From an uncultured Bacteroidales bacterium (lineage in GTDB: Bacteria > Bacteroidota > Bacteroidia > Bacteroidales > Paludibacteraceae): 64,000 nt of DNA. This document shows positions 1-64,000 of this stretch, piece after piece. The stretch is from contig ONEZ01000003.1 in the NCBI GenBank assembly GCA_900316995.1, forward strand, positions 1 through 64,000, in the 5' to 3' direction. The notes beneath the pieces were generated by a model, which had not been told where the DNA came from, did no database searches, and worked only from the letters and a program-made list of their open reading frames with translations. Made by a program: the position numbers and the translations under genes. Every line of letters starts with the position of its first letter. Position 1 is the first letter of the stretch.

Positions 1-2
1 GT

Positions 3-1031
3 TCATTTCTCTCTGTTCAGAAACAAGTCAATGTAGATGGGCAGGTGGTCTGAGTAGCCGCCTATATATCTTCTGCCGTTAAATGTGCGCATAGGCTTGT
101 AGCCAAAGTGCTGTTTGTCCTCTTCAAGTATAAAGGGAGTTTCAAATATAACCGCCTTATCCTGGCTGGTATAAAGTCCGCCGCCTTTAAGCATTTTGCC
201 TGATACTATTATCTGGTCAAGCATATTCCACTCTCCTTGGTACTTATAACTGCCTTTGCCCTCCATTGCATGCTTCCAGAACATATTGTACAAGCCTTTC
301 TCCTTTATTGTCCCATCTGTTTTCTTAGCTCCAAGCACCTTGCACATACTGCTACAGTCAGGATAGTCATTAAAATCTCCCATTATAAGTATGTTTGCAG
401 GGGCTTTGGCCATAATGGAATCCACTCTGGAACGCACCATTGACATAACACACTCTCTGCGCCACTCGCTCTCTTTCACGCCGCCACGCCTTGAGGGGGT
501 GTGGACCATAAAAAGGTGAAGGGTGTCTGCCCCTAAGAGCAGAGCCTTTACATATAGGACATCACGTGTATTGAGGGGTTTCTTATTGCATAACACGCTC
601 ATTTTGCGTGATTTCAGCACCTTAATGCGCTGTGGGTCATACAGCATTGCCACATCAATACCACGTGGGTCAGGGCTGTCATAATGCACAAACCTGTAGC
701 CTCGTTTTTTTAGCGGGGAGTATTTTACAAGGGAGTTTAGCACGTATGAGTTCTCTATTTCATAAAGCCCTACTATCGCGGCACCGTCCCAGCCTCCGGC
801 AGCCGTTATAACTCTGGCTATATTTATAGTTTTAGCCTTGTACTTCACACCGTTCCAGTACTGGTTGCCATTAGGAGTAAAGTCATTGTCGCTGGTAAGG
901 GAGTCATCTTTTGTGTCAAAAAAGTTCTCCACATTATAACTGAGCACACGTATCCTTTCATCGGCGTGTAAATGCGGCGCCAAGGCAAAAAGTAGCAATG
1001 CGGTAAGCATTACCGCACGTAGCCATACCAT
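3..1031 (-). CDS. Secreted endonuclease/exonuclease/phosphatase family protein
   Basis: An EEP-superfamily (DNase I-like fold) hydrolase, probably a metal-dependent phosphodiesterase or nuclease acting outside the cytoplasm. Visible motifs are VLSYNVENFFD near the N-terminus, IVGLYEIEN (metal-binding Glu), a central MGDFNDYPD and a terminal YSDHLPIYIDL (catalytic Asp-His). This order is that of the EEP family. The start at 1031 gives a clean signal peptide (MVWLRAVMLTALLLFALAP). A start at 1049 adds MSSDND, an acidic leader unlike a signal n-region. From 1031, translation begins two bases after the stop of the upstream beta-helix lipoprotein gene (TGATATG), so the pair is probably one operon with translational coupling. 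The substrate cannot be told from sequence. Confidence 0.82.
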   Translation of the reverse strand: MVWLRAVMLTALLLFALAPHLHADERIRVLSYNVENFFDTKDDSLTSDNDFTPNGNQYWNGVKYKAKTINIARVITAAGGWDGAAIVGLYEIENSYVLNSLVKYSPLKKRGYRFVHYDSPDPRGIDVAMLYDPQRIKVLKSRKMSVLCNKKPLNTRDVLYVKALLLGADTLHLFMVHTPSRRGGVKESEWRRECVMSMVRSRVDSIMAKAPANILIMGDFNDYPDCSSMCKVLGAKKTDGTIKEKGLYNMFWKHAMEGKGSYKYQGEWNMLDQIIVSGKMLKGGGLYTSQDKAVIFETPFILEEDKQHFGYKPMRTFNGRRYIGGYSDHLPIYIDLFLNREK

Positions 1032-1032
1032 A

Positions 1033-2469
1033 TCATTGTCTGAACTCATAGCAACCTATGTCACTTGAACCGTCTGATGTGCGGCTCTCTCCATCCAAAT
1101 CCAGTGGGATTGTGAGAGATACGGCAAAATCAGCTCTGCCTATAGCGGGCGAACCGCCCATGAGGTGAAAATCATACTGGTGGGGGAATAGTTTGCGTTT
1201 CTCCTCACTCCAGCCCTCAAACACAAACTGAGGCGTGAGATTCACAATACACTCCTCATAATGTTCATCTATGTTTGATTTGAGCTGTTTCAAAAGGCAG
1301 TGACTGAATTTATAGCTGATATTATCATCGGCGCCATCTTTTTTTACAAATGTAATCTCATTATTGTACGTGCCGTAAATTATATTGTTATAGAACACCG
1401 CATCAAGGGGTATCAAAGTTCCTAAGAGCGTCTGGTTCCTTAGGTTTACACTGGCGGCTGACCTCTTCCCCCATGAGAACGAGTAGTAGTTTGCTATGGT
1501 GCAATGACGCACGTCAAGTTTGCCTCCCGTAATATCAAGGACAGAACCTCCTGCATTATAAAGCAGAGAGTTCTTGATGGTGACATCGGCGTTTACAGTG
1601 GTTATAACACTGCCTGAAGAGTTGTATATGCGGCTGTTCTCTATAAAGAGCGCATCATGGCTCACATCTAATGAATCCATCTCCATTCCAAATGTGGCAT
1701 TACGTATGCAGCCGTACTCTATGGTGTTATTTACGCTGTTCTTAGTGAATTTTATGCCTCCCCACTGCCCCGATGCGTGGTCATAGCAGAGAGGCGGATT
1801 TGTGTTCATATAGTCACTTCTGTCTCCACGCAGCACCACAGGGGATTCAAGCGAGCCTTTAATCTTAAGCGACCCGCCAATCTCCAAGACTGCGTTTTTG
1901 CAGAAATAGAGCGCCGCACCGTCTGTAAGTGAGAGCGTTACGCCTGACGGCACTCTTAGTGTATCCTGCACCAGAATGGGTATCTTATCTGTGATGACAG
2001 TGTCAGCGGCAAACTCATGAACCTTAAAATATTTGGCATTCTGGCCGTATGCCTCCAAATACACCTTCTGTTCATTGCCGTTGGTAAGGAACATTATGGA
2101 ATCCCTTACAAAAAATGGCGCTTCCTTATCATTGGGGTCAATAAACACCTGCACATACACCACAAGGCTGTCACCAGCCTCCATTGTCACCTTGTCAAAA
2201 CTGCTGCCTTTGCTACCGTCAAAATTTATGCTGTAGGCTCCATCCTGGTTCAGCCTCACCGATGTTATAATCAGCTTGTTTTTGGTAGGATTGTATATTT
2301 TGAACCTTCTGGTAGAGTTGCCACGATTTGTAAACACCGTGTCAAACAGCACCTTTTCAGTACTGAACCCAAGCTTTACTGCGGGCGATGTGTTAATCTT
2401 GTCAGCCTCACACGCCGCCAAAAGCAACACTACGCACGTAAAAATTACAATATTTCTTATTTTACCCAT
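1033..2469 (-). CDS. Beta-helix surface lipoprotein
   Basis: Predicted lipoprotein of about 478 residues, begun at the ATG at 2469 because this gives a proper SPII signal with lipobox LLLAAC (Cys about 20). The longer reading frame from 2520 would put 17 unlikely residues before it and cross the promoter. Residues ~30-160 resemble an Ig-like beta-sandwich (TVFTNRGNSTRRFKIYNP). Residues ~180-400 show short repeated turns such as LSLTDGAALYFCKNAVLEIG and VTIKNSLLYNAGGSVLDITG, typical of a right-handed parallel beta-helix. The C-terminus ends in SDIGCYEF, which closes many Bacteroidota beta-helix proteins. No catalytic motif is evident. First gene of a two-gene operon with the EEP hydrolase. Function unknown; a glycan or cell-surface role is a guess. 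Confidence 0.78.
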   Translation of the reverse strand: MGKIRNIVIFTCVVLLLAACEADKINTSPAVKLGFSTEKVLFDTVFTNRGNSTRRFKIYNPTKNKLIITSVRLNQDGAYSINFDGSKGSSFDKVTMEAGDSLVVYVQVFIDPNDKEAPFFVRDSIMFLTNGNEQKVYLEAYGQNAKYFKVHEFAADTVITDKIPILVQDTLRVPSGVTLSLTDGAALYFCKNAVLEIGGSLKIKGSLESPVVLRGDRSDYMNTNPPLCYDHASGQWGGIKFTKNSVNNTIEYGCIRNATFGMEMDSLDVSHDALFIENSRIYNSSGSVITTVNADVTIKNSLLYNAGGSVLDITGGKLDVRHCTIANYYSFSWGKRSAASVNLRNQTLLGTLIPLDAVFYNNIIYGTYNNEITFVKKDGADDNISYKFSHCLLKQLKSNIDEHYEECIVNLTPQFVFEGWSEEKRKLFPHQYDFHLMGGSPAIGRADFAVSLTIPLDLDGESRTSDGSSDIGCYEFRQ

Positions 2470-2478
2470 ATCAAGATG

Positions 2479-2486
2479 CAAAGTTA
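2479..2486 (-). promoter_or_regulatory. Bacteroidota -7 box for the beta-helix lipoprotein operon
   Basis: TAACTTTG on the minus strand, matching TAnnTTTG. It ends 10 nt before the ATG at 2469, so the transcript would be almost leaderless and the shorter start of the lipoprotein is favoured. Confidence 0.6.
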
Positions 2487-2499
2487 AACAAAAATTGTT

Positions 2500-2507
2500 T
2501 ATATTTG
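2500..2507 (+). promoter_or_regulatory. Bacteroidota -7 box for the 93-residue ORF operon
   Basis: TATATTTG, matching TAnnTTTG, 19 nt before the ATG at 2527. It is back to back with the opposite-strand box at 2479-2486. Confidence 0.6.
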
Positions 2508-2526
2508 TGAAATAAAACATCTAACT

Positions 2527-2808
2527 ATGGCTACAAGAAGAGGATTAAAAAAGGATTTGAATCTAATATATTCAGACCTTCTGCTTGAAGCGCTCTACAC
2601 ATACCGCGCTTCTGACAATAAAGACGAGAAAAAAGTCAGTGAACTCTGCAACAAGATTTCAGACCACCATGCTGACTTTATCAGCCGTGCGAGTCACACA
2701 GACGGCAAGGGTAACAAAAAAATTGTAAAGGCGTATTACAAGAACCTATGGGATGAAGTTCTAAAAGATGTTATGGCGCTTGGAGATGAGACTCTAAAAC
2801 TGAAATGA
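2527..2808 (+). CDS. Small conserved-looking cytoplasmic protein, unknown function
   Basis: A 93-residue basic, helix-rich protein with no signal peptide or membrane segment. I do not recognise a named domain. It begins MATRRGLKKDL and has mixed Lys/Asp/Glu helices (NKDEKKVSELCNKISDHH). It is likely real because a good -7 box lies 19 nt upstream, and because its stop overlaps the start of the acyltransferase gene by 4 nt (ATGA), which implies translational coupling. It heads an operon with the acyltransferase and nitrilase. An envelope-lipid link through its neighbour is inference only. Confidence 0.7.
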   Translation: MATRRGLKKDLNLIYSDLLLEALYTYRASDNKDEKKVSELCNKISDHHADFISRASHTDGKGNKKIVKAYYKNLWDEVLKDVMALGDETLKLK

Positions 2809-3359
2809 CAAATTTAAGTGGTAAAATATTAAAAGCACTCGGCTGGAAGATAACGGGTACTCTACCCGCTATAGACAAGTGCGTAATATGCCTTGCGCCT
2901 CACACTTCAAACATGGATTTTTTCATAGGCCGTCTGGCATGCAACGCCGTGGGGCTAAAATCATCATTCCTTATTAAGAAGGAGTGGCTGACCCCGCCTA
3001 TCGGATGGATTCTGCGCCCTATGGGAGCTGTTGGCGTGAACCGTGGCAAACACACATCCATGACAGACACACTGGCAGACACCTTCAAGAGAGCTGACAA
3101 ACTCATACTCACAATAACACCTGAGGGTACACGCCAGCGTAATCCTGACTGGAAGATGGGCTTTTACTATATTGCCAAAAAGGCTGGCATACCTATCTTA
3201 CCTGTGGTTATGGATTTCAAGAAAAAAGAGGTGCAGATTAAGGAGTTATACTACCCCACAGATGATGAAGCGGCTGACATCAAAGCCATCAAATCAAATT
3301 TCATAGGGGCGGTGGGCAAGCATCCTGAACTTTTCAGTTTAGGTGAAGGATTTGAATAA
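2805..3359 (+). CDS. PlsC-type lysophospholipid acyltransferase
   Basis: Glycerophospholipid acyltransferase-family protein of 184 residues. It transfers an acyl chain to a lysophosphatidate-type or related acceptor at the inner membrane. The catalytic H(X4)D motif is APHTSNMDFF near residues 31-37. A second block, GAVGVNRGKH, and the acceptor-binding TPEGTRQR are also in place. It is shorter than classical PlsC (~240 residues) and lacks a strong N-terminal membrane helix, as in the compact Bacteroidota members of the family, so the exact substrate is open. It overlaps the preceding 93-residue ORF by 4 nt and its stop shares a base with the next start, so the three genes form one operon. Confidence 0.85.
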   Translation: MTNLSGKILKALGWKITGTLPAIDKCVICLAPHTSNMDFFIGRLACNAVGLKSSFLIKKEWLTPPIGWILRPMGAVGVNRGKHTSMTDTLADTFKRADKLILTITPEGTRQRNPDWKMGFYYIAKKAGIPILPVVMDFKKKEVQIKELYYPTDDEAADIKAIKSNFIGAVGKHPELFSLGEGFE

Positions 3360-4153
3360 TGGAAGCGGAAGATTTAAGAGTTCTAATAGTCCAGCCTGAT
3401 TTGGCATGGGAGGACATTGACTATAACCTGAACCATATTGAGAAACTTATTGAGGGGGCTGATAGCGGATTTAACGTTATACTGCTCCCTGAAATGTTTT
3501 CTACAGGGTTCACAGGCAACGCAACCGCTCTTGCAGAGCCTGTCAACGGCAAGACAATGCAGTGTGTAAAGAGATGGGCGTCACGTTTCAGTTCACTTGT
3601 AATGGGCAGTTTCATAGCCGTTGACGGTGAGCGTTACTACAACCGTGGATTTGCAGTGGAGCCAGACGGAACCACCCGTTTCTATGACAAACGCCATCTT
3701 TTCTTTGGCACTGAGAAAAAGCACTTTACAGCAGGAGAAAGCAAACTTATATTCAACTACAAAGGGTGGAACATTTCACTTGTGGTGTGCTATGACCTGC
3801 GTTTCCCCGTATGGATCCGGAACCGCCAGCTGGAGTACGACGTACTTTTCTGCGTGGCGGAGTGGCCTGTAAGCCGCCAGAATGTGCTTGAGACCCTTAC
3901 TATGGCACGCGCCATAGAGAACCAGTGCTACACCTTTATGTGCAACCGCGTGGGCAGTGACAGCAATTTCCTCAAGTATATTGGAGGTTCGCAAGCTGTG
4001 GATTTCAATGGTAAACTGATAGACCGCCTTGACGACGGCAAGGAGGAGGCACGTATAATAACCATACAGAAATACCCTCTGCTAAGCAACAGAGAAAAAG
4101 CCCCCGTGTGGCAAGACGCAGAGGCTTTTGAGTTTAGGAGTTTAGGAGTTTAG
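3359..4153 (+). CDS. Nitrilase-superfamily amidohydrolase (omega-amidase-like)
   Basis: Carbon-nitrogen hydrolase of 264 residues. The Glu-Lys-Cys triad is E45 (LLPEMFSTGF), K111 (YDKRHLF) and C144 (LVVCYDLRFP). The surrounding blocks are closest to YafV/Nit2-type omega-amidases, which hydrolyse alpha-ketoglutaramate-like compounds as metabolite repair. The substrate assignment is by family only. Last gene of a three-gene operon. The final seven codons and the TAG stop (4130-4153) lie inside an 8-bp tandem repeat, so the C-terminal tail EFRSLGV is repeat-encoded and probably not part of the ancestral protein. Confidence 0.85.
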   Translation: MEAEDLRVLIVQPDLAWEDIDYNLNHIEKLIEGADSGFNVILLPEMFSTGFTGNATALAEPVNGKTMQCVKRWASRFSSLVMGSFIAVDGERYYNRGFAVEPDGTTRFYDKRHLFFGTEKKHFTAGESKLIFNYKGWNISLVVCYDLRFPVWIRNRQLEYDVLFCVAEWPVSRQNVLETLTMARAIENQCYTFMCNRVGSDSNFLKYIGGSQAVDFNGKLIDRLDDGKEEARIITIQKYPLLSNREKAPVWQDAEAFEFRSLGV

Positions 4154-4169
4154 GAGTTCTGGAGTTTAG
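4130..4169. repeat. Five-copy 8-bp tandem repeat at converging gene ends
   Basis: Units GAGTTTAG x3 (4130-4153), GAGTTCTG (4154-4161) and GAGTTTAG (4162-4169). The array holds the stop of the nitrilase gene (TAG, 4151-4153) and the stop of the convergent fabG (TTA on the + strand, 4166-4168). Confidence 0.9.
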
Positions 4170-4909
4170 CTCATACCGCCGCAGACGTGGATAACCTGAC
4201 CCGTAACGTAGGTTGAAAGGTCTGAAGCCAGGAACAAGGCTACGTTAGCCACATCCTCAGGAGTACCGCCACGGCGCAGAGGAATAGTCTTAACCCACTC
4301 ATTTCTAATCTCTTCACTAAGAGCAGCTGTCATTTCAGTTATGATAAAGCCAGGGGCTATGGCGTTAACCCTCACTCCACGAGGACCAATCTCCTTGGCC
4401 ATTGATTTGGTAAGCCCTATAAGGCCCGCCTTGGAAGCGGAATAGTTACACTGCCCTGCATTTCCACCTATACCCACTACAGATGACATACTGATTATGG
4501 AGCCACTACGCTGTTTCATCATAACGGGAGTTATAGCGTGCATAAAGTTAAAGGCGGACTTAAGATTTACTGTGATAACAGCGTCCCACTGCTGCTCTGT
4601 CATACGCATCATAAGAGTGTCACGGGTAATACCGGCATTATTCACAAGCACATCTATCTTTCCAAAATCCTTTAGTACCTCAGCAACCACAGCCTGAGCC
4701 TCATCAAAAGAGGCCGCATTGCTTGCATAGCCCTTAACCTTTACACCAAGAGCCTCTATCTCAGCTACTGTCTGCTGAGCCACATCATCTATATTAAGAT
4801 CTGTAAAAGCAATATCAGCGCCCTCAGACGCATATTTAAGTGCAATAGCCTTACCTATTCCACGAGCGGCGCCAGTAATAAGCGCAACCTTACCTTCAAG
4901 TATTTTCAT
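4166..4909 (-). CDS. fabG: 3-oxoacyl-[acyl-carrier-protein] reductase
   Basis: Short-chain dehydrogenase of 247 residues that reduces 3-oxoacyl-ACP with NADPH in fatty acid elongation. It has the dinucleotide motif TGAARGIG (12-19), NNAG (90-93) and the catalytic triad S143 (MSSVVG), Y156 and K160 (YSASK). The C-terminal APGFIITEMT and TGQVIHVCGGMS blocks are typical of FabG. I start it at 4909 (MKILEGKVAL). The in-frame ATG at 4960 would add 17 residues encoded across the promoter. It is divergent from folB and convergent with the nitrilase gene; its stop lies in an 8-bp repeat array. Expression is probably driven by the -7 box at 4934-4941. Confidence 0.93.
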   Translation of the reverse strand: MKILEGKVALITGAARGIGKAIALKYASEGADIAFTDLNIDDVAQQTVAEIEALGVKVKGYASNAASFDEAQAVVAEVLKDFGKIDVLVNNAGITRDTLMMRMTEQQWDAVITVNLKSAFNFMHAITPVMMKQRSGSIISMSSVVGIGGNAGQCNYSASKAGLIGLTKSMAKEIGPRGVRVNAIAPGFIITEMTAALSEEIRNEWVKTIPLRRGGTPEDVANVALFLASDLSTYVTGQVIHVCGGMS

Positions 4910-4933
4910 AGTAACAATATATTTTTTACGCCA

Positions 4934-4941
4934 CAAAGATA
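4934..4941 (-). promoter_or_regulatory. Bacteroidota -7 box for fabG
   Basis: TATCTTTG on the minus strand, 24 nt before the fabG ATG at 4909. Confidence 0.6.
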
Positions 4942-4950
4942 ATGAATTTT

Positions 4951-4978
4951 CAACTTTCAACTTTTAACTTTCAACTTT
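4951..4978. repeat. Four-copy heptamer array between fabG and folB
   Basis: CAACTTT, CAACTTT, TAACTTT, CAACTTT: exact 7-bp periodicity between two divergent promoters. The unit differs by one base from the AACTGTC heptamer found elsewhere in the window. It lies where the -33 regions of both promoters would be. Confidence 0.85.
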
Positions 4979-4984
4979 ATTAGG

Positions 4985-4992
4985 TAACTTTG
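4985..4992 (+). promoter_or_regulatory. Bacteroidota -7 box for folB
   Basis: TAACTTTG, 18 nt before the folB ATG at 5011. Confidence 0.58.
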
Positions 4993-5010
4993 TACCAAAT
5001 ACATAACTTT

Positions 5011-5355
5011 ATGGCAACAATAACACTTGAAAATATGCAGTTTTACGCCCATCACGGCTGTTTTGCAGAGGAACGTAAGGTGGGTACAAACTTCTCTGTC
5101 ACAGTAACCTTCTCCTACGATGCCACCATAGCCGCCGCCACAGACAATCTGGAGCAGGCTGTCAACTATGCAGAAGTGTATAATATAGTAAAAAAAGAGA
5201 TGGCCATAGAGAGCCGTCTTGTAGAGAACGTGGCATATAGAATAAAGAAAGCGCTGCTCGAGACCTTTCCAGCCATAAGCAGCGCCACCGTAACAGTGTA
5301 TAAAATCAACCCACCACTTGGAGAACCATTTGAAAGAGTTGGCGTAACCATTTAG
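5011..5355 (+). CDS. folB: Dihydroneopterin aldolase
   Basis: FolB cleaves dihydroneopterin to 6-hydroxymethyl-dihydropterin and glycolaldehyde in folate synthesis. The 114-residue product matches the family length (~120). It shows the N-terminal IxLENMxFYAxHGCFxEER block with the pterin-site residues, NYAEVYNIVKKEM, LVENVAYRI with the conserved Glu, and a C-terminal VTVYKINPPL with the Lys expected in this position. I prefer the ATG at 5011 (MATITLENMQF) because it directly precedes the first beta-strand and follows a -7 box. The earlier ATG at 4990 overlaps that box. It is convergent with the M23 gene, with only two bases between the stops. Confidence 0.92.
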   Translation: MATITLENMQFYAHHGCFAEERKVGTNFSVTVTFSYDATIAAATDNLEQAVNYAEVYNIVKKEMAIESRLVENVAYRIKKALLETFPAISSATVTVYKINPPLGEPFERVGVTI

Positions 5356-5357
5356 TC

Positions 5358-7010
5358 TTACCACAAGACCTTAGCCTTGCGAACTGTGGTGTTTCCACAC
5401 TTATCAGACACAGACAACTCTATATTGTGGCTCTTACCCTGCTCCACACGTTTAGGGTCAAACTTGTAATATATAAGCTTTGACTTGGCATCGTAGGCAA
5501 ATATGGCAGGTTTGCCATCTATTTTAGCACTCCAGCCACCTATTCCTGACTGAGAGTCTGAGACACGGAACTTAATAACGTTCCCAACCTTGCCAAGGAA
5601 AGTGACTGCCGGTGCAGTAGTGTCAGCAAGCACTTTGTAATCACCAAGAGTGCGGGTCCTCACCTCCATAGCCCCGTCAATATATGTGCCACCCATGTAA
5701 GACCAATTTCCGTTTCTGTCCTTTTGGGCAAGATAATACGCACTCTTATTCTTTAGAGTGTCATTGGTCAGATCTATTACCAATGTGCAAAACTTCTGGA
5801 GTGGCTCAGTGGCATAATGCATCTGATGTATATTGCTGTACCCTGTAGAGTCAGGGATCTCAGCATACTTAAAATATATGGAATTGTAGAGAGAACCTCT
5901 TGGCACATAAAAGTAAACGTGCTCTTTTTTCAACTCATTGGGTATGTTCCAGTTAAAGTATTCACCGCCATTATAAGCAGAAATCACAGGTATAACTGTG
6001 CTGTCACCCTTTATTGTAAAGTTAAGAGTGTTTGTGTTTCCGCTAAAGTCATCAATAGTGAGTTTCACCTTATAATCCCTGTTCTCATCTATGATGATAT
6101 ACCCAGAGCCCTTCTGCTCTTTGATGTACTGAAGGCAAGGATTATCAGGCAAATAGGTTTTCATTGTCATCTCACGCTTTGTGTACCACAAGGCATAGTC
6201 TATGAATGAGTTTATATAACGAGTACTGTCAAAGCTGAATTTTTCAAGTTCATAATGGAATGTTGTAACACCGTCAACCTCCACCTTTAGAGAATGAACT
6301 CCGTATATATTGGCATTGCCAGACATATAGTCATTAGCCCTTACATCTATGCCTATTCTGCCGTATGCCTTTACAGGCGAGCTCTTAAGGCTCTCAACCG
6401 TATAACCTTTTTTCTCAGCACTACCAGCCACCACACCTTCACCAGGCATAGGCACAATATATATTTTATGGAAACGTGGTCGTGTATTATCTTCTATATG
6501 ATAGTATAACTGGGGGTCGTGAACCTCCTCAGTCACCATATCTCTAATTTCAAAATGAAGGTGAGGGCCTCCGGATGAGCCTGAGTTACCGCTTGTAGCT
6601 ATCCTTTCACCTTTTTTTAGCGGTACCTGCAAAGAATCCAAGTTGAAATCCACAGCAAACTCGCCTAACTCATACTGCTTGGCCTTAAGAATGGAGTCAA
6701 TGGCAGGTTCAAAACTGTCAAGATGTGCGTACACCGATGTAAGCCCTATCTCAGGATGATTCACATAGAGGCAATTGCCATATCCCACTGGTGAGACGTT
6801 AATACGTGCCAGATAGCCGTCATACACAGAATACACTGGCTGTCCGATCTGCTGATTAGTCTTCATGTCCAAGCCAGAGTGGAAATGGTTTGGTCTAAGT
6901 TCCCCACAATTGGCTGCCAATTCAATTGGCAGGTCCATAGGCTGACGTAGTTCAAAAGCACCCGCAAAAGCAGGAATCAAAAATAAAAATGCTACAAATA
7001 CTTTTCTCAT
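5358..7010 (-). CDS. Secreted M23-family (LytM) peptidase
   Basis: A 550-residue exported protein with signal peptide MRKVFVAFLFLIPAFAGA. The LytM domain (about 25-165) has a complete zinc site: HFHSGLD (H44, D48) and PHLHFE (H150, H152). It is therefore likely to cut peptide cross-links in the periplasm. Residues ~200-550 form a long beta-rich region with no domain I recognise; the extension suggests a regulatory or substrate-binding part. It lies just downstream of the ExbB/ExbD terminator on the same strand, so it is probably transcribed separately. Contrast with the degenerate LytM protein at 42088-42966. The exact bond cleaved is not shown. Confidence 0.86.
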   Translation of the reverse strand: MRKVFVAFLFLIPAFAGAFELRQPMDLPIELAANCGELRPNHFHSGLDMKTNQQIGQPVYSVYDGYLARINVSPVGYGNCLYVNHPEIGLTSVYAHLDSFEPAIDSILKAKQYELGEFAVDFNLDSLQVPLKKGERIATSGNSGSSGGPHLHFEIRDMVTEEVHDPQLYYHIEDNTRPRFHKIYIVPMPGEGVVAGSAEKKGYTVESLKSSPVKAYGRIGIDVRANDYMSGNANIYGVHSLKVEVDGVTTFHYELEKFSFDSTRYINSFIDYALWYTKREMTMKTYLPDNPCLQYIKEQKGSGYIIIDENRDYKVKLTIDDFSGNTNTLNFTIKGDSTVIPVISAYNGGEYFNWNIPNELKKEHVYFYVPRGSLYNSIYFKYAEIPDSTGYSNIHQMHYATEPLQKFCTLVIDLTNDTLKNKSAYYLAQKDRNGNWSYMGGTYIDGAMEVRTRTLGDYKVLADTTAPAVTFLGKVGNVIKFRVSDSQSGIGGWSAKIDGKPAIFAYDAKSKLIYYKFDPKRVEQGKSHNIELSVSDKCGNTTVRKAKVLW

Positions 7011-7023
7011 ATCCCTAACAACG

Positions 7024-7053
7024 AAAAAGTGCCCTCATTTATTATGAGGACAC
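7024..7053 (-). terminator. Rho-independent terminator after the exbB-exbD operon
   Basis: Stem GTGTCCTCAT / ATGAGGGCAC (7029-7038 with 7044-7053, one mismatch, 5-nt loop), followed on the minus strand by a T run (7028-7024). It sits 27 nt after the last exbD stop. Confidence 0.85.
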
Positions 7054-7079
7054 CTTGTCAATATGTAAATTTTAACTTA

Positions 7080-7556
7080 TCAGTACTGTGAATTAGCCCT
7101 CTGCATAGCAGAATAGTTAATCTTCAGAGCGTAAGCTCTACGCAGAGCCTGTTTTATATCAGTAACAATACCCATCTTACAGTCCTTGTCAATCTTGAGT
7201 GAAACAGTAAGAAGGTCTTGTTCTGACTCTGGCATGGCAGAACGCTCAGAAACTATGTAGTTCTCAATTTGAGACACCTCAGCAAAGGCGTCGTCAAGTT
7301 GAATACGAGGCTCAGAACCATACTGGGCGCGGAACTTAGGCAATGGCTGGCCCACATAAATGAAGCGTACCAATGTCTTTTTTTCCAAAGACTGCAACTC
7401 TGTAGCCTCCGGAGCCTTTATACTCACCTTATAGTCCACCTCCTTCATTGATGTAGAAATCATAAAGAAGAAAAGGAGCATAAAGATAATATCAGGCAGA
7501 GAAGCAGTGCTAATTGCAGGAATATCTTTTGAAGATGAATCTCTAAAACGTCCCAT
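7080..7556 (-). CDS. ExbD/TolR-family biopolymer transport protein (second copy)
   Basis: A 158-residue protein with one N-terminal membrane helix (TASLPDIIFMLLFFFMISTSM) and a periplasmic domain, as in ExbD/TolR. The conserved membrane Asp that carries protons is in LPDIIF. With the ExbB partner it would energise TonB-dependent outer membrane receptors, of which the window has at least two. It starts directly at the end of the preceding exbD gene (shared base 7556), so the two are translationally coupled. The periplasmic part is longer than in E. coli ExbD, common in Bacteroidota. Last gene of the operon, followed by a strong terminator. Confidence 0.88.
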   Translation of the reverse strand: MGRFRDSSSKDIPAISTASLPDIIFMLLFFFMISTSMKEVDYKVSIKAPEATELQSLEKKTLVRFIYVGQPLPKFRAQYGSEPRIQLDDAFAEVSQIENYIVSERSAMPESEQDLLTVSLKIDKDCKMGIVTDIKQALRRAYALKINYSAMQRANSQY

Positions 7557-8143
7557 TATTTCTTTCCTCCATAGTTTTTAGGCTCAGCCTCAGATATCTT
7601 CTGTGGAAGTATCTTCTGAACAGCCTTTTGCTGATCCTCATCCAACTCATCGTAGTTCTTCGCCCACTTCTTCTGTGACAAGTCATTACGCAGTTCGTTG
7701 TATGCGGCTACAAGCTCGTTTTGTACTTCTATGTATTTTGAATATGATGTACCGCGGTCATTCTGGAGAGAAATAACATGATCCTTTGTCACCATTACAT
7801 TACCAAAGTATTCAACCTCCATAGGAACTTTCTCCGGAAGATTTGGGTCATCGTTTTCATTAAGGATAAACTCCTTTGCCTTATCTTTAAGTTTTGTAAC
7901 ATCAAGATACTCATTCTGAACCAGAAGCTGGTTGTCAGAGTTTATGAGCACCACAAACACGTTACGCTCCTTAACTTTAAGGTCTTCTGTTTTCTGATCA
8001 GCAGGTACAGGAGGCGGCAAACGACGGCTCAAGCCCTTGTTTACAGCCATTGTAGTGGTCATCAGGAAAAACACCAACAGCAAGAAAGCAATATCCGCTG
8101 TAGAACTGGAGTTTACCTCAGGCACTTTTTTCTTTTTACCCAT
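7556..8143 (-). CDS. ExbD/TolR-family biopolymer transport protein (first copy)
   Basis: A 195-residue ExbD/TolR family member. The N-terminus KKKKVPEVNSSSTADIAFLL, with the proton-relay Asp (ADIAFLLLVFFLMTTTM), leads into a single membrane helix. A long periplasmic domain follows, with a charged C-terminal tail (about 150-195, Lys/Glu/Gln rich). Paired exbD genes of unequal length behind one exbB are a regular Bacteroidota arrangement. It may form mixed ExbD dimers with the second copy in the ExbB pore, which is inference. It lies 12 nt below the 150-residue membrane protein gene. Confidence 0.88.
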   Translation of the reverse strand: MGKKKKVPEVNSSSTADIAFLLLVFFLMTTTMAVNKGLSRRLPPPVPADQKTEDLKVKERNVFVVLINSDNQLLVQNEYLDVTKLKDKAKEFILNENDDPNLPEKVPMEVEYFGNVMVTKDHVISLQNDRGTSYSKYIEVQNELVAAYNELRNDLSQKKWAKNYDELDEDQQKAVQKILPQKISEAEPKNYGGKK

Positions 8144-8155
8144 AATTGCTGATTT

Positions 8156-8608
8156 TTATTTAAGTTTCTTTGCAAAATTACCGCAAATCATAAGGATTAC
8201 GGCTATTATTAGTAATACGTATGTTGTATAAAGCTGAGCGTCAACCATCTTGTAAGTAGTTGTAGTAACCTCCTCCTCAAGTCCAAGTACGTTAACAGGA
8301 TCACCACTTGATACAAAATATGAAATCACAAACAGAAGGACAAGCGCGCAAACACCGCCCACAGACTTCAATGCACTTTTTGCATCCTTCTTGAAATCCA
8401 TAGCCAAACCGGCAAACGCAGCCACAATCACAAGCAACGCCGCAATACATACAAATGAGTATGTAAGGTAAAGCAGAGAGTTTGTGAAAACAGGCTCAAC
8501 GTACTCAGCACTATCATCAACATTACCGCCAAAGAAGAATAGGCAGGCAACTATGATGGTAACTCCAAGGAGTACGTACATAGCTATTTTTGAAATTTTA
8601 TTCTCCAT
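8156..8608 (-). CDS. Four-helix membrane protein of the ExbB/ExbD operon
   Basis: A 150-residue integral membrane protein with four predicted helices: about 8-28 (IAMYVLLGVTIIVACLFFFG), 46-70, 80-102 and 128-147. There are few charged residues except in the loop DFKKDAKSA. I do not recognise a named domain. It lies between exbB (24 nt gap) and the first exbD (12 nt gap), so it is almost surely co-transcribed with the energy-transduction complex. It may be an accessory or assembly subunit, which is inference from position. It lacks the ExbD-type periplasmic domain and the ExbB length, so it is neither. Confidence 0.78.
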   Translation of the reverse strand: MENKISKIAMYVLLGVTIIVACLFFFGGNVDDSAEYVEPVFTNSLLYLTYSFVCIAALLVIVAAFAGLAMDFKKDAKSALKSVGGVCALVLLFVISYFVSSGDPVNVLGLEEEVTTTTYKMVDAQLYTTYVLLIIAVILMICGNFAKKLK

Positions 8609-8632
8609 GATAATATTCTCCGATTTTTATTT

Positions 8633-9418
8633 TTACTTCTTAATACATTTAGCCATAAGGATATCAAGCATTGATATGGAAGAATCCTCAAGGTCACCTA
8701 CAAGAGACTCAATACGTGACAGAATGTAGTTATAGAAAATCTGAAGAATAATAGCGACTATAAGACCTGCTACAGTTGTGATAAGAGCAACCTTGATACC
8801 ACCGGCAACGATAGTAGCTGAAATATCACCAGCCTGCTGAATACGGTCAAATGCGGAAATCATACCAATTACAGTACCCATGAATCCAAGCATAGGAGCC
8901 AACGCTATGAAAAGACCAACCCATGAAAGGTTTCTCTCAAGAAGGCTTGACTGAACGCTACCGTAAGCCACAATAGACTTCTCAGCCACGTCAACACCCT
9001 CATTTATACGAAGAAGACCCTGATAGAACACAGCTGCCACAGGACCGCGAGTGTTACGGCAAATCTCTTTTGCTTTCTCTACGCCACCCTCATCAAGAGC
9101 TTTCTCAACATCAGCAAGAAGTTTCTTTGAATCAGCTGTTGCAAGGCTAAGGTAGATTATACGCTCAATAGCTATTGCAAGGCCAAGGATAAGACAGAGT
9201 ACAACAGCGCTCATGAAGCCTGCGCCACCCTCAATAAACTTGGTTTTAAGAGCCTGGTGAAGACCCTCCTCAACCACTACTGGAGCCTCTTCCGCTGCAG
9301 CCTCAGTAACTTGTTCTGTTGCTACAGCCTCGTCTTGGGTTGGCTGTTCATCCTGAGCATAAACACTCATAAAACTAACACTAGCGACGAACGCTAATAC
9401 GGCAAATAACTTTTTCAT
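8633..9418 (-). CDS. exbB: MotA/TolQ/ExbB-family proton channel protein
   Basis: A 261-residue ExbB/TolQ homologue. An N-terminal signal-like helix is followed by an acidic Glu/Ala/Thr-rich stretch (about 22-52) and then three membrane helices. The family blocks are SSLLERNLSWVGLFIALAPMLGFMGTVIGMISAF and KVALITTVAGLIVAIILQI, which line the proton pore. It couples proton flow to TonB. It heads the operon exbB - membrane protein - exbD - exbD, which ends at the terminator at 7024-7053. The acidic extension before the first pore helix is common in Bacteroidota copies. No clear -7 box is seen in the AT-rich leader. Confidence 0.9.
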   Translation of the reverse strand: MKKLFAVLAFVASVSFMSVYAQDEQPTQDEAVATEQVTEAAAEEAPVVVEEGLHQALKTKFIEGGAGFMSAVVLCLILGLAIAIERIIYLSLATADSKKLLADVEKALDEGGVEKAKEICRNTRGPVAAVFYQGLLRINEGVDVAEKSIVAYGSVQSSLLERNLSWVGLFIALAPMLGFMGTVIGMISAFDRIQQAGDISATIVAGGIKVALITTVAGLIVAIILQIFYNYILSRIESLVGDLEDSSISMLDILMAKCIKK

Positions 9419-9440
9419 ACTTTTGTTTTTAAAATTAATA

Positions 9441-9488
9441 TTTAATTGTTTAATTGTTTATTCGGTGAATCGGTGAAACGGTGAATCG
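9441..9488. repeat. Two adjacent 8-bp tandem arrays
   Basis: TTTAATTG x2 plus a half unit (9441-9460), then CGGTGAAT, CGGTGAAA, CGGTGAAT and CG (9463-9488). They run straight on towards the heptamer array at 9493. No ORF is present. The 9419-9742 gap holds only these arrays and tRNA-Ser. Confidence 0.85.
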
Positions 9489-9492
9489 CATT

Positions 9493-9548
9493 AACTGTCA
9501 AATGTCAAATGTCAACTGTCAAATGTCAACTGTCAAATGTCAACTCTC
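9493..9548. repeat. Eight-copy AACTGTC/AAATGTC heptamer array
   Basis: Eight 7-bp units: AACTGTC, AAATGTC, AAATGTC, AACTGTC, AAATGTC, AACTGTC, AAATGTC, AACTCTC. They end 8 nt from the 3' end of tRNA-Ser. The unit is the same heptamer (up to rotation and strand) as at 40120-40180 and 41923-41950. Confidence 0.9.
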
Positions 9549-9556
9549 AACGTCTG

Positions 9557-9644
9557 CGGAGAAAGCGGGATTCGAACCCGCGGTACGCTTTTGACGCACA
9601 CACGCTTTCCAGGCGTGCCTCTTCAGCCACTCGAGCATCTCTCC
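9557..9644 (-). tRNA. tRNA-Ser (anticodon GGA)
   Basis: An 88-nt cloverleaf with the long variable arm of a class II tRNA. Acceptor GGAGAGA pairs with TTTCTCC. The anticodon arm is CACGC-CTGGAAA-GCGTG with anticodon GGA. The T arm is GCGGG-TTCGAAT-CCCGC. The discriminator is G, as for serine tRNAs. CCA is not encoded (CAG follows). It reads UCC/UCU serine codons. Confidence 0.96.
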
Positions 9645-9742
9645 AATAATTCAGGCACCACCGCTCTCACAGTCCGCCTCTAATCGGGTGCAAGTTACAA
9701 AAATTAGTGCAACGGGCAAAATAAAACCAAGATTATTTTATC

Positions 9743-10519
9743 CTATTTTTCAAAAAAGAATAGTTTTTCAGCATTTTCAGATGTAATACGGCAAATATCG
9801 TCGATGCCGACACCGTAAATGGAGGCAAGCCTGCCTGCCACATAGACCAGATATGACGGTTCATTACGCTTGCCACGCATGGGTACAGGGGCAAGATAGG
9901 GGGCGTCAGTTTCAAGAATTATGCGTTCAAGCGGAATCTCACTGAGGCGTTCCGTGAACTTTGCGTTCTTAAAAGTGGAGACTCCGCCTATACCAAAGTA
10001 GAAATCACCTAATGACATCATAACTTTGGCATTGTCAGGAGCAGATGAGAAGCAGTGAAGCACACCACACAACCTATTACGGTCAAACTCCTTAAGTATA
10101 TTCACTGTAGGCTCAAAAGCGTCACGTGAGTGTATTGATATGGGGAGCCCACGCTCCAAGGCGGCTGCCACCTGATGACGGAAGACCACCTCCTGTTCCG
10201 CACGAGTGCTCTTATCCCAGTAGAGGTCCATACCTATCTCACCCACCGCTATGTATGGTCTACGCTCTATCTCACGATCAAAGAGCTCCATCTGAACTTT
10301 ATAGTTTTCAGCATTAACCTCCTGTGGATGCACCCCTACCATTGCATAACAAAAACCAGGGTATGCAGCCTCCACTGCCAGCATCTTTTCAGTCTCAAAC
10401 ATTGAGACACTGGCAAGAAGCACCTTATACACCCCGGCATCCTTGGCTCGCTGTACCACAGAATCCAAATCTTCCGCAAACTGAGGATCGTCTAAATGGC
10501 AATGGGTATCAATAATCAT
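9743..10519 (-). CDS. tatD: TatD-family metal-dependent hydrolase
   Basis: A 258-residue TIM-barrel metallohydrolase of the TatD family; members are 3'-5' exonucleases or DNases. The N-terminal metal site is DTHCHLDD (H6, H8). Other blocks are VGVHPQEV, VAVGEIGMDLYWD (Glu metal ligand), PISIHSRDA, VLHCFSS and LETDAPYLAP (Asp), all in the usual order and spacing. The start overlaps the stop of the HAD phosphatase gene by 4 nt, so it is translationally coupled and last in the operon. Family assignment is firm; biological substrate is not. Confidence 0.92.
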   Translation of the reverse strand: MIIDTHCHLDDPQFAEDLDSVVQRAKDAGVYKVLLASVSMFETEKMLAVEAAYPGFCYAMVGVHPQEVNAENYKVQMELFDREIERRPYIAVGEIGMDLYWDKSTRAEQEVVFRHQVAAALERGLPISIHSRDAFEPTVNILKEFDRNRLCGVLHCFSSAPDNAKVMMSLGDFYFGIGGVSTFKNAKFTERLSEIPLERIILETDAPYLAPVPMRGKRNEPSYLVYVAGRLASIYGVGIDDICRITSENAEKLFFFEK

Positions 10520-11220
10520 ATCAACTCTTTAAGTTCTAGCAAATTTTTAATTATGTAGTTCGGCATTGGAGTGAGTGGTTCTCCATTATAGTCTGGCGCA
10601 TAGTACGCACAATCAATACCAGCGTTTACAGAGCCCGTTATATCGGCAGTGAAATTATCCCCCACCACAAGGCTCTCACGCTTGCGGGCGTTTGAGCTTT
10701 TAAGCATATAGTCAAAGAAGGCACGTTTAGGCTTGTGTTCCTTAATATCTTCACTGAGATATATCCGGTCAAAATAGTGCTGCAAGCCTGAATTACCTAT
10801 TTTAATATGCTGCACGGCACTAAATCCGTTTGATATGATGTACAGCTTGCAACCTTTGCCTTTAAGATACTCCAGAATCTCCTTAGCCCCAGGTCTCAAG
10901 ACAGTCTGCCTGCCAAGCAGCTCAAGGTATTTTGTCTTAAGAGCCTCCACAGCCTCTTCATCACGTGCGCCAACCACACGGAACGGATGCTCAAAACGCT
11001 CGGTTTCAAGGAACTCACGTTTTATCTTTCCTGCCGCATAGTCCTCCCATAACAGGGCGTTGTACTCAGAATAGATTTTGTGGAACGTTTCAAAATCCTT
11101 GAAAAAACGTTCAAACCTATACATAGAGAACAATACACTTAGCGCTTTCTCTGAATTGGCAGAGAAGTCCCAAAGTGTATTGTCCCAATCAAAAAATATA
11201 TGACGATACTTATTAGTCAA
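10516..11220 (-). CDS. YjjG-family HAD nucleotidase
   Basis: A 234-residue haloacid dehalogenase-like phosphatase of the YjjG/YfnB type, which removes phosphate from (non-canonical) pyrimidine nucleotides. Motif I is FFDWDNTLWDF (D11 nucleophile, D13). Motif II is in YIISNGFS. The motif III Lys is in KPKRAFFDY and motif IV is VVGDNFTADITGS. A helical cap lies between motifs I and II. It overlaps the lipoprotein gene upstream by 8 nt and tatD downstream by 4 nt, so the three genes form a tight operon. A house-cleaning role is known for the family; the exact substrate here is inferred. Confidence 0.87.
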   Translation of the reverse strand: MTNKYRHIFFDWDNTLWDFSANSEKALSVLFSMYRFERFFKDFETFHKIYSEYNALLWEDYAAGKIKREFLETERFEHPFRVVGARDEEAVEALKTKYLELLGRQTVLRPGAKEILEYLKGKGCKLYIISNGFSAVQHIKIGNSGLQHYFDRIYLSEDIKEHKPKRAFFDYMLKSSNARKRESLVVGDNFTADITGSVNAGIDCAYYAPDYNGEPLTPMPNYIIKNLLELKELI

Positions 11221-12076
11221 CCTTGATAATCAAGTATTTTGATGTGCTCCAGAAATCAGTGGAATTCTTAATTACAAGAACATATTTGCGTTCTTCATTT
11301 CTTTCAAGAACGTATGAAGAGGCAGGGTGTTTTGTAAGAATCCTGGCACTCTTTGAGTTTGTTTCAAGAGTCTCCAATGTACGTATATCCACCGGAGTGA
11401 AAATACTTGTGCGGAATGCTGAACTTGGATTGTTCGCATCCACGCCGTACTCTTTCAAAGCCTTCTTGTTAGCCATCAAATAGTAGCCGGTGTGCATAAT
11501 TGAATCCTGATCCTGAATGGTTTTAGTCTGACGGTCCATCTCTTCTGTAAGAAGTCTGGCCTGATCAGCATACACCTGATTCTCAACCACAAGGCTGTCT
11601 ATTCTAATATTTTTCTCCTCCAACTGGCGTTGCAGAGACTCTACCTCCTTATTCTTCTGCTCCAGCTGTTTTGTGAGTTTGTTAATGGTTTTCTGCAGCT
11701 GTGTTGATTTTATAGAGCCGTCCTGCACCTTCTGCTCCAACTCAGCTATCTTCTGCTTGTTCTCTTGGAGTATGTTGTTAATAGTGTATAGGTTATCAGC
11801 CATACGCTGTTTAACCTCCTTTGTAGGCATGCCGTCCTTGTATGAACTTACACTTATATAGTTCTCACTTGCACGTATAGCCTCAAAACCGGAGTCAACC
11901 TCTTGAATAATAGAAAGATATTCATCAAGTTCAGCCACAGTCTGTTCATGGACAGTCTGAATTGAATCCTTCTGGAACTTCAATGCCTTGTATGTAGATG
12001 TTTTCTCTACAAGAGTACACGATGTAAACGCCATGGCTGCTGCAGCCACTAACGCAATAACTGAAAGTTTTTTCAT
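11213..12076 (-). CDS. Coiled-coil lipoprotein, unknown function
   Basis: A 287-residue predicted lipoprotein with lipobox AFTSC (Cys about 20). Residues ~85-190 are a long Gln/Lys/Glu heptad coiled coil (NKQKIAELEQKVQDGS, LEQKNKEVESLQRQLEEKN). The final ~80 residues form a small beta-rich domain (ILTKHPASSYVLERNEER) that I do not recognise. Similar lipoprotein-plus-coiled-coil proteins occur in Bacteroidota envelopes. A structural or tethering role is inference only. It overlaps the YjjG-like gene by 8 nt and begins 39 nt after rsmI. Confidence 0.78.
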   Translation of the reverse strand: MKKLSVIALVAAAAMAFTSCTLVEKTSTYKALKFQKDSIQTVHEQTVAELDEYLSIIQEVDSGFEAIRASENYISVSSYKDGMPTKEVKQRMADNLYTINNILQENKQKIAELEQKVQDGSIKSTQLQKTINKLTKQLEQKNKEVESLQRQLEEKNIRIDSLVVENQVYADQARLLTEEMDRQTKTIQDQDSIMHTGYYLMANKKALKEYGVDANNPSSAFRTSIFTPVDIRTLETLETNSKSARILTKHPASSYVLERNEERKYVLVIKNSTDFWSTSKYLIIKVD

Positions 12077-12115
12077 ATTATAATAGTTTTAATGTATTAT
12101 TTATACAAGCCCCCG

Positions 12116-12799
12116 TCAGTTTGCATGAGATCCTTCAACACCTCCCACCACAATAACGAACTCCCCTTTGGGTGGTGTAGCGGTAAAGTGCTCTATAAGC
12201 TCAGCCAGAGTGCCGTGTATGGTTTCATTGTGTACCTTTGATATTTCACGGCTCACCGATGCAAGCCTCTCAGCTCCAAAAACATCCGCAAACTGTTGTA
12301 AAGTTTTCAGAACCCTGTACGGCGACTCGTAAAACACCATGGTCCTGCTCTCAGTGGCAAGCTGCATAAGGCGTGTCTGCCTACCCTTCTTCTGCGGCAG
12401 GAACCCCTCAAAGCAGAACCTGTCCATAGGCAGTCCTGAATTAACCAAAGCAGGGATTGCTGCAGTGGCGCCAGGAAGGCACTCCACCTCTATCCCGTTT
12501 CTCACACATTCCCTCACAATAAGAAAACCAGGGTCTGACAACCCTGGAGTGCCGGCATCGGAGATGACAGCACCAGTCTGACCGCTCTTAAGCATCTCTA
12601 TGACGCTGCCCGTACTCTGATGCTCATTATACTTGTGATGAGCCAGCATACGAGTGTGGATATCAAAATGTTTGAGCAGGACACTGCTTGTGCGTGTATC
12701 CTCAGCAAGAATGAAATCAACCTCACGCAGCACCTTTACAGCCCTGAAAGTCATATCGTCAAGATTCCCCACCGGGGTAGGAACAATAAACAATTTCAT
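12116..12799 (-). CDS. rsmI: 16S rRNA (cytidine1402-2'-O)-methyltransferase
   Basis: RsmI of 227 residues, which 2'-O-methylates C1402 of 16S rRNA with S-adenosylmethionine. It has the tetrapyrrole-methylase fold blocks: LFIVPTPVGNLDDMT, ILAEDTRTSSVLL, ISDAGTPGLSDPG (SAM loop), CLPGATAAIPALVNSGLP and FEGFLPQKKGRQ. It is shorter than E. coli RsmI (286 residues), ending after KGEFVIVVGG without the C-terminal domain, as is common in Bacteroidota. I choose the ATG at 12799 (MKLFIVPTPVGN); an ATG six bases earlier is possible. It heads a run to tatD on the same strand. Confidence 0.93.
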   Translation of the reverse strand: MKLFIVPTPVGNLDDMTFRAVKVLREVDFILAEDTRTSSVLLKHFDIHTRMLAHHKYNEHQSTGSVIEMLKSGQTGAVISDAGTPGLSDPGFLIVRECVRNGIEVECLPGATAAIPALVNSGLPMDRFCFEGFLPQKKGRQTRLMQLATESRTMVFYESPYRVLKTLQQFADVFGAERLASVSREISKVHNETIHGTLAELIEHFTATPPKGEFVIVVGGVEGSHAN

Positions 12800-12852
12800 A
12801 ATCATTCATTCTTACATTCTTGAACTTTAGCTAAAGAAAAGATTAGAATAGA

Positions 12853-13350
12853 TCAAGAATACGATTTTCTGCTCAGAATATCCTTAAAGTACTTAACCGT
12901 CTCATTCTCATCATCCCAGTTAAAATTCTCAGCCAAATACTCCAGCGCCTCAAGATAGGACGATGCCTCATTCAAATAGCTTATAGTGGAGTTCATCAAC
13001 TCACTGTCACCGCCAAAAAGCTCACGCTGGAATCTGATTCTGTCATTGAGCCCTATAACCTTTCTAAGGTCTGTGATAAGCCTTCCGTCAACCTTATGAG
13101 CAGCCTTAACCCCGCCATTCTGCAAAACAGGACTTTCTGTACTCTCGGCCTTTGGTTCAGCCTCTGGTTTCATTTCTACAGATTCACAGTTTTCTGTACC
13201 AGCTTCATTATCATCACACACATTCTCCTCCGTCTCTTCGCTTTCTAAAAACTGGATATATTGAGTCAAGTTCTCTCTTATCCTTACCAAATCAGCCTCC
13301 ACATCTGCTATATGTTTGACTATTTCTTTCAACAAAAACTTTTGCTCCAT
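12853..13350 (-). CDS. Acidic protein of unknown function
   Basis: A 165-residue cytoplasmic acidic protein. Residues 1-33 are a charged helix that looks like a coiled coil (LLKEIVKHIADVEADLVRIREN). Residues ~38-80 are a low-complexity Glu-rich linker. Residues ~85-155 are helical and begin DLRKVIGLNDRIRFQRELFGGDSELM. Proteins with the 'GLNDRFRF.RELF' block recur next to housekeeping genes in Bacteroidota. I know of no defined function. It has its own -7 box (13385-13392) and is divergent from the PerM-like gene. Confidence 0.75.
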   Translation of the reverse strand: MEQKFLLKEIVKHIADVEADLVRIRENLTQYIQFLESEETEENVCDDNEAGTENCESVEMKPEAEPKAESTESPVLQNGGVKAAHKVDGRLITDLRKVIGLNDRIRFQRELFGGDSELMNSTISYLNEASSYLEALEYLAENFNWDDENETVKYFKDILSRKSYS

Positions 13351-13363
13351 ACCAATTTTGATT

Positions 13364-13371
13364 TATCTTTG
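13364..13371 (+). promoter_or_regulatory. Bacteroidota -7 box for the PerM-like operon
   Basis: TATCTTTG, with TTTTG at 13340-13344 exactly 19 nt upstream as the -33 element. The ATG at 13424 lies 52 nt downstream. Confidence 0.68.
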
Positions 13372-13384
13372 CACTTTCAATCGG

Positions 13385-13392
13385 CAAATTTA
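13385..13392 (-). promoter_or_regulatory. Bacteroidota -7 box for the acidic-protein gene
   Basis: TAAATTTG on the minus strand, 34 nt before the ATG at 13350. It overlaps the transcribed region of the divergent + promoter, so the two may interfere. Confidence 0.5.
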
Positions 13393-13423
13393 CAAAAAAA
13401 ACTTAAAACATCACCACATCATC

Positions 13424-14494
13424 ATGTTTTCCGGACCATTTACTTTTGACAGGACTGTAAGAATAGTTGGTGCACTGCTCATAATCACAGCGCTCATACT
13501 GCTCATTAACCGGCTCAGCAGTGTATTGCTGCCATTCTTTATAGCATGGTTCATCGCCTACATGATGAATCCTCTTGTAAACGTAATACAGCGCAAAATA
13601 TTTCATCAGCGCACGGTAAGCGTTCTGGTTTCAATGGTGCTGGTGGGTTGTGTGCTGACAGGTATCATCATGATTTTCACCACATCTGCGGCAAGTGAGG
13701 TGCAGCAGGTTGAGAATCTTGTACTGCAATACACAAAATCTGACGGTTATAACATTTCACCAGAGACCAAGATTTGGGTTGAGCAGATAATTACTAACAT
13801 AAATGAGAACAAAGATAAGATAATGCAGAAGCTGATGCCTACGCTCTACAACGTTTTGTCATCATCTATTGAATACCTGGCAGGGCTGCTTGTGCTTTTC
13901 ATAATATTCCTTTACGTTTTCTTCCTTCTTAATGATTTTGAAGACTACCGTACAGCGTGGCAAGGCATGATACCCAAGAAATACCGGCCCATGATGCGCC
14001 AGATAACCACAGACCTTGTAACTGGTATGAATATATATTTCCGCAAACAGGCGCTCATCTCCCTGATAGTGGGGCTGATGTTTGGCATCGGGTTTAAGAT
14101 TATAGGCCTGAGAATGGCGTTTGCAATGGGGTTCCTTATCGGCGTACTGAACATGGTGCCCTACCTGCACTCATTAGGACTTATACCGCCTGTACTTGTG
14201 GCCATTATCCAGTCAACACAGACTGACACAAGCTTCTGGATGTACCTGCTTGGCATAGCCATTGTGTTCATAATAGTGCAGACAACGCTTGACATGGTGC
14301 TGACACCTAAGATTATGGGGCACGCCATAGGCATGAAACCAGCTGTAATACTGCTCTCATTGTCAATATGGGGTTCGCTTATGGGAATGTTAGGCATGAT
14401 CATAGCACTACCTGTGACAACCATGATTATATCATACTACAAACATTTCATTGTGGAGAACAAGAGCAAGGAGGAGTTATTGCAGAATGAGTGA
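13424..14494 (+). CDS. AI-2E/PerM-family membrane transporter
   Basis: A 356-residue AI-2E family transporter (PerM/YdiK type) with about eight membrane helices. The first pair is near the N-terminus (ALLIITALILLI and LLPFFIAWFIAYMM). A soluble stretch of about 80 residues (EVQQVENLVLQYTK) follows. The conserved C-terminal block includes GVLNMVPYLHSLG and PKIMGHAIGMKPAVILLSL. Members export varied small molecules or ions, so the substrate cannot be stated. I start at 13424 (MFSGPF) because the longer frame from 13316 runs through the promoter and the divergent gene. The stop overlaps the next gene's start by 8 nt. Confidence 0.88.
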   Translation: MFSGPFTFDRTVRIVGALLIITALILLINRLSSVLLPFFIAWFIAYMMNPLVNVIQRKIFHQRTVSVLVSMVLVGCVLTGIIMIFTTSAASEVQQVENLVLQYTKSDGYNISPETKIWVEQIITNINENKDKIMQKLMPTLYNVLSSSIEYLAGLLVLFIIFLYVFFLLNDFEDYRTAWQGMIPKKYRPMMRQITTDLVTGMNIYFRKQALISLIVGLMFGIGFKIIGLRMAFAMGFLIGVLNMVPYLHSLGLIPPVLVAIIQSTQTDTSFWMYLLGIAIVFIIVQTTLDMVLTPKIMGHAIGMKPAVILLSLSIWGSLMGMLGMIIALPVTTMIISYYKHFIVENKSKEELLQNE

Positions 14495-15905
14495 CAAACT
14501 GAACATAGGAGAGGCTCCTGAAGAGGTGAAACGATACGTGAGTGACCCAGACGGTTATTTTGACGCTGAGGAGTATTTTTCAATTGCTGATTACTATGAG
14601 AGCATACTTGACCTTGAGAATGCTTTCAAAGTGCTCAAGCAAGGGGTGGTCACATACCCCTCCGATGTTCAGATGCGCTTGGAGTTTGCCCGTATGCATA
14701 TAGTTTCAGGCAGTTTTGACAAGGCGGCAAAGCTACTCAAAGCGCTACTCAAAGACCCAGTGCTTAAAGAGCCGGAGGACAGGCTCTCAGCACATATAAT
14801 GCTGTCAAGAGTGCATGCGGAGCAGTGTAACCACAATAAGATAAATGAAGACATACGCTCCATTAAGCTGTGGGTCAAGGATGTGGATTATGACACTGCT
14901 ATAAACGCCATAACAGAGATTGCCACTAACCAGTTCCAGTGTTTCCTATATACATCAGCCATAAAGACGCTGCAGGCAGGGCTAAAGCTCTATCCTAAGA
15001 GCTCCACTCTGTATGAGAGCCTTATAGAGTGCCACGTGAAGAATGACATGGGGTTTGACGATGCCATAAAGGTGTGTGAGGAGGCTCTTGATTATGACGC
15101 CTACAATGTGGAGCTGTGGAACAAATTAGGATACCTCTATAAGTATAATGACAATATGGAGGAGGCCATTCGCTCATTTGACTACGCCACATCCATTGAC
15201 GACAACAACATAGAAGCCTGGCGAGCCATGGGCGACTGCCATCTGAAGAATGACAACTATGAGCGTGCCGCCGCCTGCTATATAAAGGCTATGGGCGATG
15301 ACTGCACAGATGTGTCACTGCTTATACGCATTGGTGACATGTTTAACAACTGTGACAAGTTTGCCGAGGCGCGCAAATACTATAAGGCGGCCCTTGATGT
15401 GGATGAGGACAACCCCGATGCCCTCTTTGGCATAGGGATGGGATTTTTCCTTGATGTGGATAATGACTACGGGAATTTTGAGACCGCCATTTTCTGGATA
15501 AAGAGAGCGCTCACTGAGAATGACAACAACAGTTTCTACTGGAGTGTGCTGGCAGACTGCTATTTCAACACAGACAACTGGGAGCACTGCATACACTGCT
15601 ACCACCGTTCTCTTTCTCTCAGTCCGCACCAAAGCTCTCTTATGGCAAAATTAGGACAGGCATACGCAGCCATAGGCAAGTTTGATGACGCCCTTGACTT
15701 CCTTATGCGGGCCAAACGTGAGGGTGCCTCACTTAAATCAACTGACATAACCATTGCAGCCACATACTATGCCATGGAGGACGCTGCCAATGCCAGATAC
15801 TACCTGATGCAAGCCATGCAGCAGGACAGCAGTATGGGTGAGGTCTTTCTGGATTTCCACCCTGACGCCACAGAGTTTGTAAACAGTATAAGAAAACTAT
15901 TATGA
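14487..15905 (+). CDS. Tetratricopeptide-repeat protein
   Basis: A 472-residue cytoplasmic TPR protein without signal peptide. Repeats run across most of the length, clearest at ~200-330: AYNVELWNKLGYLYKYNDNMEEAIRSFDYA, NIEAWRAMGDCHLKNDNYERAA, and later WSVLADCYFNTDNWEHCIHCYHRS and SLMAKLGQAYAAIGKFDDALDFL. Such repeats form a scaffold for protein-protein contacts; no partner is evident. I start it at 14487 (MSDKLN), overlapping the transporter stop by 8 nt, rather than at 14451 inside that gene. Its stop overlaps the DedA-family gene by 4 nt, so all these genes are probably translated as one coupled unit. Confidence 0.88.
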   Translation: MSDKLNIGEAPEEVKRYVSDPDGYFDAEEYFSIADYYESILDLENAFKVLKQGVVTYPSDVQMRLEFARMHIVSGSFDKAAKLLKALLKDPVLKEPEDRLSAHIMLSRVHAEQCNHNKINEDIRSIKLWVKDVDYDTAINAITEIATNQFQCFLYTSAIKTLQAGLKLYPKSSTLYESLIECHVKNDMGFDDAIKVCEEALDYDAYNVELWNKLGYLYKYNDNMEEAIRSFDYATSIDDNNIEAWRAMGDCHLKNDNYERAAACYIKAMGDDCTDVSLLIRIGDMFNNCDKFAEARKYYKAALDVDEDNPDALFGIGMGFFLDVDNDYGNFETAIFWIKRALTENDNNSFYWSVLADCYFNTDNWEHCIHCYHRSLSLSPHQSSLMAKLGQAYAAIGKFDDALDFLMRAKREGASLKSTDITIAATYYAMEDAANARYYLMQAMQQDSSMGEVFLDFHPDATEFVNSIRKLL

Positions 15906-16648
15906 AAAGAGTATTATTTGCAATAGCCATATCACTATTTTCCCTTACAGCATTTGCACAGGGGGCAGACAGTCTCAGCGTTGCAGTTGCAGACTCCGCT
16001 GTTAATAAGCAAGAGAGCAAGAGCCTGCTACAGAATGTCATAGACTGGTATGACCGTAATACAAACTACGCCTCCATAACCGCGCTTATGGCGGTGGAGA
16101 GCTCGTTTATACCATTCCCGTCAGAGGTGGTCATCCCTCCAGCTGCATATATTGCATCGGAGGAGGATAGTGACCTTAACATTTTCCTTGTGATACTTTT
16201 TGGAACATTGGGTGCTCTCATAGGGGCGTATATTAACTACTTTCTCTCACTATGGCTTGGCAGACCCATAATATACAAGCTGGCTGACACTAAAGTGGCT
16301 CACTGGCTGCTTATTGACCGTGAAGGTGTGGAGAAGGCTGAAAAATATTTTGTGGAGAACGGTAATATTTCTACCTTTATAGGCAGATTCATACCTGGAA
16401 TACGCCAGCTCATATCAATACCTGCCGGGCTTTCTAAAATGAATTTGGCGAGTTTCACCCTGTTTACGGCTCTTGGCGCGGCTATATGGAACGCAGTGCT
16501 TGCCCTGCTCGGCTACCTTGCGCACGGACAGAAAGACCTTATTGAGAAATACAGCCATGAGCTGTCTGTTATACTTGTAGCACTATTAGCTGTGGCTATT
16601 GTAATATTCATAATCAAACAATTACGTAAGAAAAATGCTAAGGCCTAA
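15902..16648 (+). CDS. DedA-family membrane protein
   Basis: A 248-residue DedA/VTT-domain membrane protein. Family members are needed for lipid scrambling/carrier recycling and membrane homeostasis. Family blocks are VESSFIPFPSEVVIPPAAYIA, GTLGALIGAYINYFLSLWLGRP, FIGRFIPGIRQLISIPAGLSKM and GAAIWNAVLALLGY. An unusual point is the N-terminus: the first ~20 residues look like a cleavable signal peptide (AISLFSLTAFAQGAD) followed by a ~35-residue soluble stretch before the first DedA helix. It overlaps the TPR gene by 4 nt and aroE by 14 nt. Confidence 0.88.
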   Translation: MKRVLFAIAISLFSLTAFAQGADSLSVAVADSAVNKQESKSLLQNVIDWYDRNTNYASITALMAVESSFIPFPSEVVIPPAAYIASEEDSDLNIFLVILFGTLGALIGAYINYFLSLWLGRPIIYKLADTKVAHWLLIDREGVEKAEKYFVENGNISTFIGRFIPGIRQLISIPAGLSKMNLASFTLFTALGAAIWNAVLALLGYLAHGQKDLIEKYSHELSVILVALLAVAIVIFIIKQLRKKNAKA

Positions 16649-17402
16649 AATCACAAAATATTACGCAATAATAGGGAACCCTCTAACCCACTCATATTCA
16701 TCTGAGTACTGGAATGAGATGTTCAAGAACCATAAACTTCTCCAGCACCATTTTGACGCAATGACGCTGAAAAAGATAGAGGATTTTCCGGAATACATTG
16801 AAGCGCATCCGCTGCTGCGTGGCATGAGTGTTACCATGCCATATAAGTGTTCTGTGATGCAGTACCTTGATTACATTGATCCCGTGGCACTTGAGATAGG
16901 AGCTGTAAATGTCATAAAGTTTGACCGTGATAGCAAGACCGGCAAAAGAATACTCACTGGCTACAATACAGACTGGCTTGGTTTCACACACGCCATAAAA
17001 CCTCTGCTAACTCCGGAGCATAAAAAAGCGCTCATCTTAGGCACAGGAGGCATGGCCAAGGCAGTGAAATACGCCCTTAACCAATTAGGCATTGAATCAC
17101 AATACGTTACAAGAGAGAAAGAAGGTATTATGCGCTATGAGGACATAACAGAAGATGTTATGAAAGAGCATACAATAATAATGAACGCCACTCACGTGGG
17201 CTGCTTCCCAATAGTGAACCAGTGTCCTAACATACCTTACGAGTTAATAACCTCTAAGCATATTGCCATTGACGCCATCTACAATCCTATCCGCACCCTG
17301 TTCCTGCAACAGGCGGAACTAAAGGGAGCCATCACTAAAAACGGTTGGGATATGTTTGTGGAGCAAGCCCGCAAAGCTTGGGAGATTATAGTGGAGCATT
17401 AG
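16635..17402 (+). CDS. aroE: Shikimate dehydrogenase
   Basis: AroE of 255 residues reduces 3-dehydroshikimate with NADPH in aromatic amino acid synthesis. Blocks seen are YAIIGNPLTHSYSSEYWN (shikimate-binding Ser pair), GMSVTMPYK (catalytic Lys), GAVNVIKF, GYNTDWLGF (catalytic Asp), LGTGGMAKAVKYAL (NADP-binding loop) and NGWDMFVEQARKAWEI at the C-terminus. It overlaps the DedA-family gene by 14 nt and is last in the + strand operon. Its stop is two bases from the convergent dihydroorotase stop. A gene pair of unrelated functions, but the coupling looks real. Confidence 0.93.
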   Translation: MLRPKITKYYAIIGNPLTHSYSSEYWNEMFKNHKLLQHHFDAMTLKKIEDFPEYIEAHPLLRGMSVTMPYKCSVMQYLDYIDPVALEIGAVNVIKFDRDSKTGKRILTGYNTDWLGFTHAIKPLLTPEHKKALILGTGGMAKAVKYALNQLGIESQYVTREKEGIMRYEDITEDVMKEHTIIMNATHVGCFPIVNQCPNIPYELITSKHIAIDAIYNPIRTLFLQQAELKGAITKNGWDMFVEQARKAWEIIVEH

Positions 17403-17404
17403 GC

Positions 17405-18739
17405 TCAGCGGACCTTAAACGTCAGCGGCTCAGCATATCTGCCATAGAACGCGCCGTCTCTATATGCCACATGTCCGTTTATAATGGTTGCAACCACCTT
17501 ATTTGAGAACTCTATACCCTCGTATGGAGACCATCCGCACTTTGAGAGCACATTCTGAGCCCGCACCACACTCTTTTCACGGTGCAGTAGTGTAAGGTCA
17601 GCCTTATAGCCTTTACGTATAAAGCCACGCTTTTCTATGCCGTAAATAATGGCGGGATTGTGGCACATCATGCGCACCATACGCTCCAAACTCAGATACC
17701 CCTTTTGCACAAGTTCCGCCATTGCAGGCAGAGAGTATTGTACAGATGGCATACCCGATGCCGCCTTTAGCAGCGTACCCTCCTTATCTGCAAGTCTGTG
17801 AGGGGCATGGTCAGTGGCAATGGTGTCTATTTTGTTTGTGGGTAGCGCATCAAGCAGTCCGTTTCTGTCTGACACACTCTTTATGGCAGGGTTGCACTTA
17901 ATTCTTGCGCCAAGACGTTTGTAGTCTAAATCAGTGAAATAGAGGTAATGAGGGCAAGTCTCAGCCGTTATACATTTTTCAGAAGCAGGCAGGTTCTCAA
18001 GCAAGCCTAACTCCTCCTCTGTGCTAAGGTGTGCCACATGAAGCCTTGCGCCAGTTCTTTTAGCCATAGAGATGGCGTATTCGGTAGCCTTAACACAAGC
18101 CTCGGCACTGCGTACCTGCGGATGGCACTCTATTGGAATCTCCGCACCATACAGTTTTTTGAGATGCTCTAAATTACGCGATATAACAGCATCATCCTCA
18201 GCATGTACAGTAATAAGCGCAGGCACTTCACGGAATATACTCTCTATCAGTTCACCCCTGTTTACAAGCATACCGCCCGTAGATGAACCTAAAAAGAGTT
18301 TCACACCGCATATCTTGGTGTAGTCCGCTCCTTTAAGCTCTTCTAAGTTTGTATTGGTGGCACCTATATAGAAGCCGTAATTGCAATAAGACTTGGCCTC
18401 TGCCATCTGCATTTTCTCCTCCCACAGCTCCACTGATGTGGTCTGAGGTTTGGTGTTAGGCATATCAAGCACCGATGTAACCCCACCTGCAACCGCCGCT
18501 TCGCTCTCTGTGCTGAAGTCAGCCTTCTCTGGGAAACCAGGGTCACGGAAATGCACGTGCGTATCTATAACACCCGGCATAAGTATGGCATCGTCAGCCT
18601 CAATAACCTCTGCACCATCAAGCAAGCTCTGGGGTACACAGCCTTCAAAAACATCAGCAATGGAGTCTCCTTCTATAAGCACAGAGCCGTGGAACACACG
18701 TTCCTCATTAACAATATGTGCATTGTGGATTAGTATCAT
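17405..18739 (-). CDS. pyrC: Dihydroorotase
   Basis: Dihydroorotase of 444 residues that cyclises carbamoyl-aspartate to dihydroorotate in pyrimidine synthesis. The zinc site is MPGVIDTHVHFRDPGFPEKADF. Further blocks are GGVTSVLDMPNTKP, TVHAED, RLHVAHLSTEEE, AETCPHYLYF and TDHAPH (metal Asp, then His). Length and motif order fit the long 'multifunctional complex type' dihydroorotases (~430 residues) common in Bacteroidota. Other cyclic amidohydrolases such as allantoinase are alternatives, but no purine-degradation neighbours are seen. The start shares base 18739 with the stop of the glycosyltransferase gene, so the two are translationally coupled. Confidence 0.9.
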   Translation of the reverse strand: MILIHNAHIVNEERVFHGSVLIEGDSIADVFEGCVPQSLLDGAEVIEADDAILMPGVIDTHVHFRDPGFPEKADFSTESEAAVAGGVTSVLDMPNTKPQTTSVELWEEKMQMAEAKSYCNYGFYIGATNTNLEELKGADYTKICGVKLFLGSSTGGMLVNRGELIESIFREVPALITVHAEDDAVISRNLEHLKKLYGAEIPIECHPQVRSAEACVKATEYAISMAKRTGARLHVAHLSTEEELGLLENLPASEKCITAETCPHYLYFTDLDYKRLGARIKCNPAIKSVSDRNGLLDALPTNKIDTIATDHAPHRLADKEGTLLKAASGMPSVQYSLPAMAELVQKGYLSLERMVRMMCHNPAIIYGIEKRGFIRKGYKADLTLLHREKSVVRAQNVLSKCGWSPYEGIEFSNKVVATIINGHVAYRDGAFYGRYAEPLTFKVR

Positions 18740-19485
18740 CAGGCTTTAGACTGTTTCTTAGGGTATTTACGTGTAAAGCTCTGTAGTTTAAGCCGTATCA
18801 CGCCAAGCAGCGCCTCAGAGAATATGCCGCCGCTCATCTTTGAAGTGCCAAGTTCACGGTTTACAAACACAATAGGCACCTCTTTTATAGTAAATCCGCA
18901 TTTGTAGGCGGTGAATTTCATCTCAATCTGGAATGCGTAGCCCACAAACTTAATCTTGTCAAGTTCTATGGTCTCAAGCACCTCTCGGCGGTAGCATTTG
19001 AAGCCAGCAGTGGTGTCGGCAATAGGCAGCCCTGTGACTATGCGCACGTACTTTGATGCAAAGTAAGACATCAGCACCCTGCCCATAGGCCAGTTAACCA
19101 CATTCACACCAGACACATAGCGTGAACCAATGGCCACATCGGCGCCCTCATCATGACAGGCTGCGTAGAGTCTGAGCAAGTCATTAGGATTATGAGAGAA
19201 ATCCGCATCCATCTCAAACACATACTGGTAAGTACGCTCCAGTGCCCACTTGAAGCCTGCTATATACGCCCTGCCAAGCCCCTGTTTGCCAGATCGTTCC
19301 AGAATATGCAGGCGTCCTTCAAACTCCGCCTGCATATTTTTAACTATCTGTGCCGTTCCATCGGGAGAACCGTCATCAATCACCAGAATGTCAAACTGGT
19401 GCTCCAAGGCAAACACCACCCTGATAATTTTCTCTATGTTCTCCTTCTCATTATAAGTAGGAATCAGCACTATTGAATCTGACAT
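18739..19485 (-). CDS. Polyprenol-phosphate mannosyltransferase-like GT2 enzyme
   Basis: A 248-residue GT-A family 2 glycosyltransferase of the dolichol/polyprenol-phosphate mannose synthase type. It transfers a sugar from an NDP-sugar to polyprenyl phosphate at the membrane. Motifs are VLIPTYNEKENI, VIDDGSPDGTA, the catalytic/metal motif FEMDADFSHNPND, DVAIGSRYVSGVNVVNW and a ~AGFKCYRREVLE acceptor block. It has no C-terminal membrane helices, as in the soluble single-domain class. It is followed by pyrC (one-base overlap) and preceded, 12 nt upstream, by a 29-residue hydrophobic ORF. Confidence 0.9.
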   Translation of the reverse strand: MSDSIVLIPTYNEKENIEKIIRVVFALEHQFDILVIDDGSPDGTAQIVKNMQAEFEGRLHILERSGKQGLGRAYIAGFKWALERTYQYVFEMDADFSHNPNDLLRLYAACHDEGADVAIGSRYVSGVNVVNWPMGRVLMSYFASKYVRIVTGLPIADTTAGFKCYRREVLETIELDKIKFVGYAFQIEMKFTAYKCGFTIKEVPIVFVNRELGTSKMSGGIFSEALLGVIRLKLQSFTRKYPKKQSKA

Positions 19486-19497
19486 AATAAATAAGTC

Positions 19498-19587
19498 TTA
19501 TTTTTTCTTTTTGTTACTTATTTGTAATATTATAACTGGCACAATGCACATTGCAAGCAGTATGCCTCCTGTTATTGCAACTCCCAT
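19498..19587 (-). CDS. 29-residue single-helix membrane peptide
   Basis: An ORF of 29 codons reading MGVAITGGILLAMCIVP, then a further hydrophobic stretch and a C-terminal KKKK. This is one membrane helix with a positive cytoplasmic end. Its stop is 12 nt before the ATG of the GT2 gene, so the spacing looks operon-like. Upstream lies a structured region (19618-19676). The composition (long uncharged run, terminal lysines) is unlike chance ORFs in the same strand. Translation and conservation are unproven; it could also be a leader peptide. Confidence 0.55.
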   Translation of the reverse strand: MGVAITGGILLAMCIVPVIILQISNKKKK

Positions 19588-19617
19588 AATGTTTCATTTT
19601 TTAATGGTTAATGGATT

Positions 19618-19676
19618 CCGCACAAGGGGTTTAAGCCCCGATATGCGGGTTGTAAATCTCTCTGGAAAAGAGATTT
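19618..19676 (-). other. Structured leader above the 29-residue ORF
   Basis: Two hairpins on the minus strand. The first, AAATCTCT / AGAGATTT (19669-19676 with 19654-19661), has an 8-bp stem. The second is nested: CCGCA / TGCGG (19644-19648 with 19618-19622) enclosing GGGG / CCCC. No T run follows, so it is not a typical intrinsic terminator. It lies between the stop of the 118-residue gene and the small ORF. Confidence 0.5.
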
Positions 19677-19679
19677 CCA

Positions 19680-20036
19680 CTACCAGAAAGAGTGAAACGG
19701 AAACGTAATTTTATCAAGGTTATCGGCACATAAAGTCCTAATGTGAATCCCCCTTGTAACCCACAACTGAGGCAGCAGAAGCAGGGCTGTTACAGAGAGT
19801 GCGGCAAGCCACTGCACCGTACTTTTCACTGGCATCACGGTTGACGAAGGCACTGTCACGGGCGATGCAAACATAGCAACGCAATCTGTGTCACAGCTAC
19901 TTACAGCATCAATAGTGTCAGCATTCACGCATACAGCCAAACCGTTCTCCGCTATATACTCCACGCCCTCAGCCACACCCTTAAATGCAGCCAAGGTTAC
20001 TACAGCCATAACTATATATGCCAGAACTCGCTTCAT
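19680..20036 (-). CDS. Small membrane protein, unknown
   Basis: A 118-residue protein with an N-terminal hydrophobic segment (VLAYIVMAVVTLAAFKGVA, signal or anchor) and a second one at about 74-91 (WLAALSVTALLLLPQLWV). The stretch between is enriched in Val, Ser, Thr, Ala and Asp, with four Cys residues (NGLAVCVNADT, SSCDTDCVAMF). No domain is recognised. I count it as a real gene because a perfect -7 box (20045-20052) lies just ahead of its ATG. Function unknown. Confidence 0.6.
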   Translation of the reverse strand: MKRVLAYIVMAVVTLAAFKGVAEGVEYIAENGLAVCVNADTIDAVSSCDTDCVAMFASPVTVPSSTVMPVKSTVQWLAALSVTALLLLPQLWVTRGIHIRTLCADNLDKITFPFHSFW

Positions 20037-20044
20037 ACAATTCG

Positions 20045-20052
20045 CAAAGTTA
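20045..20052 (-). promoter_or_regulatory. Bacteroidota -7 box for the 118-residue gene
   Basis: TAACTTTG on the minus strand, ending 9 nt before the ATG at 20036; the transcript would be nearly leaderless. Confidence 0.6.
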
Positions 20053-20342
20053 CAAAAAACAACAGAAAACCGTAGTATTACACATTAATTTTTAATGTGG
20101 TGTTGCACGTTTATTTCTGCGAGCACAGTGTTTAGAAGTTTTGACTTTGTAAAATATCGCATTCTACCATGTCAAAATTTGCAAAATATCGCATTTTGCC
20201 GTTTTTCTGCGTATAATTGTGCAATAGCAAAGAAAGTGGAGCCTGGAGTTAGGGGTGTGATTTTTAGGCTCTCCCGCCAGAAAACACACTTAATCTTAAC
20301 ACAAAAAAAAATTGTATTTTTGCAGGGGCGGATACAAATTTG
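20053..20342. repeat. Noncoding gap before mfd with a direct repeat
   Basis: No convincing gene lies in this divergent gap. The 13-mer AAAATATCGCATT occurs twice (20151-20163 and 20183-20195), 32 bp apart and each preceded by TTTG plus one base. An inverted TTTTGAC / GTCAAAA pair lies across it (20140-20146, 20171-20177). The rest is AT-rich with no clear structure. Confidence 0.6.
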
Positions 20343-20350
20343 TAACTTTG
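20343..20350 (+). promoter_or_regulatory. Bacteroidota promoter for mfd
   Basis: TAACTTTG at -7, with TTTG at 20319-20322 exactly 20 nt upstream. The mfd ATG at 20376 lies 25 nt downstream. Confidence 0.68.
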
Positions 20351-20375
20351 CAAAAGCAAACATAAATGTCCCTCA

Positions 20376-23300
20376 ATGGACATAGGAGAGTTTCAAAAAC
20401 ACTTTGAGCGTCACGATGCTGTAAAACGCATCAGTGAGTGGCTGGAGAGCAGACAGAAGAACCTTTTTATAAAGGGGCTTATAGGTTCCGCTCCTGCTGT
20501 TTTTTTGCATAATGCCGGCATCGGCGCAGGCAGAAGCATAGTCTTTATACTCCACGATGAAGAGGAGGCAGGCTACTTTTACAATGACCTGCAACAGTAT
20601 GATAAAAGCGGACGAGTGCTCTTCTTCCCCTCATCATACAAGAAGCGCATCAAAGAGGGTATGCAGAAAGATGCCGCCAACCAAGTGCTTAGAACAGAGA
20701 CTCTTAATATCTGCAACACCACAGAAAACTGGGCGGTGGTGACTTATCCGCAGGCGCTCACAGAAAAGGTGGTGAGCCGCAAGAACCTCAGCTCAGAGAC
20801 CCTGCATCTTAGCGTGGGTGAGAAGGTGGATCTTCAATTTGTTATAGACACCCTCACAGAATACGGATTTGAGCAGACGGATTTTGTTTACGAGCCTGGC
20901 CAGTTCTCAGTGAGAGGGAGCCTTATAGACGTGTTCTCATACTCGAATGACTTGCCATACCGCATTGACTTCTGGGGCGACGACATTGACACCATACGCA
21001 GTTTTGACATTGAGAACCAGCTCTCTGTAGAATCACTTGACCAGATTTCAATAATATCAAACACTGTAAATGAGAGCATAGAGAACTTAGTGCCCGTAAC
21101 AGAGTTTATGAGTGAAGACACTGTGATGTGCCTGTTTGACGCAAAATTCACATTTGACACCATAGAGCAGGTTCGTGCAGCCAATCCAGATTCAGAAAAA
21201 TTTATGGAAGCCTCTGAATTTGAAGAATTTGTACGCCTTCACAGAAGCATAGAGGTGGGTGGAGCCAACTACTTTAAGACCAGAAACACCATTGAGGCGC
21301 ATCAAAGCCCTCACCCAGTATTTCATAAAAACTTTGAATTCGCAGCCGATGATTTTAAAGAAAAACAACTTAACGGATACAAAGTTTTTGTTCTTAGCGA
21401 CAATCCTAAACAGACAGAACGCCTTAAAGATATATTTGAAGACAAGCAGTACAACATAAAATTTCTGCCTGTCACCTCCACTCTGCATGAGGGTTTTATA
21501 GATAACGATGTTAAAATCTGCGTATATACAGATCACCAGATATTTGACCGTTTCCACAAGTACTCACTAAAGTCAAACAAGACCAGAGCAGGCAAGGTGG
21601 TGCTATCCCTCAAGGAGCTGATGCAGTTCCAGATTGGAGACTACATAGTGCACGTTGACCATGGTGTGGGCAAGTTTGGCGGGCTCATACGCATGGAGAC
21701 AGGCGGCAAGGTGCAGGAGATGATAAAGCTCATATTCAAAGATGATGACATTATCTTTGTAAACATACACTCCATACACCGCATATCCAAGTTCAAGGGC
21801 AGAGAGGGCGAGGCTCCACGCCTTAATAAGTTAGGAAGCGCAGCATGGAATAACTTGAAGCAGAAGACCAAGAGCAAGGTAAAAGACATAGCCCGTGAGC
21901 TTATACTCCTCTACGCCACCCGCAAGCAGGAAGAGGGGTTCCGCTATTCCCCCGACAGTTACCTGCAGCAAGAGTTGGAGTCTTCATTCCTTTATGAAGA
22001 CACCCCTGACCAGAGCAAAGCCACCATAGCCGTTAAGGAGGATATGGAGAGCGCCAAGCCTATGGACCGCCTTATCTGCGGCGATGTTGGATTCGGCAAA
22101 ACAGAGATAGCCATACGTGCAGCCTTCAAGGCAGCCACAGACAGCAAACAAGTGGCAGTGCTTGTACCCACCACTGTGCTTGCATTCCAGCACTATAAGA
22201 GTTTCAGCCGCCGTCTTAAGCGTTTCCCGTGTAGAGTGGATTACCTTAGCCGCGCCCGCAAAGCATCAGACATAAAAGAGATAAAGAAAGAGGTGGAGGA
22301 AGGCAAGATAGACATACTCATAGGCACCCATAAATTACTTAGCAAAGACCTTAAATTCAAAGATTTAGGATTACTAATAATAGATGAAGAGCAGAAGTTT
22401 GGCGTTGCAGCCAAGGAGAAACTGAGACAAATGAGGGCATCGGTGGACACTCTCACACTTACAGCCACTCCTATCCCCCGCACCCTGCAGTTCTCACTGA
22501 TGGGAGCCAGAGACCTCTCCATAATAGCCACTCCGCCACCAAACCGCTACCCTGTGCAAACAGAGCTAATTGGCATGGATGACGATATTATAAAAGAGGC
22601 AATAGAGTATGAGATAAGCCGTGGCGGACAAGTGTTCTTTGTGAACAACCGCATATCCAACCTGCCTGAATTAGAGATATATCTCCATAGTCTTGTACCC
22701 AAGGCACGCATCTGTGTGGGGCACGGGCAGATGGATAGTGAGAAACTTGAAGAGATTCTTCTAAACTTCATAAACGGTGAGTATGACATACTGCTTGCCA
22801 CCTCAATTATTGAATCTGGCGTTGACATACCAAACGTGAACACTATGTTCATTAACAATGCGCAGCACTTTGGCCTAAGTGACCTGCACCAGCTGCGCGG
22901 GCGAGTGGGAAGAACTAACAAAAAGGCATTCTGCTACCTTATTACGCCACCGCTAAGCACACTGCCAACAGACTCCCGCCGCCGCTTGCAGGCCATAGAG
23001 AACTTTGCAGACCTTGGCAGTGGAATACACATAGCCATGCAGGACCTTGACATACGTGGTGCAGGAAACATCTTAGGCGGAGAGCAGAGCGGATTCATTG
23101 CAGATCTTGGCTTTGAAACCTACCACCGCATACTTGACGAAGCCATATACGAACTAAAGCATGTAGAGTTCAAAGATGTATTTGCAGAGGAGATAAAGAA
23201 AGAGGACAAAGTCTATGCCACAGACTGCGTGTTTGAGTCTGACCTTGAACTGCTCTTCCCTGCCGAATACATTGAGAGCGTATCTGAACGTATGGACCTT

Positions 23301-23690
23301 TACCGCCGCCTTGATGACATAAAAACAGAGGATAAACTAACAGCGTTTGAGAAGGAGCTTGAAGACCGCTTTGGCCCTATTCCTGAAGTGGCGCGTGAGC
23401 TTATTAGCGTGGTGCGACTGCGCTGGCTCTGCATGAAGTGTGGTGTAGAGAAGGCCACACTTAAAAAAGAGCGTCTCACTCTCTACTTCATAAGCAACCC
23501 TGACTCCATATACTATCAGTCAGACAACTTTAACAATATGCTCCTCTACGCCATGAACCACCCCCAGACCACCCAGTTCAAAGAAGACGGAGCCAAACGC
23601 TACATGACAGTGCGCCACGTTCAGACTATTGCAGATGCGCTCCACTGCCTGCAACAATTAACAGTTCGCACTATAAATCAGCGTGATTAA
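20376..23690 (+). CDS. mfd: Transcription-repair coupling factor
   Basis: Mfd of 1104 residues, an ATP-driven translocase that removes RNA polymerase stalled at DNA lesions and recruits UvrA. The N-terminal UvrB-like region contains YEPGQFSVRGSLIDVFSY and PYRIDFWGDDIDTIRSFD. The RNA polymerase-interaction domain is near 420-480 (GDYIVHVDHGVGKFGGL). The helicase core has Walker A GDVGFGKTEIA (~568), IDEEQKFGV (DEEQ box), TATPIPRTLQ and, further on, ATSIIESGVDIPNVNT and QLRGRVGR. The C-terminal regulatory domain is present. Full length for the family. Its last 20 nt overlap the convergent TIGR02757 gene. Confidence 0.97.
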   Translation: MDIGEFQKHFERHDAVKRISEWLESRQKNLFIKGLIGSAPAVFLHNAGIGAGRSIVFILHDEEEAGYFYNDLQQYDKSGRVLFFPSSYKKRIKEGMQKDAANQVLRTETLNICNTTENWAVVTYPQALTEKVVSRKNLSSETLHLSVGEKVDLQFVIDTLTEYGFEQTDFVYEPGQFSVRGSLIDVFSYSNDLPYRIDFWGDDIDTIRSFDIENQLSVESLDQISIISNTVNESIENLVPVTEFMSEDTVMCLFDAKFTFDTIEQVRAANPDSEKFMEASEFEEFVRLHRSIEVGGANYFKTRNTIEAHQSPHPVFHKNFEFAADDFKEKQLNGYKVFVLSDNPKQTERLKDIFEDKQYNIKFLPVTSTLHEGFIDNDVKICVYTDHQIFDRFHKYSLKSNKTRAGKVVLSLKELMQFQIGDYIVHVDHGVGKFGGLIRMETGGKVQEMIKLIFKDDDIIFVNIHSIHRISKFKGREGEAPRLNKLGSAAWNNLKQKTKSKVKDIARELILLYATRKQEEGFRYSPDSYLQQELESSFLYEDTPDQSKATIAVKEDMESAKPMDRLICGDVGFGKTEIAIRAAFKAATDSKQVAVLVPTTVLAFQHYKSFSRRLKRFPCRVDYLSRARKASDIKEIKKEVEEGKIDILIGTHKLLSKDLKFKDLGLLIIDEEQKFGVAAKEKLRQMRASVDTLTLTATPIPRTLQFSLMGARDLSIIATPPPNRYPVQTELIGMDDDIIKEAIEYEISRGGQVFFVNNRISNLPELEIYLHSLVPKARICVGHGQMDSEKLEEILLNFINGEYDILLATSIIESGVDIPNVNTMFINNAQHFGLSDLHQLRGRVGRTNKKAFCYLITPPLSTLPTDSRRRLQAIENFADLGSGIHIAMQDLDIRGAGNILGGEQSGFIADLGFETYHRILDEAIYELKHVEFKDVFAEEIKKEDKVYATDCVFESDLELLFPAEYIESVSERMDLYRRLDDIKTEDKLTAFEKELEDRFGPIPEVARELISVVRLRWLCMKCGVEKATLKKERLTLYFISNPDSIYYQSDNFNNMLLYAMNHPQTTQFKEDGAKRYMTVRHVQTIADALHCLQQLTVRTINQRD

Positions 23691-24426
23691 TTCCAACCCC
23701 AAAAAGAGCAAAATCAAAGCGTGTGGGGTCTGATGGGTCTAAGAGGCGCAGGTTTGCAGTTATCTCCTCCACAGCTTTCCAGTCATTCTGCTTACGTTTA
23801 AGCAGTCCAAGTCTTCGGCCGATGTTACCACTGTGCACATCAAGAGGCAGGTAAAGCGCTGATGCGGGTATTGAACTCCACAATCCAAAATCCACACCGT
23901 TTGCATCCTTTCTCACCATCCAGCGCAGATACATACAGAGTCTTTTGCAGGCAGCCCCTTTGACTATTGAGGATATGTGTTTGTCTGCGTGCGGATTATG
24001 CTCAGTGCTCAGAAACTCAGTGCGGAACTGTGCAAGCACCGCTCTAATATCATTAGACTGAGCGTATGAGCCTTCAAAGAAACCACCTATGCTGCCATAC
24101 CTTTGGCAGATGCCACGCATCATAAGAATGAAAGCCGCAAAATCCTCTCCGCTAAAGGTGCGGTGTACAAAGGTTTTAAGGCTCTCCACATCACGGGCGG
24201 AAGCGTTCATCACAAAATTATAAGGTTCACGGCCAAGGTAGTCCATCATGCGGTTGGCGCTCTTTACTATGGCCTTACGATTACCCCAGGCAATAGTGGA
24301 GGCAAGCAGCCCGCTAATTTCAATATCCTCCTTGCGGCTGAAAGAGTGAGGTATGCTTATAGGGTCAGGCGCAATAAACTCGGGAGTATTGTATCTTGCA
24401 TAAAGCGTTTCAAGAGTGTTTTTCAT
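23671..24426 (-). CDS. TIGR02757 (DUF2400) family protein
   Basis: A 251-residue protein of the TIGR02757/DUF2400 family, widespread in Bacteroidota and of unknown biochemical function. Family features are IPHSFSRKEDIEISGLLASTIAWGNRKAIVKSANRMM near the N-terminus, the charged Arg/Lys-rich CKRLCMYLRWMVRKD, and the C-terminal LPLDVHSGNIGRRLGLLKRKQNDW block and DPTRFDFALFGVG. The helix-hairpin-like D(V)H..N..R motif recalls DNA glycosylase-like folds, which is a guess. It overlaps the TonB-receptor gene upstream by 4 nt (ATGA) and mfd at its 3' end by 20 nt. Confidence 0.87.
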   Translation of the reverse strand: MKNTLETLYARYNTPEFIAPDPISIPHSFSRKEDIEISGLLASTIAWGNRKAIVKSANRMMDYLGREPYNFVMNASARDVESLKTFVHRTFSGEDFAAFILMMRGICQRYGSIGGFFEGSYAQSNDIRAVLAQFRTEFLSTEHNPHADKHISSIVKGAACKRLCMYLRWMVRKDANGVDFGLWSSIPASALYLPLDVHSGNIGRRLGLLKRKQNDWKAVEEITANLRLLDPSDPTRFDFALFGVGINHADL

Positions 24427-26420
24427 AGCACAAAATTAAGTATCGCCCTGAAGTTTGTACCGGGCATTGGATAGCTCTTTACAACCTCATACTGCTGGTT
24501 AAACAAGTTGTTAACCTGTATGGAGGCCTTTAGTTTGCATCGGCTGAAAGTATGAGAGTAAGAGAACGCAATATCATGCGTGTACCACGGCTGCACGTAG
24601 TTTACAGGTATGTTCGCCGATGATTCATATCGCTCGCCCGTGTAGATAAAGCTGTAGTTAAGATTGAATCCTTTGTATGATAGGTTTCCCGTGGCGGAAC
24701 CGCTGTGCCACGGAGTGTAAGGAAGCTGACCACCGTAGTACTTGCTGTCTTTGCTGTAGCTGACATCGGCGGCCACCTGATAAGAGTACGCCAAACGCAG
24801 GTCAAGAGTCCAGTGGGTAGCCCACTCCAAGCCTAAATCAACCGATACATCCACGCCATACATCTGCACCTTGCCGTAGTTCTTCATCTGCCAGCGGAAA
24901 AGATTAGCCGCAGGTATGGCCACAATTTTGTTCTCCACATAGTTATAGTAGCCGTCAGCCTGAACCGCAAAATTAGCAAACACACTGCCAGCACCAGTAT
25001 ATTGATAGGAAACGCCCGCATCATACTGATTTACATACTCAGGTTCCAGATTTGTATTACCTATATTGTTGTAGTAGAGGTCATTGAATGTAGGCATACG
25101 GAAGATGCGCTTGTAAAAGGCACGGATGTCAAACGGCACACGGCTCCACGGCCTAACACTCAATATGGCGGCAGGGGTAACCACATTATGGTTCTTGCCC
25201 GCCTTGCCTCTCTTAACGCTCTCCTGAGTGAACGTACCAAGCACACTTGCCTGAAACTTCACATTGGGATGCTTGAACGTGGTAGCCACAGCCACCAATT
25301 CCGTATATCGTGACGGGAATGAGAAATTCCTCACATTAGACTCCAAGTAGTTATACTGGAAATCAGTGGCCACAGAAACGTTCCACCAGTTGAATATCTT
25401 ATAGTTCACCGCCCCCGATGCGTAGGCCTCATGCTGGTAATAGCTGTCATCAATGTATTGAAGCGTGAGGTCTGGGTTAAGGTAACGGGTGTAGTCATAC
25501 GCATACTTGGCATTAGCCTGAAATCCTAACCGACCATCAAGGTACGTCTGCTTGTACGAGGCCTGTGCAAACAGATTGTTGTCCCACTGACGCTGCTTAT
25601 GCTCATACACATTACGCACCACATACCCTGGCAAGCCACGATATGAATTATAGTTATACACCCTCACCTTCCACTCGCCGCCCTTGACATCGCCGAAGAG
25701 TGCCGCCTCAGTGCGTACAGCAGTAATGTCAGCGTTCTCACGCACAGCCACCGTGTCATACAGTACCTTGCCTGTCTTATCCACCTTCTTGTAGTGGAAC
25801 TTGTAACGGCCGTCAGCGTATGTGTATTCAGCACTTACATTCAGAATAACGCTCTTGCCTAACTTCTGATTGTAAGTAAAACTTGGATTCACCATTCCAA
25901 AGCTACCAGCCTTCATCTTGAGGTCAACATTATAGTTGCGGTCAAAATTGAATGTAGGACGCTTGGTGGTAAGATATATAGTGCCCGCTGCACCATAGTC
26001 CTTTGCACTTTGGAGCTCTGAGCATCGCTGCCCGTTATAGAGGTCAATGGCCTCTATGTTATCAAGAGAGTAACGTCCCAAATCCACTTGTCCGTTCTGA
26101 GCATTGCCAATCTGAATGCCGTCATAGAACACGCCCATCTGATTAGTGCCCATATTACGCACATTTATGGTTTTAAGACCGCCCACACCGCCGTAGTCCT
26201 TTATCTGCACACCAGAAAAGTAGCGTATGGCATCTGCCACACTCTGGCAGCTGAGGTTTGCCAGCACGGTGGAGTCCATGCCTTGGTACGGCACTATCTC
26301 ACGCTTTATTCTCTTAGGGGAATAGCACACCTCACCAAGCTGATATACCTTAGTGGTGTCAAGCTGCGCCGATGCAAACACGGGCAGAAGCATTAGCAAT
26401 ATGAGGAAATGGTGCTTCAT
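24423..26420 (-). CDS. btuB: TonB-dependent receptor, BtuB-like (probable corrinoid importer)
   Basis: A 665-residue outer membrane TonB-dependent receptor with signal peptide (MKHHFLILLMLLPVFASAQ). The plug is at ~45-155 (SVADAIRYFSGVQIKDYGGVGGLKTINVRNMGTNQ), followed by a 22-strand barrel with the terminal aromatic NLFNQQYEVVKSYPMPGTNFRAILNFVL. There is no N-terminal carboxypeptidase-like domain, unlike SusC. Length and plug fit the BtuB group. The neighbouring BtuG-like lipoprotein and cobalamin riboswitch support corrinoid transport. It is separated from the riboswitch operon by 153 bp with a palindromic repeat and has its own -7 box, so riboswitch control is uncertain. The start is unambiguous. 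Confidence 0.72.
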   Translation of the reverse strand: MKHHFLILLMLLPVFASAQLDTTKVYQLGEVCYSPKRIKREIVPYQGMDSTVLANLSCQSVADAIRYFSGVQIKDYGGVGGLKTINVRNMGTNQMGVFYDGIQIGNAQNGQVDLGRYSLDNIEAIDLYNGQRCSELQSAKDYGAAGTIYLTTKRPTFNFDRNYNVDLKMKAGSFGMVNPSFTYNQKLGKSVILNVSAEYTYADGRYKFHYKKVDKTGKVLYDTVAVRENADITAVRTEAALFGDVKGGEWKVRVYNYNSYRGLPGYVVRNVYEHKQRQWDNNLFAQASYKQTYLDGRLGFQANAKYAYDYTRYLNPDLTLQYIDDSYYQHEAYASGAVNYKIFNWWNVSVATDFQYNYLESNVRNFSFPSRYTELVAVATTFKHPNVKFQASVLGTFTQESVKRGKAGKNHNVVTPAAILSVRPWSRVPFDIRAFYKRIFRMPTFNDLYYNNIGNTNLEPEYVNQYDAGVSYQYTGAGSVFANFAVQADGYYNYVENKIVAIPAANLFRWQMKNYGKVQMYGVDVSVDLGLEWATHWTLDLRLAYSYQVAADVSYSKDSKYYGGQLPYTPWHSGSATGNLSYKGFNLNYSFIYTGERYESSANIPVNYVQPWYTHDIAFSYSHTFSRCKLKASIQVNNLFNQQYEVVKSYPMPGTNFRAILNFVL

Positions 26421-26428
26421 ATTTTTTG

Positions 26429-26436
26429 CAAAGTTA
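26429..26436 (-). promoter_or_regulatory. Bacteroidota -7 box for the BtuB-like receptor
   Basis: TAACTTTG on the minus strand, 8 nt before the ATG at 26420. It suggests independent, nearly leaderless transcription of receptor and TIGR02757 gene. Confidence 0.58.
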
Positions 26437-26446
26437 CAAAAAAACT

Positions 26447-26558
26447 CACGTCATTCTGAGGGCTTTGCCCGAAGACGTATTGATGAACACGTAGTGTGAA
26501 TAATCTCACAATAGTTGCGAGATCCTTCGTTTCATTGCATTCCACTCAGGATGACGTG
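26447..26558. repeat. Dispersed palindromic repeat, copy 1
   Basis: Long imperfect inverted repeat with arms CACGTCATTCTGAG (26447-26460) and CTCAGGATGACGTG (26545-26558). The interior contains CGAGATCCTTCGTTTCATTG. It lies between the DUF4465 gene and the BtuB-like receptor gene. It could act as a partial transcription barrier. Confidence 0.85.
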
Positions 26559-26573
26559 GGTTGTAACTGTCAA

Positions 26574-27608
26574 TTATCTAACAGTCTGCACACCGCTTTC
26601 TGTTACAATCTTGGTGATGTATGAAGCAGAACTGTCAGGCAATTCAAAGAAGCCGTCAGTTACAACGCTCTTTGCAATAATCTGACCAGCAAGGTTGTAA
26701 ACTATAACCTCTGCACCACTTGGGATTGCATAAATAGTATTACCCATACGATAAGGTTCAACCTCAGCACTTAGGGTAGATCCACCAGTCGTATCATCAT
26801 AAGTTACAGTAAATCTGTCCATACAGAAATAAGATGCGGTATTCAAGAATCCGTATGCCATATCAGAACCCTCAACTGTAAAGTAAACCTCATCAACCTC
26901 GCCAAGACTGCTCAAGTCAAACCACTGCCAGCCACGTAAAGCTGTCACTCTGCCGTCATTGTACTCACCCAAGATAAACTCTGCGGTATTACCCTCAACA
27001 TCATTTCTAACACCGTGAGCAGTAATTTTCAGAAAATCACCATCTTTAGAAAATGCAGTTGCAAAATCATCACCCTCAACGACACCATAATACGCCTGCG
27101 GATGAGCTGCGATATAAACACCTTTAGCAGTGTATGTATTTGCATCTTTAAATGATATATTAAGAGATTTGGTGTCTGTCATCAAATCAGAATAATAGTC
27201 ATAATATGCAACCAAATAAGGAGCATCCGCACTTACAGTAGGTACTCCACCCTCAATATCACTTATTCCGCCTTTTGCCATACAGCCCCACTGATTTGCA
27301 GTCCAGCCACCTTCTGCAGAAATCATATTCTTCTCAGAGGCGTTTTTGCTTATAGTGAAACCGTTCCATGCGTCACCAGAAGAGTAATGTGTAGCACTAT
27401 GCTGCAATTTAAAAATCTGAAAATCTATTGTAGGATAGTCTGTTGTATTGAAAGTCTGATCCCAATAGAGTTTTTCCGCATCATAAGTAATTGTTGCTGG
27501 AACTGTTGGATTTGTCAAGTCAAGAGCGACCTCTTTTTCCTCAGCTAAAACACTTGTAGCAAATGCTGCGCATATTGCCACAACAAAAAGTTTTGTAAAA
27601 TTCTTCAT
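26574..27608 (-). CDS. DUF4465-containing secreted protein
   Basis: A 344-residue exported protein with signal peptide (MKNFTKLFVVAICAAFATSVLA). A DUF4465-like beta-sandwich lies at ~50-270. Diagnostic segments are AWNGFTISKNAS, DFLKITAHGV, GRVTALRGWQWFDLSSLGEVDEVYFTVEG and YGFLNTASYFCMDRF. The C-terminal ~70 residues (GAEVIVYNLAGQIIAKSV) resemble a type IX secretion sorting domain. DUF4465 proteins recur in cobalamin-regulated loci of Bacteroidota; their ligand is not established. It is fourth in the riboswitch-controlled operon, 12 nt after the next gene upstream, and the last before the repeat element. The giant protein at 29916-36110 ends in the same domain. Confidence 0.82.
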   Translation of the reverse strand: MKNFTKLFVVAICAAFATSVLAEEKEVALDLTNPTVPATITYDAEKLYWDQTFNTTDYPTIDFQIFKLQHSATHYSSGDAWNGFTISKNASEKNMISAEGGWTANQWGCMAKGGISDIEGGVPTVSADAPYLVAYYDYYSDLMTDTKSLNISFKDANTYTAKGVYIAAHPQAYYGVVEGDDFATAFSKDGDFLKITAHGVRNDVEGNTAEFILGEYNDGRVTALRGWQWFDLSSLGEVDEVYFTVEGSDMAYGFLNTASYFCMDRFTVTYDDTTGGSTLSAEVEPYRMGNTIYAIPSGAEVIVYNLAGQIIAKSVVTDGFFELPDSSASYITKIVTESGVQTVR

Positions 27609-27620
27609 AAGTTTAAGATT

Positions 27621-28724
27621 TTAAAGTTTGATTATTTTATATGATTTGTTGTCTGTGCGTAGAATATATGTACCCTTGCCAAGGTCAGAAGCAAGGATGC
27701 GGTTTGTACCCTCTGTAAGAGTTGCGTTAAGCCTGCACTTGCCGCAAAGATCATAAACAGCGGCGGAGCAAGGATGTGTGGCCACCAGAACAATCTCATC
27801 TGAGAACGGGTTAAGCACAAAGCTTACAGCCTCAGCCTCCTCCACAGCAGAAGCCTCAGGATGCAGATCCTCAGCCCCGCCAATCTCAGTGGAGGTTTCA
27901 CCTAACAATCCGCACACCTGGTTTTCACCATTGTGTATGCGTATAAAATCAATATGTGAGAGGTTGGCAGGAGTGCCGTCAGCCTTTACAGCCCAGGAAA
28001 TGTCTATCTTAGCATTTTCATCATCATTTTTCTGATTATCTGCATATCCGTAAGCAAATGCAGGCAGTTTCCACATCTCGCTACCCTCATCATAAAATGC
28101 ATTTTTAGGGAGAAGAGTGCCTCGTAGTGTATAGCTCTCATCAGTAATCCACTGCGGATAATAAGACTGCTTATGGTATGTATTTTTAGGAATAAACCCT
28201 TCTCCGCCGAGGTTGTCCGTCCAACGGATATATTCATCTATGGCAATTGTTGCAGCGTCATCCTCGGCGGAGGGTTTATAATAGGTTATCTCATAATTCA
28301 GCACAGTGCTCTTATTGCCGTACTCACTACCGGCTATCTCAAACCAAGTGTCATCAGGCAGGCCGTTGCCGTTCTCATCTTGCATCACCATAATAACACC
28401 TGGCTCAGCATTGCCGGCAAAGGCGTTACCATACACCAAAAAGTCTTTCTGACCCTCTACGTTCACTATAGAGTGGTCAAAGCCCACAGTAACGTAGCCT
28501 CCAAAGGCCCCAAGGCATATCAGAGAAGCAGGCGCTCTACCCACAAGAGCAGTATTAACCTTTTCAAGCATAGAGGCCTCAGTATCTCCCTCTGTATATG
28601 CAGGCATAGTGTTAATAAACTGACCCGGAGCTGGCACAAACTCATAAACCTTGTTTATGTACGGCGATACGGCAAATGCTGCAACAGAACAGAATGTAAA
28701 TAACAGAGTAAAAAGTCTTTTCAT
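27621..28724 (-). CDS. Cell-surface protein of the B12 locus with type IX-like C-terminus
   Basis: A 367-residue exported protein (signal peptide MKRLFTLLFTFCSVAAFA). The body resembles the PKD-like 'cell surface proteins' often found in Bacteroidota cobalamin loci: YINKVYEFVPAPGQFINTMP, LICLGAFGGYVTVGFDHSIVN, FLVYGNAFAGNAEPGVIMVMQD and WFEIAGSEYG. The last ~75 residues (AVYDLCGKCRLNATLTEG, GKGTYILRTDN) look like a type IX secretion sorting domain. A Ca-like acidic loop (DENGNGLPDD) is visible. It lies 3 nt below the BtuG-like gene, so the two are coupled. A role in corrinoid capture is inferred from location. Confidence 0.78.
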   Translation of the reverse strand: MKRLFTLLFTFCSVAAFAVSPYINKVYEFVPAPGQFINTMPAYTEGDTEASMLEKVNTALVGRAPASLICLGAFGGYVTVGFDHSIVNVEGQKDFLVYGNAFAGNAEPGVIMVMQDENGNGLPDDTWFEIAGSEYGNKSTVLNYEITYYKPSAEDDAATIAIDEYIRWTDNLGGEGFIPKNTYHKQSYYPQWITDESYTLRGTLLPKNAFYDEGSEMWKLPAFAYGYADNQKNDDENAKIDISWAVKADGTPANLSHIDFIRIHNGENQVCGLLGETSTEIGGAEDLHPEASAVEEAEAVSFVLNPFSDEIVLVATHPCSAAVYDLCGKCRLNATLTEGTNRILASDLGKGTYILRTDNKSYKIIKL

Positions 28725-28727
28725 ATA

Positions 28728-29903
28728 TTATTCTCCTTTCTTTCTTAAAAACGCAATACAGGCAGGAATGTCACCCGTATCGGCTTTCCATTTCAAAGTG
28801 CCGTCAGCATTAAAACAATAGAGCACTCCAGGCGATACAAAATCTGTAGCGTCCCCAATCATAAACTCTCCAGCATGACGATACACCCCTATGGCGTACG
28901 GCACACGTATCTTAGCATCAGTGCCGTCCTTTATAAAGTTCTCAGATACAACAGCCTTGGCTTTTGTGTTGATTATCTTATAGCCAGTCTCGCTCATAAA
29001 ATCAGTGTATATCACGTAGCAGGAGTCACCAGACATCCAGATATTAGACGCACCAATGCCGTAATCCTTCACTATGGTCTCCGTTTTAGGATCCCATGCA
29101 ATAACCGTGGGAGGTATGTACGGCAGCGGTGGGTCATGTTGTGGGTACGCATGGTAGTTACCTCTGGATGTTATATAGAGCAGTCCGTCAGAACTTACAG
29201 CCACACGGTCCATATTAGTGAGCAGATGCTCCACCTTCTTAATCTCAGTCATGGAGGCAAGGTCAATAATGGAGAGGCGGTCATCATACTCAGGCTGTAG
29301 GTAGCCGCCTGAGTTAGCCACGTATGCCTTACCGTCAAGTACGGCTATGCCGTCAGGATTATAGCCAACATTACATCTGCGGCCTGTAAGAGTGAGAGTT
29401 ACAGTGTCTATCTCTGCCACATAGCCAATCTCCTCATCCCCAATTGACTTGGCACCAGCGTATGATGTAACGTATGCCTTGCCGTTATAGAAAGCAATGT
29501 AACGGCAGTTAGGTATGCTTATGGCAGTTATATGAACCGCAGTGGCCGCGTCCATAATCTCCACAAGGTTAGAGCAGTTAATCACAGCGTACATCTTGCC
29601 ACCGTAAATCTGCAGGTCATTACCCACATCGCCGAGCTCCTTTACCACACCAGGATTACGGTCAGGATAGATATTACGGCTATATGTGCCCGTGGTGTAG
29701 CTAAAGTAGTCCAAAGTAGCCTTGTTTGAGCCCATATTGCCTTGATTAAGCAAGTAGAAACCCTCACACTCCGCACTTGCGTCAGGCGGCGTAACAGGAT
29801 CAACCTCAGGGTCAGGCTGAACAGGTTCCTTACCACGGCATGATGTCAGCAACATCGCCGTGGCAAGCAACACATAAAGTATACGCAAAAATGATTTCAA
29901 CAT
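28728..29903 (-). CDS. btuG: BtuG-like corrinoid-binding surface lipoprotein (DUF5074)
   Basis: A 391-residue lipoprotein with lipobox LLTSC (Cys22) and an acidic proline-rich linker (PVQPDPEVDPVTPPD), followed by a seven-bladed beta-propeller. Its N-terminal EGFYLLNQGNMGSNKATLDYFSY, blades such as DVGNDLQIYGGKMYAVINCSN and GYNPDGIAVLDGKAYVANSGG, and length all fit DUF5074/BtuG. BtuG of gut Bacteroides binds B12 and cobinamide at extreme affinity and pairs with BtuB as a lid. It is second in the cobalamin-riboswitch operon, 12 nt after the giant gene. The propeller alone is not specific; the riboswitch and the BtuB-like receptor make the call. Confidence 0.8.
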   Translation of the reverse strand: MLKSFLRILYVLLATAMLLTSCRGKEPVQPDPEVDPVTPPDASAECEGFYLLNQGNMGSNKATLDYFSYTTGTYSRNIYPDRNPGVVKELGDVGNDLQIYGGKMYAVINCSNLVEIMDAATAVHITAISIPNCRYIAFYNGKAYVTSYAGAKSIGDEEIGYVAEIDTVTLTLTGRRCNVGYNPDGIAVLDGKAYVANSGGYLQPEYDDRLSIIDLASMTEIKKVEHLLTNMDRVAVSSDGLLYITSRGNYHAYPQHDPPLPYIPPTVIAWDPKTETIVKDYGIGASNIWMSGDSCYVIYTDFMSETGYKIINTKAKAVVSENFIKDGTDAKIRVPYAIGVYRHAGEFMIGDATDFVSPGVLYCFNADGTLKWKADTGDIPACIAFLRKKGE

Positions 29904-29915
29904 TATTTGTTATTA

Positions 29916-32900
29916 TTATTTAACTCTGCGACCATATAAATCATAGCGTACGCCATCAGGACGGACTATGTATATAACACCGTTCTCCAAAATCTTATAT
30001 GCACCCTTAACAGCATCCGCCGTCTCTGGCACAGATGTAGGAACAGGTGCCTCTCCTCCAAAGTTATCCAGACAGAAATATGTAGGAGTTGTAAAGCCGT
30101 ATGCATTTGACTTGGTTGAATATATTTCAAACTCAATACGTGTAACGGCTCCAAGCTCGCTAAGGTCAACCCACTCCCATTTGTCCAGTGCAAAGTGCTC
30201 AGTAGCATCATCACTGCGATAATCAGCAAGATAGAATACCACTTCATTAGTCTTATCACCACCATTATAGCCAGTGATGGTTACGCTGTAGTAGTCACCC
30301 TGAGAGAACGGACCATGTTCATAATCTCCGTTGAGGATGGCATCAAGGGTATATGCACTGTTTGTTATATAGAAACCGGTTACAGTCTGAGGCTCGTTAC
30401 TATTAGTGAATGTTATAGGGTCATTGTATCCTGCAAACCACGTAGATGGAGCGGAATAGTATGCTACAGCAAAGTTATCACCCTCGTATGAGCCGCCGGC
30501 TGCAGAGCGGTATTGATCTACGCTATAGTCACCTGTTGCCTCAGAAGAACGGTCTGCACTGATAACGTAACCGCTGTATGCCTTCCAAGATTTGTTAGGA
30601 ACATTGGCAAAAGCGAATGTTCCGCTATACAGATTTGTCTCTGTATTATCAACCCAGGCGTCATCTACCATTTTGTGTTCACCCTCAGCAAGGTCATACT
30701 CCTCAAAGGTAGCCACATCAGCGCTCTTTGAAACCAGAACATGAGCTGAAACCAATGCAGTTTGACCAAACTTGTCAGTTACAGTGCATACATACTCTGT
30801 TGAATTTGATACATTAGCATTTAGAGTGGCTTCAGTTCCAATCTCCTCATTGCTAAATGCAGTGCGCCATGAATAAACGTACGGTTTGGCCTGATCATAC
30901 TCATGAACCAGCGTAGCTGTCAGAGCCACATCAGAGCCCATATCTACGGTCTGAGTTGGTATGGCGTTAAGTTCAACAGGACGCAATGTCCATGGAGTAG
31001 TGAACTCCTCTGAGGCTGCAACATCAGTTGCCATCTCACCCATAGGAGATTCAGTTACCACGTACGCCTTATAGGTTGTCTCTTCTATAAGATTCTTAAT
31101 GGTGAGGCTTACTTCAGCATTCTTTGAGAGGGTCAGCACCTCACCGTCAGAGATAACAGTCTCCACAGTAGGAGCAGCTATGTCAGATGTAAACACAAGA
31201 ACGTATGCCGTACCAAAGTTATCCGCCTTTATAGCTACGTCAGCTTCAACGTCTTTAACATTAACAGCCTTAGGATAGCCCTCTGCCAATTCAGGTATAC
31301 GGAAATTATCCTCATCATACTCATACGCACCAATAGTAGGTGTAAGAGCACGCTCTTTACCAGTAATATCTGTAGTAACAGTTGCTATAGGTGTTGCAGA
31401 TACCAGACTACCCTTCTGTTTAGGGATGAGAAGTTCGCTCGATGCAAACACTGCCTGCTCATAATGGTTATTCTCCGATGTTATGTTCTCCAGCTCCTCC
31501 CATGCCTCAAAGGTGTCAGCCTGATTGCTGAACTTGCCAGAGAGAGCGAAGAATGCATTGCTCTTATATGTACCCTTTGCAAATGTGGCACTTGCATAGA
31601 ATGCTACAAGACCAGTGCCTTCACTACTATTCTGCATAATATTATTAGTGGCGGCAAGCACCATGTTGGCAGCGTTGTAAATGGCAATAGGAGCACTGTT
31701 AGTTCCTGGAGAATTTACAAGGAATGTGTTATAGTACATATTTACATCTCTCAGCCACTTAAAGTAGATAGCTGAAGACAGCGATGTTGTAGCAGCGGTA
31801 ACACTTACGGCGTTATTTACAATATTTACGACTGTACCTTCAGGAATGTTTGATGCTGATGACGGCGCAATATAGATGGCACTTGCATAATTAGAACCCT
31901 CCAATACAATATTGTTGGCCTCAATGTTAATTGTTCCCTCAATCTTGGTGCGAATATCAATTGCACGGAAATCAGACTGAGAGAAGTTCTTGTTTGTCAT
32001 TGTATTGCCCTCAATTGCCAAGTTATTTATCATCACACCATAAACCATCTGCTTCTCCTGATTGGCGAATGTATTGTTACGGATTATTATGTCATGCTTG
32101 TTTGGATGGGTGGCATAACTTCCTTGTGCAAGGTCCACACCAACGTATCCGCCTTGAAGAGTGGAATTCTCCAAAGTGAAGTAGTTGTTCTCCTTATTGT
32201 CCTCATCTGTAGATATCAGTCTCACAAGGTGGTTGTTCTGCGATGTAGCCTGCCCTGACACTGATGTCTTTAGCACACAGCCGTCAATGGTGATATGCTC
32301 ACTCTGGTTTTTAAGCACTACGTTGGAAGCATATCCTGTTTTCTCAGTCTGGATTGTAATATTCTTAAGAGTGAAGTAATCTGCACCGTCAAGTGTCCAG
32401 ACACCTTCAGTGTCGCTTGTATCGTCATTTTGGAAGACCACATCGGCGGCATTGCCAGTTTCAGACTGGAATGTAATGGTTGCATCGGCGGAAGTGCCTA
32501 ATACCGGAGAGAGTGTAACCTTCTCATTGTAAGTGCCTGAAGCAATATTGAACACCACATTACCCTCTATGCCAAGAACACCCATAGCATCAACTGCGGC
32601 TTGAACGGTTTTGAAATCTGCCTCAGCACTGCTGCCAATAGTGTATGAGCCCTTCATACCGTGAGCCAGTTTGGTAGCAGCCTCTTCACTTACAGTAGGC
32701 ACAATATCCACACCAGCAGATGTCACCTTGTCAACAGATACCGTCATCATATCACCGTCAGATGCGTCAGAATCAGCATCGGCGGTAACCCAGAAGTAGT
32801 AAACACCACGCTCACTAACAGTATATGGGGATATAAACTCATTTAAGTCTGAGAATGTGGAAATCTTATCTGTATAGAATATCTTGATGGCGGACGTATG

Positions 32901-35900
32901 CTCACCTGCTGACAAGGATATAGCGTCTATTGTCAGAGGAGTCCTGTCGCCAGATACAGTAACTGCCACTTGCAGCATCTTTATATCTTTGGCGCCCACC
33001 GTCTGCATTGCAGGAGCAATAGATGTGGAGGTTATGTCATCGATGCTAAGGTCAGTAAGCAGATGACGGCGTATTTCAAACTCAAAACCACTATTCACCG
33101 TATAACCACCGTCCTTAAAGTAAACTGTAAGAGAACCGTCCTGAGCAGCGGAGATTACAGAAAGACCTTTATACTTCTCAGGGTCAGAATAGTTATACTC
33201 CACTACAGCATCAGCCTCGCCCTCATGCGTTGCACCGCTGTATATGCTTACAACCGCACCGTTTGACAAGCCGTAATCATTTACAATAAGTTCTATTGCA
33301 TACCCCTCGCCTTGAGGCTTAAAGGTTACATAGCCTTCAAATTTTGATGTATATTTACCATCGGCTCCACCATCGTCATATAGCACAAGACTGTTTTCAC
33401 CTATAGTCACTGTGCCGTTATCACCAGCAGCAAGTAACATTACATTCTTAATAACACGGCTGCCGTCAGGGTCTCCGTTTTCAACTGGGACATCTGTGCC
33501 AGTATTGATTGCCGTAAGTTTAGCGTCAACAATATCGTCTATGACAGCATCATCTTTAACATCAACAGCCACCACAAAACTGTTGGCTCCTTCTGAGAGT
33601 TCCACATCAGACTCCAGAGTAAGAGTAACTGTTTCAACAGCGTCAGCTGATGCCAGCACATCTCCGTTAGCATCAAGCAGATAAGCCTTGGAGATATTAC
33701 CCTCCGTGCCTTTAAGATTTACAGTTGCGCTATGAAGCTTAATTGGATTTAGAGTTCCCTCTGTATTGAGTGTAATATTAAGCAGAGCTGCTTTGCTCTC
33801 CCCAAGCTTGACAAGAGCTGTGCTAGCCTGCTCCACAGCAACATTGCTCAGAGTCATGTCACGGAGTGTGTACTCTGTAACAGATGCGTGCCAGCCATTG
33901 CCAGTGTAATAAGAGGATGTGGTGTTTGGATTAAATACAATGGTAATAGCACCGTCAGTTGATGTAGAACGAATCTGCTCAGGATTTTTCCCATTGCTGT
34001 CCAGCTCCCAAAGTTTCTCACCCGATGTCCCCTCTCCAGCATACACCACATATTTTGCTCTGACACCAGAATAAGTGGATGATGAGTAAGTTACATCAAA
34101 GTCTGTGTAATCTATTTGAATTACATTCCCACTGTGCATTGGTCTGAACACAACAGTCTGGTTGCAATCCTCAGCAGCATATTTAGAGCTGTATTCACTT
34201 GCCACTGTGTGAGTATATTGCCATGTCTCCTGAATGTCAAAAGTCTGAGTGCCGCAAGCCTGAATAGCAACATTCTCTACGGTAAGACCGCCCTTTGCAT
34301 TAACAAAAGTAGTCTGCTCGCTATCATTAGTGAAAGTAAGTTTCTCAAATACCACATCAGCTTTCTGACCATTTACAGCAGTAGTGGCCACGTCAGCCGC
34401 AATCCACAGGTAGTTATCACCCTCACGGAATGGCACATCAGCACCGGCATTCAAAACAACATTGTCAGCCGTAACCTCAGCCTCAGCTATAAGATTTGCA
34501 GTGGAGAATTTGTTATCCTTTGTGTAATAGAGATAAAGCTTGCTTATTTGCTCGTTTGTTCCGTTAGTGTTAAGCGCCAGGCTCTTAACGGAAAGTGCTG
34601 GTTCTGTATTAACGGCAGTTAGATAAATGGAAGCAATCTGCACGCCTTTGGCACCTGCCGTAACATTGGCAGTCACCTTGCTGTCTGTCATAGAGCTTAC
34701 AACCATAGCCTGAGGAGTGAACTCATCAACCACGGCAGTCCAGCCATTCTTTAGATTACTGTCATAAGATATATTACATTTGTGGGTGATTGTAAGTTTG
34801 CCGTCCGCAGCAGTAGAGCGGATAAGAATATCAGATGTAGAGCTTGCAGTAGCCTGGCTTATCTCCCACAAAAGGTCCGCATCGGCGGTGGAATTACCGT
34901 TATAAACCTTTATGTAATCCACATAACCAGAAGAACTTGCGGCATAATCAGTATAGAATACATCTATGGTTTTAAAAGTAAGCGCAACCTTTTTACCCTC
35001 AGTGGCAGGAACAAATACACTCTTGCCGTCAAAGCCCTTAATCACCTTACCGTCAGGGCCGCCCTCATCGTAAAAATTGGTGGGCTGACTTACAGTATAA
35101 GTGGCATCAGCAGCCATAATGTACATAGGCTGAACAGTCAGCGTGGCAGCCGTGGCTGGTGTATAGTCTGTGAATCCGCCGACAGTGGCGATGCCTGTAA
35201 CGTTTATCTCCGCCTCTGCATTAAAGGGAGCGGAAGATAGTATGTCAGCGCCAAGGCAGAATTTGTTTTCTCCATTGCCAAATGCGTATGGCGTAGTAAG
35301 AGTATAAGTGTACACACCCGCATTCTCAGTTATCTCGCCATCTATCTTAGAAAGTGAGGCCACCGATGCAGCCATGCCTGCATACAACCTGACATCCAAC
35401 GGATTTACAATCGCCGCATTGTTGCATGTAAATGTTATTGACTGCAATTTATCCGGCGATGAATACCCCTCAGTGGTAATTATAAAACCTGCAACTTCCA
35501 CATTTTTCTTATCCGCCCACACTTGAGTGTCAACATCTGAGTTGTCACCCTTAGCACTGCTCACAGTCATGTCTTCAAGTTTAACGGCTGAAACCGTTGC
35601 TTTCCACCCTCTGCTTCTTGCCGCATAGCGATAATGGAAGCATACAGAGAGAGCACCTGTTGAGCTGCCTGAAACAAATGACTCATTAGAGAAGGTACCG
35701 TTTTCATAGTGCTTAAGAGGTGTGGCATAATCCTTAAACGGAGTTGTATTGCTACCTACTGAGCTTGGGTACTCTCCTCCGTTTACCAAGGATTTATCAA
35801 ACACCCCGTCAAAAACATCAAGGTATGACACCCAGCCGGCGCCATCATCACTAACATCCACATACTCAAAAGATACTGAGATGCTATACCCCTCATCAGC

Positions 35901-36110
35901 AGGAGTAAACACTACGGTTGAGTAACTGTTGCTTGACGATGATGAAGGGATGTCATCCTCTCCCTTAAAATCATAAAACGTAACAGGGGCGTCCTTTGAA
36001 ACAGACTTTGTCTCATATCCCCACTGCGGCATCAGATAATCCTCTGCATACGCAACGCAGCACAAGCCACTCACAACAAGTGCAGCAAAAAGAAGTAGAT
36101 TTTTTCTCAT
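29916..36110 (-). CDS. Giant multidomain surface protein of the B12 locus
   Basis: A 2064-residue exported protein (signal peptide MRKNLLLFAALVVSGLCCVAYA), first gene behind the cobalamin riboswitch. Four CUB-like domains lie at about 40-170, 340-465, 620-750 and 905-1018. Each is followed by a BNR-neuraminidase-N-terminal-like module (for example MVVSSMTDSKVTANVTAG and MTLSNVAVEQASTALVKLG). A right-handed beta-helix follows at ~1150-1600 (FKTVQAAVDAMGVLGIEG). Then come a fibronectin-like module (~1600-1700), an Ig-like one (~1705-1800), a DUF4465 domain (~1807-2020) and a short tail VRYDLYGRRVK. No lipobox. No catalytic motif is recognised. The order suggests an adhesive or binding scaffold secreted to the surface, possibly by type IX secretion. 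A role in corrinoid capture is inference from the riboswitch. Confidence 0.8.
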   Translation of the reverse strand: MRKNLLLFAALVVSGLCCVAYAEDYLMPQWGYETKSVSKDAPVTFYDFKGEDDIPSSSSSNSYSTVVFTPADEGYSISVSFEYVDVSDDGAGWVSYLDVFDGVFDKSLVNGGEYPSSVGSNTTPFKDYATPLKHYENGTFSNESFVSGSSTGALSVCFHYRYAARSRGWKATVSAVKLEDMTVSSAKGDNSDVDTQVWADKKNVEVAGFIITTEGYSSPDKLQSITFTCNNAAIVNPLDVRLYAGMAASVASLSKIDGEITENAGVYTYTLTTPYAFGNGENKFCLGADILSSAPFNAEAEINVTGIATVGGFTDYTPATAATLTVQPMYIMAADATYTVSQPTNFYDEGGPDGKVIKGFDGKSVFVPATEGKKVALTFKTIDVFYTDYAASSSGYVDYIKVYNGNSTADADLLWEISQATASSTSDILIRSTAADGKLTITHKCNISYDSNLKNGWTAVVDEFTPQAMVVSSMTDSKVTANVTAGAKGVQIASIYLTAVNTEPALSVKSLALNTNGTNEQISKLYLYYTKDNKFSTANLIAEAEVTADNVVLNAGADVPFREGDNYLWIAADVATTAVNGQKADVVFEKLTFTNDSEQTTFVNAKGGLTVENVAIQACGTQTFDIQETWQYTHTVASEYSSKYAAEDCNQTVVFRPMHSGNVIQIDYTDFDVTYSSSTYSGVRAKYVVYAGEGTSGEKLWELDSNGKNPEQIRSTSTDGAITIVFNPNTTSSYYTGNGWHASVTEYTLRDMTLSNVAVEQASTALVKLGESKAALLNITLNTEGTLNPIKLHSATVNLKGTEGNISKAYLLDANGDVLASADAVETVTLTLESDVELSEGANSFVVAVDVKDDAVIDDIVDAKLTAINTGTDVPVENGDPDGSRVIKNVMLLAAGDNGTVTIGENSLVLYDDGGADGKYTSKFEGYVTFKPQGEGYAIELIVNDYGLSNGAVVSIYSGATHEGEADAVVEYNYSDPEKYKGLSVISAAQDGSLTVYFKDGGYTVNSGFEFEIRRHLLTDLSIDDITSTSIAPAMQTVGAKDIKMLQVAVTVSGDRTPLTIDAISLSAGEHTSAIKIFYTDKISTFSDLNEFISPYTVSERGVYYFWVTADADSDASDGDMMTVSVDKVTSAGVDIVPTVSEEAATKLAHGMKGSYTIGSSAEADFKTVQAAVDAMGVLGIEGNVVFNIASGTYNEKVTLSPVLGTSADATITFQSETGNAADVVFQNDDTSDTEGVWTLDGADYFTLKNITIQTEKTGYASNVVLKNQSEHITIDGCVLKTSVSGQATSQNNHLVRLISTDEDNKENNYFTLENSTLQGGYVGVDLAQGSYATHPNKHDIIIRNNTFANQEKQMVYGVMINNLAIEGNTMTNKNFSQSDFRAIDIRTKIEGTINIEANNIVLEGSNYASAIYIAPSSASNIPEGTVVNIVNNAVSVTAATTSLSSAIYFKWLRDVNMYYNTFLVNSPGTNSAPIAIYNAANMVLAATNNIMQNSSEGTGLVAFYASATFAKGTYKSNAFFALSGKFSNQADTFEAWEELENITSENNHYEQAVFASSELLIPKQKGSLVSATPIATVTTDITGKERALTPTIGAYEYDEDNFRIPELAEGYPKAVNVKDVEADVAIKADNFGTAYVLVFTSDIAAPTVETVISDGEVLTLSKNAEVSLTIKNLIEETTYKAYVVTESPMGEMATDVAASEEFTTPWTLRPVELNAIPTQTVDMGSDVALTATLVHEYDQAKPYVYSWRTAFSNEEIGTEATLNANVSNSTEYVCTVTDKFGQTALVSAHVLVSKSADVATFEEYDLAEGEHKMVDDAWVDNTETNLYSGTFAFANVPNKSWKAYSGYVISADRSSEATGDYSVDQYRSAAGGSYEGDNFAVAYYSAPSTWFAGYNDPITFTNSNEPQTVTGFYITNSAYTLDAILNGDYEHGPFSQGDYYSVTITGYNGGDKTNEVVFYLADYRSDDATEHFALDKWEWVDLSELGAVTRIEFEIYSTKSNAYGFTTPTYFCLDNFGGEAPVPTSVPETADAVKGAYKILENGVIYIVRPDGVRYDLYGRRVK

Positions 36111-36159
36111 ATATTTTGTTTTAGGTCCTATACCACGAGGACGGTTAAACGTACTGAGA

Positions 36160-36345
36160 TTGGCAGGTCTTCTGACTTGGCTCAGCCTCTACGCCTTCCC
36201 AAACCATTTAGGTTCAGTGGCCTTGGGGTTAGAGGCTCTGCACTTTAATGCAGCGTTGAGCCTTACAGCAGCGGGTCTGTCCAGGATTTTCACCTGATTC
36301 CCTTTTAATTACGCACGGCGGCCGCCCTACGTAACACCAATATCA
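36160..36345 (-). promoter_or_regulatory. Cobalamin (AdoCbl-class) riboswitch
   Basis: Minus-strand leader with the conserved core of the cobalamin riboswitch: GGGAATCAGGTGAAAATCC (from 36302), AGACCCGCTGCTGTAA (36278-36263), the B12 box GCCACTG (36221-36215) and the 3' GAAGACCTGCC (36172-36162). It opens just after a strong promoter and ends ~50 nt before the giant gene's ATG. The expression platform has a small hairpin GTCCT / AGGAC (36143-36126) but no T run, so control is probably at translation initiation. It governs the four-gene operon down to 26574. Confidence 0.95.
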
Positions 36346-36350
36346 GAGCG

Positions 36351-36358
36351 CAAAGTTA
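36351..36358 (-). promoter_or_regulatory. Promoter of the riboswitch operon
   Basis: TAACTTTG on the minus strand as -7, with TTTG (36381-36378) exactly 19 nt upstream. The riboswitch starts within a few bases of the expected start site. Confidence 0.72.
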
Positions 36359-36389
36359 TATCAAATATCTGATAATTCAAAAAAAATAT

Positions 36390-36397
36390 TATATTTG
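36390..36397 (+). promoter_or_regulatory. Bacteroidota -7 box for the GH97 gene
   Basis: TATATTTG, 25 nt before the ATG at 36423. It lies about 30 bp from the divergent riboswitch promoter, so the two overlap in upstream sequence. Confidence 0.62.
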
Positions 36398-36407
36398 CAT
36401 TTTGTAA

Positions 36408-40098
<3,691 letters not shown>

Positions 40099-40119
40099 AG
40101 CAATGTATATATTATATTT

Positions 40120-40180
40120 AGTTAAAAGTTAAAAGTTAACTGTCAACTGTCAACTGTTAACTGTTAACTGTTAACTGTCC
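40120..40180. repeat. Heptamer array overlapping the gltX 3' end
   Basis: Eight 7-bp units from 40120: AGTTAAA x2, AGTTAAC, TGTCAAC x2, TGTTAAC x3, then TGTCC. The gltX stop (TAA, minus) is at 40157-40159, so its last codons are repeat sequence. Confidence 0.9.
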
Positions 40181-41674
40181 AATAGCTCTCTGCAATCTTT
40201 CAATCGTCTCCTCCTTGCCAAGCATGTCTGTAATCTCAAACATGTGAGGACCTTTGCCCTCGCCCACAAGGCAGAGGCGGAAAGCGTTCATAATAACGCC
40301 AGTATTGTAGCCCTTGTCAGTAATCCACTGCATCACCACTTTCTCAGTATTTTCAAGAGAGAAATCATCTATACCCTCCAGCACGGCAAGGAGCTCTTTC
40401 ATGTCATTAGGAGAGCTCTCCTTCCAGCGTTTCAGGCGGGTCTTTTCATCATACTCAGTAGGAGCCACAAAGAAGAAATGTATCTGGTTCCAGAACTCCG
40501 ATGGGAAAGTGCAGCGCCCTTTGGTGAGCCCCACAGCCTTAACCAACTTCTCCATTGGGCAGTCAACACCGTACTGCGCAAGTATCTGAGGCTTTATTAT
40601 GGCAGCAAGTTCTGCATCGTCCTTTTTCATAAGGTATTGATGGTTAAACCATTTGCCCTTCTCATAGTTAAACTTGGCACCGCTCTTGCTCACACGGCTT
40701 AGAGAGAAACGCTCTATAAGCTGTTCCATTGAGAAAATCTCCTCATCGCCCTCTGTATGCCAGCCAAGCAGAGCAAGGAAGTTCACCACAGCCTCAGGGA
40801 AATAACCAGCCTCACGGTATCCTGATGACTTCTCACCACTCTTAGGATCTGTCCAGTCAAGAGGAAACACAGGGAAACCAAGGCGGTCTCCGTCACGCTT
40901 GCTCAGTTTACCATTCCCGTCAGGCTTTAGCAGCAGCGGCAGATGCGCAAACTGCGGCATAGTGTCAGCCCAGCCTAAGTAGCGGTAGAGCAGCACATGC
41001 AACGGAGCGGACGGCAGCCACTCCTCACCACGTATAACATGAGTGATGCCCATAAGGTGGTCATCCACAATGTTTGCAAGATGGTAAGTAGGCAGATTGT
41101 CAGCACTCTTGTAGAGAACCTTATCATCAAGAATAGATGAATTGATAGTAACAGTTCCACGGATAAGATCCTCCAGGGTGATATTCTCATTAGGCTCAAT
41201 AAGGCAGCGTACCACGTATGGCACACCCTCGGCGATAAGGCGCTCAGTCTCCTCCTTTCCTAATGTAAGAGAGTTACGCATCCCCATACGGGTGGTGGCG
41301 TCATATTGGAAATTCTTAATCTCACTACGTTTGGCGTCAAGCTCCTGAGGAGTGTCAAATGCAACGTAAGCCTTGCCGTTATCAAGCAGATAATCAACGT
41401 ACTGGCGATATATAGGCTTACGCTCGCTCTGGCGGCAGGTGGCGGCACCATTTTCAATACCCTCATCAAACTCAATTCCAAGCCACGTAAGCGCTTCTAT
41501 AATGTACTTTTCAGCCCCAGGCACAAAACGAGTGGAGTCTGTATCCTCAATACGCAGAATCAACTGACCGCCGTTCTGTCTGGCGAACAGGTAGTTATAA
41601 AGAGCCGTTCTCACTCCCCCTATGTGAAGAGGACCTGTAGGAGACGGCGCAAAACGCACACGAACTTTTTCCAT
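40157..41674 (-). CDS. gltX: Glutamyl-tRNA synthetase
   Basis: GltX of 505 residues, a class I aminoacyl-tRNA synthetase charging tRNA-Glu. Its signature is [26 protein letters not shown] (HIGH variant) at the N-terminus and KLSKRDGDR (KMSKS variant). Other blocks are [27 protein letters not shown] and YNYLFARQ. I choose the start at 41674 ([12 protein letters not shown]), 18 nt below a -7 box; the frame open to 41746 runs through repeat 2 and the promoter. The final codons (QLTVNS, stop) are encoded by heptamer repeats. Confidence 0.96.
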
Positions 41675-41692
41675 AACATACAAATTAAAGCA

Positions 41693-41700
41693 CAAAGATA
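41693..41700 (-). promoter_or_regulatory. Bacteroidota -7 box for gltX
   Basis: TATCTTTG on the minus strand, 18 nt before the gltX ATG at 41674. Confidence 0.62.
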
Positions 41701-41720
41701 GTAAAAAATTAAATATATGC

Positions 41721-41788
41721 ACGTCATGCTGAGTGAAACGAAGCATCTCGCAAGCATTATGAGATCCTTCGCTACGCTCAGGATGACG
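41721..41788. repeat. Dispersed palindromic repeat, copy 2
   Basis: ACGTCATGCTGAGTGAAACG opens it (41721) and CTCAGGATGACG closes it (41788), with ATGAGATCCTTCGCTACG inside. This is the clearest copy. It sits between gltX and the initiator tRNA terminator. Confidence 0.88.
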
Positions 41789-41817
41789 AAAAAAAGAGCA
41801 GCATCTCTGCTGCTCTT
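41788..41817 (-). terminator. Intrinsic terminator of tRNA-fMet
   Basis: Stem AAGAGCAGC / GCTGCTCTT (41817-41809 with 41802-41794) followed on the minus strand by a T run. It begins 3 nt after the tRNA's 3' end. Confidence 0.88.
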
Positions 41818-41819
41818 AG

Positions 41820-41891
<72 letters not shown>

Positions 41892-41922
41892 GTCAATTGG
41901 ACTGCAAAGATAATACTATTAA

Positions 41923-41950
41923 TTGACAGTTGACAGTTGACAGTTGACAT
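41923..41950. repeat. Four-copy TTGACAG heptamer array
   Basis: TTGACAG x3 (41923-41943) and TTGACAT (41944-41950), between tRNA-fMet and the M23-like gene. It is the same heptamer as at 9493-9548 on the other strand. Confidence 0.9.
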
Positions 41951-41993
41951 TTATTTAATTTTTAACATTATTTAACATTTACTCTCCGCGCCC

Positions 41994-42039
41994 CGTCATG
42001 CTGAGTGAAACGAAGCATCTCATACGAATCGATGACGGT
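41994..42039. repeat. Dispersed palindromic repeat, copy 3 (shortened)
   Basis: The left arm CGTCATGCTGAGTGAAACGA (41995-42014) matches copy 2. The right part is truncated to CGATGACGG. It lies just upstream of the M23-like gene promoter. Confidence 0.75.
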
Positions 42040-42056
42040 AATACAAAAAAAATTCT

Positions 42057-42064
42057 TACCTTTG
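42057..42064 (+). promoter_or_regulatory. Bacteroidota -7 box for the LytM-like/dxr operon
   Basis: TACCTTTG, matching TAnnTTTG, 23 nt before the ATG at 42088. The -33 region is not obvious. Confidence 0.5.
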
Positions 42065-42087
42065 CAGAATAGTACAAACAAAAAAGA

Positions 42088-42966
42088 ATGTCCAAGCCTG
42101 CAATAAAAAAGAAAAAAAGAATACTCTCACTCAAGAGGTTGACAACCAGATACAAGGTGTCAATCATGAACGAGAGCACGCTGGAGGAGGTGTATAACAG
42201 ACGCGTCTCCGCACTTGGGCTTTCAGTTATAACAATACTGTTAATCATCGCCACCATACTGTTTTTCTCCGCACTGATACTATACACTCCGCTAAAAGGT
42301 TTCCTGCCTGAGAACGTAGATGACAATCTGAGAGAAACAGTAGCCACTGAATCATTGCAAATAGATTCGCTCACTGAGGTTGTGGAGCTTCAAGACAAAT
42401 ATATAGAGGCGATTAAAGCCGTATTGAGCGGTGACATCGCCGTAGATACCACAGCTGGAAAGAGTGCAAAGGAGGTGCTTGTGGCAGTGCAAGCGCAGCA
42501 GTTCAAAGAGAAGACCGAGGCGGAGAAAGACTTTGCACGCAACTATGAAGATGATGAGAAGTTCAACCTGATGAACGCCACACAGGAATCAAAAAGCCTC
42601 ACATTCCAGCATCCTGCCAAGGGTATTATCACCGGAGAGTACAACCCAAGCAAAGGCAGCTACGGCATTGACATCTCCACCCTGCCGCAAAGCTCAGTAT
42701 CAGCTGTATATCAGGGCATTGTGTTCAACAGCGGCTATGACTTCAGTTCAGGCTACTATGTAGAGATAATCCACCCGCAGAACTACATATCCATTTACAA
42801 GCATTTAGCCGGCATCTACGTAAGAAAAGGGGAGAATGTTAAGGCCGGTCAGGTGATAGGCACCATGTATAACGGAGACAAAGGTACCGGCAAGCACGTG
42901 CTTCACTTTGAGCTATGGAATGAAAATGTGGCTCAGAACCCACTTGACTATATGGTATTTGAATGA
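42088..42966 (+). CDS. Degenerate M23/LytM-domain membrane protein
   Basis: A 292-residue protein: basic N-terminus, one membrane helix (ALGLSVITILLIIATILFFSALI), a helical linker and a C-terminal LytM fold (about 175-292). The M23 zinc site is incomplete. At the HxGxD position it reads SYGID (Ser for His), and at HLHFE it reads VLHFE (Val for the first His). Two of four ligands are thus missing, and it is probably non-catalytic, like the LytM factors that activate amidases. Its stop overlaps dxr by 4 nt, so it is coupled. Compare the intact domain at 5358-7010. Confidence 0.85.
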   Translation: MSKPAIKKKKRILSLKRLTTRYKVSIMNESTLEEVYNRRVSALGLSVITILLIIATILFFSALILYTPLKGFLPENVDDNLRETVATESLQIDSLTEVVELQDKYIEAIKAVLSGDIAVDTTAGKSAKEVLVAVQAQQFKEKTEAEKDFARNYEDDEKFNLMNATQESKSLTFQHPAKGIITGEYNPSKGSYGIDISTLPQSSVSAVYQGIVFNSGYDFSSGYYVEIIHPQNYISIYKHLAGIYVRKGENVKAGQVIGTMYNGDKGTGKHVLHFELWNENVAQNPLDYMVFE

Positions 42967-44126
42967 AAAAGAGAATTGCAATATTAGGCTCCACAGGTTC
43001 AATAGGCACTCAGGCACTGCAAGTAATAGCAGACAACCCCACCCTGTTTGAAGCATACACCATTACCGCCTACAATAACTACCAGCTTCTAATAGCCCAG
43101 TCACTTATATTCAAGCCAAAATACGCTGTGATTGTTAACGAGGAGCACTACCCCGATGTAAAGGAGGCGCTCAAAGGCACAGGCGTGACAGTACTGGCAG
43201 GAATGGAGAGCGTGTGCAGCGTGGTGGCAGAGCCGGAGGTGGATATGGTGCTTACAGCCATGGTGGGTTACGCAGGGCTGAAACCCACAATAAGCGCCAT
43301 GGAGAAGGGCAAGACCATAGCCCTCGCAAACAAAGAGACCATGGTGGTGGCAGGAGAGATAATCTGTGACCTTCAGCGCCGCTACAGCAGCCGCATACTG
43401 CCAGTAGATTCAGAGCATTCAGCCATATTCCAGTGCCTTCAAGGCGAGCAGCAGAACCAAGTGGAGAAGATACTGCTCACAGCCTCAGGCGGGCCGTTCC
43501 GCACCAAGGATACAGACTACCTGAAAACAGTAACCGCCGCCGACGCCCTCAAGCACCCTAACTGGAGCATGGGAGCCAAAATAACCATAGACTCCGCCTC
43601 CATGATGAACAAAGGGTTTGAAGTAATAGAGGCAAAATGGCTCTTTGGAATAGATGTGGACAAGATAGAGGTGGTGGTACACCCGCAGTCCATCATACAC
43701 TCCATGGTGCAGTTTGCAGACGGTGCCATAAAAGCCCAGCTCGGCACCCCCGATATGAAGCTGCCCATACAGTACGCACTCTCCTACCCTGAGCGGCTTC
43801 CAAACACATACGGCAGAGTTGACTTCTTTGAACTTGGCTCCATGACATTTGAGAAGCCAGACCTTGATAAATTCAGGAATCTTGCATTAGCTTATCAGGC
43901 CATACATAAGGGAGGCAACGCCCCATGCATTCTGAACGCTGCCAATGAAGTGGCAAACGCCGCATTCCTGCAAGGCAAAATAGGATTCCTGCAAATGAGC
44001 CATGTTATAGAGTACACCCTAAATGCCGCCACATTCATAACACGCCCCACATACGAAGACTATGTGGCCAGCGATGCTGAAGCAAGGCGTATAGCCGGCA
44101 CATGCCTCGCCAGCACGTCATGCTAA
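42963..44126 (+). CDS. dxr: 1-deoxy-D-xylulose-5-phosphate reductoisomerase
   Basis: Dxr of 387 residues makes 2-C-methyl-D-erythritol 4-phosphate with NADPH in the non-mevalonate isoprenoid pathway. Motifs are LGSTGSIGTQALQVI (NADP loop), ALANKETMVVAGE, PVDSEHSAIFQCL (metal Asp-Ser-Glu), ASGGPFR, NWSMGAKITIDSASMMNKG (catalytic site) and HPQSIIHSMV. Full length. The last five residues (LASTSC plus stop) come from the dispersed repeat at 44114-44198, so the natural C-terminus has been altered by repeat sequence. Second gene of the LytM-like/dxr operon, convergent with rseP. Confidence 0.95.
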   Translation: MKKRIAILGSTGSIGTQALQVIADNPTLFEAYTITAYNNYQLLIAQSLIFKPKYAVIVNEEHYPDVKEALKGTGVTVLAGMESVCSVVAEPEVDMVLTAMVGYAGLKPTISAMEKGKTIALANKETMVVAGEIICDLQRRYSSRILPVDSEHSAIFQCLQGEQQNQVEKILLTASGGPFRTKDTDYLKTVTAADALKHPNWSMGAKITIDSASMMNKGFEVIEAKWLFGIDVDKIEVVVHPQSIIHSMVQFADGAIKAQLGTPDMKLPIQYALSYPERLPNTYGRVDFFELGSMTFEKPDLDKFRNLALAYQAIHKGGNAPCILNAANEVANAAFLQGKIGFLQMSHVIEYTLNAATFITRPTYEDYVASDAEARRIAGTCLASTSC

Positions 44127-44198
44127 GGGCATAGCCTCCACGTCATGCTGAGTGAAACGACGAGTTGATGAGGGCTCGTCGCTACGCTCAGGATGACG
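44114..44198. repeat. Dispersed palindromic repeat, copy 4 (composite)
   Basis: Two abutting units: CACGTCATGCTAAGGGCATA (from 44114), then a full CACGTCATGCTGAGTGAAAC ... CTCAGGATGACG (44139-44198). It lies between convergent dxr and rseP, with the dxr stop in the first unit. Its position suits a bidirectional terminator. Confidence 0.85.
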
Positions 44199-44202
44199 AA
44201 AA

Positions 44203-45507
44203 TTACTGAAGCGCCCTGATTATATCCATCCCATTAGCATATAGTAGCAGAGCTAACAGAAGCAGAAGCCCTATCTGCTGCATCTTAATCATAAACTCCT
44301 GACTCAGTTTCTTGCGGGTAATAATCTCATAAAGCAGGAATATTATATGGCCACCGTCAAGGGCGGGGATAGGCAGAATATTCATAAAAGCGAGGATAAC
44401 AGATATATACGCTGTCATATACCAGAAATACATCCAATTAATGCTATCAGGGAACATCTTAGTGATGGTGCCAAAACCGCCAAGGTTCTCAGCCCCCTCC
44501 TTTGTAAACACCATCTTAAAGTCACTGCCGTAACCAGTAAAAGTCTTAACACCCTTCCTTATGCCGGCAGGGAAACTCTCAAAAAAACCATACTGATGCT
44601 TGGTAACGGGGTATAATTCAAAATACGGAGTAACATACACTCCTATCTTGCCAAGAGTGTCAGGAGTAATGGCAGTGCTCATACGCACGCCGCCACGGTA
44701 AAAATCAAGCTCCATGGGCACACCCTTATTAGCCCTGATAACTGGAGTAAAATCGGTCCAAGAACTATACTCCACACCATTAACACCCACTATACTGTCA
44801 CCAGCCGCCAGACCAGCAGCTGCAGCAGGAGTGGAGCTAATCACCTCCTTAACCACAAAAGGTATTCTAAAATCTGCAAAACCACTCTTAGAGGCAATCA
44901 AATCCCTCTTAAAAGTGCGTGTCATGGTCAGGTTCTTGCGTTCACCGTTACGCAGAACCGTAACTGTGCTTGCATCAAGAATCTTACGCAAACTCTCCTC
45001 ATCAAAAGCCTCAAGCGGCTCTCCGTCAGCCTCAAGCAGTATGTCTCCATTGCGGAAGCCTTGGTTCTGAGCCACCTCAGAGAACTCCATACCCATAGAG
45101 GCGTCTTGCAGGCGCACATACTCCTCTCCATTGGAGTAAAGAATCATGGAGAATATGACTATAGCTGTCAGAAAGTTCATTACCACTCCGGCACTCATAA
45201 TAATAAGGCGTTGCCACGCAGGCTTGGCACGGAACTCCCACGGCTGCACAGGGCGTGCCATCTGATCAGTGTCAAGGCTCTCATCAATCATTCCAGCTAA
45301 CTTAACATAGCCTCCAAGCGGCAGCCAGCCAATACCGTACTCTGTTTCAGAACCTTTAGGTTTGAACTTTACAAGTGAAAACCAAGGGTTAAAGAACAAG
45401 TAGAACTTCTCCACCCTAACCCCAAATATCTTTGCTGTAATAAAATGACCGAACTCATGTAATATCACAAGCAGGCTCAAACACAATATAAGCTGTAAGA
45501 ATTGCAT
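44203..45507 (-). CDS. rseP: Site-2 intramembrane metalloprotease RseP
   Basis: A 434-residue M50 zinc metalloprotease in the inner membrane that cuts transmembrane substrates (in other bacteria, anti-sigma factors). Zinc motif HEFGH lies at 17-21 in the first helix. Two PDZ-like domains follow (about 125-195 with FRNGDILLEADGEPLEAF, and 205-290 with AGLAAGDSIVGVNGVEY). The second catalytic motif is NILPIPALDGGHIIFLLYE in helix 3, near 385-405. Length and order match RseP. It begins 5 nt after the AlbA_2-type gene stop, so the two may share a transcript. Confidence 0.94.
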   Translation of the reverse strand: MQFLQLILCLSLLVILHEFGHFITAKIFGVRVEKFYLFFNPWFSLVKFKPKGSETEYGIGWLPLGGYVKLAGMIDESLDTDQMARPVQPWEFRAKPAWQRLIIMSAGVVMNFLTAIVIFSMILYSNGEEYVRLQDASMGMEFSEVAQNQGFRNGDILLEADGEPLEAFDEESLRKILDASTVTVLRNGERKNLTMTRTFKRDLIASKSGFADFRIPFVVKEVISSTPAAAAGLAAGDSIVGVNGVEYSSWTDFTPVIRANKGVPMELDFYRGGVRMSTAITPDTLGKIGVYVTPYFELYPVTKHQYGFFESFPAGIRKGVKTFTGYGSDFKMVFTKEGAENLGGFGTITKMFPDSINWMYFWYMTAYISVILAFMNILPIPALDGGHIIFLLYEIITRKKLSQEFMIKMQQIGLLLLLALLLYANGMDIIRALQ

Positions 45508-45512
45508 TTACA

Positions 45513-46886
45513 TCAAATAGTTTTTAAAATCAACCAATATCCACCATTAGATGGACCTTCATGACTTATATAAGCCAGTTGTTGGAGAGTAGCTAAATCA
45601 CGCTTTAAAGTCCTTACGCTAATGGAAAATTTTGAGGATAAAGACGATACGGTTTCCACATCATTTTTGGTGCCACTTTTGGTGTCATTCTTCTGTGAAG
45701 TAGAAACAAGTTGCCTTAAAATAAGCCTCTGTCTTTCAGTCAATTCCTCTGAATCATCTAGGACATTTTCGGTGCCATTATTGGTGCCATTATTAGTGCC
45801 ATCCCAGTTATACGGAACTTTAAACCTTACATAACTCTGTCCAAATTCAAAATTTCCCCTGCCGTATTTACGCATAATTCTCAGCATACCAGAGCCCAAC
45901 GCCTCCACCATCTCCACATCACGGAACACACGCATAAGTTCCTTGTTCTTAGGCATACTAACACCGTTAAAGAAATCATCCCTTGCCACACCGTCAGGAA
46001 TACGCCCTATCGATGTAATCTCCAGATGGTCAGAGAACAGCTCTACTTTTGATGGAGCCCCATAACTGTAATCATTATGCACCACAGCATTTATCAAAGC
46101 CTCACGAATAGATAGTTTATCCCACAAAGGTGTATCAATCCTACCCGTAGGCGTAATCACGGAATGAACCTGATTTTCCACGTCCAGTTTATCAAGGACT
46201 TTTTGGGTTGCAGTCAGAAGGCAGCAATATCCGTACTCATTATTGGAAATAAGTTCATACCTGTCAGTTCCCGCATATTTTGCAAGTTTCATTGAATTGC
46301 CATTCTCATCAGCCAAAAGATAGGCGGCATAGTTCAGTTCTCCATCCTTGGTTAACAGCTCCAAAGTCTTAAGAAAGTTCTCATTCAAACGCAGCCCCTT
46401 CTCTTCATAATAAATCTTTAGTTGACTGAATGTCAAATCCTGCCTGGGTGACAATATATTCTTTATGGAATTATGCACCCTGCGAGAGAACAAATCCTCT
46501 ATTTGATCTGTGGTCATAGGCTCAGAAGCAGTCCCCACACGCATATAGCAGCCCCTTGTACTCATTCCATACTTTGCTTTATAATACGGTTTCTCACTCC
46601 CCGATGCCACAAATATCTTTATCACAGGTGTCCCGTCAATAGTTTCAGTCCTAACGTCAAACAGCCCCATAGGAGAAGGAAGAATATTCTTTCTAATCCT
46701 GTCTTTCACCTTCAACATATCACCATCAATGTCGTCTACACCCACCGCGTTGCCATCCCTATCAACACCGATGTAGATAACTCCACCCTCATGATAGTTC
46801 AAGAAAGCAATCACCTCCTTCTCAATGTCAAGTTCATCATTCAGCTCCCTCTTAAACTCAATTCTATTTGACTCCGTTCTCAGCAT
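45513..46886 (-). CDS. AlbA_2-domain (Schlafen-like) DNA-binding regulator
   Basis: A 457-residue protein with an N-terminal AlbA_2/Schlafen-type DNA-binding domain (ESNRIEFKREL, YHEGGVIYIGVDRDGN). A central ATP-binding HATPase-like region (INAVVHNDYSYGAPSKVELFSDHLEI) and a C-terminal winged helix-turn-helix (SSLSSKFSISVRTLKRDLATLQQ) follow. The linker at ~370-382 is a tandem Asn/Gly/Thr repeat (NNGTNNGTEN), encoded by 12-bp repeats and therefore likely length-variable. Proteins of this kind are common, often poorly understood regulators; some belong to mobile or defence loci. No mobile-element genes are next to it. Its role is unknown. Confidence 0.82.
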   Translation of the reverse strand: MLRTESNRIEFKRELNDELDIEKEVIAFLNYHEGGVIYIGVDRDGNAVGVDDIDGDMLKVKDRIRKNILPSPMGLFDVRTETIDGTPVIKIFVASGSEKPYYKAKYGMSTRGCYMRVGTASEPMTTDQIEDLFSRRVHNSIKNILSPRQDLTFSQLKIYYEEKGLRLNENFLKTLELLTKDGELNYAAYLLADENGNSMKLAKYAGTDRYELISNNEYGYCCLLTATQKVLDKLDVENQVHSVITPTGRIDTPLWDKLSIREALINAVVHNDYSYGAPSKVELFSDHLEITSIGRIPDGVARDDFFNGVSMPKNKELMRVFRDVEMVEALGSGMLRIMRKYGRGNFEFGQSYVRFKVPYNWDGTNNGTNNGTENVLDDSEELTERQRLILRQLVSTSQKNDTKSGTKNDVETVSSLSSKFSISVRTLKRDLATLQQLAYISHEGPSNGGYWLILKTI

Positions 46887-46967
46887 AATAAAATATTTTG
46901 AAAGTGTAAAGATACTTCAATTTTAGCACATACGCAACCATCACTATGATTCCAAGGAGCGGTGGCA

Positions 46968-46997
46968 CAAAAAAACCGCTCCCAAACGGAAGCGGTT
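46968..46997 (-). terminator. Intrinsic terminator of the sus-like operon
   Basis: Stem AACCGCTTCC / GGGAGCGGTT (46997-46988 with 46983-46974, loop GTTT) followed on the minus strand by a T run (46975-46968). It lies 23 nt after the stop of the SusE/F-like gene. Confidence 0.9.
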
Positions 46998-47019
46998 CTT
47001 ATGAAATTTACTAAAACTA

Positions 47020-48390
47020 TTAGTTTAATGGACAAGTACCTGTCTGCTCAAATGTGGTACCGTCAAACTTCCAGTTATCATTTCCATTGCCAATCCATAT
47101 CCATGAGTTTTCATCTTCTGGATCAACTTTAATGATAACCTTGTACTCAAAATTCTCTGGGTACTCACCTGTCCAAGAGAATTGATTGCCGTTAGAAGGA
47201 GTCATGACACGGTCGCTCGCTCCCCATGCTTTTTCTGCAAAGTTGCCTGTGAAGATAACATCATGTCCCTCATAGCAGGTACCCTCAAGAGTGATTGTGA
47301 ATGTACCGTTACCGCCTGGTATTGGGTTCCATGGAGTGCTATCCCACTCTACACACTCATCATTAGTTGTAAGAGAGTATGGCATTGTACGGTTATCATG
47401 TTTCTCCCAAATCCAGTCACCACCCTTGTAGCTGATGTTGTATTTGAACTGCTGGTTAGCAGGATAGTTCTCATAAACACCTGTGAACTTGTAACCAGGA
47501 CCTTGGTAAGCAAGGTCACGTGACATCTCAACTGAACCTGGAGTCCAGAATGCAGCAGAAACCTCAATATCATCTGGATCAAAGCCCTCTGGGAACTCAG
47601 TAAGAATTACTACATTGAATGTAGCTGTACCTTCTGGGTTAGGAGCGGTGCAAGGATCTGCAGACCACTCAGCAACAGTAACAAATACTACATCACCAAG
47701 AGCACTGGCACCAAAGCTAATCTTGTTAGCACCCATATCAGCTACAGACTCAGCGTCACCTTGAACAACCTCAAAGGTTTTAGCCTGTGTGTTCCAAGAA
47801 CGAGCACCGTCTACTGTCTCAGGGCAGATCTTACCCATAGCAGTACCATCCTCAGCCTCAAACACAACCTTATACCAGTTTGTGAAGCCCTCTTGAACAA
47901 TAGCCTCAGCTACAGGAGCATCTGGATTTGCGGGATCATTACCCTCAAATGCACCAAAGAAACAGATGTTCTTGTATGCGCACTCAATAGAAGGAGCCTG
48001 GAATGCAAGAGTGTACTTGCCAGCTGTACCCTGTACATTAGGAAGTTCTGTAGGAGTTGGAGGGGTAGCGGTTACAGTAACAGTACATGTAAGCTCCTTG
48101 CCGTTATTAGCCGCCTTTACTGTTGTGGTACCCTCTTTCATAGCCTTAACAGAGCAGGTTGCGCCATTAGGGGTAATCTCTGCAATGGTATTATCTGCAA
48201 TAGTCCATGTAACATCACCTGTTGCGTTAGAAGCGGTGATAGTACCAATTCCATTAACAGAAAGACTCATTGTAGTTGGAGTGATTGTAAAATCAGCGGT
48301 AGGAGCAGGCTGTGGGTTTTCTTTCTTACAAGAAACACCAGCTACTACCAAGCCCAAAAGAAGGGCAAATGAAACTAACTTGTTTTTCAT
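47020..48390 (-). CDS. SusE/SusF-like starch-binding lipoprotein
   Basis: A 456-residue outer-surface lipoprotein with lipobox GVSC (Cys21). Residues ~35-110 form an Ig-like (Big_2) domain (TITPTTMSLSVNGIGTITAS). The rest is beta-rich modules with aromatic residues fit for glucan stacking (EHDNRT-like WIWEKHDN, ENSWIWIGNGNDNWKFDG). That pattern fits SusE/SusF-type CBM modules. It is last in the susC-susD operon and closed by a strong terminator, which suits a starch-capture role. There is a 98-nt gap to the preceding gene with a small palindrome (ACCTT / AAGGT) and near -7 sequences, so partial independent expression is possible. Its ligand is inferred from context. Confidence 0.8.
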   Translation of the reverse strand: MKNKLVSFALLLGLVVAGVSCKKENPQPAPTADFTITPTTMSLSVNGIGTITASNATGDVTWTIADNTIAEITPNGATCSVKAMKEGTTTVKAANNGKELTCTVTVTATPPTPTELPNVQGTAGKYTLAFQAPSIECAYKNICFFGAFEGNDPANPDAPVAEAIVQEGFTNWYKVVFEAEDGTAMGKICPETVDGARSWNTQAKTFEVVQGDAESVADMGANKISFGASALGDVVFVTVAEWSADPCTAPNPEGTATFNVVILTEFPEGFDPDDIEVSAAFWTPGSVEMSRDLAYQGPGYKFTGVYENYPANQQFKYNISYKGGDWIWEKHDNRTMPYSLTTNDECVEWDSTPWNPIPGGNGTFTITLEGTCYEGHDVIFTGNFAEKAWGASDRVMTPSNGNQFSWTGEYPENFEYKVIIKVDPEDENSWIWIGNGNDNWKFDGTTFEQTGTCPLN

Positions 48391-48488
48391 TTCTTTAAAT
48401 TTTTAGGTTAATAAATAGTTGAAAAAAAAAATCGTTTAATTTTAGACCTTGTAAAGGTACAAAAGTTTTTTGTAATTACAAAATTAAG

Positions 48489-49829
48489 TTATTTTTTTGG
48501 CACTGCCTTCATCTGAGCCTTAACCTCTTTGTTCTTTGTTTCAGCCTCCTTGGTTGTTATGGAAGTCTCAAGATCAGAAAGACCTGTGTTATAGTAACCA
48601 GTAAGTGTAGCCCAGTTTTCAGCTGTGTAATCAGATTCATTGTACTTCTGGTATGCCTTGGTAAGGTCATTCTTATAGAGGTCAACAACACTCTTACTTA
48701 CTATAGTTGAATACAGAGCCTTATTGTTTGTGATAGCAGCATCCACCTGCTTAATGGTCTGAGCGGCATCAAAAGCGGCTTTGGCATCAGTGTCAAGCTC
48801 GCCAATTTTGGCCCAAGCGGCAGGATAAAAGTTATTCTCATCGTATGGAGCAGAGAGGTTAGAATGGCAGATATTTAGGCCAGAAACTCTTGCAGCCTTT
48901 ACAAACTCTGTCTCAAGAGCAGCGCGGTCATTAGAAAGCACCTCCTCTATATCCTTAATAATTTTAGATGTGGCCACTGTCTGCTTGCCAGCATTCACTA
49001 TATTATTTACCGCAGTTTTATCAACAGCCTCGTAAGTAATGTCATTTACAAGGTCAAGTGCCTCCTTGCTGTATGAAGCCGGATTAGCTGCATTGTCAAG
49101 GTATACCACGCCAGAAGCACGGTAGGCTGCTACAGTCTCATCAACAGTAGCCGCATTATTGTCTGCTGTGTAAATTGCAGCATACTCGTAAGGAGTGGTG
49201 GCATACACACGCACGTTGCTTGAATTAACATAGTACTCTCCTTTATTGTCATAACGCTCCGGGAGAAATGTTTTAAGTAACTCGTCATTCGCTTTTTCAC
49301 CCTGAACATCCACAAGAGCACAGTTCTTGGTGCCGAAACCATAGAATGTGTAGTCACTATTTTTGAAGTCATTGGGTTTGTCAAACACTACAATGTAGTT
49401 ATCACCTCTACGCACAATCGAATCACCATCTTGCTCTCTGTCTGCAATAACCTCCTCCATTGTAGCACCAATTAAAGGTTCGGCAAAAAGCATTGATCTA
49501 CCAAGCACAGCAACCTCACAATACACAAATTTACCGTCTTGGAAGCTACCTGTAATAAGTGCGATACCAACTTTCATTGCTGTCACCAAACCATTAGCAT
49601 CAACTGCGGCAACGTAAGGATCAGAAGTGGACCATGTAACCCCTGAGACCTCTGTACCCTCAGAGCTTTTAACGCCGTAACATTCAACCTTAACCTGAAC
49701 AGTCTCCCCAACGTATAAAGCCTCATATCTAGGTTCGGTTGAGTAGGCTGATGTCTCCTGCTTTTTGCAGGAGAACATAGCCAATGTAGCCAACAGGCAT
49801 ACGCCTAATTTCAAAATATTTGATTTCAT
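48489..49829 (-). CDS. Lipoprotein with Ig-like domain in the sus-like operon
   Basis: A 446-residue lipoprotein (lipobox MFSC, Cys21) at the third position of the operon. Residues ~30-110 form a Big_2-type Ig fold (VSGVTWSTSDPYVAAVDANGLVTA). The middle (~120-230) is beta-rich. From ~250 to the end it becomes alpha-helical with repeated NDLTKAYQKYNESDYTAENWATLTGYYN-like segments resembling FIVAR modules, which support elongated surface proteins. I know of no named SusE equivalent with this arrangement. Its position between susD and the SusE/F-like gene argues that it is a surface component of the glucan-capture complex. Confidence 0.75.
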   Translation of the reverse strand: MKSNILKLGVCLLATLAMFSCKKQETSAYSTEPRYEALYVGETVQVKVECYGVKSSEGTEVSGVTWSTSDPYVAAVDANGLVTAMKVGIALITGSFQDGKFVYCEVAVLGRSMLFAEPLIGATMEEVIADREQDGDSIVRRGDNYIVVFDKPNDFKNSDYTFYGFGTKNCALVDVQGEKANDELLKTFLPERYDNKGEYYVNSSNVRVYATTPYEYAAIYTADNNAATVDETVAAYRASGVVYLDNAANPASYSKEALDLVNDITYEAVDKTAVNNIVNAGKQTVATSKIIKDIEEVLSNDRAALETEFVKAARVSGLNICHSNLSAPYDENNFYPAAWAKIGELDTDAKAAFDAAQTIKQVDAAITNNKALYSTIVSKSVVDLYKNDLTKAYQKYNESDYTAENWATLTGYYNTGLSDLETSITTKEAETKNKEVKAQMKAVPKK

Positions 49830-49857
49830 ATATAATCTGTTTTTTAGTTTTTAACTA

Positions 49858-51510
49858 TTAATAGCCCTCGTTCTGCGCCCAAGGAATTTGGTCATTTGCA
49901 TGAATCTCAAGCAACTTTTTAGGTATTGGGAACCACTTTCTGAAAGGCTCTACACCTGGCTCCTTGAAATCCCAGAAATAACCGTTACCTGTGTATTTGT
50001 CAAAACGGATAAGGTCACGACGACGAACATTCTCCCATGCAAACTCACGGCCGCGCTCATCAAGAATTTCATTAAGAGTGAGTGATGTGTAAGGCTCAAG
50101 CCCTGCACGCTCTCTAATGCGCTGGAAATCAGCCATACCAAGAACAGTACTTACGTCACCACCTCCACGTAGGCAAGCCTCAGCTTTCATATAGAGCACG
50201 TCAGCATAGCGGAAGAGTACAAAGTCATTCTCACTGTATTTATTAACGGTGGAGTTAATTTCAGTCTCATACTTGAAGCAACGAGCGCCATCATTCCAAG
50301 TGGCATTCTTGGCACCACCTTTAAAGCCGTTTACAATGATAACCTCTGTACCGTTTTCATCTTTCACAATATTACCGTTGGCATCTTTTACAGGGCCAAG
50401 GAACCAGCCATATTTTTTATCCTTGTTCTGGAAGTCAATATCAGTACCAGCATTTTCAGGACATGGTCCACGGCGGTCACCATCCTTATAGAGGCTCAAG
50501 AATGCAGCAGAGGCGGCAAAACCGTTCCAAGGCTTCTCAAGCAGACCATAAAGTGTGATAAACGCATAGTGCTGAGTAAGCAGATTGATACGGAGTTTGT
50601 TACACATCTTACCAGCTACGTCCTGATAGTCAAATGAAGCGTTACCGTTCTCAACTATTACAAAGATGTTTTCCTCACTATTCTCATTGTAAACAAGGAA
50701 GTTGTTAAAGAAGTTATCCTCAATAGTGTAAGCACCTGAGTTAATAATAGCATCACAATACTGCACGCACTTGGCGTATGGATCAGCCACATCTGTAACA
50801 TCGTATGATTGTGCATTCAGATAGAGGCGGGCAAGCAATGCATAGCCCAAACCCTGTGTGGCACGTCCGTAGTTCTGAGCCTTTGAAGGCTCTGTAGCTG
50901 TAGGTAGGTTTGGCGTGTGCTTTTCAAGACAATCAACCAACTTATGCCATACTTCAACCTTATTAATCAACGGGAACTGCGCTGTCTCGCTCTCTGGGAA
51001 CTCCTCAGTGTAAGGAATGTTACCAAAGAGGTCAAACATTGTGTAGTAGTAGTAGCTACGAAGTACACAAAGCTCTGCTACAAAACGGGCATACATCTTA
51101 GCGTCAACTACATCCTGATATGCTGAAATCTGCTTCAGAATCTTGTTACACAGAGTGGCACCTGATACATTTCTCTCCCAAACAAGCTCAAACGCAGCTC
51201 CATCTGCATCCCACTTCATAGTATTTAAAGCGACCCAGTAACCGTTATCATCCCAGTGGTTACCTGGCTGACGAACCGGGCAGCGAGCCTCGTCAGATGT
51301 AAGGGTGTTAAGACCCCAGTATCCCCAGTGGTCATGTAACCACTTCATTTCAGCGTAGGCCTGACCTACAAGAAGAGCCATATTATCAGGATCTTGAAGA
51401 AGCTCCTCTGATGTTGGGTTTCCGTATGCCTTTTCCTCCAAGAAATCCTTGCAAGAGGTAAGAGACAGACCCATGGCAAATGCCAATGTATATATTAAAA
51501 ACTTTTTCAT
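49858..51510 (-). CDS. susD: SusD/RagB-family nutrient-binding lipoprotein
   Basis: A 550-residue SusD-family lipoprotein (lipobox SLTSC, Cys20), the lid that captures glycans for its SusC partner. Helical TPR-type core blocks include YFYTMFDLFGNIPYTEE, GYALLARLYLNAQSYDV and the C-terminal LNEILDERGREFAWENVRRRDLIRFDKYTG followed by WFPIPKKLLEIHANDQIPW. These are hallmarks of the family. It follows susC by 18 nt and is followed after 28 nt by a lipoprotein gene. The locus enzymes (GH13) suggest starch or maltodextrin. Binding residues cannot be read from sequence with confidence. Confidence 0.94.
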   Translation of the reverse strand: MKKFLIYTLAFAMGLSLTSCKDFLEEKAYGNPTSEELLQDPDNMALLVGQAYAEMKWLHDHWGYWGLNTLTSDEARCPVRQPGNHWDDNGYWVALNTMKWDADGAAFELVWERNVSGATLCNKILKQISAYQDVVDAKMYARFVAELCVLRSYYYYTMFDLFGNIPYTEEFPESETAQFPLINKVEVWHKLVDCLEKHTPNLPTATEPSKAQNYGRATQGLGYALLARLYLNAQSYDVTDVADPYAKCVQYCDAIINSGAYTIEDNFFNNFLVYNENSEENIFVIVENGNASFDYQDVAGKMCNKLRINLLTQHYAFITLYGLLEKPWNGFAASAAFLSLYKDGDRRGPCPENAGTDIDFQNKDKKYGWFLGPVKDANGNIVKDENGTEVIIVNGFKGGAKNATWNDGARCFKYETEINSTVNKYSENDFVLFRYADVLYMKAEACLRGGGDVSTVLGMADFQRIRERAGLEPYTSLTLNEILDERGREFAWENVRRRDLIRFDKYTGNGYFWDFKEPGVEPFRKWFPIPKKLLEIHANDQIPWAQNEGY

Positions 51511-51528
51511 ATCTTATCTCCTTTCAAA

Positions 51529-54495
51529 TTAGAATGTCATGTTAAGTCCGAGCATATAGCTGCTAACTCTTGGATAGAAACTTACGTATTGTATACCAGC
51601 ACTACTAATAGATGAAACGTCAACCTCAGGATCCAAACCAGAATAGCTGGTAATTGTGAAGAGATTCTGAGCCGTAAAGTACACTCTCATGTGCTGAATA
51701 TACTTGTTAGCCTTTAGAGGTACGTTACATCCAAGTGTAATGTTATCACACTTGAGGTAAGAACCGTCCTCAAGCCAGTAATCAGACATCTTACTGTCAC
51801 GATATGCACCGTTACCATTTGCAATAGCATCCGTGGTCTTCTTGTAAACTTGATTAGCCTGTATGCCATCAGTACCTGGAGTGAATGCCAAACGCGTTAC
51901 GTTAAGAATCTTGTTACCAACCATACCACGGAAGAATATAGTAAGGTCAAACCATTTATACTTAATAGTATTGTTCCAACCGTATGAGAAGAGAGGCTGA
52001 GCCTTGCCAATGATGGTTTTATCTGCGTCTGTAATCTGACCGTCACCGTCAAGGTCTTGATAAACGAGTTTGTGGTCAACAACCTCTTTAACCTTGAAGC
52101 CATAGAACACACCTATATTCTCACCTTCACGTATAATCTGAGTCTTCAAGTCGTTCATACCATTACCACCTACGTATCCAGAAGAAACCTCAGTGTAGTT
52201 AAGACCTTTGGACGGATCTGAGAGTGATACAATCTTACTATTATCAAAGGCCATTGTCCATGTAGATGTCCACTGCCAGTTCTTTGTTTTTACAGGAACA
52301 CCTGTAAGAGCAAGTTCTATACCTTTTGCAGTAATTTCACCTGCATTGGCAAGAAGTTCATTGTACTGATATGGAGGAACAGGAACTGAATATTTGTAAA
52401 GAAGATCCTTAGTGTTACGCATATAGAGGTCTAAGCTACCATACAAGCGTCTGTTCAGGAATGCGAAGTCAACACCAAGGTTGTACTCGAACTTGCGCTC
52501 CCAACGAAGATCTGGGTTGGCATTCTGAGTGACGGTGTAGGATCTACGCCATGCTCCATTGTACCAAAATGTACCGCCTGGAGCAAGGAGCTCTTTAGAA
52601 GCAAGATCTTTTCCCACATTATTACCTGTGATACCGAAGCCAAAACGAAGTTTAAGGTCATCAACGTTTTTAGCATTTTTCAAGAAATCCTCACCGCTAA
52701 TACGCCAACCTACAGATGCTGCAGGGAACCAGCCCCAGCGGTTGTTCTTACCAAAGCGGGAAGAACCCTCAGCACGGATTGAAACAGAAGCGAGGTATTT
52801 CTCTTTGTAGTTATAGTTTGCACGGGCAAATGCAGAAGCAAGAGCATTAAAGTACCTATGTGATTCAATATTCATCTTCTCTTTGCTAGCGTCTCCATCC
52901 TGCATTCTATAGTACATAATGTCGTCAGTTGGGAAACCAGAATTTTCCATTTTGGAGTCATCAGAAGAGAACTGCTGATATGAGAAACCACCTACAAGAG
53001 CAAGACTGTGATCACCCCATTGCTTAGAGTAGTCAACTGTACCCTCAAAAAGAAGGTTCATGTTACGATTCTGAGAACGTATGGCTTTGCCAGCATCATC
53101 AGGAGAAACTGTGTACTTCAAACTGTTGTACTTGTAGTTATAATTATCGCCCTCTTCCATAGCGGCAAAAGCGTTAATTTTAAGACCTGGCACAGGAAGA
53201 ATGTTTACTGTGGCGCGTACAGATCCACGGAAGAAGTTTCCGTCACCATACTCCGAATTGAGAACATACGGTTCTATTGGATTATTGAATCCTGAAGCCT
53301 CCACATAGTAGAAACCTGACAATGTAGACTTGTCATATACAGGATATGTAGGGTTAAGAGTAGCACACATATCATACTGTGCCCAATCCTTATCATTTCT
53401 GTAGTGCATGTAAGAGAAGTCATACTGCAAATCCAACCAGCCGTTAAACGCCTTCTGGTTAGCAGAGAACTTGGCATTAATCTCATTACGCTTGTTTGTG
53501 ATACCTTCTGCATACTTATAGTTTACAGATGCACGGTAGCTGAACTTCTTGGTGGCACCGCTTATAGCGAAGTTGTGGTTTGTAGTAACAGGAACCTCAC
53601 GTGATATCATGGCTGCATAATCATTGTAACTGCCATGACTCAAGCCTGTAAACTTACCGTTCGTCCAATCACTCATGGTAGCGTACTCTTTAACTGTTGT
53701 CATACCATTGCTACCAGTCTGGTGTGCCATAGACACATAACCCGAATATTCAAATGTAGTGGTACCACAGTCAGTGCTCTCAGAAGACGAGCCGCGCTTA
53801 GTAGTGATAAGAATAACACCATTTGTACCTCGTGTACCGTAGATAGCGGCAGAAGAACCGTCCTTAAGAACGTCCATAGAGGCGATATCGTCGGTTGAAA
53901 GGTTATCAATATTAGATACAGGAACACCGTCCACAATATACAGAGGTGATGAGCCTGAACCCGCATCAAGTGTTGACGTACCACGAATCTGCACGTTCAA
54001 GCCTGTGTTAGTTGGGTCACCACCAGAGGTGTTTGTAATGGTAAGACCGGCAACCTTACCTTGGATAAGGCCTACAGGGCTAGCCTTTACACCAGCATTA
54101 AAGTTCTCTGATTTAACACTTGCAACAGAAGATGTGATCTCCTTTGCCTTTTGAGAACCGTAACCCACAGCCACAACCTCTTCAAGCAAAGAGGTGGACT
54201 CTTTCAAAACAACATTCACTGAACTTTTCCCTGCAACGCTCACTGTCTGATCCTCATAACCTGTGTAGGAGATGATGAGTTTTGAGTTAGCGGGAACTGA
54301 AATCTCATAATTACCATCAAAGTCAGTAATGGTACCAACCGACTTATCACTCTCAAGCGTAATATACGCTCCAATAACAGGTTCTCCAGTTTCATCGGTA
54401 ACGTTACCCGTGATGGTTACTTGCGCATACGCACCAACCGCTGAAAGTAACGATACTAAAGAAAGCAGTAAAATCTTTAGTAGTGATTTTTTCAT
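51529..54495 (-). CDS. susC: SusC/RagA-family TonB-dependent outer membrane transporter
   Basis: A 988-residue SusC-type transporter with signal peptide (MKKSLLKILLLSLVSLLSAVGAYA). A carboxypeptidase-regulatory-like domain spans ~25-100 (ITGNVTDETGEPVIGAYITL). The plug is at ~110-230 (VVAVGYGSQKAKEITSSVASV, LYIVDGVPVSNIDNLSTDDIASMDVLKD and YGTRGTNGVILITTKRG), followed by the barrel. With SusD it imports large malto-oligosaccharides using ExbB/ExbD/TonB energy. First gene of the operon that ends at the terminator near 46990. Its promoter region carries the candidate LacI operators. Confidence 0.95.
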   Translation of the reverse strand: MKKSLLKILLLSLVSLLSAVGAYAQVTITGNVTDETGEPVIGAYITLESDKSVGTITDFDGNYEISVPANSKLIISYTGYEDQTVSVAGKSSVNVVLKESTSLLEEVVAVGYGSQKAKEITSSVASVKSENFNAGVKASPVGLIQGKVAGLTITNTSGGDPTNTGLNVQIRGTSTLDAGSGSSPLYIVDGVPVSNIDNLSTDDIASMDVLKDGSSAAIYGTRGTNGVILITTKRGSSSESTDCGTTTFEYSGYVSMAHQTGSNGMTTVKEYATMSDWTNGKFTGLSHGSYNDYAAMISREVPVTTNHNFAISGATKKFSYRASVNYKYAEGITNKRNEINAKFSANQKAFNGWLDLQYDFSYMHYRNDKDWAQYDMCATLNPTYPVYDKSTLSGFYYVEASGFNNPIEPYVLNSEYGDGNFFRGSVRATVNILPVPGLKINAFAAMEEGDNYNYKYNSLKYTVSPDDAGKAIRSQNRNMNLLFEGTVDYSKQWGDHSLALVGGFSYQQFSSDDSKMENSGFPTDDIMYYRMQDGDASKEKMNIESHRYFNALASAFARANYNYKEKYLASVSIRAEGSSRFGKNNRWGWFPAASVGWRISGEDFLKNAKNVDDLKLRFGFGITGNNVGKDLASKELLAPGGTFWYNGAWRRSYTVTQNANPDLRWERKFEYNLGVDFAFLNRRLYGSLDLYMRNTKDLLYKYSVPVPPYQYNELLANAGEITAKGIELALTGVPVKTKNWQWTSTWTMAFDNSKIVSLSDPSKGLNYTEVSSGYVGGNGMNDLKTQIIREGENIGVFYGFKVKEVVDHKLVYQDLDGDGQITDADKTIIGKAQPLFSYGWNNTIKYKWFDLTIFFRGMVGNKILNVTRLAFTPGTDGIQANQVYKKTTDAIANGNGAYRDSKMSDYWLEDGSYLKCDNITLGCNVPLKANKYIQHMRVYFTAQNLFTITSYSGLDPEVDVSSISSAGIQYVSFYPRVSSYMLGLNMTF

Positions 54496-54536
54496 TAAAT
54501 TAGTTTTTTAAGGTTAATAAATAGGTTTTGTCTAAC

Positions 54537-54613
54537 AAATACGTTCACAAATATACTGCTCTTTTTATTCTAAAACAATTTTTTCCCCTCTTTTTTCATT
54601 CTCAAACGTATTT
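54537..54613. promoter_or_regulatory. Paired candidate LacI operators in the sus intergenic
   Basis: AAATACGTT (54537-54545) and its exact reverse complement AACGTATTT (54605-54613). Both contain the central CG typical of LacI-family operators. The first lies at the expected susC start site, just below its -7 box (54548-54555). The second lies ~50 bp farther upstream. The spacing suggests repression by looping or occlusion. Confidence 0.5.
54548..54555 (-). promoter_or_regulatory. Bacteroidota -7 box for susC
   Basis: TATATTTG on the minus strand, 52 nt before the susC ATG at 54495. The flanking AAATACGTT motif abuts it. Confidence 0.6.
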
Positions 54614-54710
54614 TTTAGATATTTTAGCAACTAACAGTTAAAAAAATTAACAACCTCACAAACCATTTCATATTTTTTTCGCAAATGTTGCAGAAAAGTT
54701 TTTTTTTCTA

Positions 54711-54718
54711 TAAATTTG
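54711..54718 (+). promoter_or_regulatory. Bacteroidota promoter for lacI and the GH13 operon
   Basis: TAAATTTG at -7, with TTG at 54688-54690 exactly 20 nt upstream. The lacI ATG at 54743 is 24 nt downstream. Confidence 0.62.
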
Positions 54719-54742
54719 CAAACTTGAAGTAAAATAAATGCT

Positions 54743-55750
54743 ATGAGACCACAGATTACAATTAAAGACATTGCCAAAGCACTTGGCATATCACCATCAA
54801 CCGTATCACGTGCGTTACAAGACCACCCTGACATTAGTAAGAAGACAAGAGAGACCGTTCAGGCATACGCCAAGGCCAACCACTACAAGCCAAACGCCAT
54901 TGCTCTGAGCTTGAAAAAACAGCGTACCAATATTATAGGTGTAATCGTGCCTGACATGGTTCACAATTTCTTTGCATCGGTGCTGGCCGGCATAGAGGAT
55001 GCTGCAAGCAAGAAAAAATACACAGTGCTGCTCTGTCAGTCTTCTGAGCAGTATGAGAAAGAGGTGGAATGCCTTGACACTCTGCTGGCTTCCCATATAT
55101 CAGGCTTGCTTGTATCCATATCTAAAAGCACCACCAAGTTTGACCACTTTAAGGAGGCTCTTGAAGATGACCTTCCAATTGTGCTCTTTGACCGTGTGAG
55201 CGCCGAGCTTAACACAGACCAGGTGGTGGCTAATGACTATAGCGGCGCCTACGCTGCCGTAAGCCACCTTTTGGAGACAGGCTGCAAGCGCATTGCTTTC
55301 TACGGTTCGCCTGAGCATCTTACCATAACCAAGGAACGCAAGCGCGGCTATCAGGATGCGCAGAAAGACCACGGCATTGAGCCAGACAGCGAGCTTATTT
55401 TTGAGTGTGACAACCGCGATGCAGCTATAGAGCTGACTCCCAAGGTTATGCAGCTCAAAAATTGTCCTGACTCATTCTTTACGGTTAATGACAACACCGC
55501 ATCGGGTGTGATATATGCCATAAAACGTGCCGGGCTTAAGATTCCTGAAGACATATCTGTCTGCGGTTTTGGCGACGGTGTAGTGGCACGCACCTCTGAC
55601 CCTGAGCTTACCACTGTGGAGCAGAGCGGTTATGAGATTGGCCAAGCCGCCTGCCTTCGCCTTATTGAGAGGATAGAGAACAAGGAGGAACTTCCTTTCA
55701 CACGCACCGTGATAGAGACAAGACTTATTAAGAGGAACTCAACGAGATAA
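54743..55750 (+). CDS. LacI-family transcriptional regulator of the maltodextrin locus
   Basis: A 335-residue LacI/GalR repressor. The N-terminal helix-turn-helix (TIKDIAKALGISPSTVSRALQDHPDISKKTRE) is followed by the hinge helix (KPNAIALSLKKQRTNIIGVIVPD). The periplasmic-binding-protein-like effector domain runs on to FGDGVVARTSDPELTTVEQSGYEIGQAA and ends RLIKRNSTR. It is divergent from susC and first in the GH13-MFS-GH13 run, so it probably controls both arms with maltose or a maltodextrin as the likely effector. This differs from the classical Bacteroides Sus, which uses the hybrid sensor SusR. The stop is followed directly by repeat copy 5. Confidence 0.92.
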   Translation: MRPQITIKDIAKALGISPSTVSRALQDHPDISKKTRETVQAYAKANHYKPNAIALSLKKQRTNIIGVIVPDMVHNFFASVLAGIEDAASKKKYTVLLCQSSEQYEKEVECLDTLLASHISGLLVSISKSTTKFDHFKEALEDDLPIVLFDRVSAELNTDQVVANDYSGAYAAVSHLLETGCKRIAFYGSPEHLTITKERKRGYQDAQKDHGIEPDSELIFECDNRDAAIELTPKVMQLKNCPDSFFTVNDNTASGVIYAIKRAGLKIPEDISVCGFGDGVVARTSDPELTTVEQSGYEIGQAACLRLIERIENKEELPFTRTVIETRLIKRNSTR

Positions 55751-55813
55751 CGTCATCCTGAACGAACAATCCCGCAACCTTTATGAGATGCTCAGCTAAC
55801 GCTCAGCATGACG
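55751..55813. repeat. Dispersed palindromic repeat, copy 5
   Basis: CGTCATCCTGAACGAACAAT opens it (55751) and CGCTCAGCATGACG closes it (55813), with ATGAGATGCTCAGC inside. It separates lacI from the first GH13 gene. The start codon at 55808 in the longer frame is part of the repeat. Confidence 0.82.
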
Positions 55814-55825
55814 ATTCAACATATT

Positions 55826-57685
55826 ATGAAGAAAAAGCTTTATACATTAACATTGTTGGCGCTGCTGTGTAGTGCCACGTGGGCGGCTAAGAGCGAGAAG
55901 CCCTGTGTGAACAAGATTGAGCCGGTAAGCTGGTGGGTTGGGATGAACAATCCTGAACTGATGCTACAGTGCCATGGTAAAAGCATTGGTGACGCTACAG
56001 TGGAGATAAACTACAGCGGCGTAACTGTTACCAAGACTGAAGCGGTGGAGAACCCTAACTACCTGTTTGTATTCCTTAACATTGACCCTGCCACCAAGCC
56101 TGGCACGTTTGACATAGTGTTTAAGAAGGGCAAAAAGAGCATTGCAAAGTGCAAGTACACCCTTAATGAGCGTCGTGAGGGAAGCCGTATGAGGGAGAGT
56201 TTTAGCTCTGGCGATGCCATGTATCTCCTTATGCCAGACCGTTTTGCAAACGGCAACCCCTCAAATGATAATGTAAAAGGTTACATACAAGGCGTGAACA
56301 GAGCGAACCTTGGCGAGCGCCACGGCGGTGATTTACAAGGTGTTATAGACCACTTAGGTTACCTTGAGGACCTTGGTGTAACTGCATTGTGGGTTACTCC
56401 TTTCTTTGAAAACAATGACACTCAGTACTCATACCACCACTACGCTGTGGGCGACTACTTTAACGTGGACCCGCGCCTTGGCTCTAACAAGGACTACCGC
56501 AATCTTTCTGACAGCTGCCACTCTCACAGCATTAAACTGATACTTGACGTGGTGCCTAACCACTGCGGTATTGTTCACTACTGGATTAAAGACCTTCCTA
56601 CACAAGACTGGATTCATCAGTGGCCCACATACACAAGCTCTAACTACAGAATGACTGCATGGACAGACCCTCACGCCTCAAAATCTGACATCGAGGTGCT
56701 TGAAAAGGGCTGGTTCTCAGGCAATATGCCAGACCTTAACTTAGAGAACCCTCTTCTGTTCAAATACCTTTCACAGGTTTATATCTGGTGGATTGAGTAT
56801 GGCAATGTGGATGGTCTGCGTGTGGATACATATCCTTACAATGACATTCATCTGGCAAGCCGCTTTATGAAGACTTTCCTTGACGAGTACCCTAACCTGC
56901 ACATCGTGGGTGAATGTTGGGTCAAGTCTCCTCTTGAAATTGCCTACTATCAGTCTGGCAATAACAATAAGGACGGATTTGACTCAAACCTCCAGAGCGT
57001 TATGGATTTTGTGCTTAAAGACAAACTGCACGAGGCTTTTAACGAGCGTGACGGCTGGGATAACGGAATGTCTAAATTCTACGCCCACTATGCTCAGGAT
57101 TTTGCCTACCCCGATGTGAACATGGTAATGAATTTCCTTGACAATCATGACATTGACCGTTTCTCTGTATCAGTAAAAAGGGATATAAACAAGTATAAGA
57201 TGGGTATAGCAATGCTGCTTACCACAAGAGGTTACCCGCAAATATACTACGGAGATGAAATTATGCTTGACGGCATCGCTGGCAATTATGAAGGGCACCG
57301 CTTTGACTTCCCTGGCGGCTGGAAAGAGGATTCTCGTAACGCATTTACCGCAGAGGGCAGAACCAATGAGGAGAACGAGGTGTTCAACTATATGCGCACA
57401 CTCCTTCAGTTCCGCAAAAATAGCAAGGCTCTGCAATATGGCAAGATGACACAGTTCATTCCTGTGAACGGCATCTACGTATTCTCTCGTGAGGCTGAGG
57501 GTGAGCGTGTTATGATGATATTCAACAACAGCAACAATTCACAGCTTATATCACTTGACCGCTATAAGGAGCTGTTTGAAGGTGCCACAAGCGGCACAGA
57601 GGTGGTGACAGGCAAGAAGATAGACTTTGATTTGAAGCTCTCTATGCCTGCTAAAACAGCTTACGTCATAAAAATTGATAATTGA
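55826..57685 (+). CDS. GH13 cyclomaltodextrinase/neopullulanase-like alpha-amylase
   Basis: A 619-residue exported enzyme (signal peptide MKKKLYTLTLLALLCSATWA) with an N-terminal carbohydrate-binding-like domain (~25-125, NKIEPVSWWVGMNNPELML). The catalytic barrel follows: AMYLLMPDRFANGNPSND, nucleophile DGLRVDTYPY (~331), acid/base HIVGECWV (~362) and NHDIDRF (~440). This resembles the cyclomaltodextrinase/neopullulanase group (SusA-like), so it likely opens cyclodextrins or cuts short malto-oligosaccharides in the periplasm. I start at 55826; the earlier ATG at 55808 lies in the repeat. The next gene follows after 7 nt. Confidence 0.92.
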   Translation: MKKKLYTLTLLALLCSATWAAKSEKPCVNKIEPVSWWVGMNNPELMLQCHGKSIGDATVEINYSGVTVTKTEAVENPNYLFVFLNIDPATKPGTFDIVFKKGKKSIAKCKYTLNERREGSRMRESFSSGDAMYLLMPDRFANGNPSNDNVKGYIQGVNRANLGERHGGDLQGVIDHLGYLEDLGVTALWVTPFFENNDTQYSYHHYAVGDYFNVDPRLGSNKDYRNLSDSCHSHSIKLILDVVPNHCGIVHYWIKDLPTQDWIHQWPTYTSSNYRMTAWTDPHASKSDIEVLEKGWFSGNMPDLNLENPLLFKYLSQVYIWWIEYGNVDGLRVDTYPYNDIHLASRFMKTFLDEYPNLHIVGECWVKSPLEIAYYQSGNNNKDGFDSNLQSVMDFVLKDKLHEAFNERDGWDNGMSKFYAHYAQDFAYPDVNMVMNFLDNHDIDRFSVSVKRDINKYKMGIAMLLTTRGYPQIYYGDEIMLDGIAGNYEGHRFDFPGGWKEDSRNAFTAEGRTNEENEVFNYMRTLLQFRKNSKALQYGKMTQFIPVNGIYVFSREAEGERVMMIFNNSNNSQLISLDRYKELFEGATSGTEVVTGKKIDFDLKLSMPAKTAYVIKIDN

Positions 57686-57692
57686 TAAAACA

Positions 57693-59033
57693 ATGCAGAA
57701 AAATAGAACATTCACCCAGCTTTTCAATATAAGCTTCGGGTTCTTTGGCGTTCAGATAGCATACGCACTACAGAGCGCTAACATCAGTCGTATATTCGCC
57801 ACCCTTGGCGCAGATCCGCACACTCTTAGCTTTTTCTGGATTCTGCCGCCGCTTATGGGTATGCTGGTCCAGCCTCTTGTGGGTAAGTACTCTGACAAGA
57901 CATGGTGCCGCCTTGGCCGCAGAAAACCATATCTTATTGTGGGAGCAATTATAGCTGTGGCTGTTATGATTATGCTGCCTAACGCTGGCAACTTCACATT
58001 TGCGCAAGGGCTCTTCCTTGGTCTTAACGCTGCCATGTGGTTCGGACTTTTCTCCCTTATGTTTCTTGACACTTCCATAAACATTGCAATGCAGCCGTTC
58101 AAGATGATGGTGGGAGATATGGTAAGCACCAAGCAAAAGGGGTTGGCATACTCCATACAGTCATTTTTATGCAACGCCGGTTCACTTGTGGGCTATATGT
58201 TCCCTATTTTCTTTACGTGGATAGGTATTGCAAACGAGGCTCCTGACGGCGTTATTCCAGATTCAGTTAAATGGAGTTTCTATATAGGGGCTGCCATTCT
58301 TCTGCTGTGTGTTCTATATACCTTTGTAACGGTAAAAGAGCTTAATCCACAGGAGTACGCAGAGTTCCACGGGCTTGACAAGGAGCAAGGCAAAGATGCC
58401 AGCACCTCAAACAAGGGCTTTATAGCACTGCTTAAAGAGGCTCCTTCCACATTCTGGACAGTAGGCTTGGTGCAGTTCTTCTGCTGGTCTGCATTCATGT
58501 ATATGTGGACATACTCTAACGGTGCCATTGCATCCCTTTGCTTTAACTGGGACGGGGAAAGCACTCAGGTGGCAGAGTTTCAAGATGCAGGCAACTGGGT
58601 AGGTGTGGTATTCGCAGTTCAGGCTATAGGCTCACTTATATGGGCTGGTCTTCTACCTGTCATTGAGAATGCCGTAGGCAACAAGAAGGCATACGCTATA
58701 AGCCTGTTAGTGGGAGCGGTTGGTTTCATATCAATATTCTATGTGCATGACCAGTACCTGCTATTCCTGAGCTACGCACTTATAGGCGCCACATGGGCTG
58801 CCATGCTTGCAATTCCTTTCACCATTCTCACAAACTCTCTTAAGGGTGACAACATGGGCTTCTATCTTGGTCTGTTCAACTGTACTATATGCCTGCCACA
58901 GATTATTGCCGCTGTATGCGGTGGCCTGATACTCAGCATGGTGGGTTCACAGGCAGCAATGCTTGTGGTGGCTGGTGTACTACTTATTTTAGGCGCAGCA
59001 TGCGTTGGTTTCATTAAAGAAAACAATAAATAA
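57693..59033 (+). CDS. MFS maltose/sugar transporter (SLC45-like)
   Basis: A 446-residue major-facilitator protein with twelve predicted helices. It shows the loop motif GKYSDKTWCRLGRRKPYLIVG (after helix 2) typical of the SLC45/GPH-like sugar porters, and WILPPLMGMLVQPLVG before it. A hydrophobic C-terminal half holds further helices (GNKKAYAISLLVGAVGFISIF). It likely carries maltose or small maltodextrins across the inner membrane by cation symport. The assignment to maltose rests on context. It starts at 57693 (MQKNRTF), 7 nt after the GH13 stop, and is 19 nt from the next gene. Confidence 0.87.
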   Translation: MQKNRTFTQLFNISFGFFGVQIAYALQSANISRIFATLGADPHTLSFFWILPPLMGMLVQPLVGKYSDKTWCRLGRRKPYLIVGAIIAVAVMIMLPNAGNFTFAQGLFLGLNAAMWFGLFSLMFLDTSINIAMQPFKMMVGDMVSTKQKGLAYSIQSFLCNAGSLVGYMFPIFFTWIGIANEAPDGVIPDSVKWSFYIGAAILLLCVLYTFVTVKELNPQEYAEFHGLDKEQGKDASTSNKGFIALLKEAPSTFWTVGLVQFFCWSAFMYMWTYSNGAIASLCFNWDGESTQVAEFQDAGNWVGVVFAVQAIGSLIWAGLLPVIENAVGNKKAYAISLLVGAVGFISIFYVHDQYLLFLSYALIGATWAAMLAIPFTILTNSLKGDNMGFYLGLFNCTICLPQIIAAVCGGLILSMVGSQAAMLVVAGVLLILGAACVGFIKENNK

Positions 59034-59052
59034 CATACTTAAAAACAAGTAT

Positions 59053-61452
59053 ATGAAAAAATCACTTATCTATGTCTGCCTGCCGTTACTAACTACAGTT
59101 CTTTTCGGCTGCAAAAAGTATAGTCTTAATTTACCGGCAGAGAGTTCTGAGGATATAGGTCTCAACTCATTTGTTACATTAGAGGCGGGATCAAATATTA
59201 TACTTACCAAGGATTACGTTTTAGACCCTGACCGCATTGACTCAGTAACGTGTGACAATAAGATGCTCTTAGTGAAACTGAGCGATGACAAGAGCTACAT
59301 AAACGTGTTTGCAGGTAAGATGAAGCCACTCCAGAACGTTGCAATCTGGATGGGCGGAGTGCCATACAGCATACTTTGCAAGCGCACAGACGAGGTTGAA
59401 TTCACATTCCGTTACAACCCCCAGGGCAAGCGCTGGAACAGAGTTCAGCTTGCTGGTCAGATGAACGACTGGGTGCCCTCTTATCATCCAGACCTCACCC
59501 TCAACAACAACGGCATATATGAGGTTACATTCCGTATATCCCCGGGAACATATCTCTACCAGCTTGTGCGTGACGGAGACTGGAACCATGATGAGACCAA
59601 CCCTGAAAAGGTAGATAACAACTCCGGCAAATTTAACTCAATCCTGCACGTAAGAGGTACACAAGACAAGGCTCCTATACTGCTATCGGATGAAACAGGA
59701 AGACGCAGTTTTACACTGAACACATTCAATGAAATAAAGCAGGTTTACGCTTACTGGCAGAACTATAAGCTGCCAGACTACTTTGTAGAGGTTTGGGAAA
59801 GCGGCAACCGCATTGAAGTGAACATTCCAAGCGAGGCCTCAAGTGTAAAGCGCTCATACATCAGATTGGTGGCCGCCAATGACTACGGTGTCTCCAATGA
59901 CATTCTGGTACCGTTACAGTATGGCAAGCCTGTTACAGACGTAAAAGACATTACACGTGAGGACAAGCACAGCCAGATACTCTACTCTCTTCTTGTTGAC
60001 CGCTTCTATAACGGTAACAAGGATAATGACCATCCTATGAACCGCCCCGATGTCAACCCTAAGTGCGACTATCAAGGTGGGGATTTAGCTGGTATAACAC
60101 AAAAGATTGAAACTGGTTATTTTGACTCTTTAGGTATAAACACTGTATGGCTGTCTCCTATAGTGCAAAACCCACTTGAGCCATATTCACAGTTAGAGAA
60201 GCCTGTCAAGACCAAGTTCTCAGGCTACCACGGCTACTGGCCTATATCATCAAGCAAGATTGACTTCCGCTTTGGCACAGATGAGGAGATGGAGGAGCTG
60301 GTTAAGGCAGCCCACAGCCACGGTATTAACGTAATTATGGACTATGTGGCAAACCATGTACATAAGGAGCATCCTATGTTCAAGAATGACCCTACAATAT
60401 GCACTCCGCTCATTCTGCCAGACGGCACCAAGAATCTGGAACGCTGGAATGACCACCGCCTCACCACTTGGTTTGACGAGTTCCTGCCGTCACTTGACTA
60501 TTCAAGAAATGAGATAGTTCAATCCATGACAGACTCCGCTGTGGCATGGGTCACCAGATTTGACCTTGACGGTTTCCGCCACGATGCCTGCAAGCATGTG
60601 CAGGAGAACTTCTGGAGAACGCTTACCTATAAGCTGAAAAAAAAGGTGGAGCTTCCTGAGCATAAGACACTATACCAGATTGGTGAGTCTTACGGCAGTC
60701 CTAAACTCATAAGCAGCTACGTAAACTCTGGTATGCTAAGCGGTCAGTTTGACTTTAACGTATCTGATGACGCCTCTAATGTGTTTGCTGTTAAAGGGCA
60801 GAGCCTCAGCCGTATTAGCAACACTCTGAATATGAGTCTCAAGACATACGGCTGCCATAATCTTATGGGTTACATTTCAGGCAACCATGACCGTGCACGC
60901 TTTATATGCTACGCATCGGGCGATGTCCGCTATGACGAGGATAGCAAAGCCGCTGGCTGGCTACGTGAAATCTCAGTAACAGACACTACTGCATACAGCA
61001 AACTCATACAACTAAACGCCTTTAACCTCACAATTCCTGGTGTGCCAGTAATCTACTACGGTGATGAGATTGGCGATGCTGGCGCTAATGACCCTGACTG
61101 CCGTCGTATGATGCGTTTTAACGAGCAACTCAACCAGAATGAGCAGAAGGTGCTTGATAAGGTGTCAAAGTTTGCACGCCTGCGTAAAAGCAGCATGCCT
61201 CTCATGTATGGTGATTTTATTGAACTGAAACTTGAAGATGACGTTTGGGCTTACGCCAGAAACTACTTTGGCAAGGTTGCCATTGTAGTATTCAACAAGA
61301 GTGACGAGGAAAAGAGCATCAAGGTGCTGCTACCTAAGATTCTTGAGGACAAGAAGTACTACGCTCCATTTAACAACAGCGAATTCAAGATTGAAGACAA
61401 CATCCTCACCATCACTGTAAGAGCTAACGGAGTGGAGGTTATAACCAATTGA
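59053..61452 (+). CDS. GH13 surface alpha-amylase lipoprotein (SusG-like)
   Basis: A 799-residue lipoprotein (lipobox LFGC, Cys20) with an N-terminal region (~25-120) and a CBM48/E-set-like domain at ~125-210 (RVQLAGQMNDWVPSYH, GTYLYQLVRDGDWNHDETNP). The GH13 barrel has YSLLVDRFYNGNKDND, GINVIMDYVANHVHKEHP, nucleophile DGFRHDACKH (~512), acid/base YQIGESYG (~543) and ISGNHDRARF (~611). As a surface lipoprotein it would cut starch outside the cell into pieces for the SusC-SusD pair. I start at 59053 (MKKSLIYV); the ATG at 59005 lies inside the MFS gene. Last gene of the + operon. Confidence 0.92.
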   Translation: MKKSLIYVCLPLLTTVLFGCKKYSLNLPAESSEDIGLNSFVTLEAGSNIILTKDYVLDPDRIDSVTCDNKMLLVKLSDDKSYINVFAGKMKPLQNVAIWMGGVPYSILCKRTDEVEFTFRYNPQGKRWNRVQLAGQMNDWVPSYHPDLTLNNNGIYEVTFRISPGTYLYQLVRDGDWNHDETNPEKVDNNSGKFNSILHVRGTQDKAPILLSDETGRRSFTLNTFNEIKQVYAYWQNYKLPDYFVEVWESGNRIEVNIPSEASSVKRSYIRLVAANDYGVSNDILVPLQYGKPVTDVKDITREDKHSQILYSLLVDRFYNGNKDNDHPMNRPDVNPKCDYQGGDLAGITQKIETGYFDSLGINTVWLSPIVQNPLEPYSQLEKPVKTKFSGYHGYWPISSSKIDFRFGTDEEMEELVKAAHSHGINVIMDYVANHVHKEHPMFKNDPTICTPLILPDGTKNLERWNDHRLTTWFDEFLPSLDYSRNEIVQSMTDSAVAWVTRFDLDGFRHDACKHVQENFWRTLTYKLKKKVELPEHKTLYQIGESYGSPKLISSYVNSGMLSGQFDFNVSDDASNVFAVKGQSLSRISNTLNMSLKTYGCHNLMGYISGNHDRARFICYASGDVRYDEDSKAAGWLREISVTDTTAYSKLIQLNAFNLTIPGVPVIYYGDEIGDAGANDPDCRRMMRFNEQLNQNEQKVLDKVSKFARLRKSSMPLMYGDFIELKLEDDVWAYARNYFGKVAIVVFNKSDEEKSIKVLLPKILEDKKYYAPFNNSEFKIEDNILTITVRANGVEVITN

Positions 61453-61465
61453 CAGTTACGCAACG

Positions 61466-61507
61466 CCCGTCATCCTGAGTGAAGCGTGGCGTAACGAAGG
61501 ATCTCGG
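61466..61507. repeat. Dispersed palindromic repeat, copy 6 (partial)
   Basis: GCCCGTCATCCTGAGTGAAG (from 61465) to CGAAGGATCTCGG (61507): a half-length copy between the convergent GH13 and porZ stops, preceded by a single TTGACAG heptamer (61449-61455). Confidence 0.75.
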
Positions 61508-61514
61508 AATTGTA

Positions 61515-63839
61515 CTATCTAATTATCAAGACTTTAGCCGCTGAAGAGCGGCTATTGTTTTCATCGGTATTGAACAGATGAAAGAAATACACGCCGCCAC
61601 TGACGTAACTACCGTGAGATTTGCCGTCCCATGAGAATGATCCACCGTTTGACTTACCCTCATAAACCAAGTGTCCGCTGGCATCGGTGACTTTTACAAC
61701 AGTCTCATTCTCAAGGCCTGTCAGGGTTATAAAGCCGGTGAAATCAGGTGTTACAGGGTTTGGATACACCACTATCTTGTCATCGTTGTACTTCTTTACT
61801 GACTCAGTAACACCGTCACGATACTCCACTATACCAGCACCTGTACCTATAATCACGCTTCCGGTAATACCGTTCACAGCTATGGAGGTGATTTCATCTG
61901 AAGGAAGCGGGCTGTTTTCTGTGGTAAAGTGATGATATGTGGTAAGCCCGTCAGCAGATACAACATATACACCGTTTGTGGTGCCTATCCACTTGCGGTT
62001 GGAGCCATCCACTTCAATGGCCTTTACAGGTATGCCGTCAAGCAGATAGTCTGCCAAGCCAGTACCGTCTTCACGTGGTATCTTTACACGTGTACACCTA
62101 TATGACGTTTCAAATATCTTGCTCACATTGCTGAATAACACAGGGCCTGCATTGGTGCCCACCCACACTGTTCCACTCTTATCTTCAACCATATCATAGA
62201 TTTCTGTGGGGGTAATGGTCTTACCATCCTTGTCTGTGAAAGTCTTAAAGAACCGCTTGTTATTATCTTTTTTTACAAATATGCCAGCCTGGTCACGGGC
62301 ACTAAGTATGAAAATAGTGCCGTTAGAGTGAAAATGTATCTGCTGTATAAGCGCACATGTTTCAAGCGGCGAGAACCCTGTAGCCTCATGCCAGACCTTG
62401 TCTGGAGTCATATAGCATATAGCGTTATACGTCCCCTCCGACACCTCAAGCGAGGTTGCAACCCAAAGGTTTCCATTTGAATCAAATGCAAGACCGTCTG
62501 CACGTACATAGTGATTACCGTAATTTAGCGTACTCTTAAGCACCCCGTTTGTGGATTCTGTGTTATATAGAGCCACCGCCTTGCCGTCAATAAACTCATA
62601 CACTCCTTCTCCCCACGTGGTGGCATATATATGGTTTGGGTTTGAAGGGTCTGCCACAGTAGATACCACATCCATGAACCAGCCGTCAGGAGATATGGCG
62701 CCCGCTCCTGAACTCTGAGATGTATATGAATTCCAGCTGCCGTCTTCATATATCATAACAGCACCTGTGAGCAAGCCACGGTTCAAACGTGAATGACCTG
62801 GCGCCACCAATGTTCTTGTGCCAGAGGAGATAATACGCTGAGACCGGAACAAATATGGACCGTCTGGTTTATAAGCCACATTACTCCAGTCACGTGAATC
62901 AATATTCCTAAGTCCTTCATTATGTGACGCCACCCAATACTGCCCGTCAGAGGAGTAAATGGCATCTGTATTTACAACTTGAATGCACTCCTGCTGCCAC
63001 TGTGTATTAAAACGGCACAACTGGTAATCACTTCTTCCACATAACAGATTATCTTGGCTTACGTGAATCCAGGCTGCGTCAGATGTGGGGTTTTCAAGTA
63101 AAAGAGACCACTCATCTCCTATACGGCGATACACTCCTCCTGATTCACCTGCCACTACATAACTGTTTGCAAATACACACATCGATGTATAGTTTACATC
63201 GGCGTTTGGGAGTGAGATGCCTGACGGCTTCCACGTATTGAAGTCAAGCAGATTCTCTCCACTTACCGGAGCTTTCTTTATGATTTTACCCATGAGAGCG
63301 TAGAAATAAGGGCCGTCTGCTATAAGCGAATATACAGGCTCCATACCACCATCCGTTCCTATTACGTAGGTGTCCTTAACCTCATATTTGCTGAGGTTTA
63401 TTGCCACTATTCCAAAACCGGTACACAGATATACGTAGCCATTGTAGAATGTCATGCTTAAAATGCTTTTATCCACTCTTAGGTCCTTGTTACGTATGTC
63501 TGCTATGTTATGAATAACTCCATTTGCGTCTAATATGTCAATATTTGAGTTCGAGTAGGCTAAAACTAACTTGCCAGAACTGCTGTCATACGCTATACAG
63601 CTAACAGAGTTGTCATTAAGCCCGTCGGCCTTGGTATAGGTCTCAATATACTTGTCGGCCTTGGTTATGGAGAATAGATGGCCGTCAGCCAAGGCAAAAA
63701 CCTTGTCACCGGCATCCACAACCTGTGTAACGTCATAATAAGATGGGTGTACACGCCACTCCCCCACAGCAGGCAGACTTGCAGTTGCGGTAACACAAAC
63801 GGCTGAAATTGCAAATAATATAAGAGACCTAAGTTTCAT
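61515..63839 (-). CDS. porZ: PorZ-like type IX secretion sorting protein
   Basis: A 774-residue exported protein. The signal peptide leads into ASLPAVGEWRVHPSYYDVTQVV. Two beta-propellers follow (about 25-370 and 390-670), with blades such as GLNDNSVSCIAYDSSSGKLVL, TWGEGVYEFIDGKAVALYN and KTITPTEIYDMVEDKSGTVWVG. A C-terminal beta-sandwich (~685-774, KIVVYPNPVTPDFTGFITLTG) resembles a type IX sorting domain. Length and layout match PorZ of Porphyromonas gingivalis, an attachment-complex protein that feeds A-LPS to the PorU sortase. It indicates a type IX system, agreeing with the sorting-domain-like tails in the B12 locus. It lies 11 nt after rdgB. Confidence 0.85.
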   Translation of the reverse strand: MKLRSLILFAISAVCVTATASLPAVGEWRVHPSYYDVTQVVDAGDKVFALADGHLFSITKADKYIETYTKADGLNDNSVSCIAYDSSSGKLVLAYSNSNIDILDANGVIHNIADIRNKDLRVDKSILSMTFYNGYVYLCTGFGIVAINLSKYEVKDTYVIGTDGGMEPVYSLIADGPYFYALMGKIIKKAPVSGENLLDFNTWKPSGISLPNADVNYTSMCVFANSYVVAGESGGVYRRIGDEWSLLLENPTSDAAWIHVSQDNLLCGRSDYQLCRFNTQWQQECIQVVNTDAIYSSDGQYWVASHNEGLRNIDSRDWSNVAYKPDGPYLFRSQRIISSGTRTLVAPGHSRLNRGLLTGAVMIYEDGSWNSYTSQSSGAGAISPDGWFMDVVSTVADPSNPNHIYATTWGEGVYEFIDGKAVALYNTESTNGVLKSTLNYGNHYVRADGLAFDSNGNLWVATSLEVSEGTYNAICYMTPDKVWHEATGFSPLETCALIQQIHFHSNGTIFILSARDQAGIFVKKDNNKRFFKTFTDKDGKTITPTEIYDMVEDKSGTVWVGTNAGPVLFSNVSKIFETSYRCTRVKIPREDGTGLADYLLDGIPVKAIEVDGSNRKWIGTTNGVYVVSADGLTTYHHFTTENSPLPSDEITSIAVNGITGSVIIGTGAGIVEYRDGVTESVKKYNDDKIVVYPNPVTPDFTGFITLTGLENETVVKVTDASGHLVYEGKSNGGSFSWDGKSHGSYVSGGVYFFHLFNTDENNSRSSAAKVLIIR

Positions 63840-63850
63840 CTGTATTCTGT

Positions 63851-64000
63851 TTACTGGTTAAGAAATTCAAGAAATTTCTGCATAGCTCTGGCTCTGTGGC
63901 TTATTTTGTTTTTGTCGTTTAGTGAGAGCTGTGCAAATGTCTGGGCATATCCGCTCGGGCGGAATATAGGGTCATAGCCAAAACCCTCTGTGCCAGACCT
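63851..64000 (-). CDS. rdgB: Non-canonical purine NTP pyrophosphatase, 3' end only
   Basis: The last 49 codons of an RdgB/HAM1-family ITP/XTP pyrophosphatase, which clears deaminated purine nucleotides. The visible part [20 protein letters not shown] (glycine-rich loop and Asp) and [13 protein letters not shown] are the family's C-terminal motifs. The 5' part lies beyond the window. The stop is 11 nt before the porZ start, on the same strand, so they may form one operon. Confidence 0.93.

Follow-up and report, generated by a model that had tools for sequence, protein, structure and literature searches.

A giant protein of 2064 residues, encoded by the first gene of an operon behind a cobalamin riboswitch, is probably a cell-surface protein for capture of vitamin B12 (corrinoids). 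We give this mechanism as a whole, including export, a long arm and hand-over of the vitamin, a probability of about 0.72. It builds on the riboswitch, the gene order, the domain families, the pocket residues, a riboswitch link across the order and predicted folds. The operon lies on the minus strand of the window (the whole 64,000-nt stretch of DNA that was analysed), and its features are collected in Table 1.

In the proposed mechanism, B12 shortage would lift the riboswitch, as expected from its family, and the operon would be expressed. Export of the giant would start with Sec, the second step probably being type IX secretion, and a long arm would keep it at the surface. The CUB/CBM93 array and the beta-helix may form this arm and adhere to a glycan or a partner where corrinoids occur. 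B12 would bind to the DUF4465 head in the pocket known from BtuJ, and two partners encoded in the same operon, the BtuH-domain protein and the BtuG/BtuB receptor, would take it over. For B. thetaiotaomicron, an order from BtuJ to BtuH to BtuBG has been proposed (PMC12751083).

Table 1. Features of the operon and domains of the giant protein (window coordinates)
Feature	Position	Strand	Basis
Promoter-like site TTTG-N19-TAACTTTG, Bacteroides type	36351-36381	-	read directly
Cobalamin riboswitch aptamer RF00174	36356-36145	-	103.7 bits vs gathering score 31.5, model 1-189 of 189
Giant protein P0001, 2064 aa, first operon gene	29916-36110	-	
Signal peptide region without lipobox, residues 1-22	36045-36110	-	sequence
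CUB-like domain 1, residues 23-178, approximate	35577-36044	-	model; only multi-domain CUB rows begin here, residue 36
Beta-sandwich 1 (residues 179-318), CBM93-like from its place in the repeat	35157-35576	-	inferred from order and strands; no match alone
CUB domain 2, residues 319-465	34716-35156	-	
CBM93-like domain 2, residues 466-605	34296-34715	-	
CUB domain 3, residues 606-748	33867-34295	-	Pfam CUB 633-730
CBM93-like domain 3, residues 749-884	33459-33866	-	
CUB domain 4, residues 885-1017	33060-33458	-	
Beta-sandwich 4 (residues 1018-1150), CBM93-like from its place in the repeat	32661-33059	-	inferred from order and strands
Right-handed beta-helix, residues ~1151-1585	31356-32660	-	fold
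FN3-like region, residues ~1586-1706, boundaries approximate	30993-31355	-	model and Foldseek rows
Ig/PKD-like region, residues ~1707-1796	30723-30992	-	model; Ig/PKD Pfam matches in few relatives
DUF4465 (BtuJ-type) domain, residues ~1797-2020	30051-30722	-	
C-terminal tail, putative T9SS sorting signal	29919-30050	-	
BtuG-like beta-propeller lipoprotein P0002, 391 aa	28728-29903	-	DUF5074, PDB 8blw, lipobox LTSC
BtuH C-domain protein with T9SS tail, P0003, 367 aa	27621-28724	-	PDB 7biz, 8blw, TIGR04183
DUF4465 (BtuJ-like) secreted protein P0004, 344 aa	26574-27608	-	DUF4465 E 7.4e-29
BtuB-like TonB-dependent receptor P0005, probable operon end	24423-26420	-	TIGR01779, adjacency in G015

An Rfam model scan found the whole RF00174 aptamer, with a score exceeding the curated gathering score, which agrees with the complete cobalamin riboswitch of the initial annotation. 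Upstream of it on the minus strand, where a promoter had been called, TTTG (36381-36378) is followed after 19 nt by TAACTTTG (36358-36351). The consensus of Bacteroides promoters is TTTG-N19-21-TAnnTTTG, which we take this site to match. Four minus-strand ORFs of 2064, 391, 367 and 344 aa follow with gaps of 12, 3 and 12 nt, and the gene series described before, with its 3-12 nt gaps, thus stands. The absence of internal terminators claimed with it is not proven: a consensus scan of 23600-36450 gave four terminator-like sites, below the chance level of 8.9 expected from shuffles, but one of them (28782-28754, minus) is close to the 3′ end of the BtuG-like gene. No plasmid copies were found by megablast.

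The second gene product, P0002, was correctly described as a BtuG-like propeller lipoprotein. It matches DUF5074 (E 3.3e-14) and PDB 8blw (E 9e-32), and thus carries a propeller like those of solved BtuG-type chains; a lipobox (LTSC) is visible by eye and a BtuB-like gene is nearby. P0003, earlier named simply a second secreted protein, is retained as a gene and its identity is corrected to a BtuH-type domain protein. It aligns over residues 20-287 with PDB 7biz, the B12-binding C-domain of BtuH2 (E 4.1e-59), and with residues 391-662 of 8blw, the C-terminal half of that chain (E 2.7e-70). Since inspection by eye showed no lipobox in P0003, and thus no BtuH2-type lipoprotein signal, and since its tail matches the T9SS model TIGR04183 (E 1.3e-5, 25.1 vs cut-off 23 bits), we classed it as a BtuH-domain protein and not as BtuH. 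P0004, a DUF4465 protein as annotated at first, closes the series and carries the HI loop NTASYF.

Between P0004 and the BtuB-like receptor P0005 lies a stretch with a dispersed repeat. P0005 matches TIGR01779 with E 1.2e-25, its 90 bits being far below the curated cut-off of 599.7. In the nearest relative, the sister genome G015, the BtuB-like receptor begins right after the DUF4465 gene, and the operon therefore probably extends into P0005. Two open frames of the genome, 719 and 1113 residues long, encode B12-binding domains that score above cut-off, and the vitamin can therefore probably be used.

For the giant itself, the earlier reading as a CUB/BNR-like/beta-helix/DUF4465 protein was confirmed by Pfam matches and a predicted beta-helix fold. 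Pfam gave DUF4465 at residues 1841-2017 (E 4.8e-44, 151.2 vs cut-off 25 bits), BNR_assoc_N (PF14873, E 2.7e-11) and CUB (E 6.7e-5). The CUB domains were assigned by sequence or fold, CUB3 being the single one to pass Pfam, and the CBM93-like domains by PF14873 or the fold of the NanH module. One relative (L124) carries four PF14873 stretches.

The predicted structure of the C-terminal domain has the augmented jellyroll fold of the DUF4465/BtuJ family. B12 binding has been demonstrated for eight DUF4465 proteins with identity down to 16%; six of the eight were new tests, covering the proteins for which expression succeeded (PMC13398666). BtuJ1 binds with a Kd of 0.16 nM, and BtuJ1 and BtuJ2 touch B12 via Tyr146, Asn241, Thr242 and Tyr245 in BtuJ1 numbering (PMC12751083). 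Matched by motif, the counterparts in the giant are Y1920, T2007, T2008 and Y2011. We counted these positions in 67 family rows, from which L096, L121, L124 and L128 had been removed beforehand. Tyr2011 is present in 67/67 rows and Thr2008 in 60; position 1920 is Tyr in 55 and Trp in 10. Position 2007, Asn241 in BtuJ1, is Thr in the giant and in 41/67 rows, and Asn in 22/67. Membership of a family with proven B12 binders strongly supports the prediction that the giant captures corrinoids.

We searched for relatives in named Bacteroidales genomes with an alignment of residues 1-1750, from which DUF4465 was deliberately omitted. This gave 215 pattern matches and 124 relatives, the best 80 of which were kept and correspond to 73 loci. 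Eight loci are cut by a contig end and stand outside the riboswitch count (L087, L091, L122 and L138-L142). In all 65 assessable loci of the best 80 of 124 relatives, a cobalamin riboswitch is located upstream on the same strand. Homologues lying mostly away from B12 loci had been named at the outset as what would speak against the corrinoid reading, which instead, from the DUF4465/BtuJ membership and these riboswitch-linked homologues, is now strongly supported. Riboswitches were called by placing whole-genome maps on the loci together with a loose motif count, for which the background was at least five motifs in 375 of 20000 random segments. A direct Rfam rescan of 17 of the 65 loci confirmed the riboswitch in all 17 (that of L125 is now at 105-322), and the calls at the other 48 rest on the maps and the motif count. 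The mapped genomes overlap the earlier sets of relatives, and the counts were not summed.

Among these best 80 of 124 relatives, the giant starts at most 420 nt from the riboswitch in 48/65 loci (median 212 nt). The remaining 17 loci comprise 13 with an intervening BtuH-type gene, two with a longer btu series in that place (L105 and L127), and two in which no recognised gene separates the two elements (L117 and L123). At many loci, four btu queries matched no other gene. The riboswitch-linked giants are mostly ~2000-2400 residues long and come from gut, oral and other bacteria, such as Bacteroides salyersiae, Prevotella pectinovora, Hoylesella marshii and Xylanibacter muris. DUF4465 was found in 68 of the 71 proteins examined from this best-80 set (70 loci and the window giant), within the last 480 residues in 67 and further in in L124. 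The three without it are L121, which is cut by a contig end, and L096 (1627 aa) and L128 (1716 aa), which keep the front part and the riboswitch and show no DUF4465 at E 0.01. These last two, with the large adhesin-like build, would suit an adhesin that has lost B12 binding in its DUF4465 and is under riboswitch control simply through its place in the operon. We find this the hardest of the alternatives to credit, given the pocket tyrosine present in every family row counted and the proximity of riboswitch and giant, often with no recognised btu gene nearby.

The beta-helix served as a control. In an order-level draw of 393 genomes, 74 had matches, of which 51 were mapped for riboswitches with stricter filters. 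At least two genomes of this draw (G704 and G355) are those of loci L103 and L137; G000 and G021 had already been counted and were left out. Matches reaching the CUB region had a riboswitch upstream in 10/10 genes (11 contig groups, since one gene is divided between two contigs and its distal part forms a group of its own), compared with 8/60 groups of beta-helix-only matches. The remaining 52 of these groups had no same-strand riboswitch within 12 kb upstream. All eight riboswitch-linked beta-helix-only relatives passed Pfam for DUF4465 and a T9SS tail, and a DUF4465 profile that recovered 8/8 of them matched none of the stretches around 20 of the 52 riboswitch-free helix-only matches. Thus, the B12 link tracks the DUF4465 head together with the CUB array. 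It does not track the beta-helix, a shared module, and we rejected the reading in which the helix by itself accounts for the link.

The same control bears on a possible enzymatic role of the beta-helix, as a polysaccharide lyase or epimerase that would open a glycan matrix to free bound corrinoids. We regard this as highly improbable: a shared beta-helix implies no function, the same module occurs in the large riboswitch-free proteins, and the helix is among the less conserved parts of the giant (JSD 0.417). The eight short forms, of 1060-1438 residues, consist of beta-helix and DUF4465 with no CUB or PF14873 match, which suggests a core of beta-helix and DUF4465 that the CUB-CBM93 array extends.

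Within this extension, CUB3 has the highest mean conservation of all domains (JSD 0.579), a value partly raised by the search pattern [LIM]T[IV][VK]FN[PA]NT, which sits in CUB3; without the pattern residues it is 0.564, and CUB3 still ranks top without residues 715-731. DUF4465 reached 0.537, CUB2 0.520 and other domains 0.39-0.48, the front and back halves being scored on separate alignments of 54 and 56 rows. In 14 giants not picked by the pattern, aligned without DUF4465, mean pairwise identity was 0.594 in CUB3 vs 0.389-0.537 in nine other domains. With a constraint equal to that of the B12 head, CUB3 probably binds a specific partner. This could be a glycan, as the CBM93 neighbours would suggest, a carrier or vesicle bearing B12, or the cell's own BtuH/BtuB. 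A CBM93 module of P. gingivalis bound only weakly on a glycan array (PMC10553830).

The array could itself act as a receptor in which CUB3 (and CUB2) would bind a corrinoid-bearing partner and present it to DUF4465; this partner could be a vesicle, a carrier glycoprotein or a protein of another cell loaded with B12. We consider this unlikely; if true, the giants would be functional equivalents of cubilin in bacteria and would form a riboswitch-controlled class of giant receptors across Bacteroidales. Cubilin is the mammalian receptor for intrinsic factor-B12. A stricter bacterial cubilin, in which the array binds a protein or vesicle already carrying B12 and the head removes the vitamin from it, seems very unlikely to us; the carrier could be host intrinsic factor, haptocorrin or a B12-loaded surface protein of another bacterium. 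The CUB-type domains in series, the conservation of CUB3 above that of DUF4465 with or without the pattern residues, and cubilin with intrinsic factor-cobalamin as first Foldseek PDB match of the front half (E 1.5e-12) are in its favour. That rank, however, is what any multi-CUB protein would give, and relatives from records such as CTSoil_027 speak against a general host-carrier role. Among the corrinoid-bound carriers proposed initially, capture of those of the host is unsupported and is weakened by these relatives. We also rejected cubilin mimicry by a shared assembly: the array superposes poorly (rmsd 23.6 Å), and the rank is expected from CUBs in a row.

As to export, the tail of the window giant matches neither TIGR04183 nor Por_Secre_tail, which were found in 22/71 and 19/71 C-termini of the family, respectively; all eight short relatives match PF18962. 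PorU is present in the genome (1138.7 bits). T9SS was discarded as a discriminating marker: PorU occurs in 237/250 genomes of the family, so its co-occurrence with the giant says little. One Dysgonomonas genome (G291) has a giant and no PorU above cut-off. Crude N-terminal patterns in the relatives gave a lipobox in 0/63 and a hydrophobic stretch with AxA in 33/63.

The missing lipobox would also fit a cobalophore, released or borne on outer-membrane vesicles, that gathers B12 away from the cell, a role proposed for BtuJ on vesicles of B. thetaiotaomicron, where BtuJ1 and BtuJ2 act (PMC12751083). We hold this to be rather doubtful, since a long arm with adhesive-type domains would better suit attachment, as in the surface-capture mechanism. 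Several observations count against that mechanism in turn: the giant's own tail without a T9SS match, the Dysgonomonas giant without PorU, L096 and L128 without DUF4465, the change of Asn241 to Thr, CUB3 alone passing Pfam, the weak glycan-array binding of the P. gingivalis module, and the many loci without another recognised btu gene.

DUF4465 as a B12 binder (papers of 2025-26), its C-terminal targeting motifs, BtuH and BtuG are already in print. The targeting motif IPR026444 is reported on 229/824 DUF4465 proteins (PMC12751083), and cobalamin riboswitches of X. ruminicola KHP1 are close to many of the genes with the strongest response to B12 (PMC11575231). We found no description of CUB-CBM93-helix-DUF4465 giants in the open-licence PMC literature (preprints excluded), and text finds in the two DUF4465 papers (PMC13398666 and PMC12751083) contain no mention of a CUB domain. 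The statement of the initial annotation that such a protein has no defined role is thus outdated for the DUF4465 and BtuH parts and holds for the CUB/CBM93/beta-helix part. Taken together, a conserved class of giants combines CUB and glycan-module domains with a head of the B12-binding type, often without a recognised btu neighbour. This suggests that B12 controls how the cell reaches a corrinoid source as well as how it binds the vitamin.

In gut Bacteroidetes, B12 uptake has been described for the small surface lipoproteins BtuG, BtuH, BtuJ and BtuK. With BtuJ1 and BtuJ2 of B. thetaiotaomicron (DUF4465, IPR027828), the giant shares the jellyroll, the HI- and DE-loop tyrosines and a riboswitch-controlled btu operon. 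However, BtuJ proteins are small lipoproteins, whereas the DUF4465 of the giant is a segment of ~220 residues near the end of 2064, with no lipobox. The likeness of P0003 to BtuH2/BtuGH of the same species lies in its alignments with the B12-binding C-domain and the C-terminal half of 8blw; P0003 differs from BtuH2 by its T9SS tail and the absence, by eye, of a lipobox. Cubilin likewise has several CUBs in a B12-related protein, a resemblance of fold alone; the giant is bacterial, has CBM93-like domains between its CUBs, and would bind B12 in a DUF4465 domain apart from them. Sandwiches 2 and 3 share the fold of the CBM93 modules (PF14873) of Bacteroidetes sialidases (NanH, PG0352); in contrast to these, the giant has no sialidase domain and its sandwiches alternate with CUBs. 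As with BtuG/BtuB of gut Bacteroides, a propeller lipoprotein (P0002) and a TonB receptor (P0005) probably share one operon, whose BtuB-like member scores far below the curated cut-off and whose order is here giant-BtuG-BtuH-BtuJ-BtuB.

The small DUF4465 (BtuJ-like) protein of the operon and the protein encoded at the equivalent position in sister genome G015 are only 50% identical, with the flanking BtuG, BtuH, BtuB and giant proteins at 93-99% identity between the window and the sister operon locus (L037). The low identity of this predicted B12 binder would reflect either allele exchange or fast diversification. The giant of the sister genome is split into two open frames of 1468 aa and 580 aa, representing either a pseudogene or an assembly error. 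Moreover, the DUF4465 and BtuB genes touch in the sister operon, whereas in the window they are separated by a dispersed repeat, for which at least 33 more partial matches were observed in the window's genome (40 of 67 candidates scored). This repeat may uncouple btuB from the operon.

Features of the operon loci, genes behind the genome's two other cobalamin riboswitches, and further DUF4465 builds
Locus	Position	Feature	Remarks
Window	26574-27608	Small DUF4465 (BtuJ-like) gene
Window	26430-26570	Dispersed repeat	Between DUF4465 and BtuB genes; inverted ends by eye
L037 (G015)	16833-17864	Small DUF4465 (BtuJ-like) gene
L037 (G015)	8431-14525	Split giant	Also L072
L036	9990-12149	Anaerobic ribonucleotide reductase (NRDD)	Behind one of the two riboswitches
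L035	3135-4535	CitMHS-type transporter	Behind the second
L058, L062, L063, L065, L069, L070		BtuH domain-DUF4465 fusions	607-785 aa
L054-L060		DUF4465 proteins of 1098-1408 aa	Long front part without match to the giant

Seven giant loci (L074, L075, L077, L086, L092, L093 and L095) carry two cobalamin riboswitches each, the first preceding the giant and the second located directly 3′ of it, where it is followed either by additional btu genes or by a gene for a small DUF4465 protein. In L075, the second riboswitch was confirmed by direct Rfam scan.

Short relatives of the giant (1060-1438 aa; L144-L151), present in eight genomes with a riboswitch upstream, are composed of the beta-helix, DUF4465 and a T9SS tail, and no match to CUB or PF14873 was obtained in them. 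They are perhaps the core form. Two copies of the beta-helix module also occur in a single open frame of 11871 residues (contig C35 of genome G405), where no same-strand riboswitch was detected within 12 kb upstream of the beta-helix matches. The front part is kept and DUF4465 is absent in two giants located behind riboswitches (L096 and L128), a hint at a possible B12-linked task specific to the front part.
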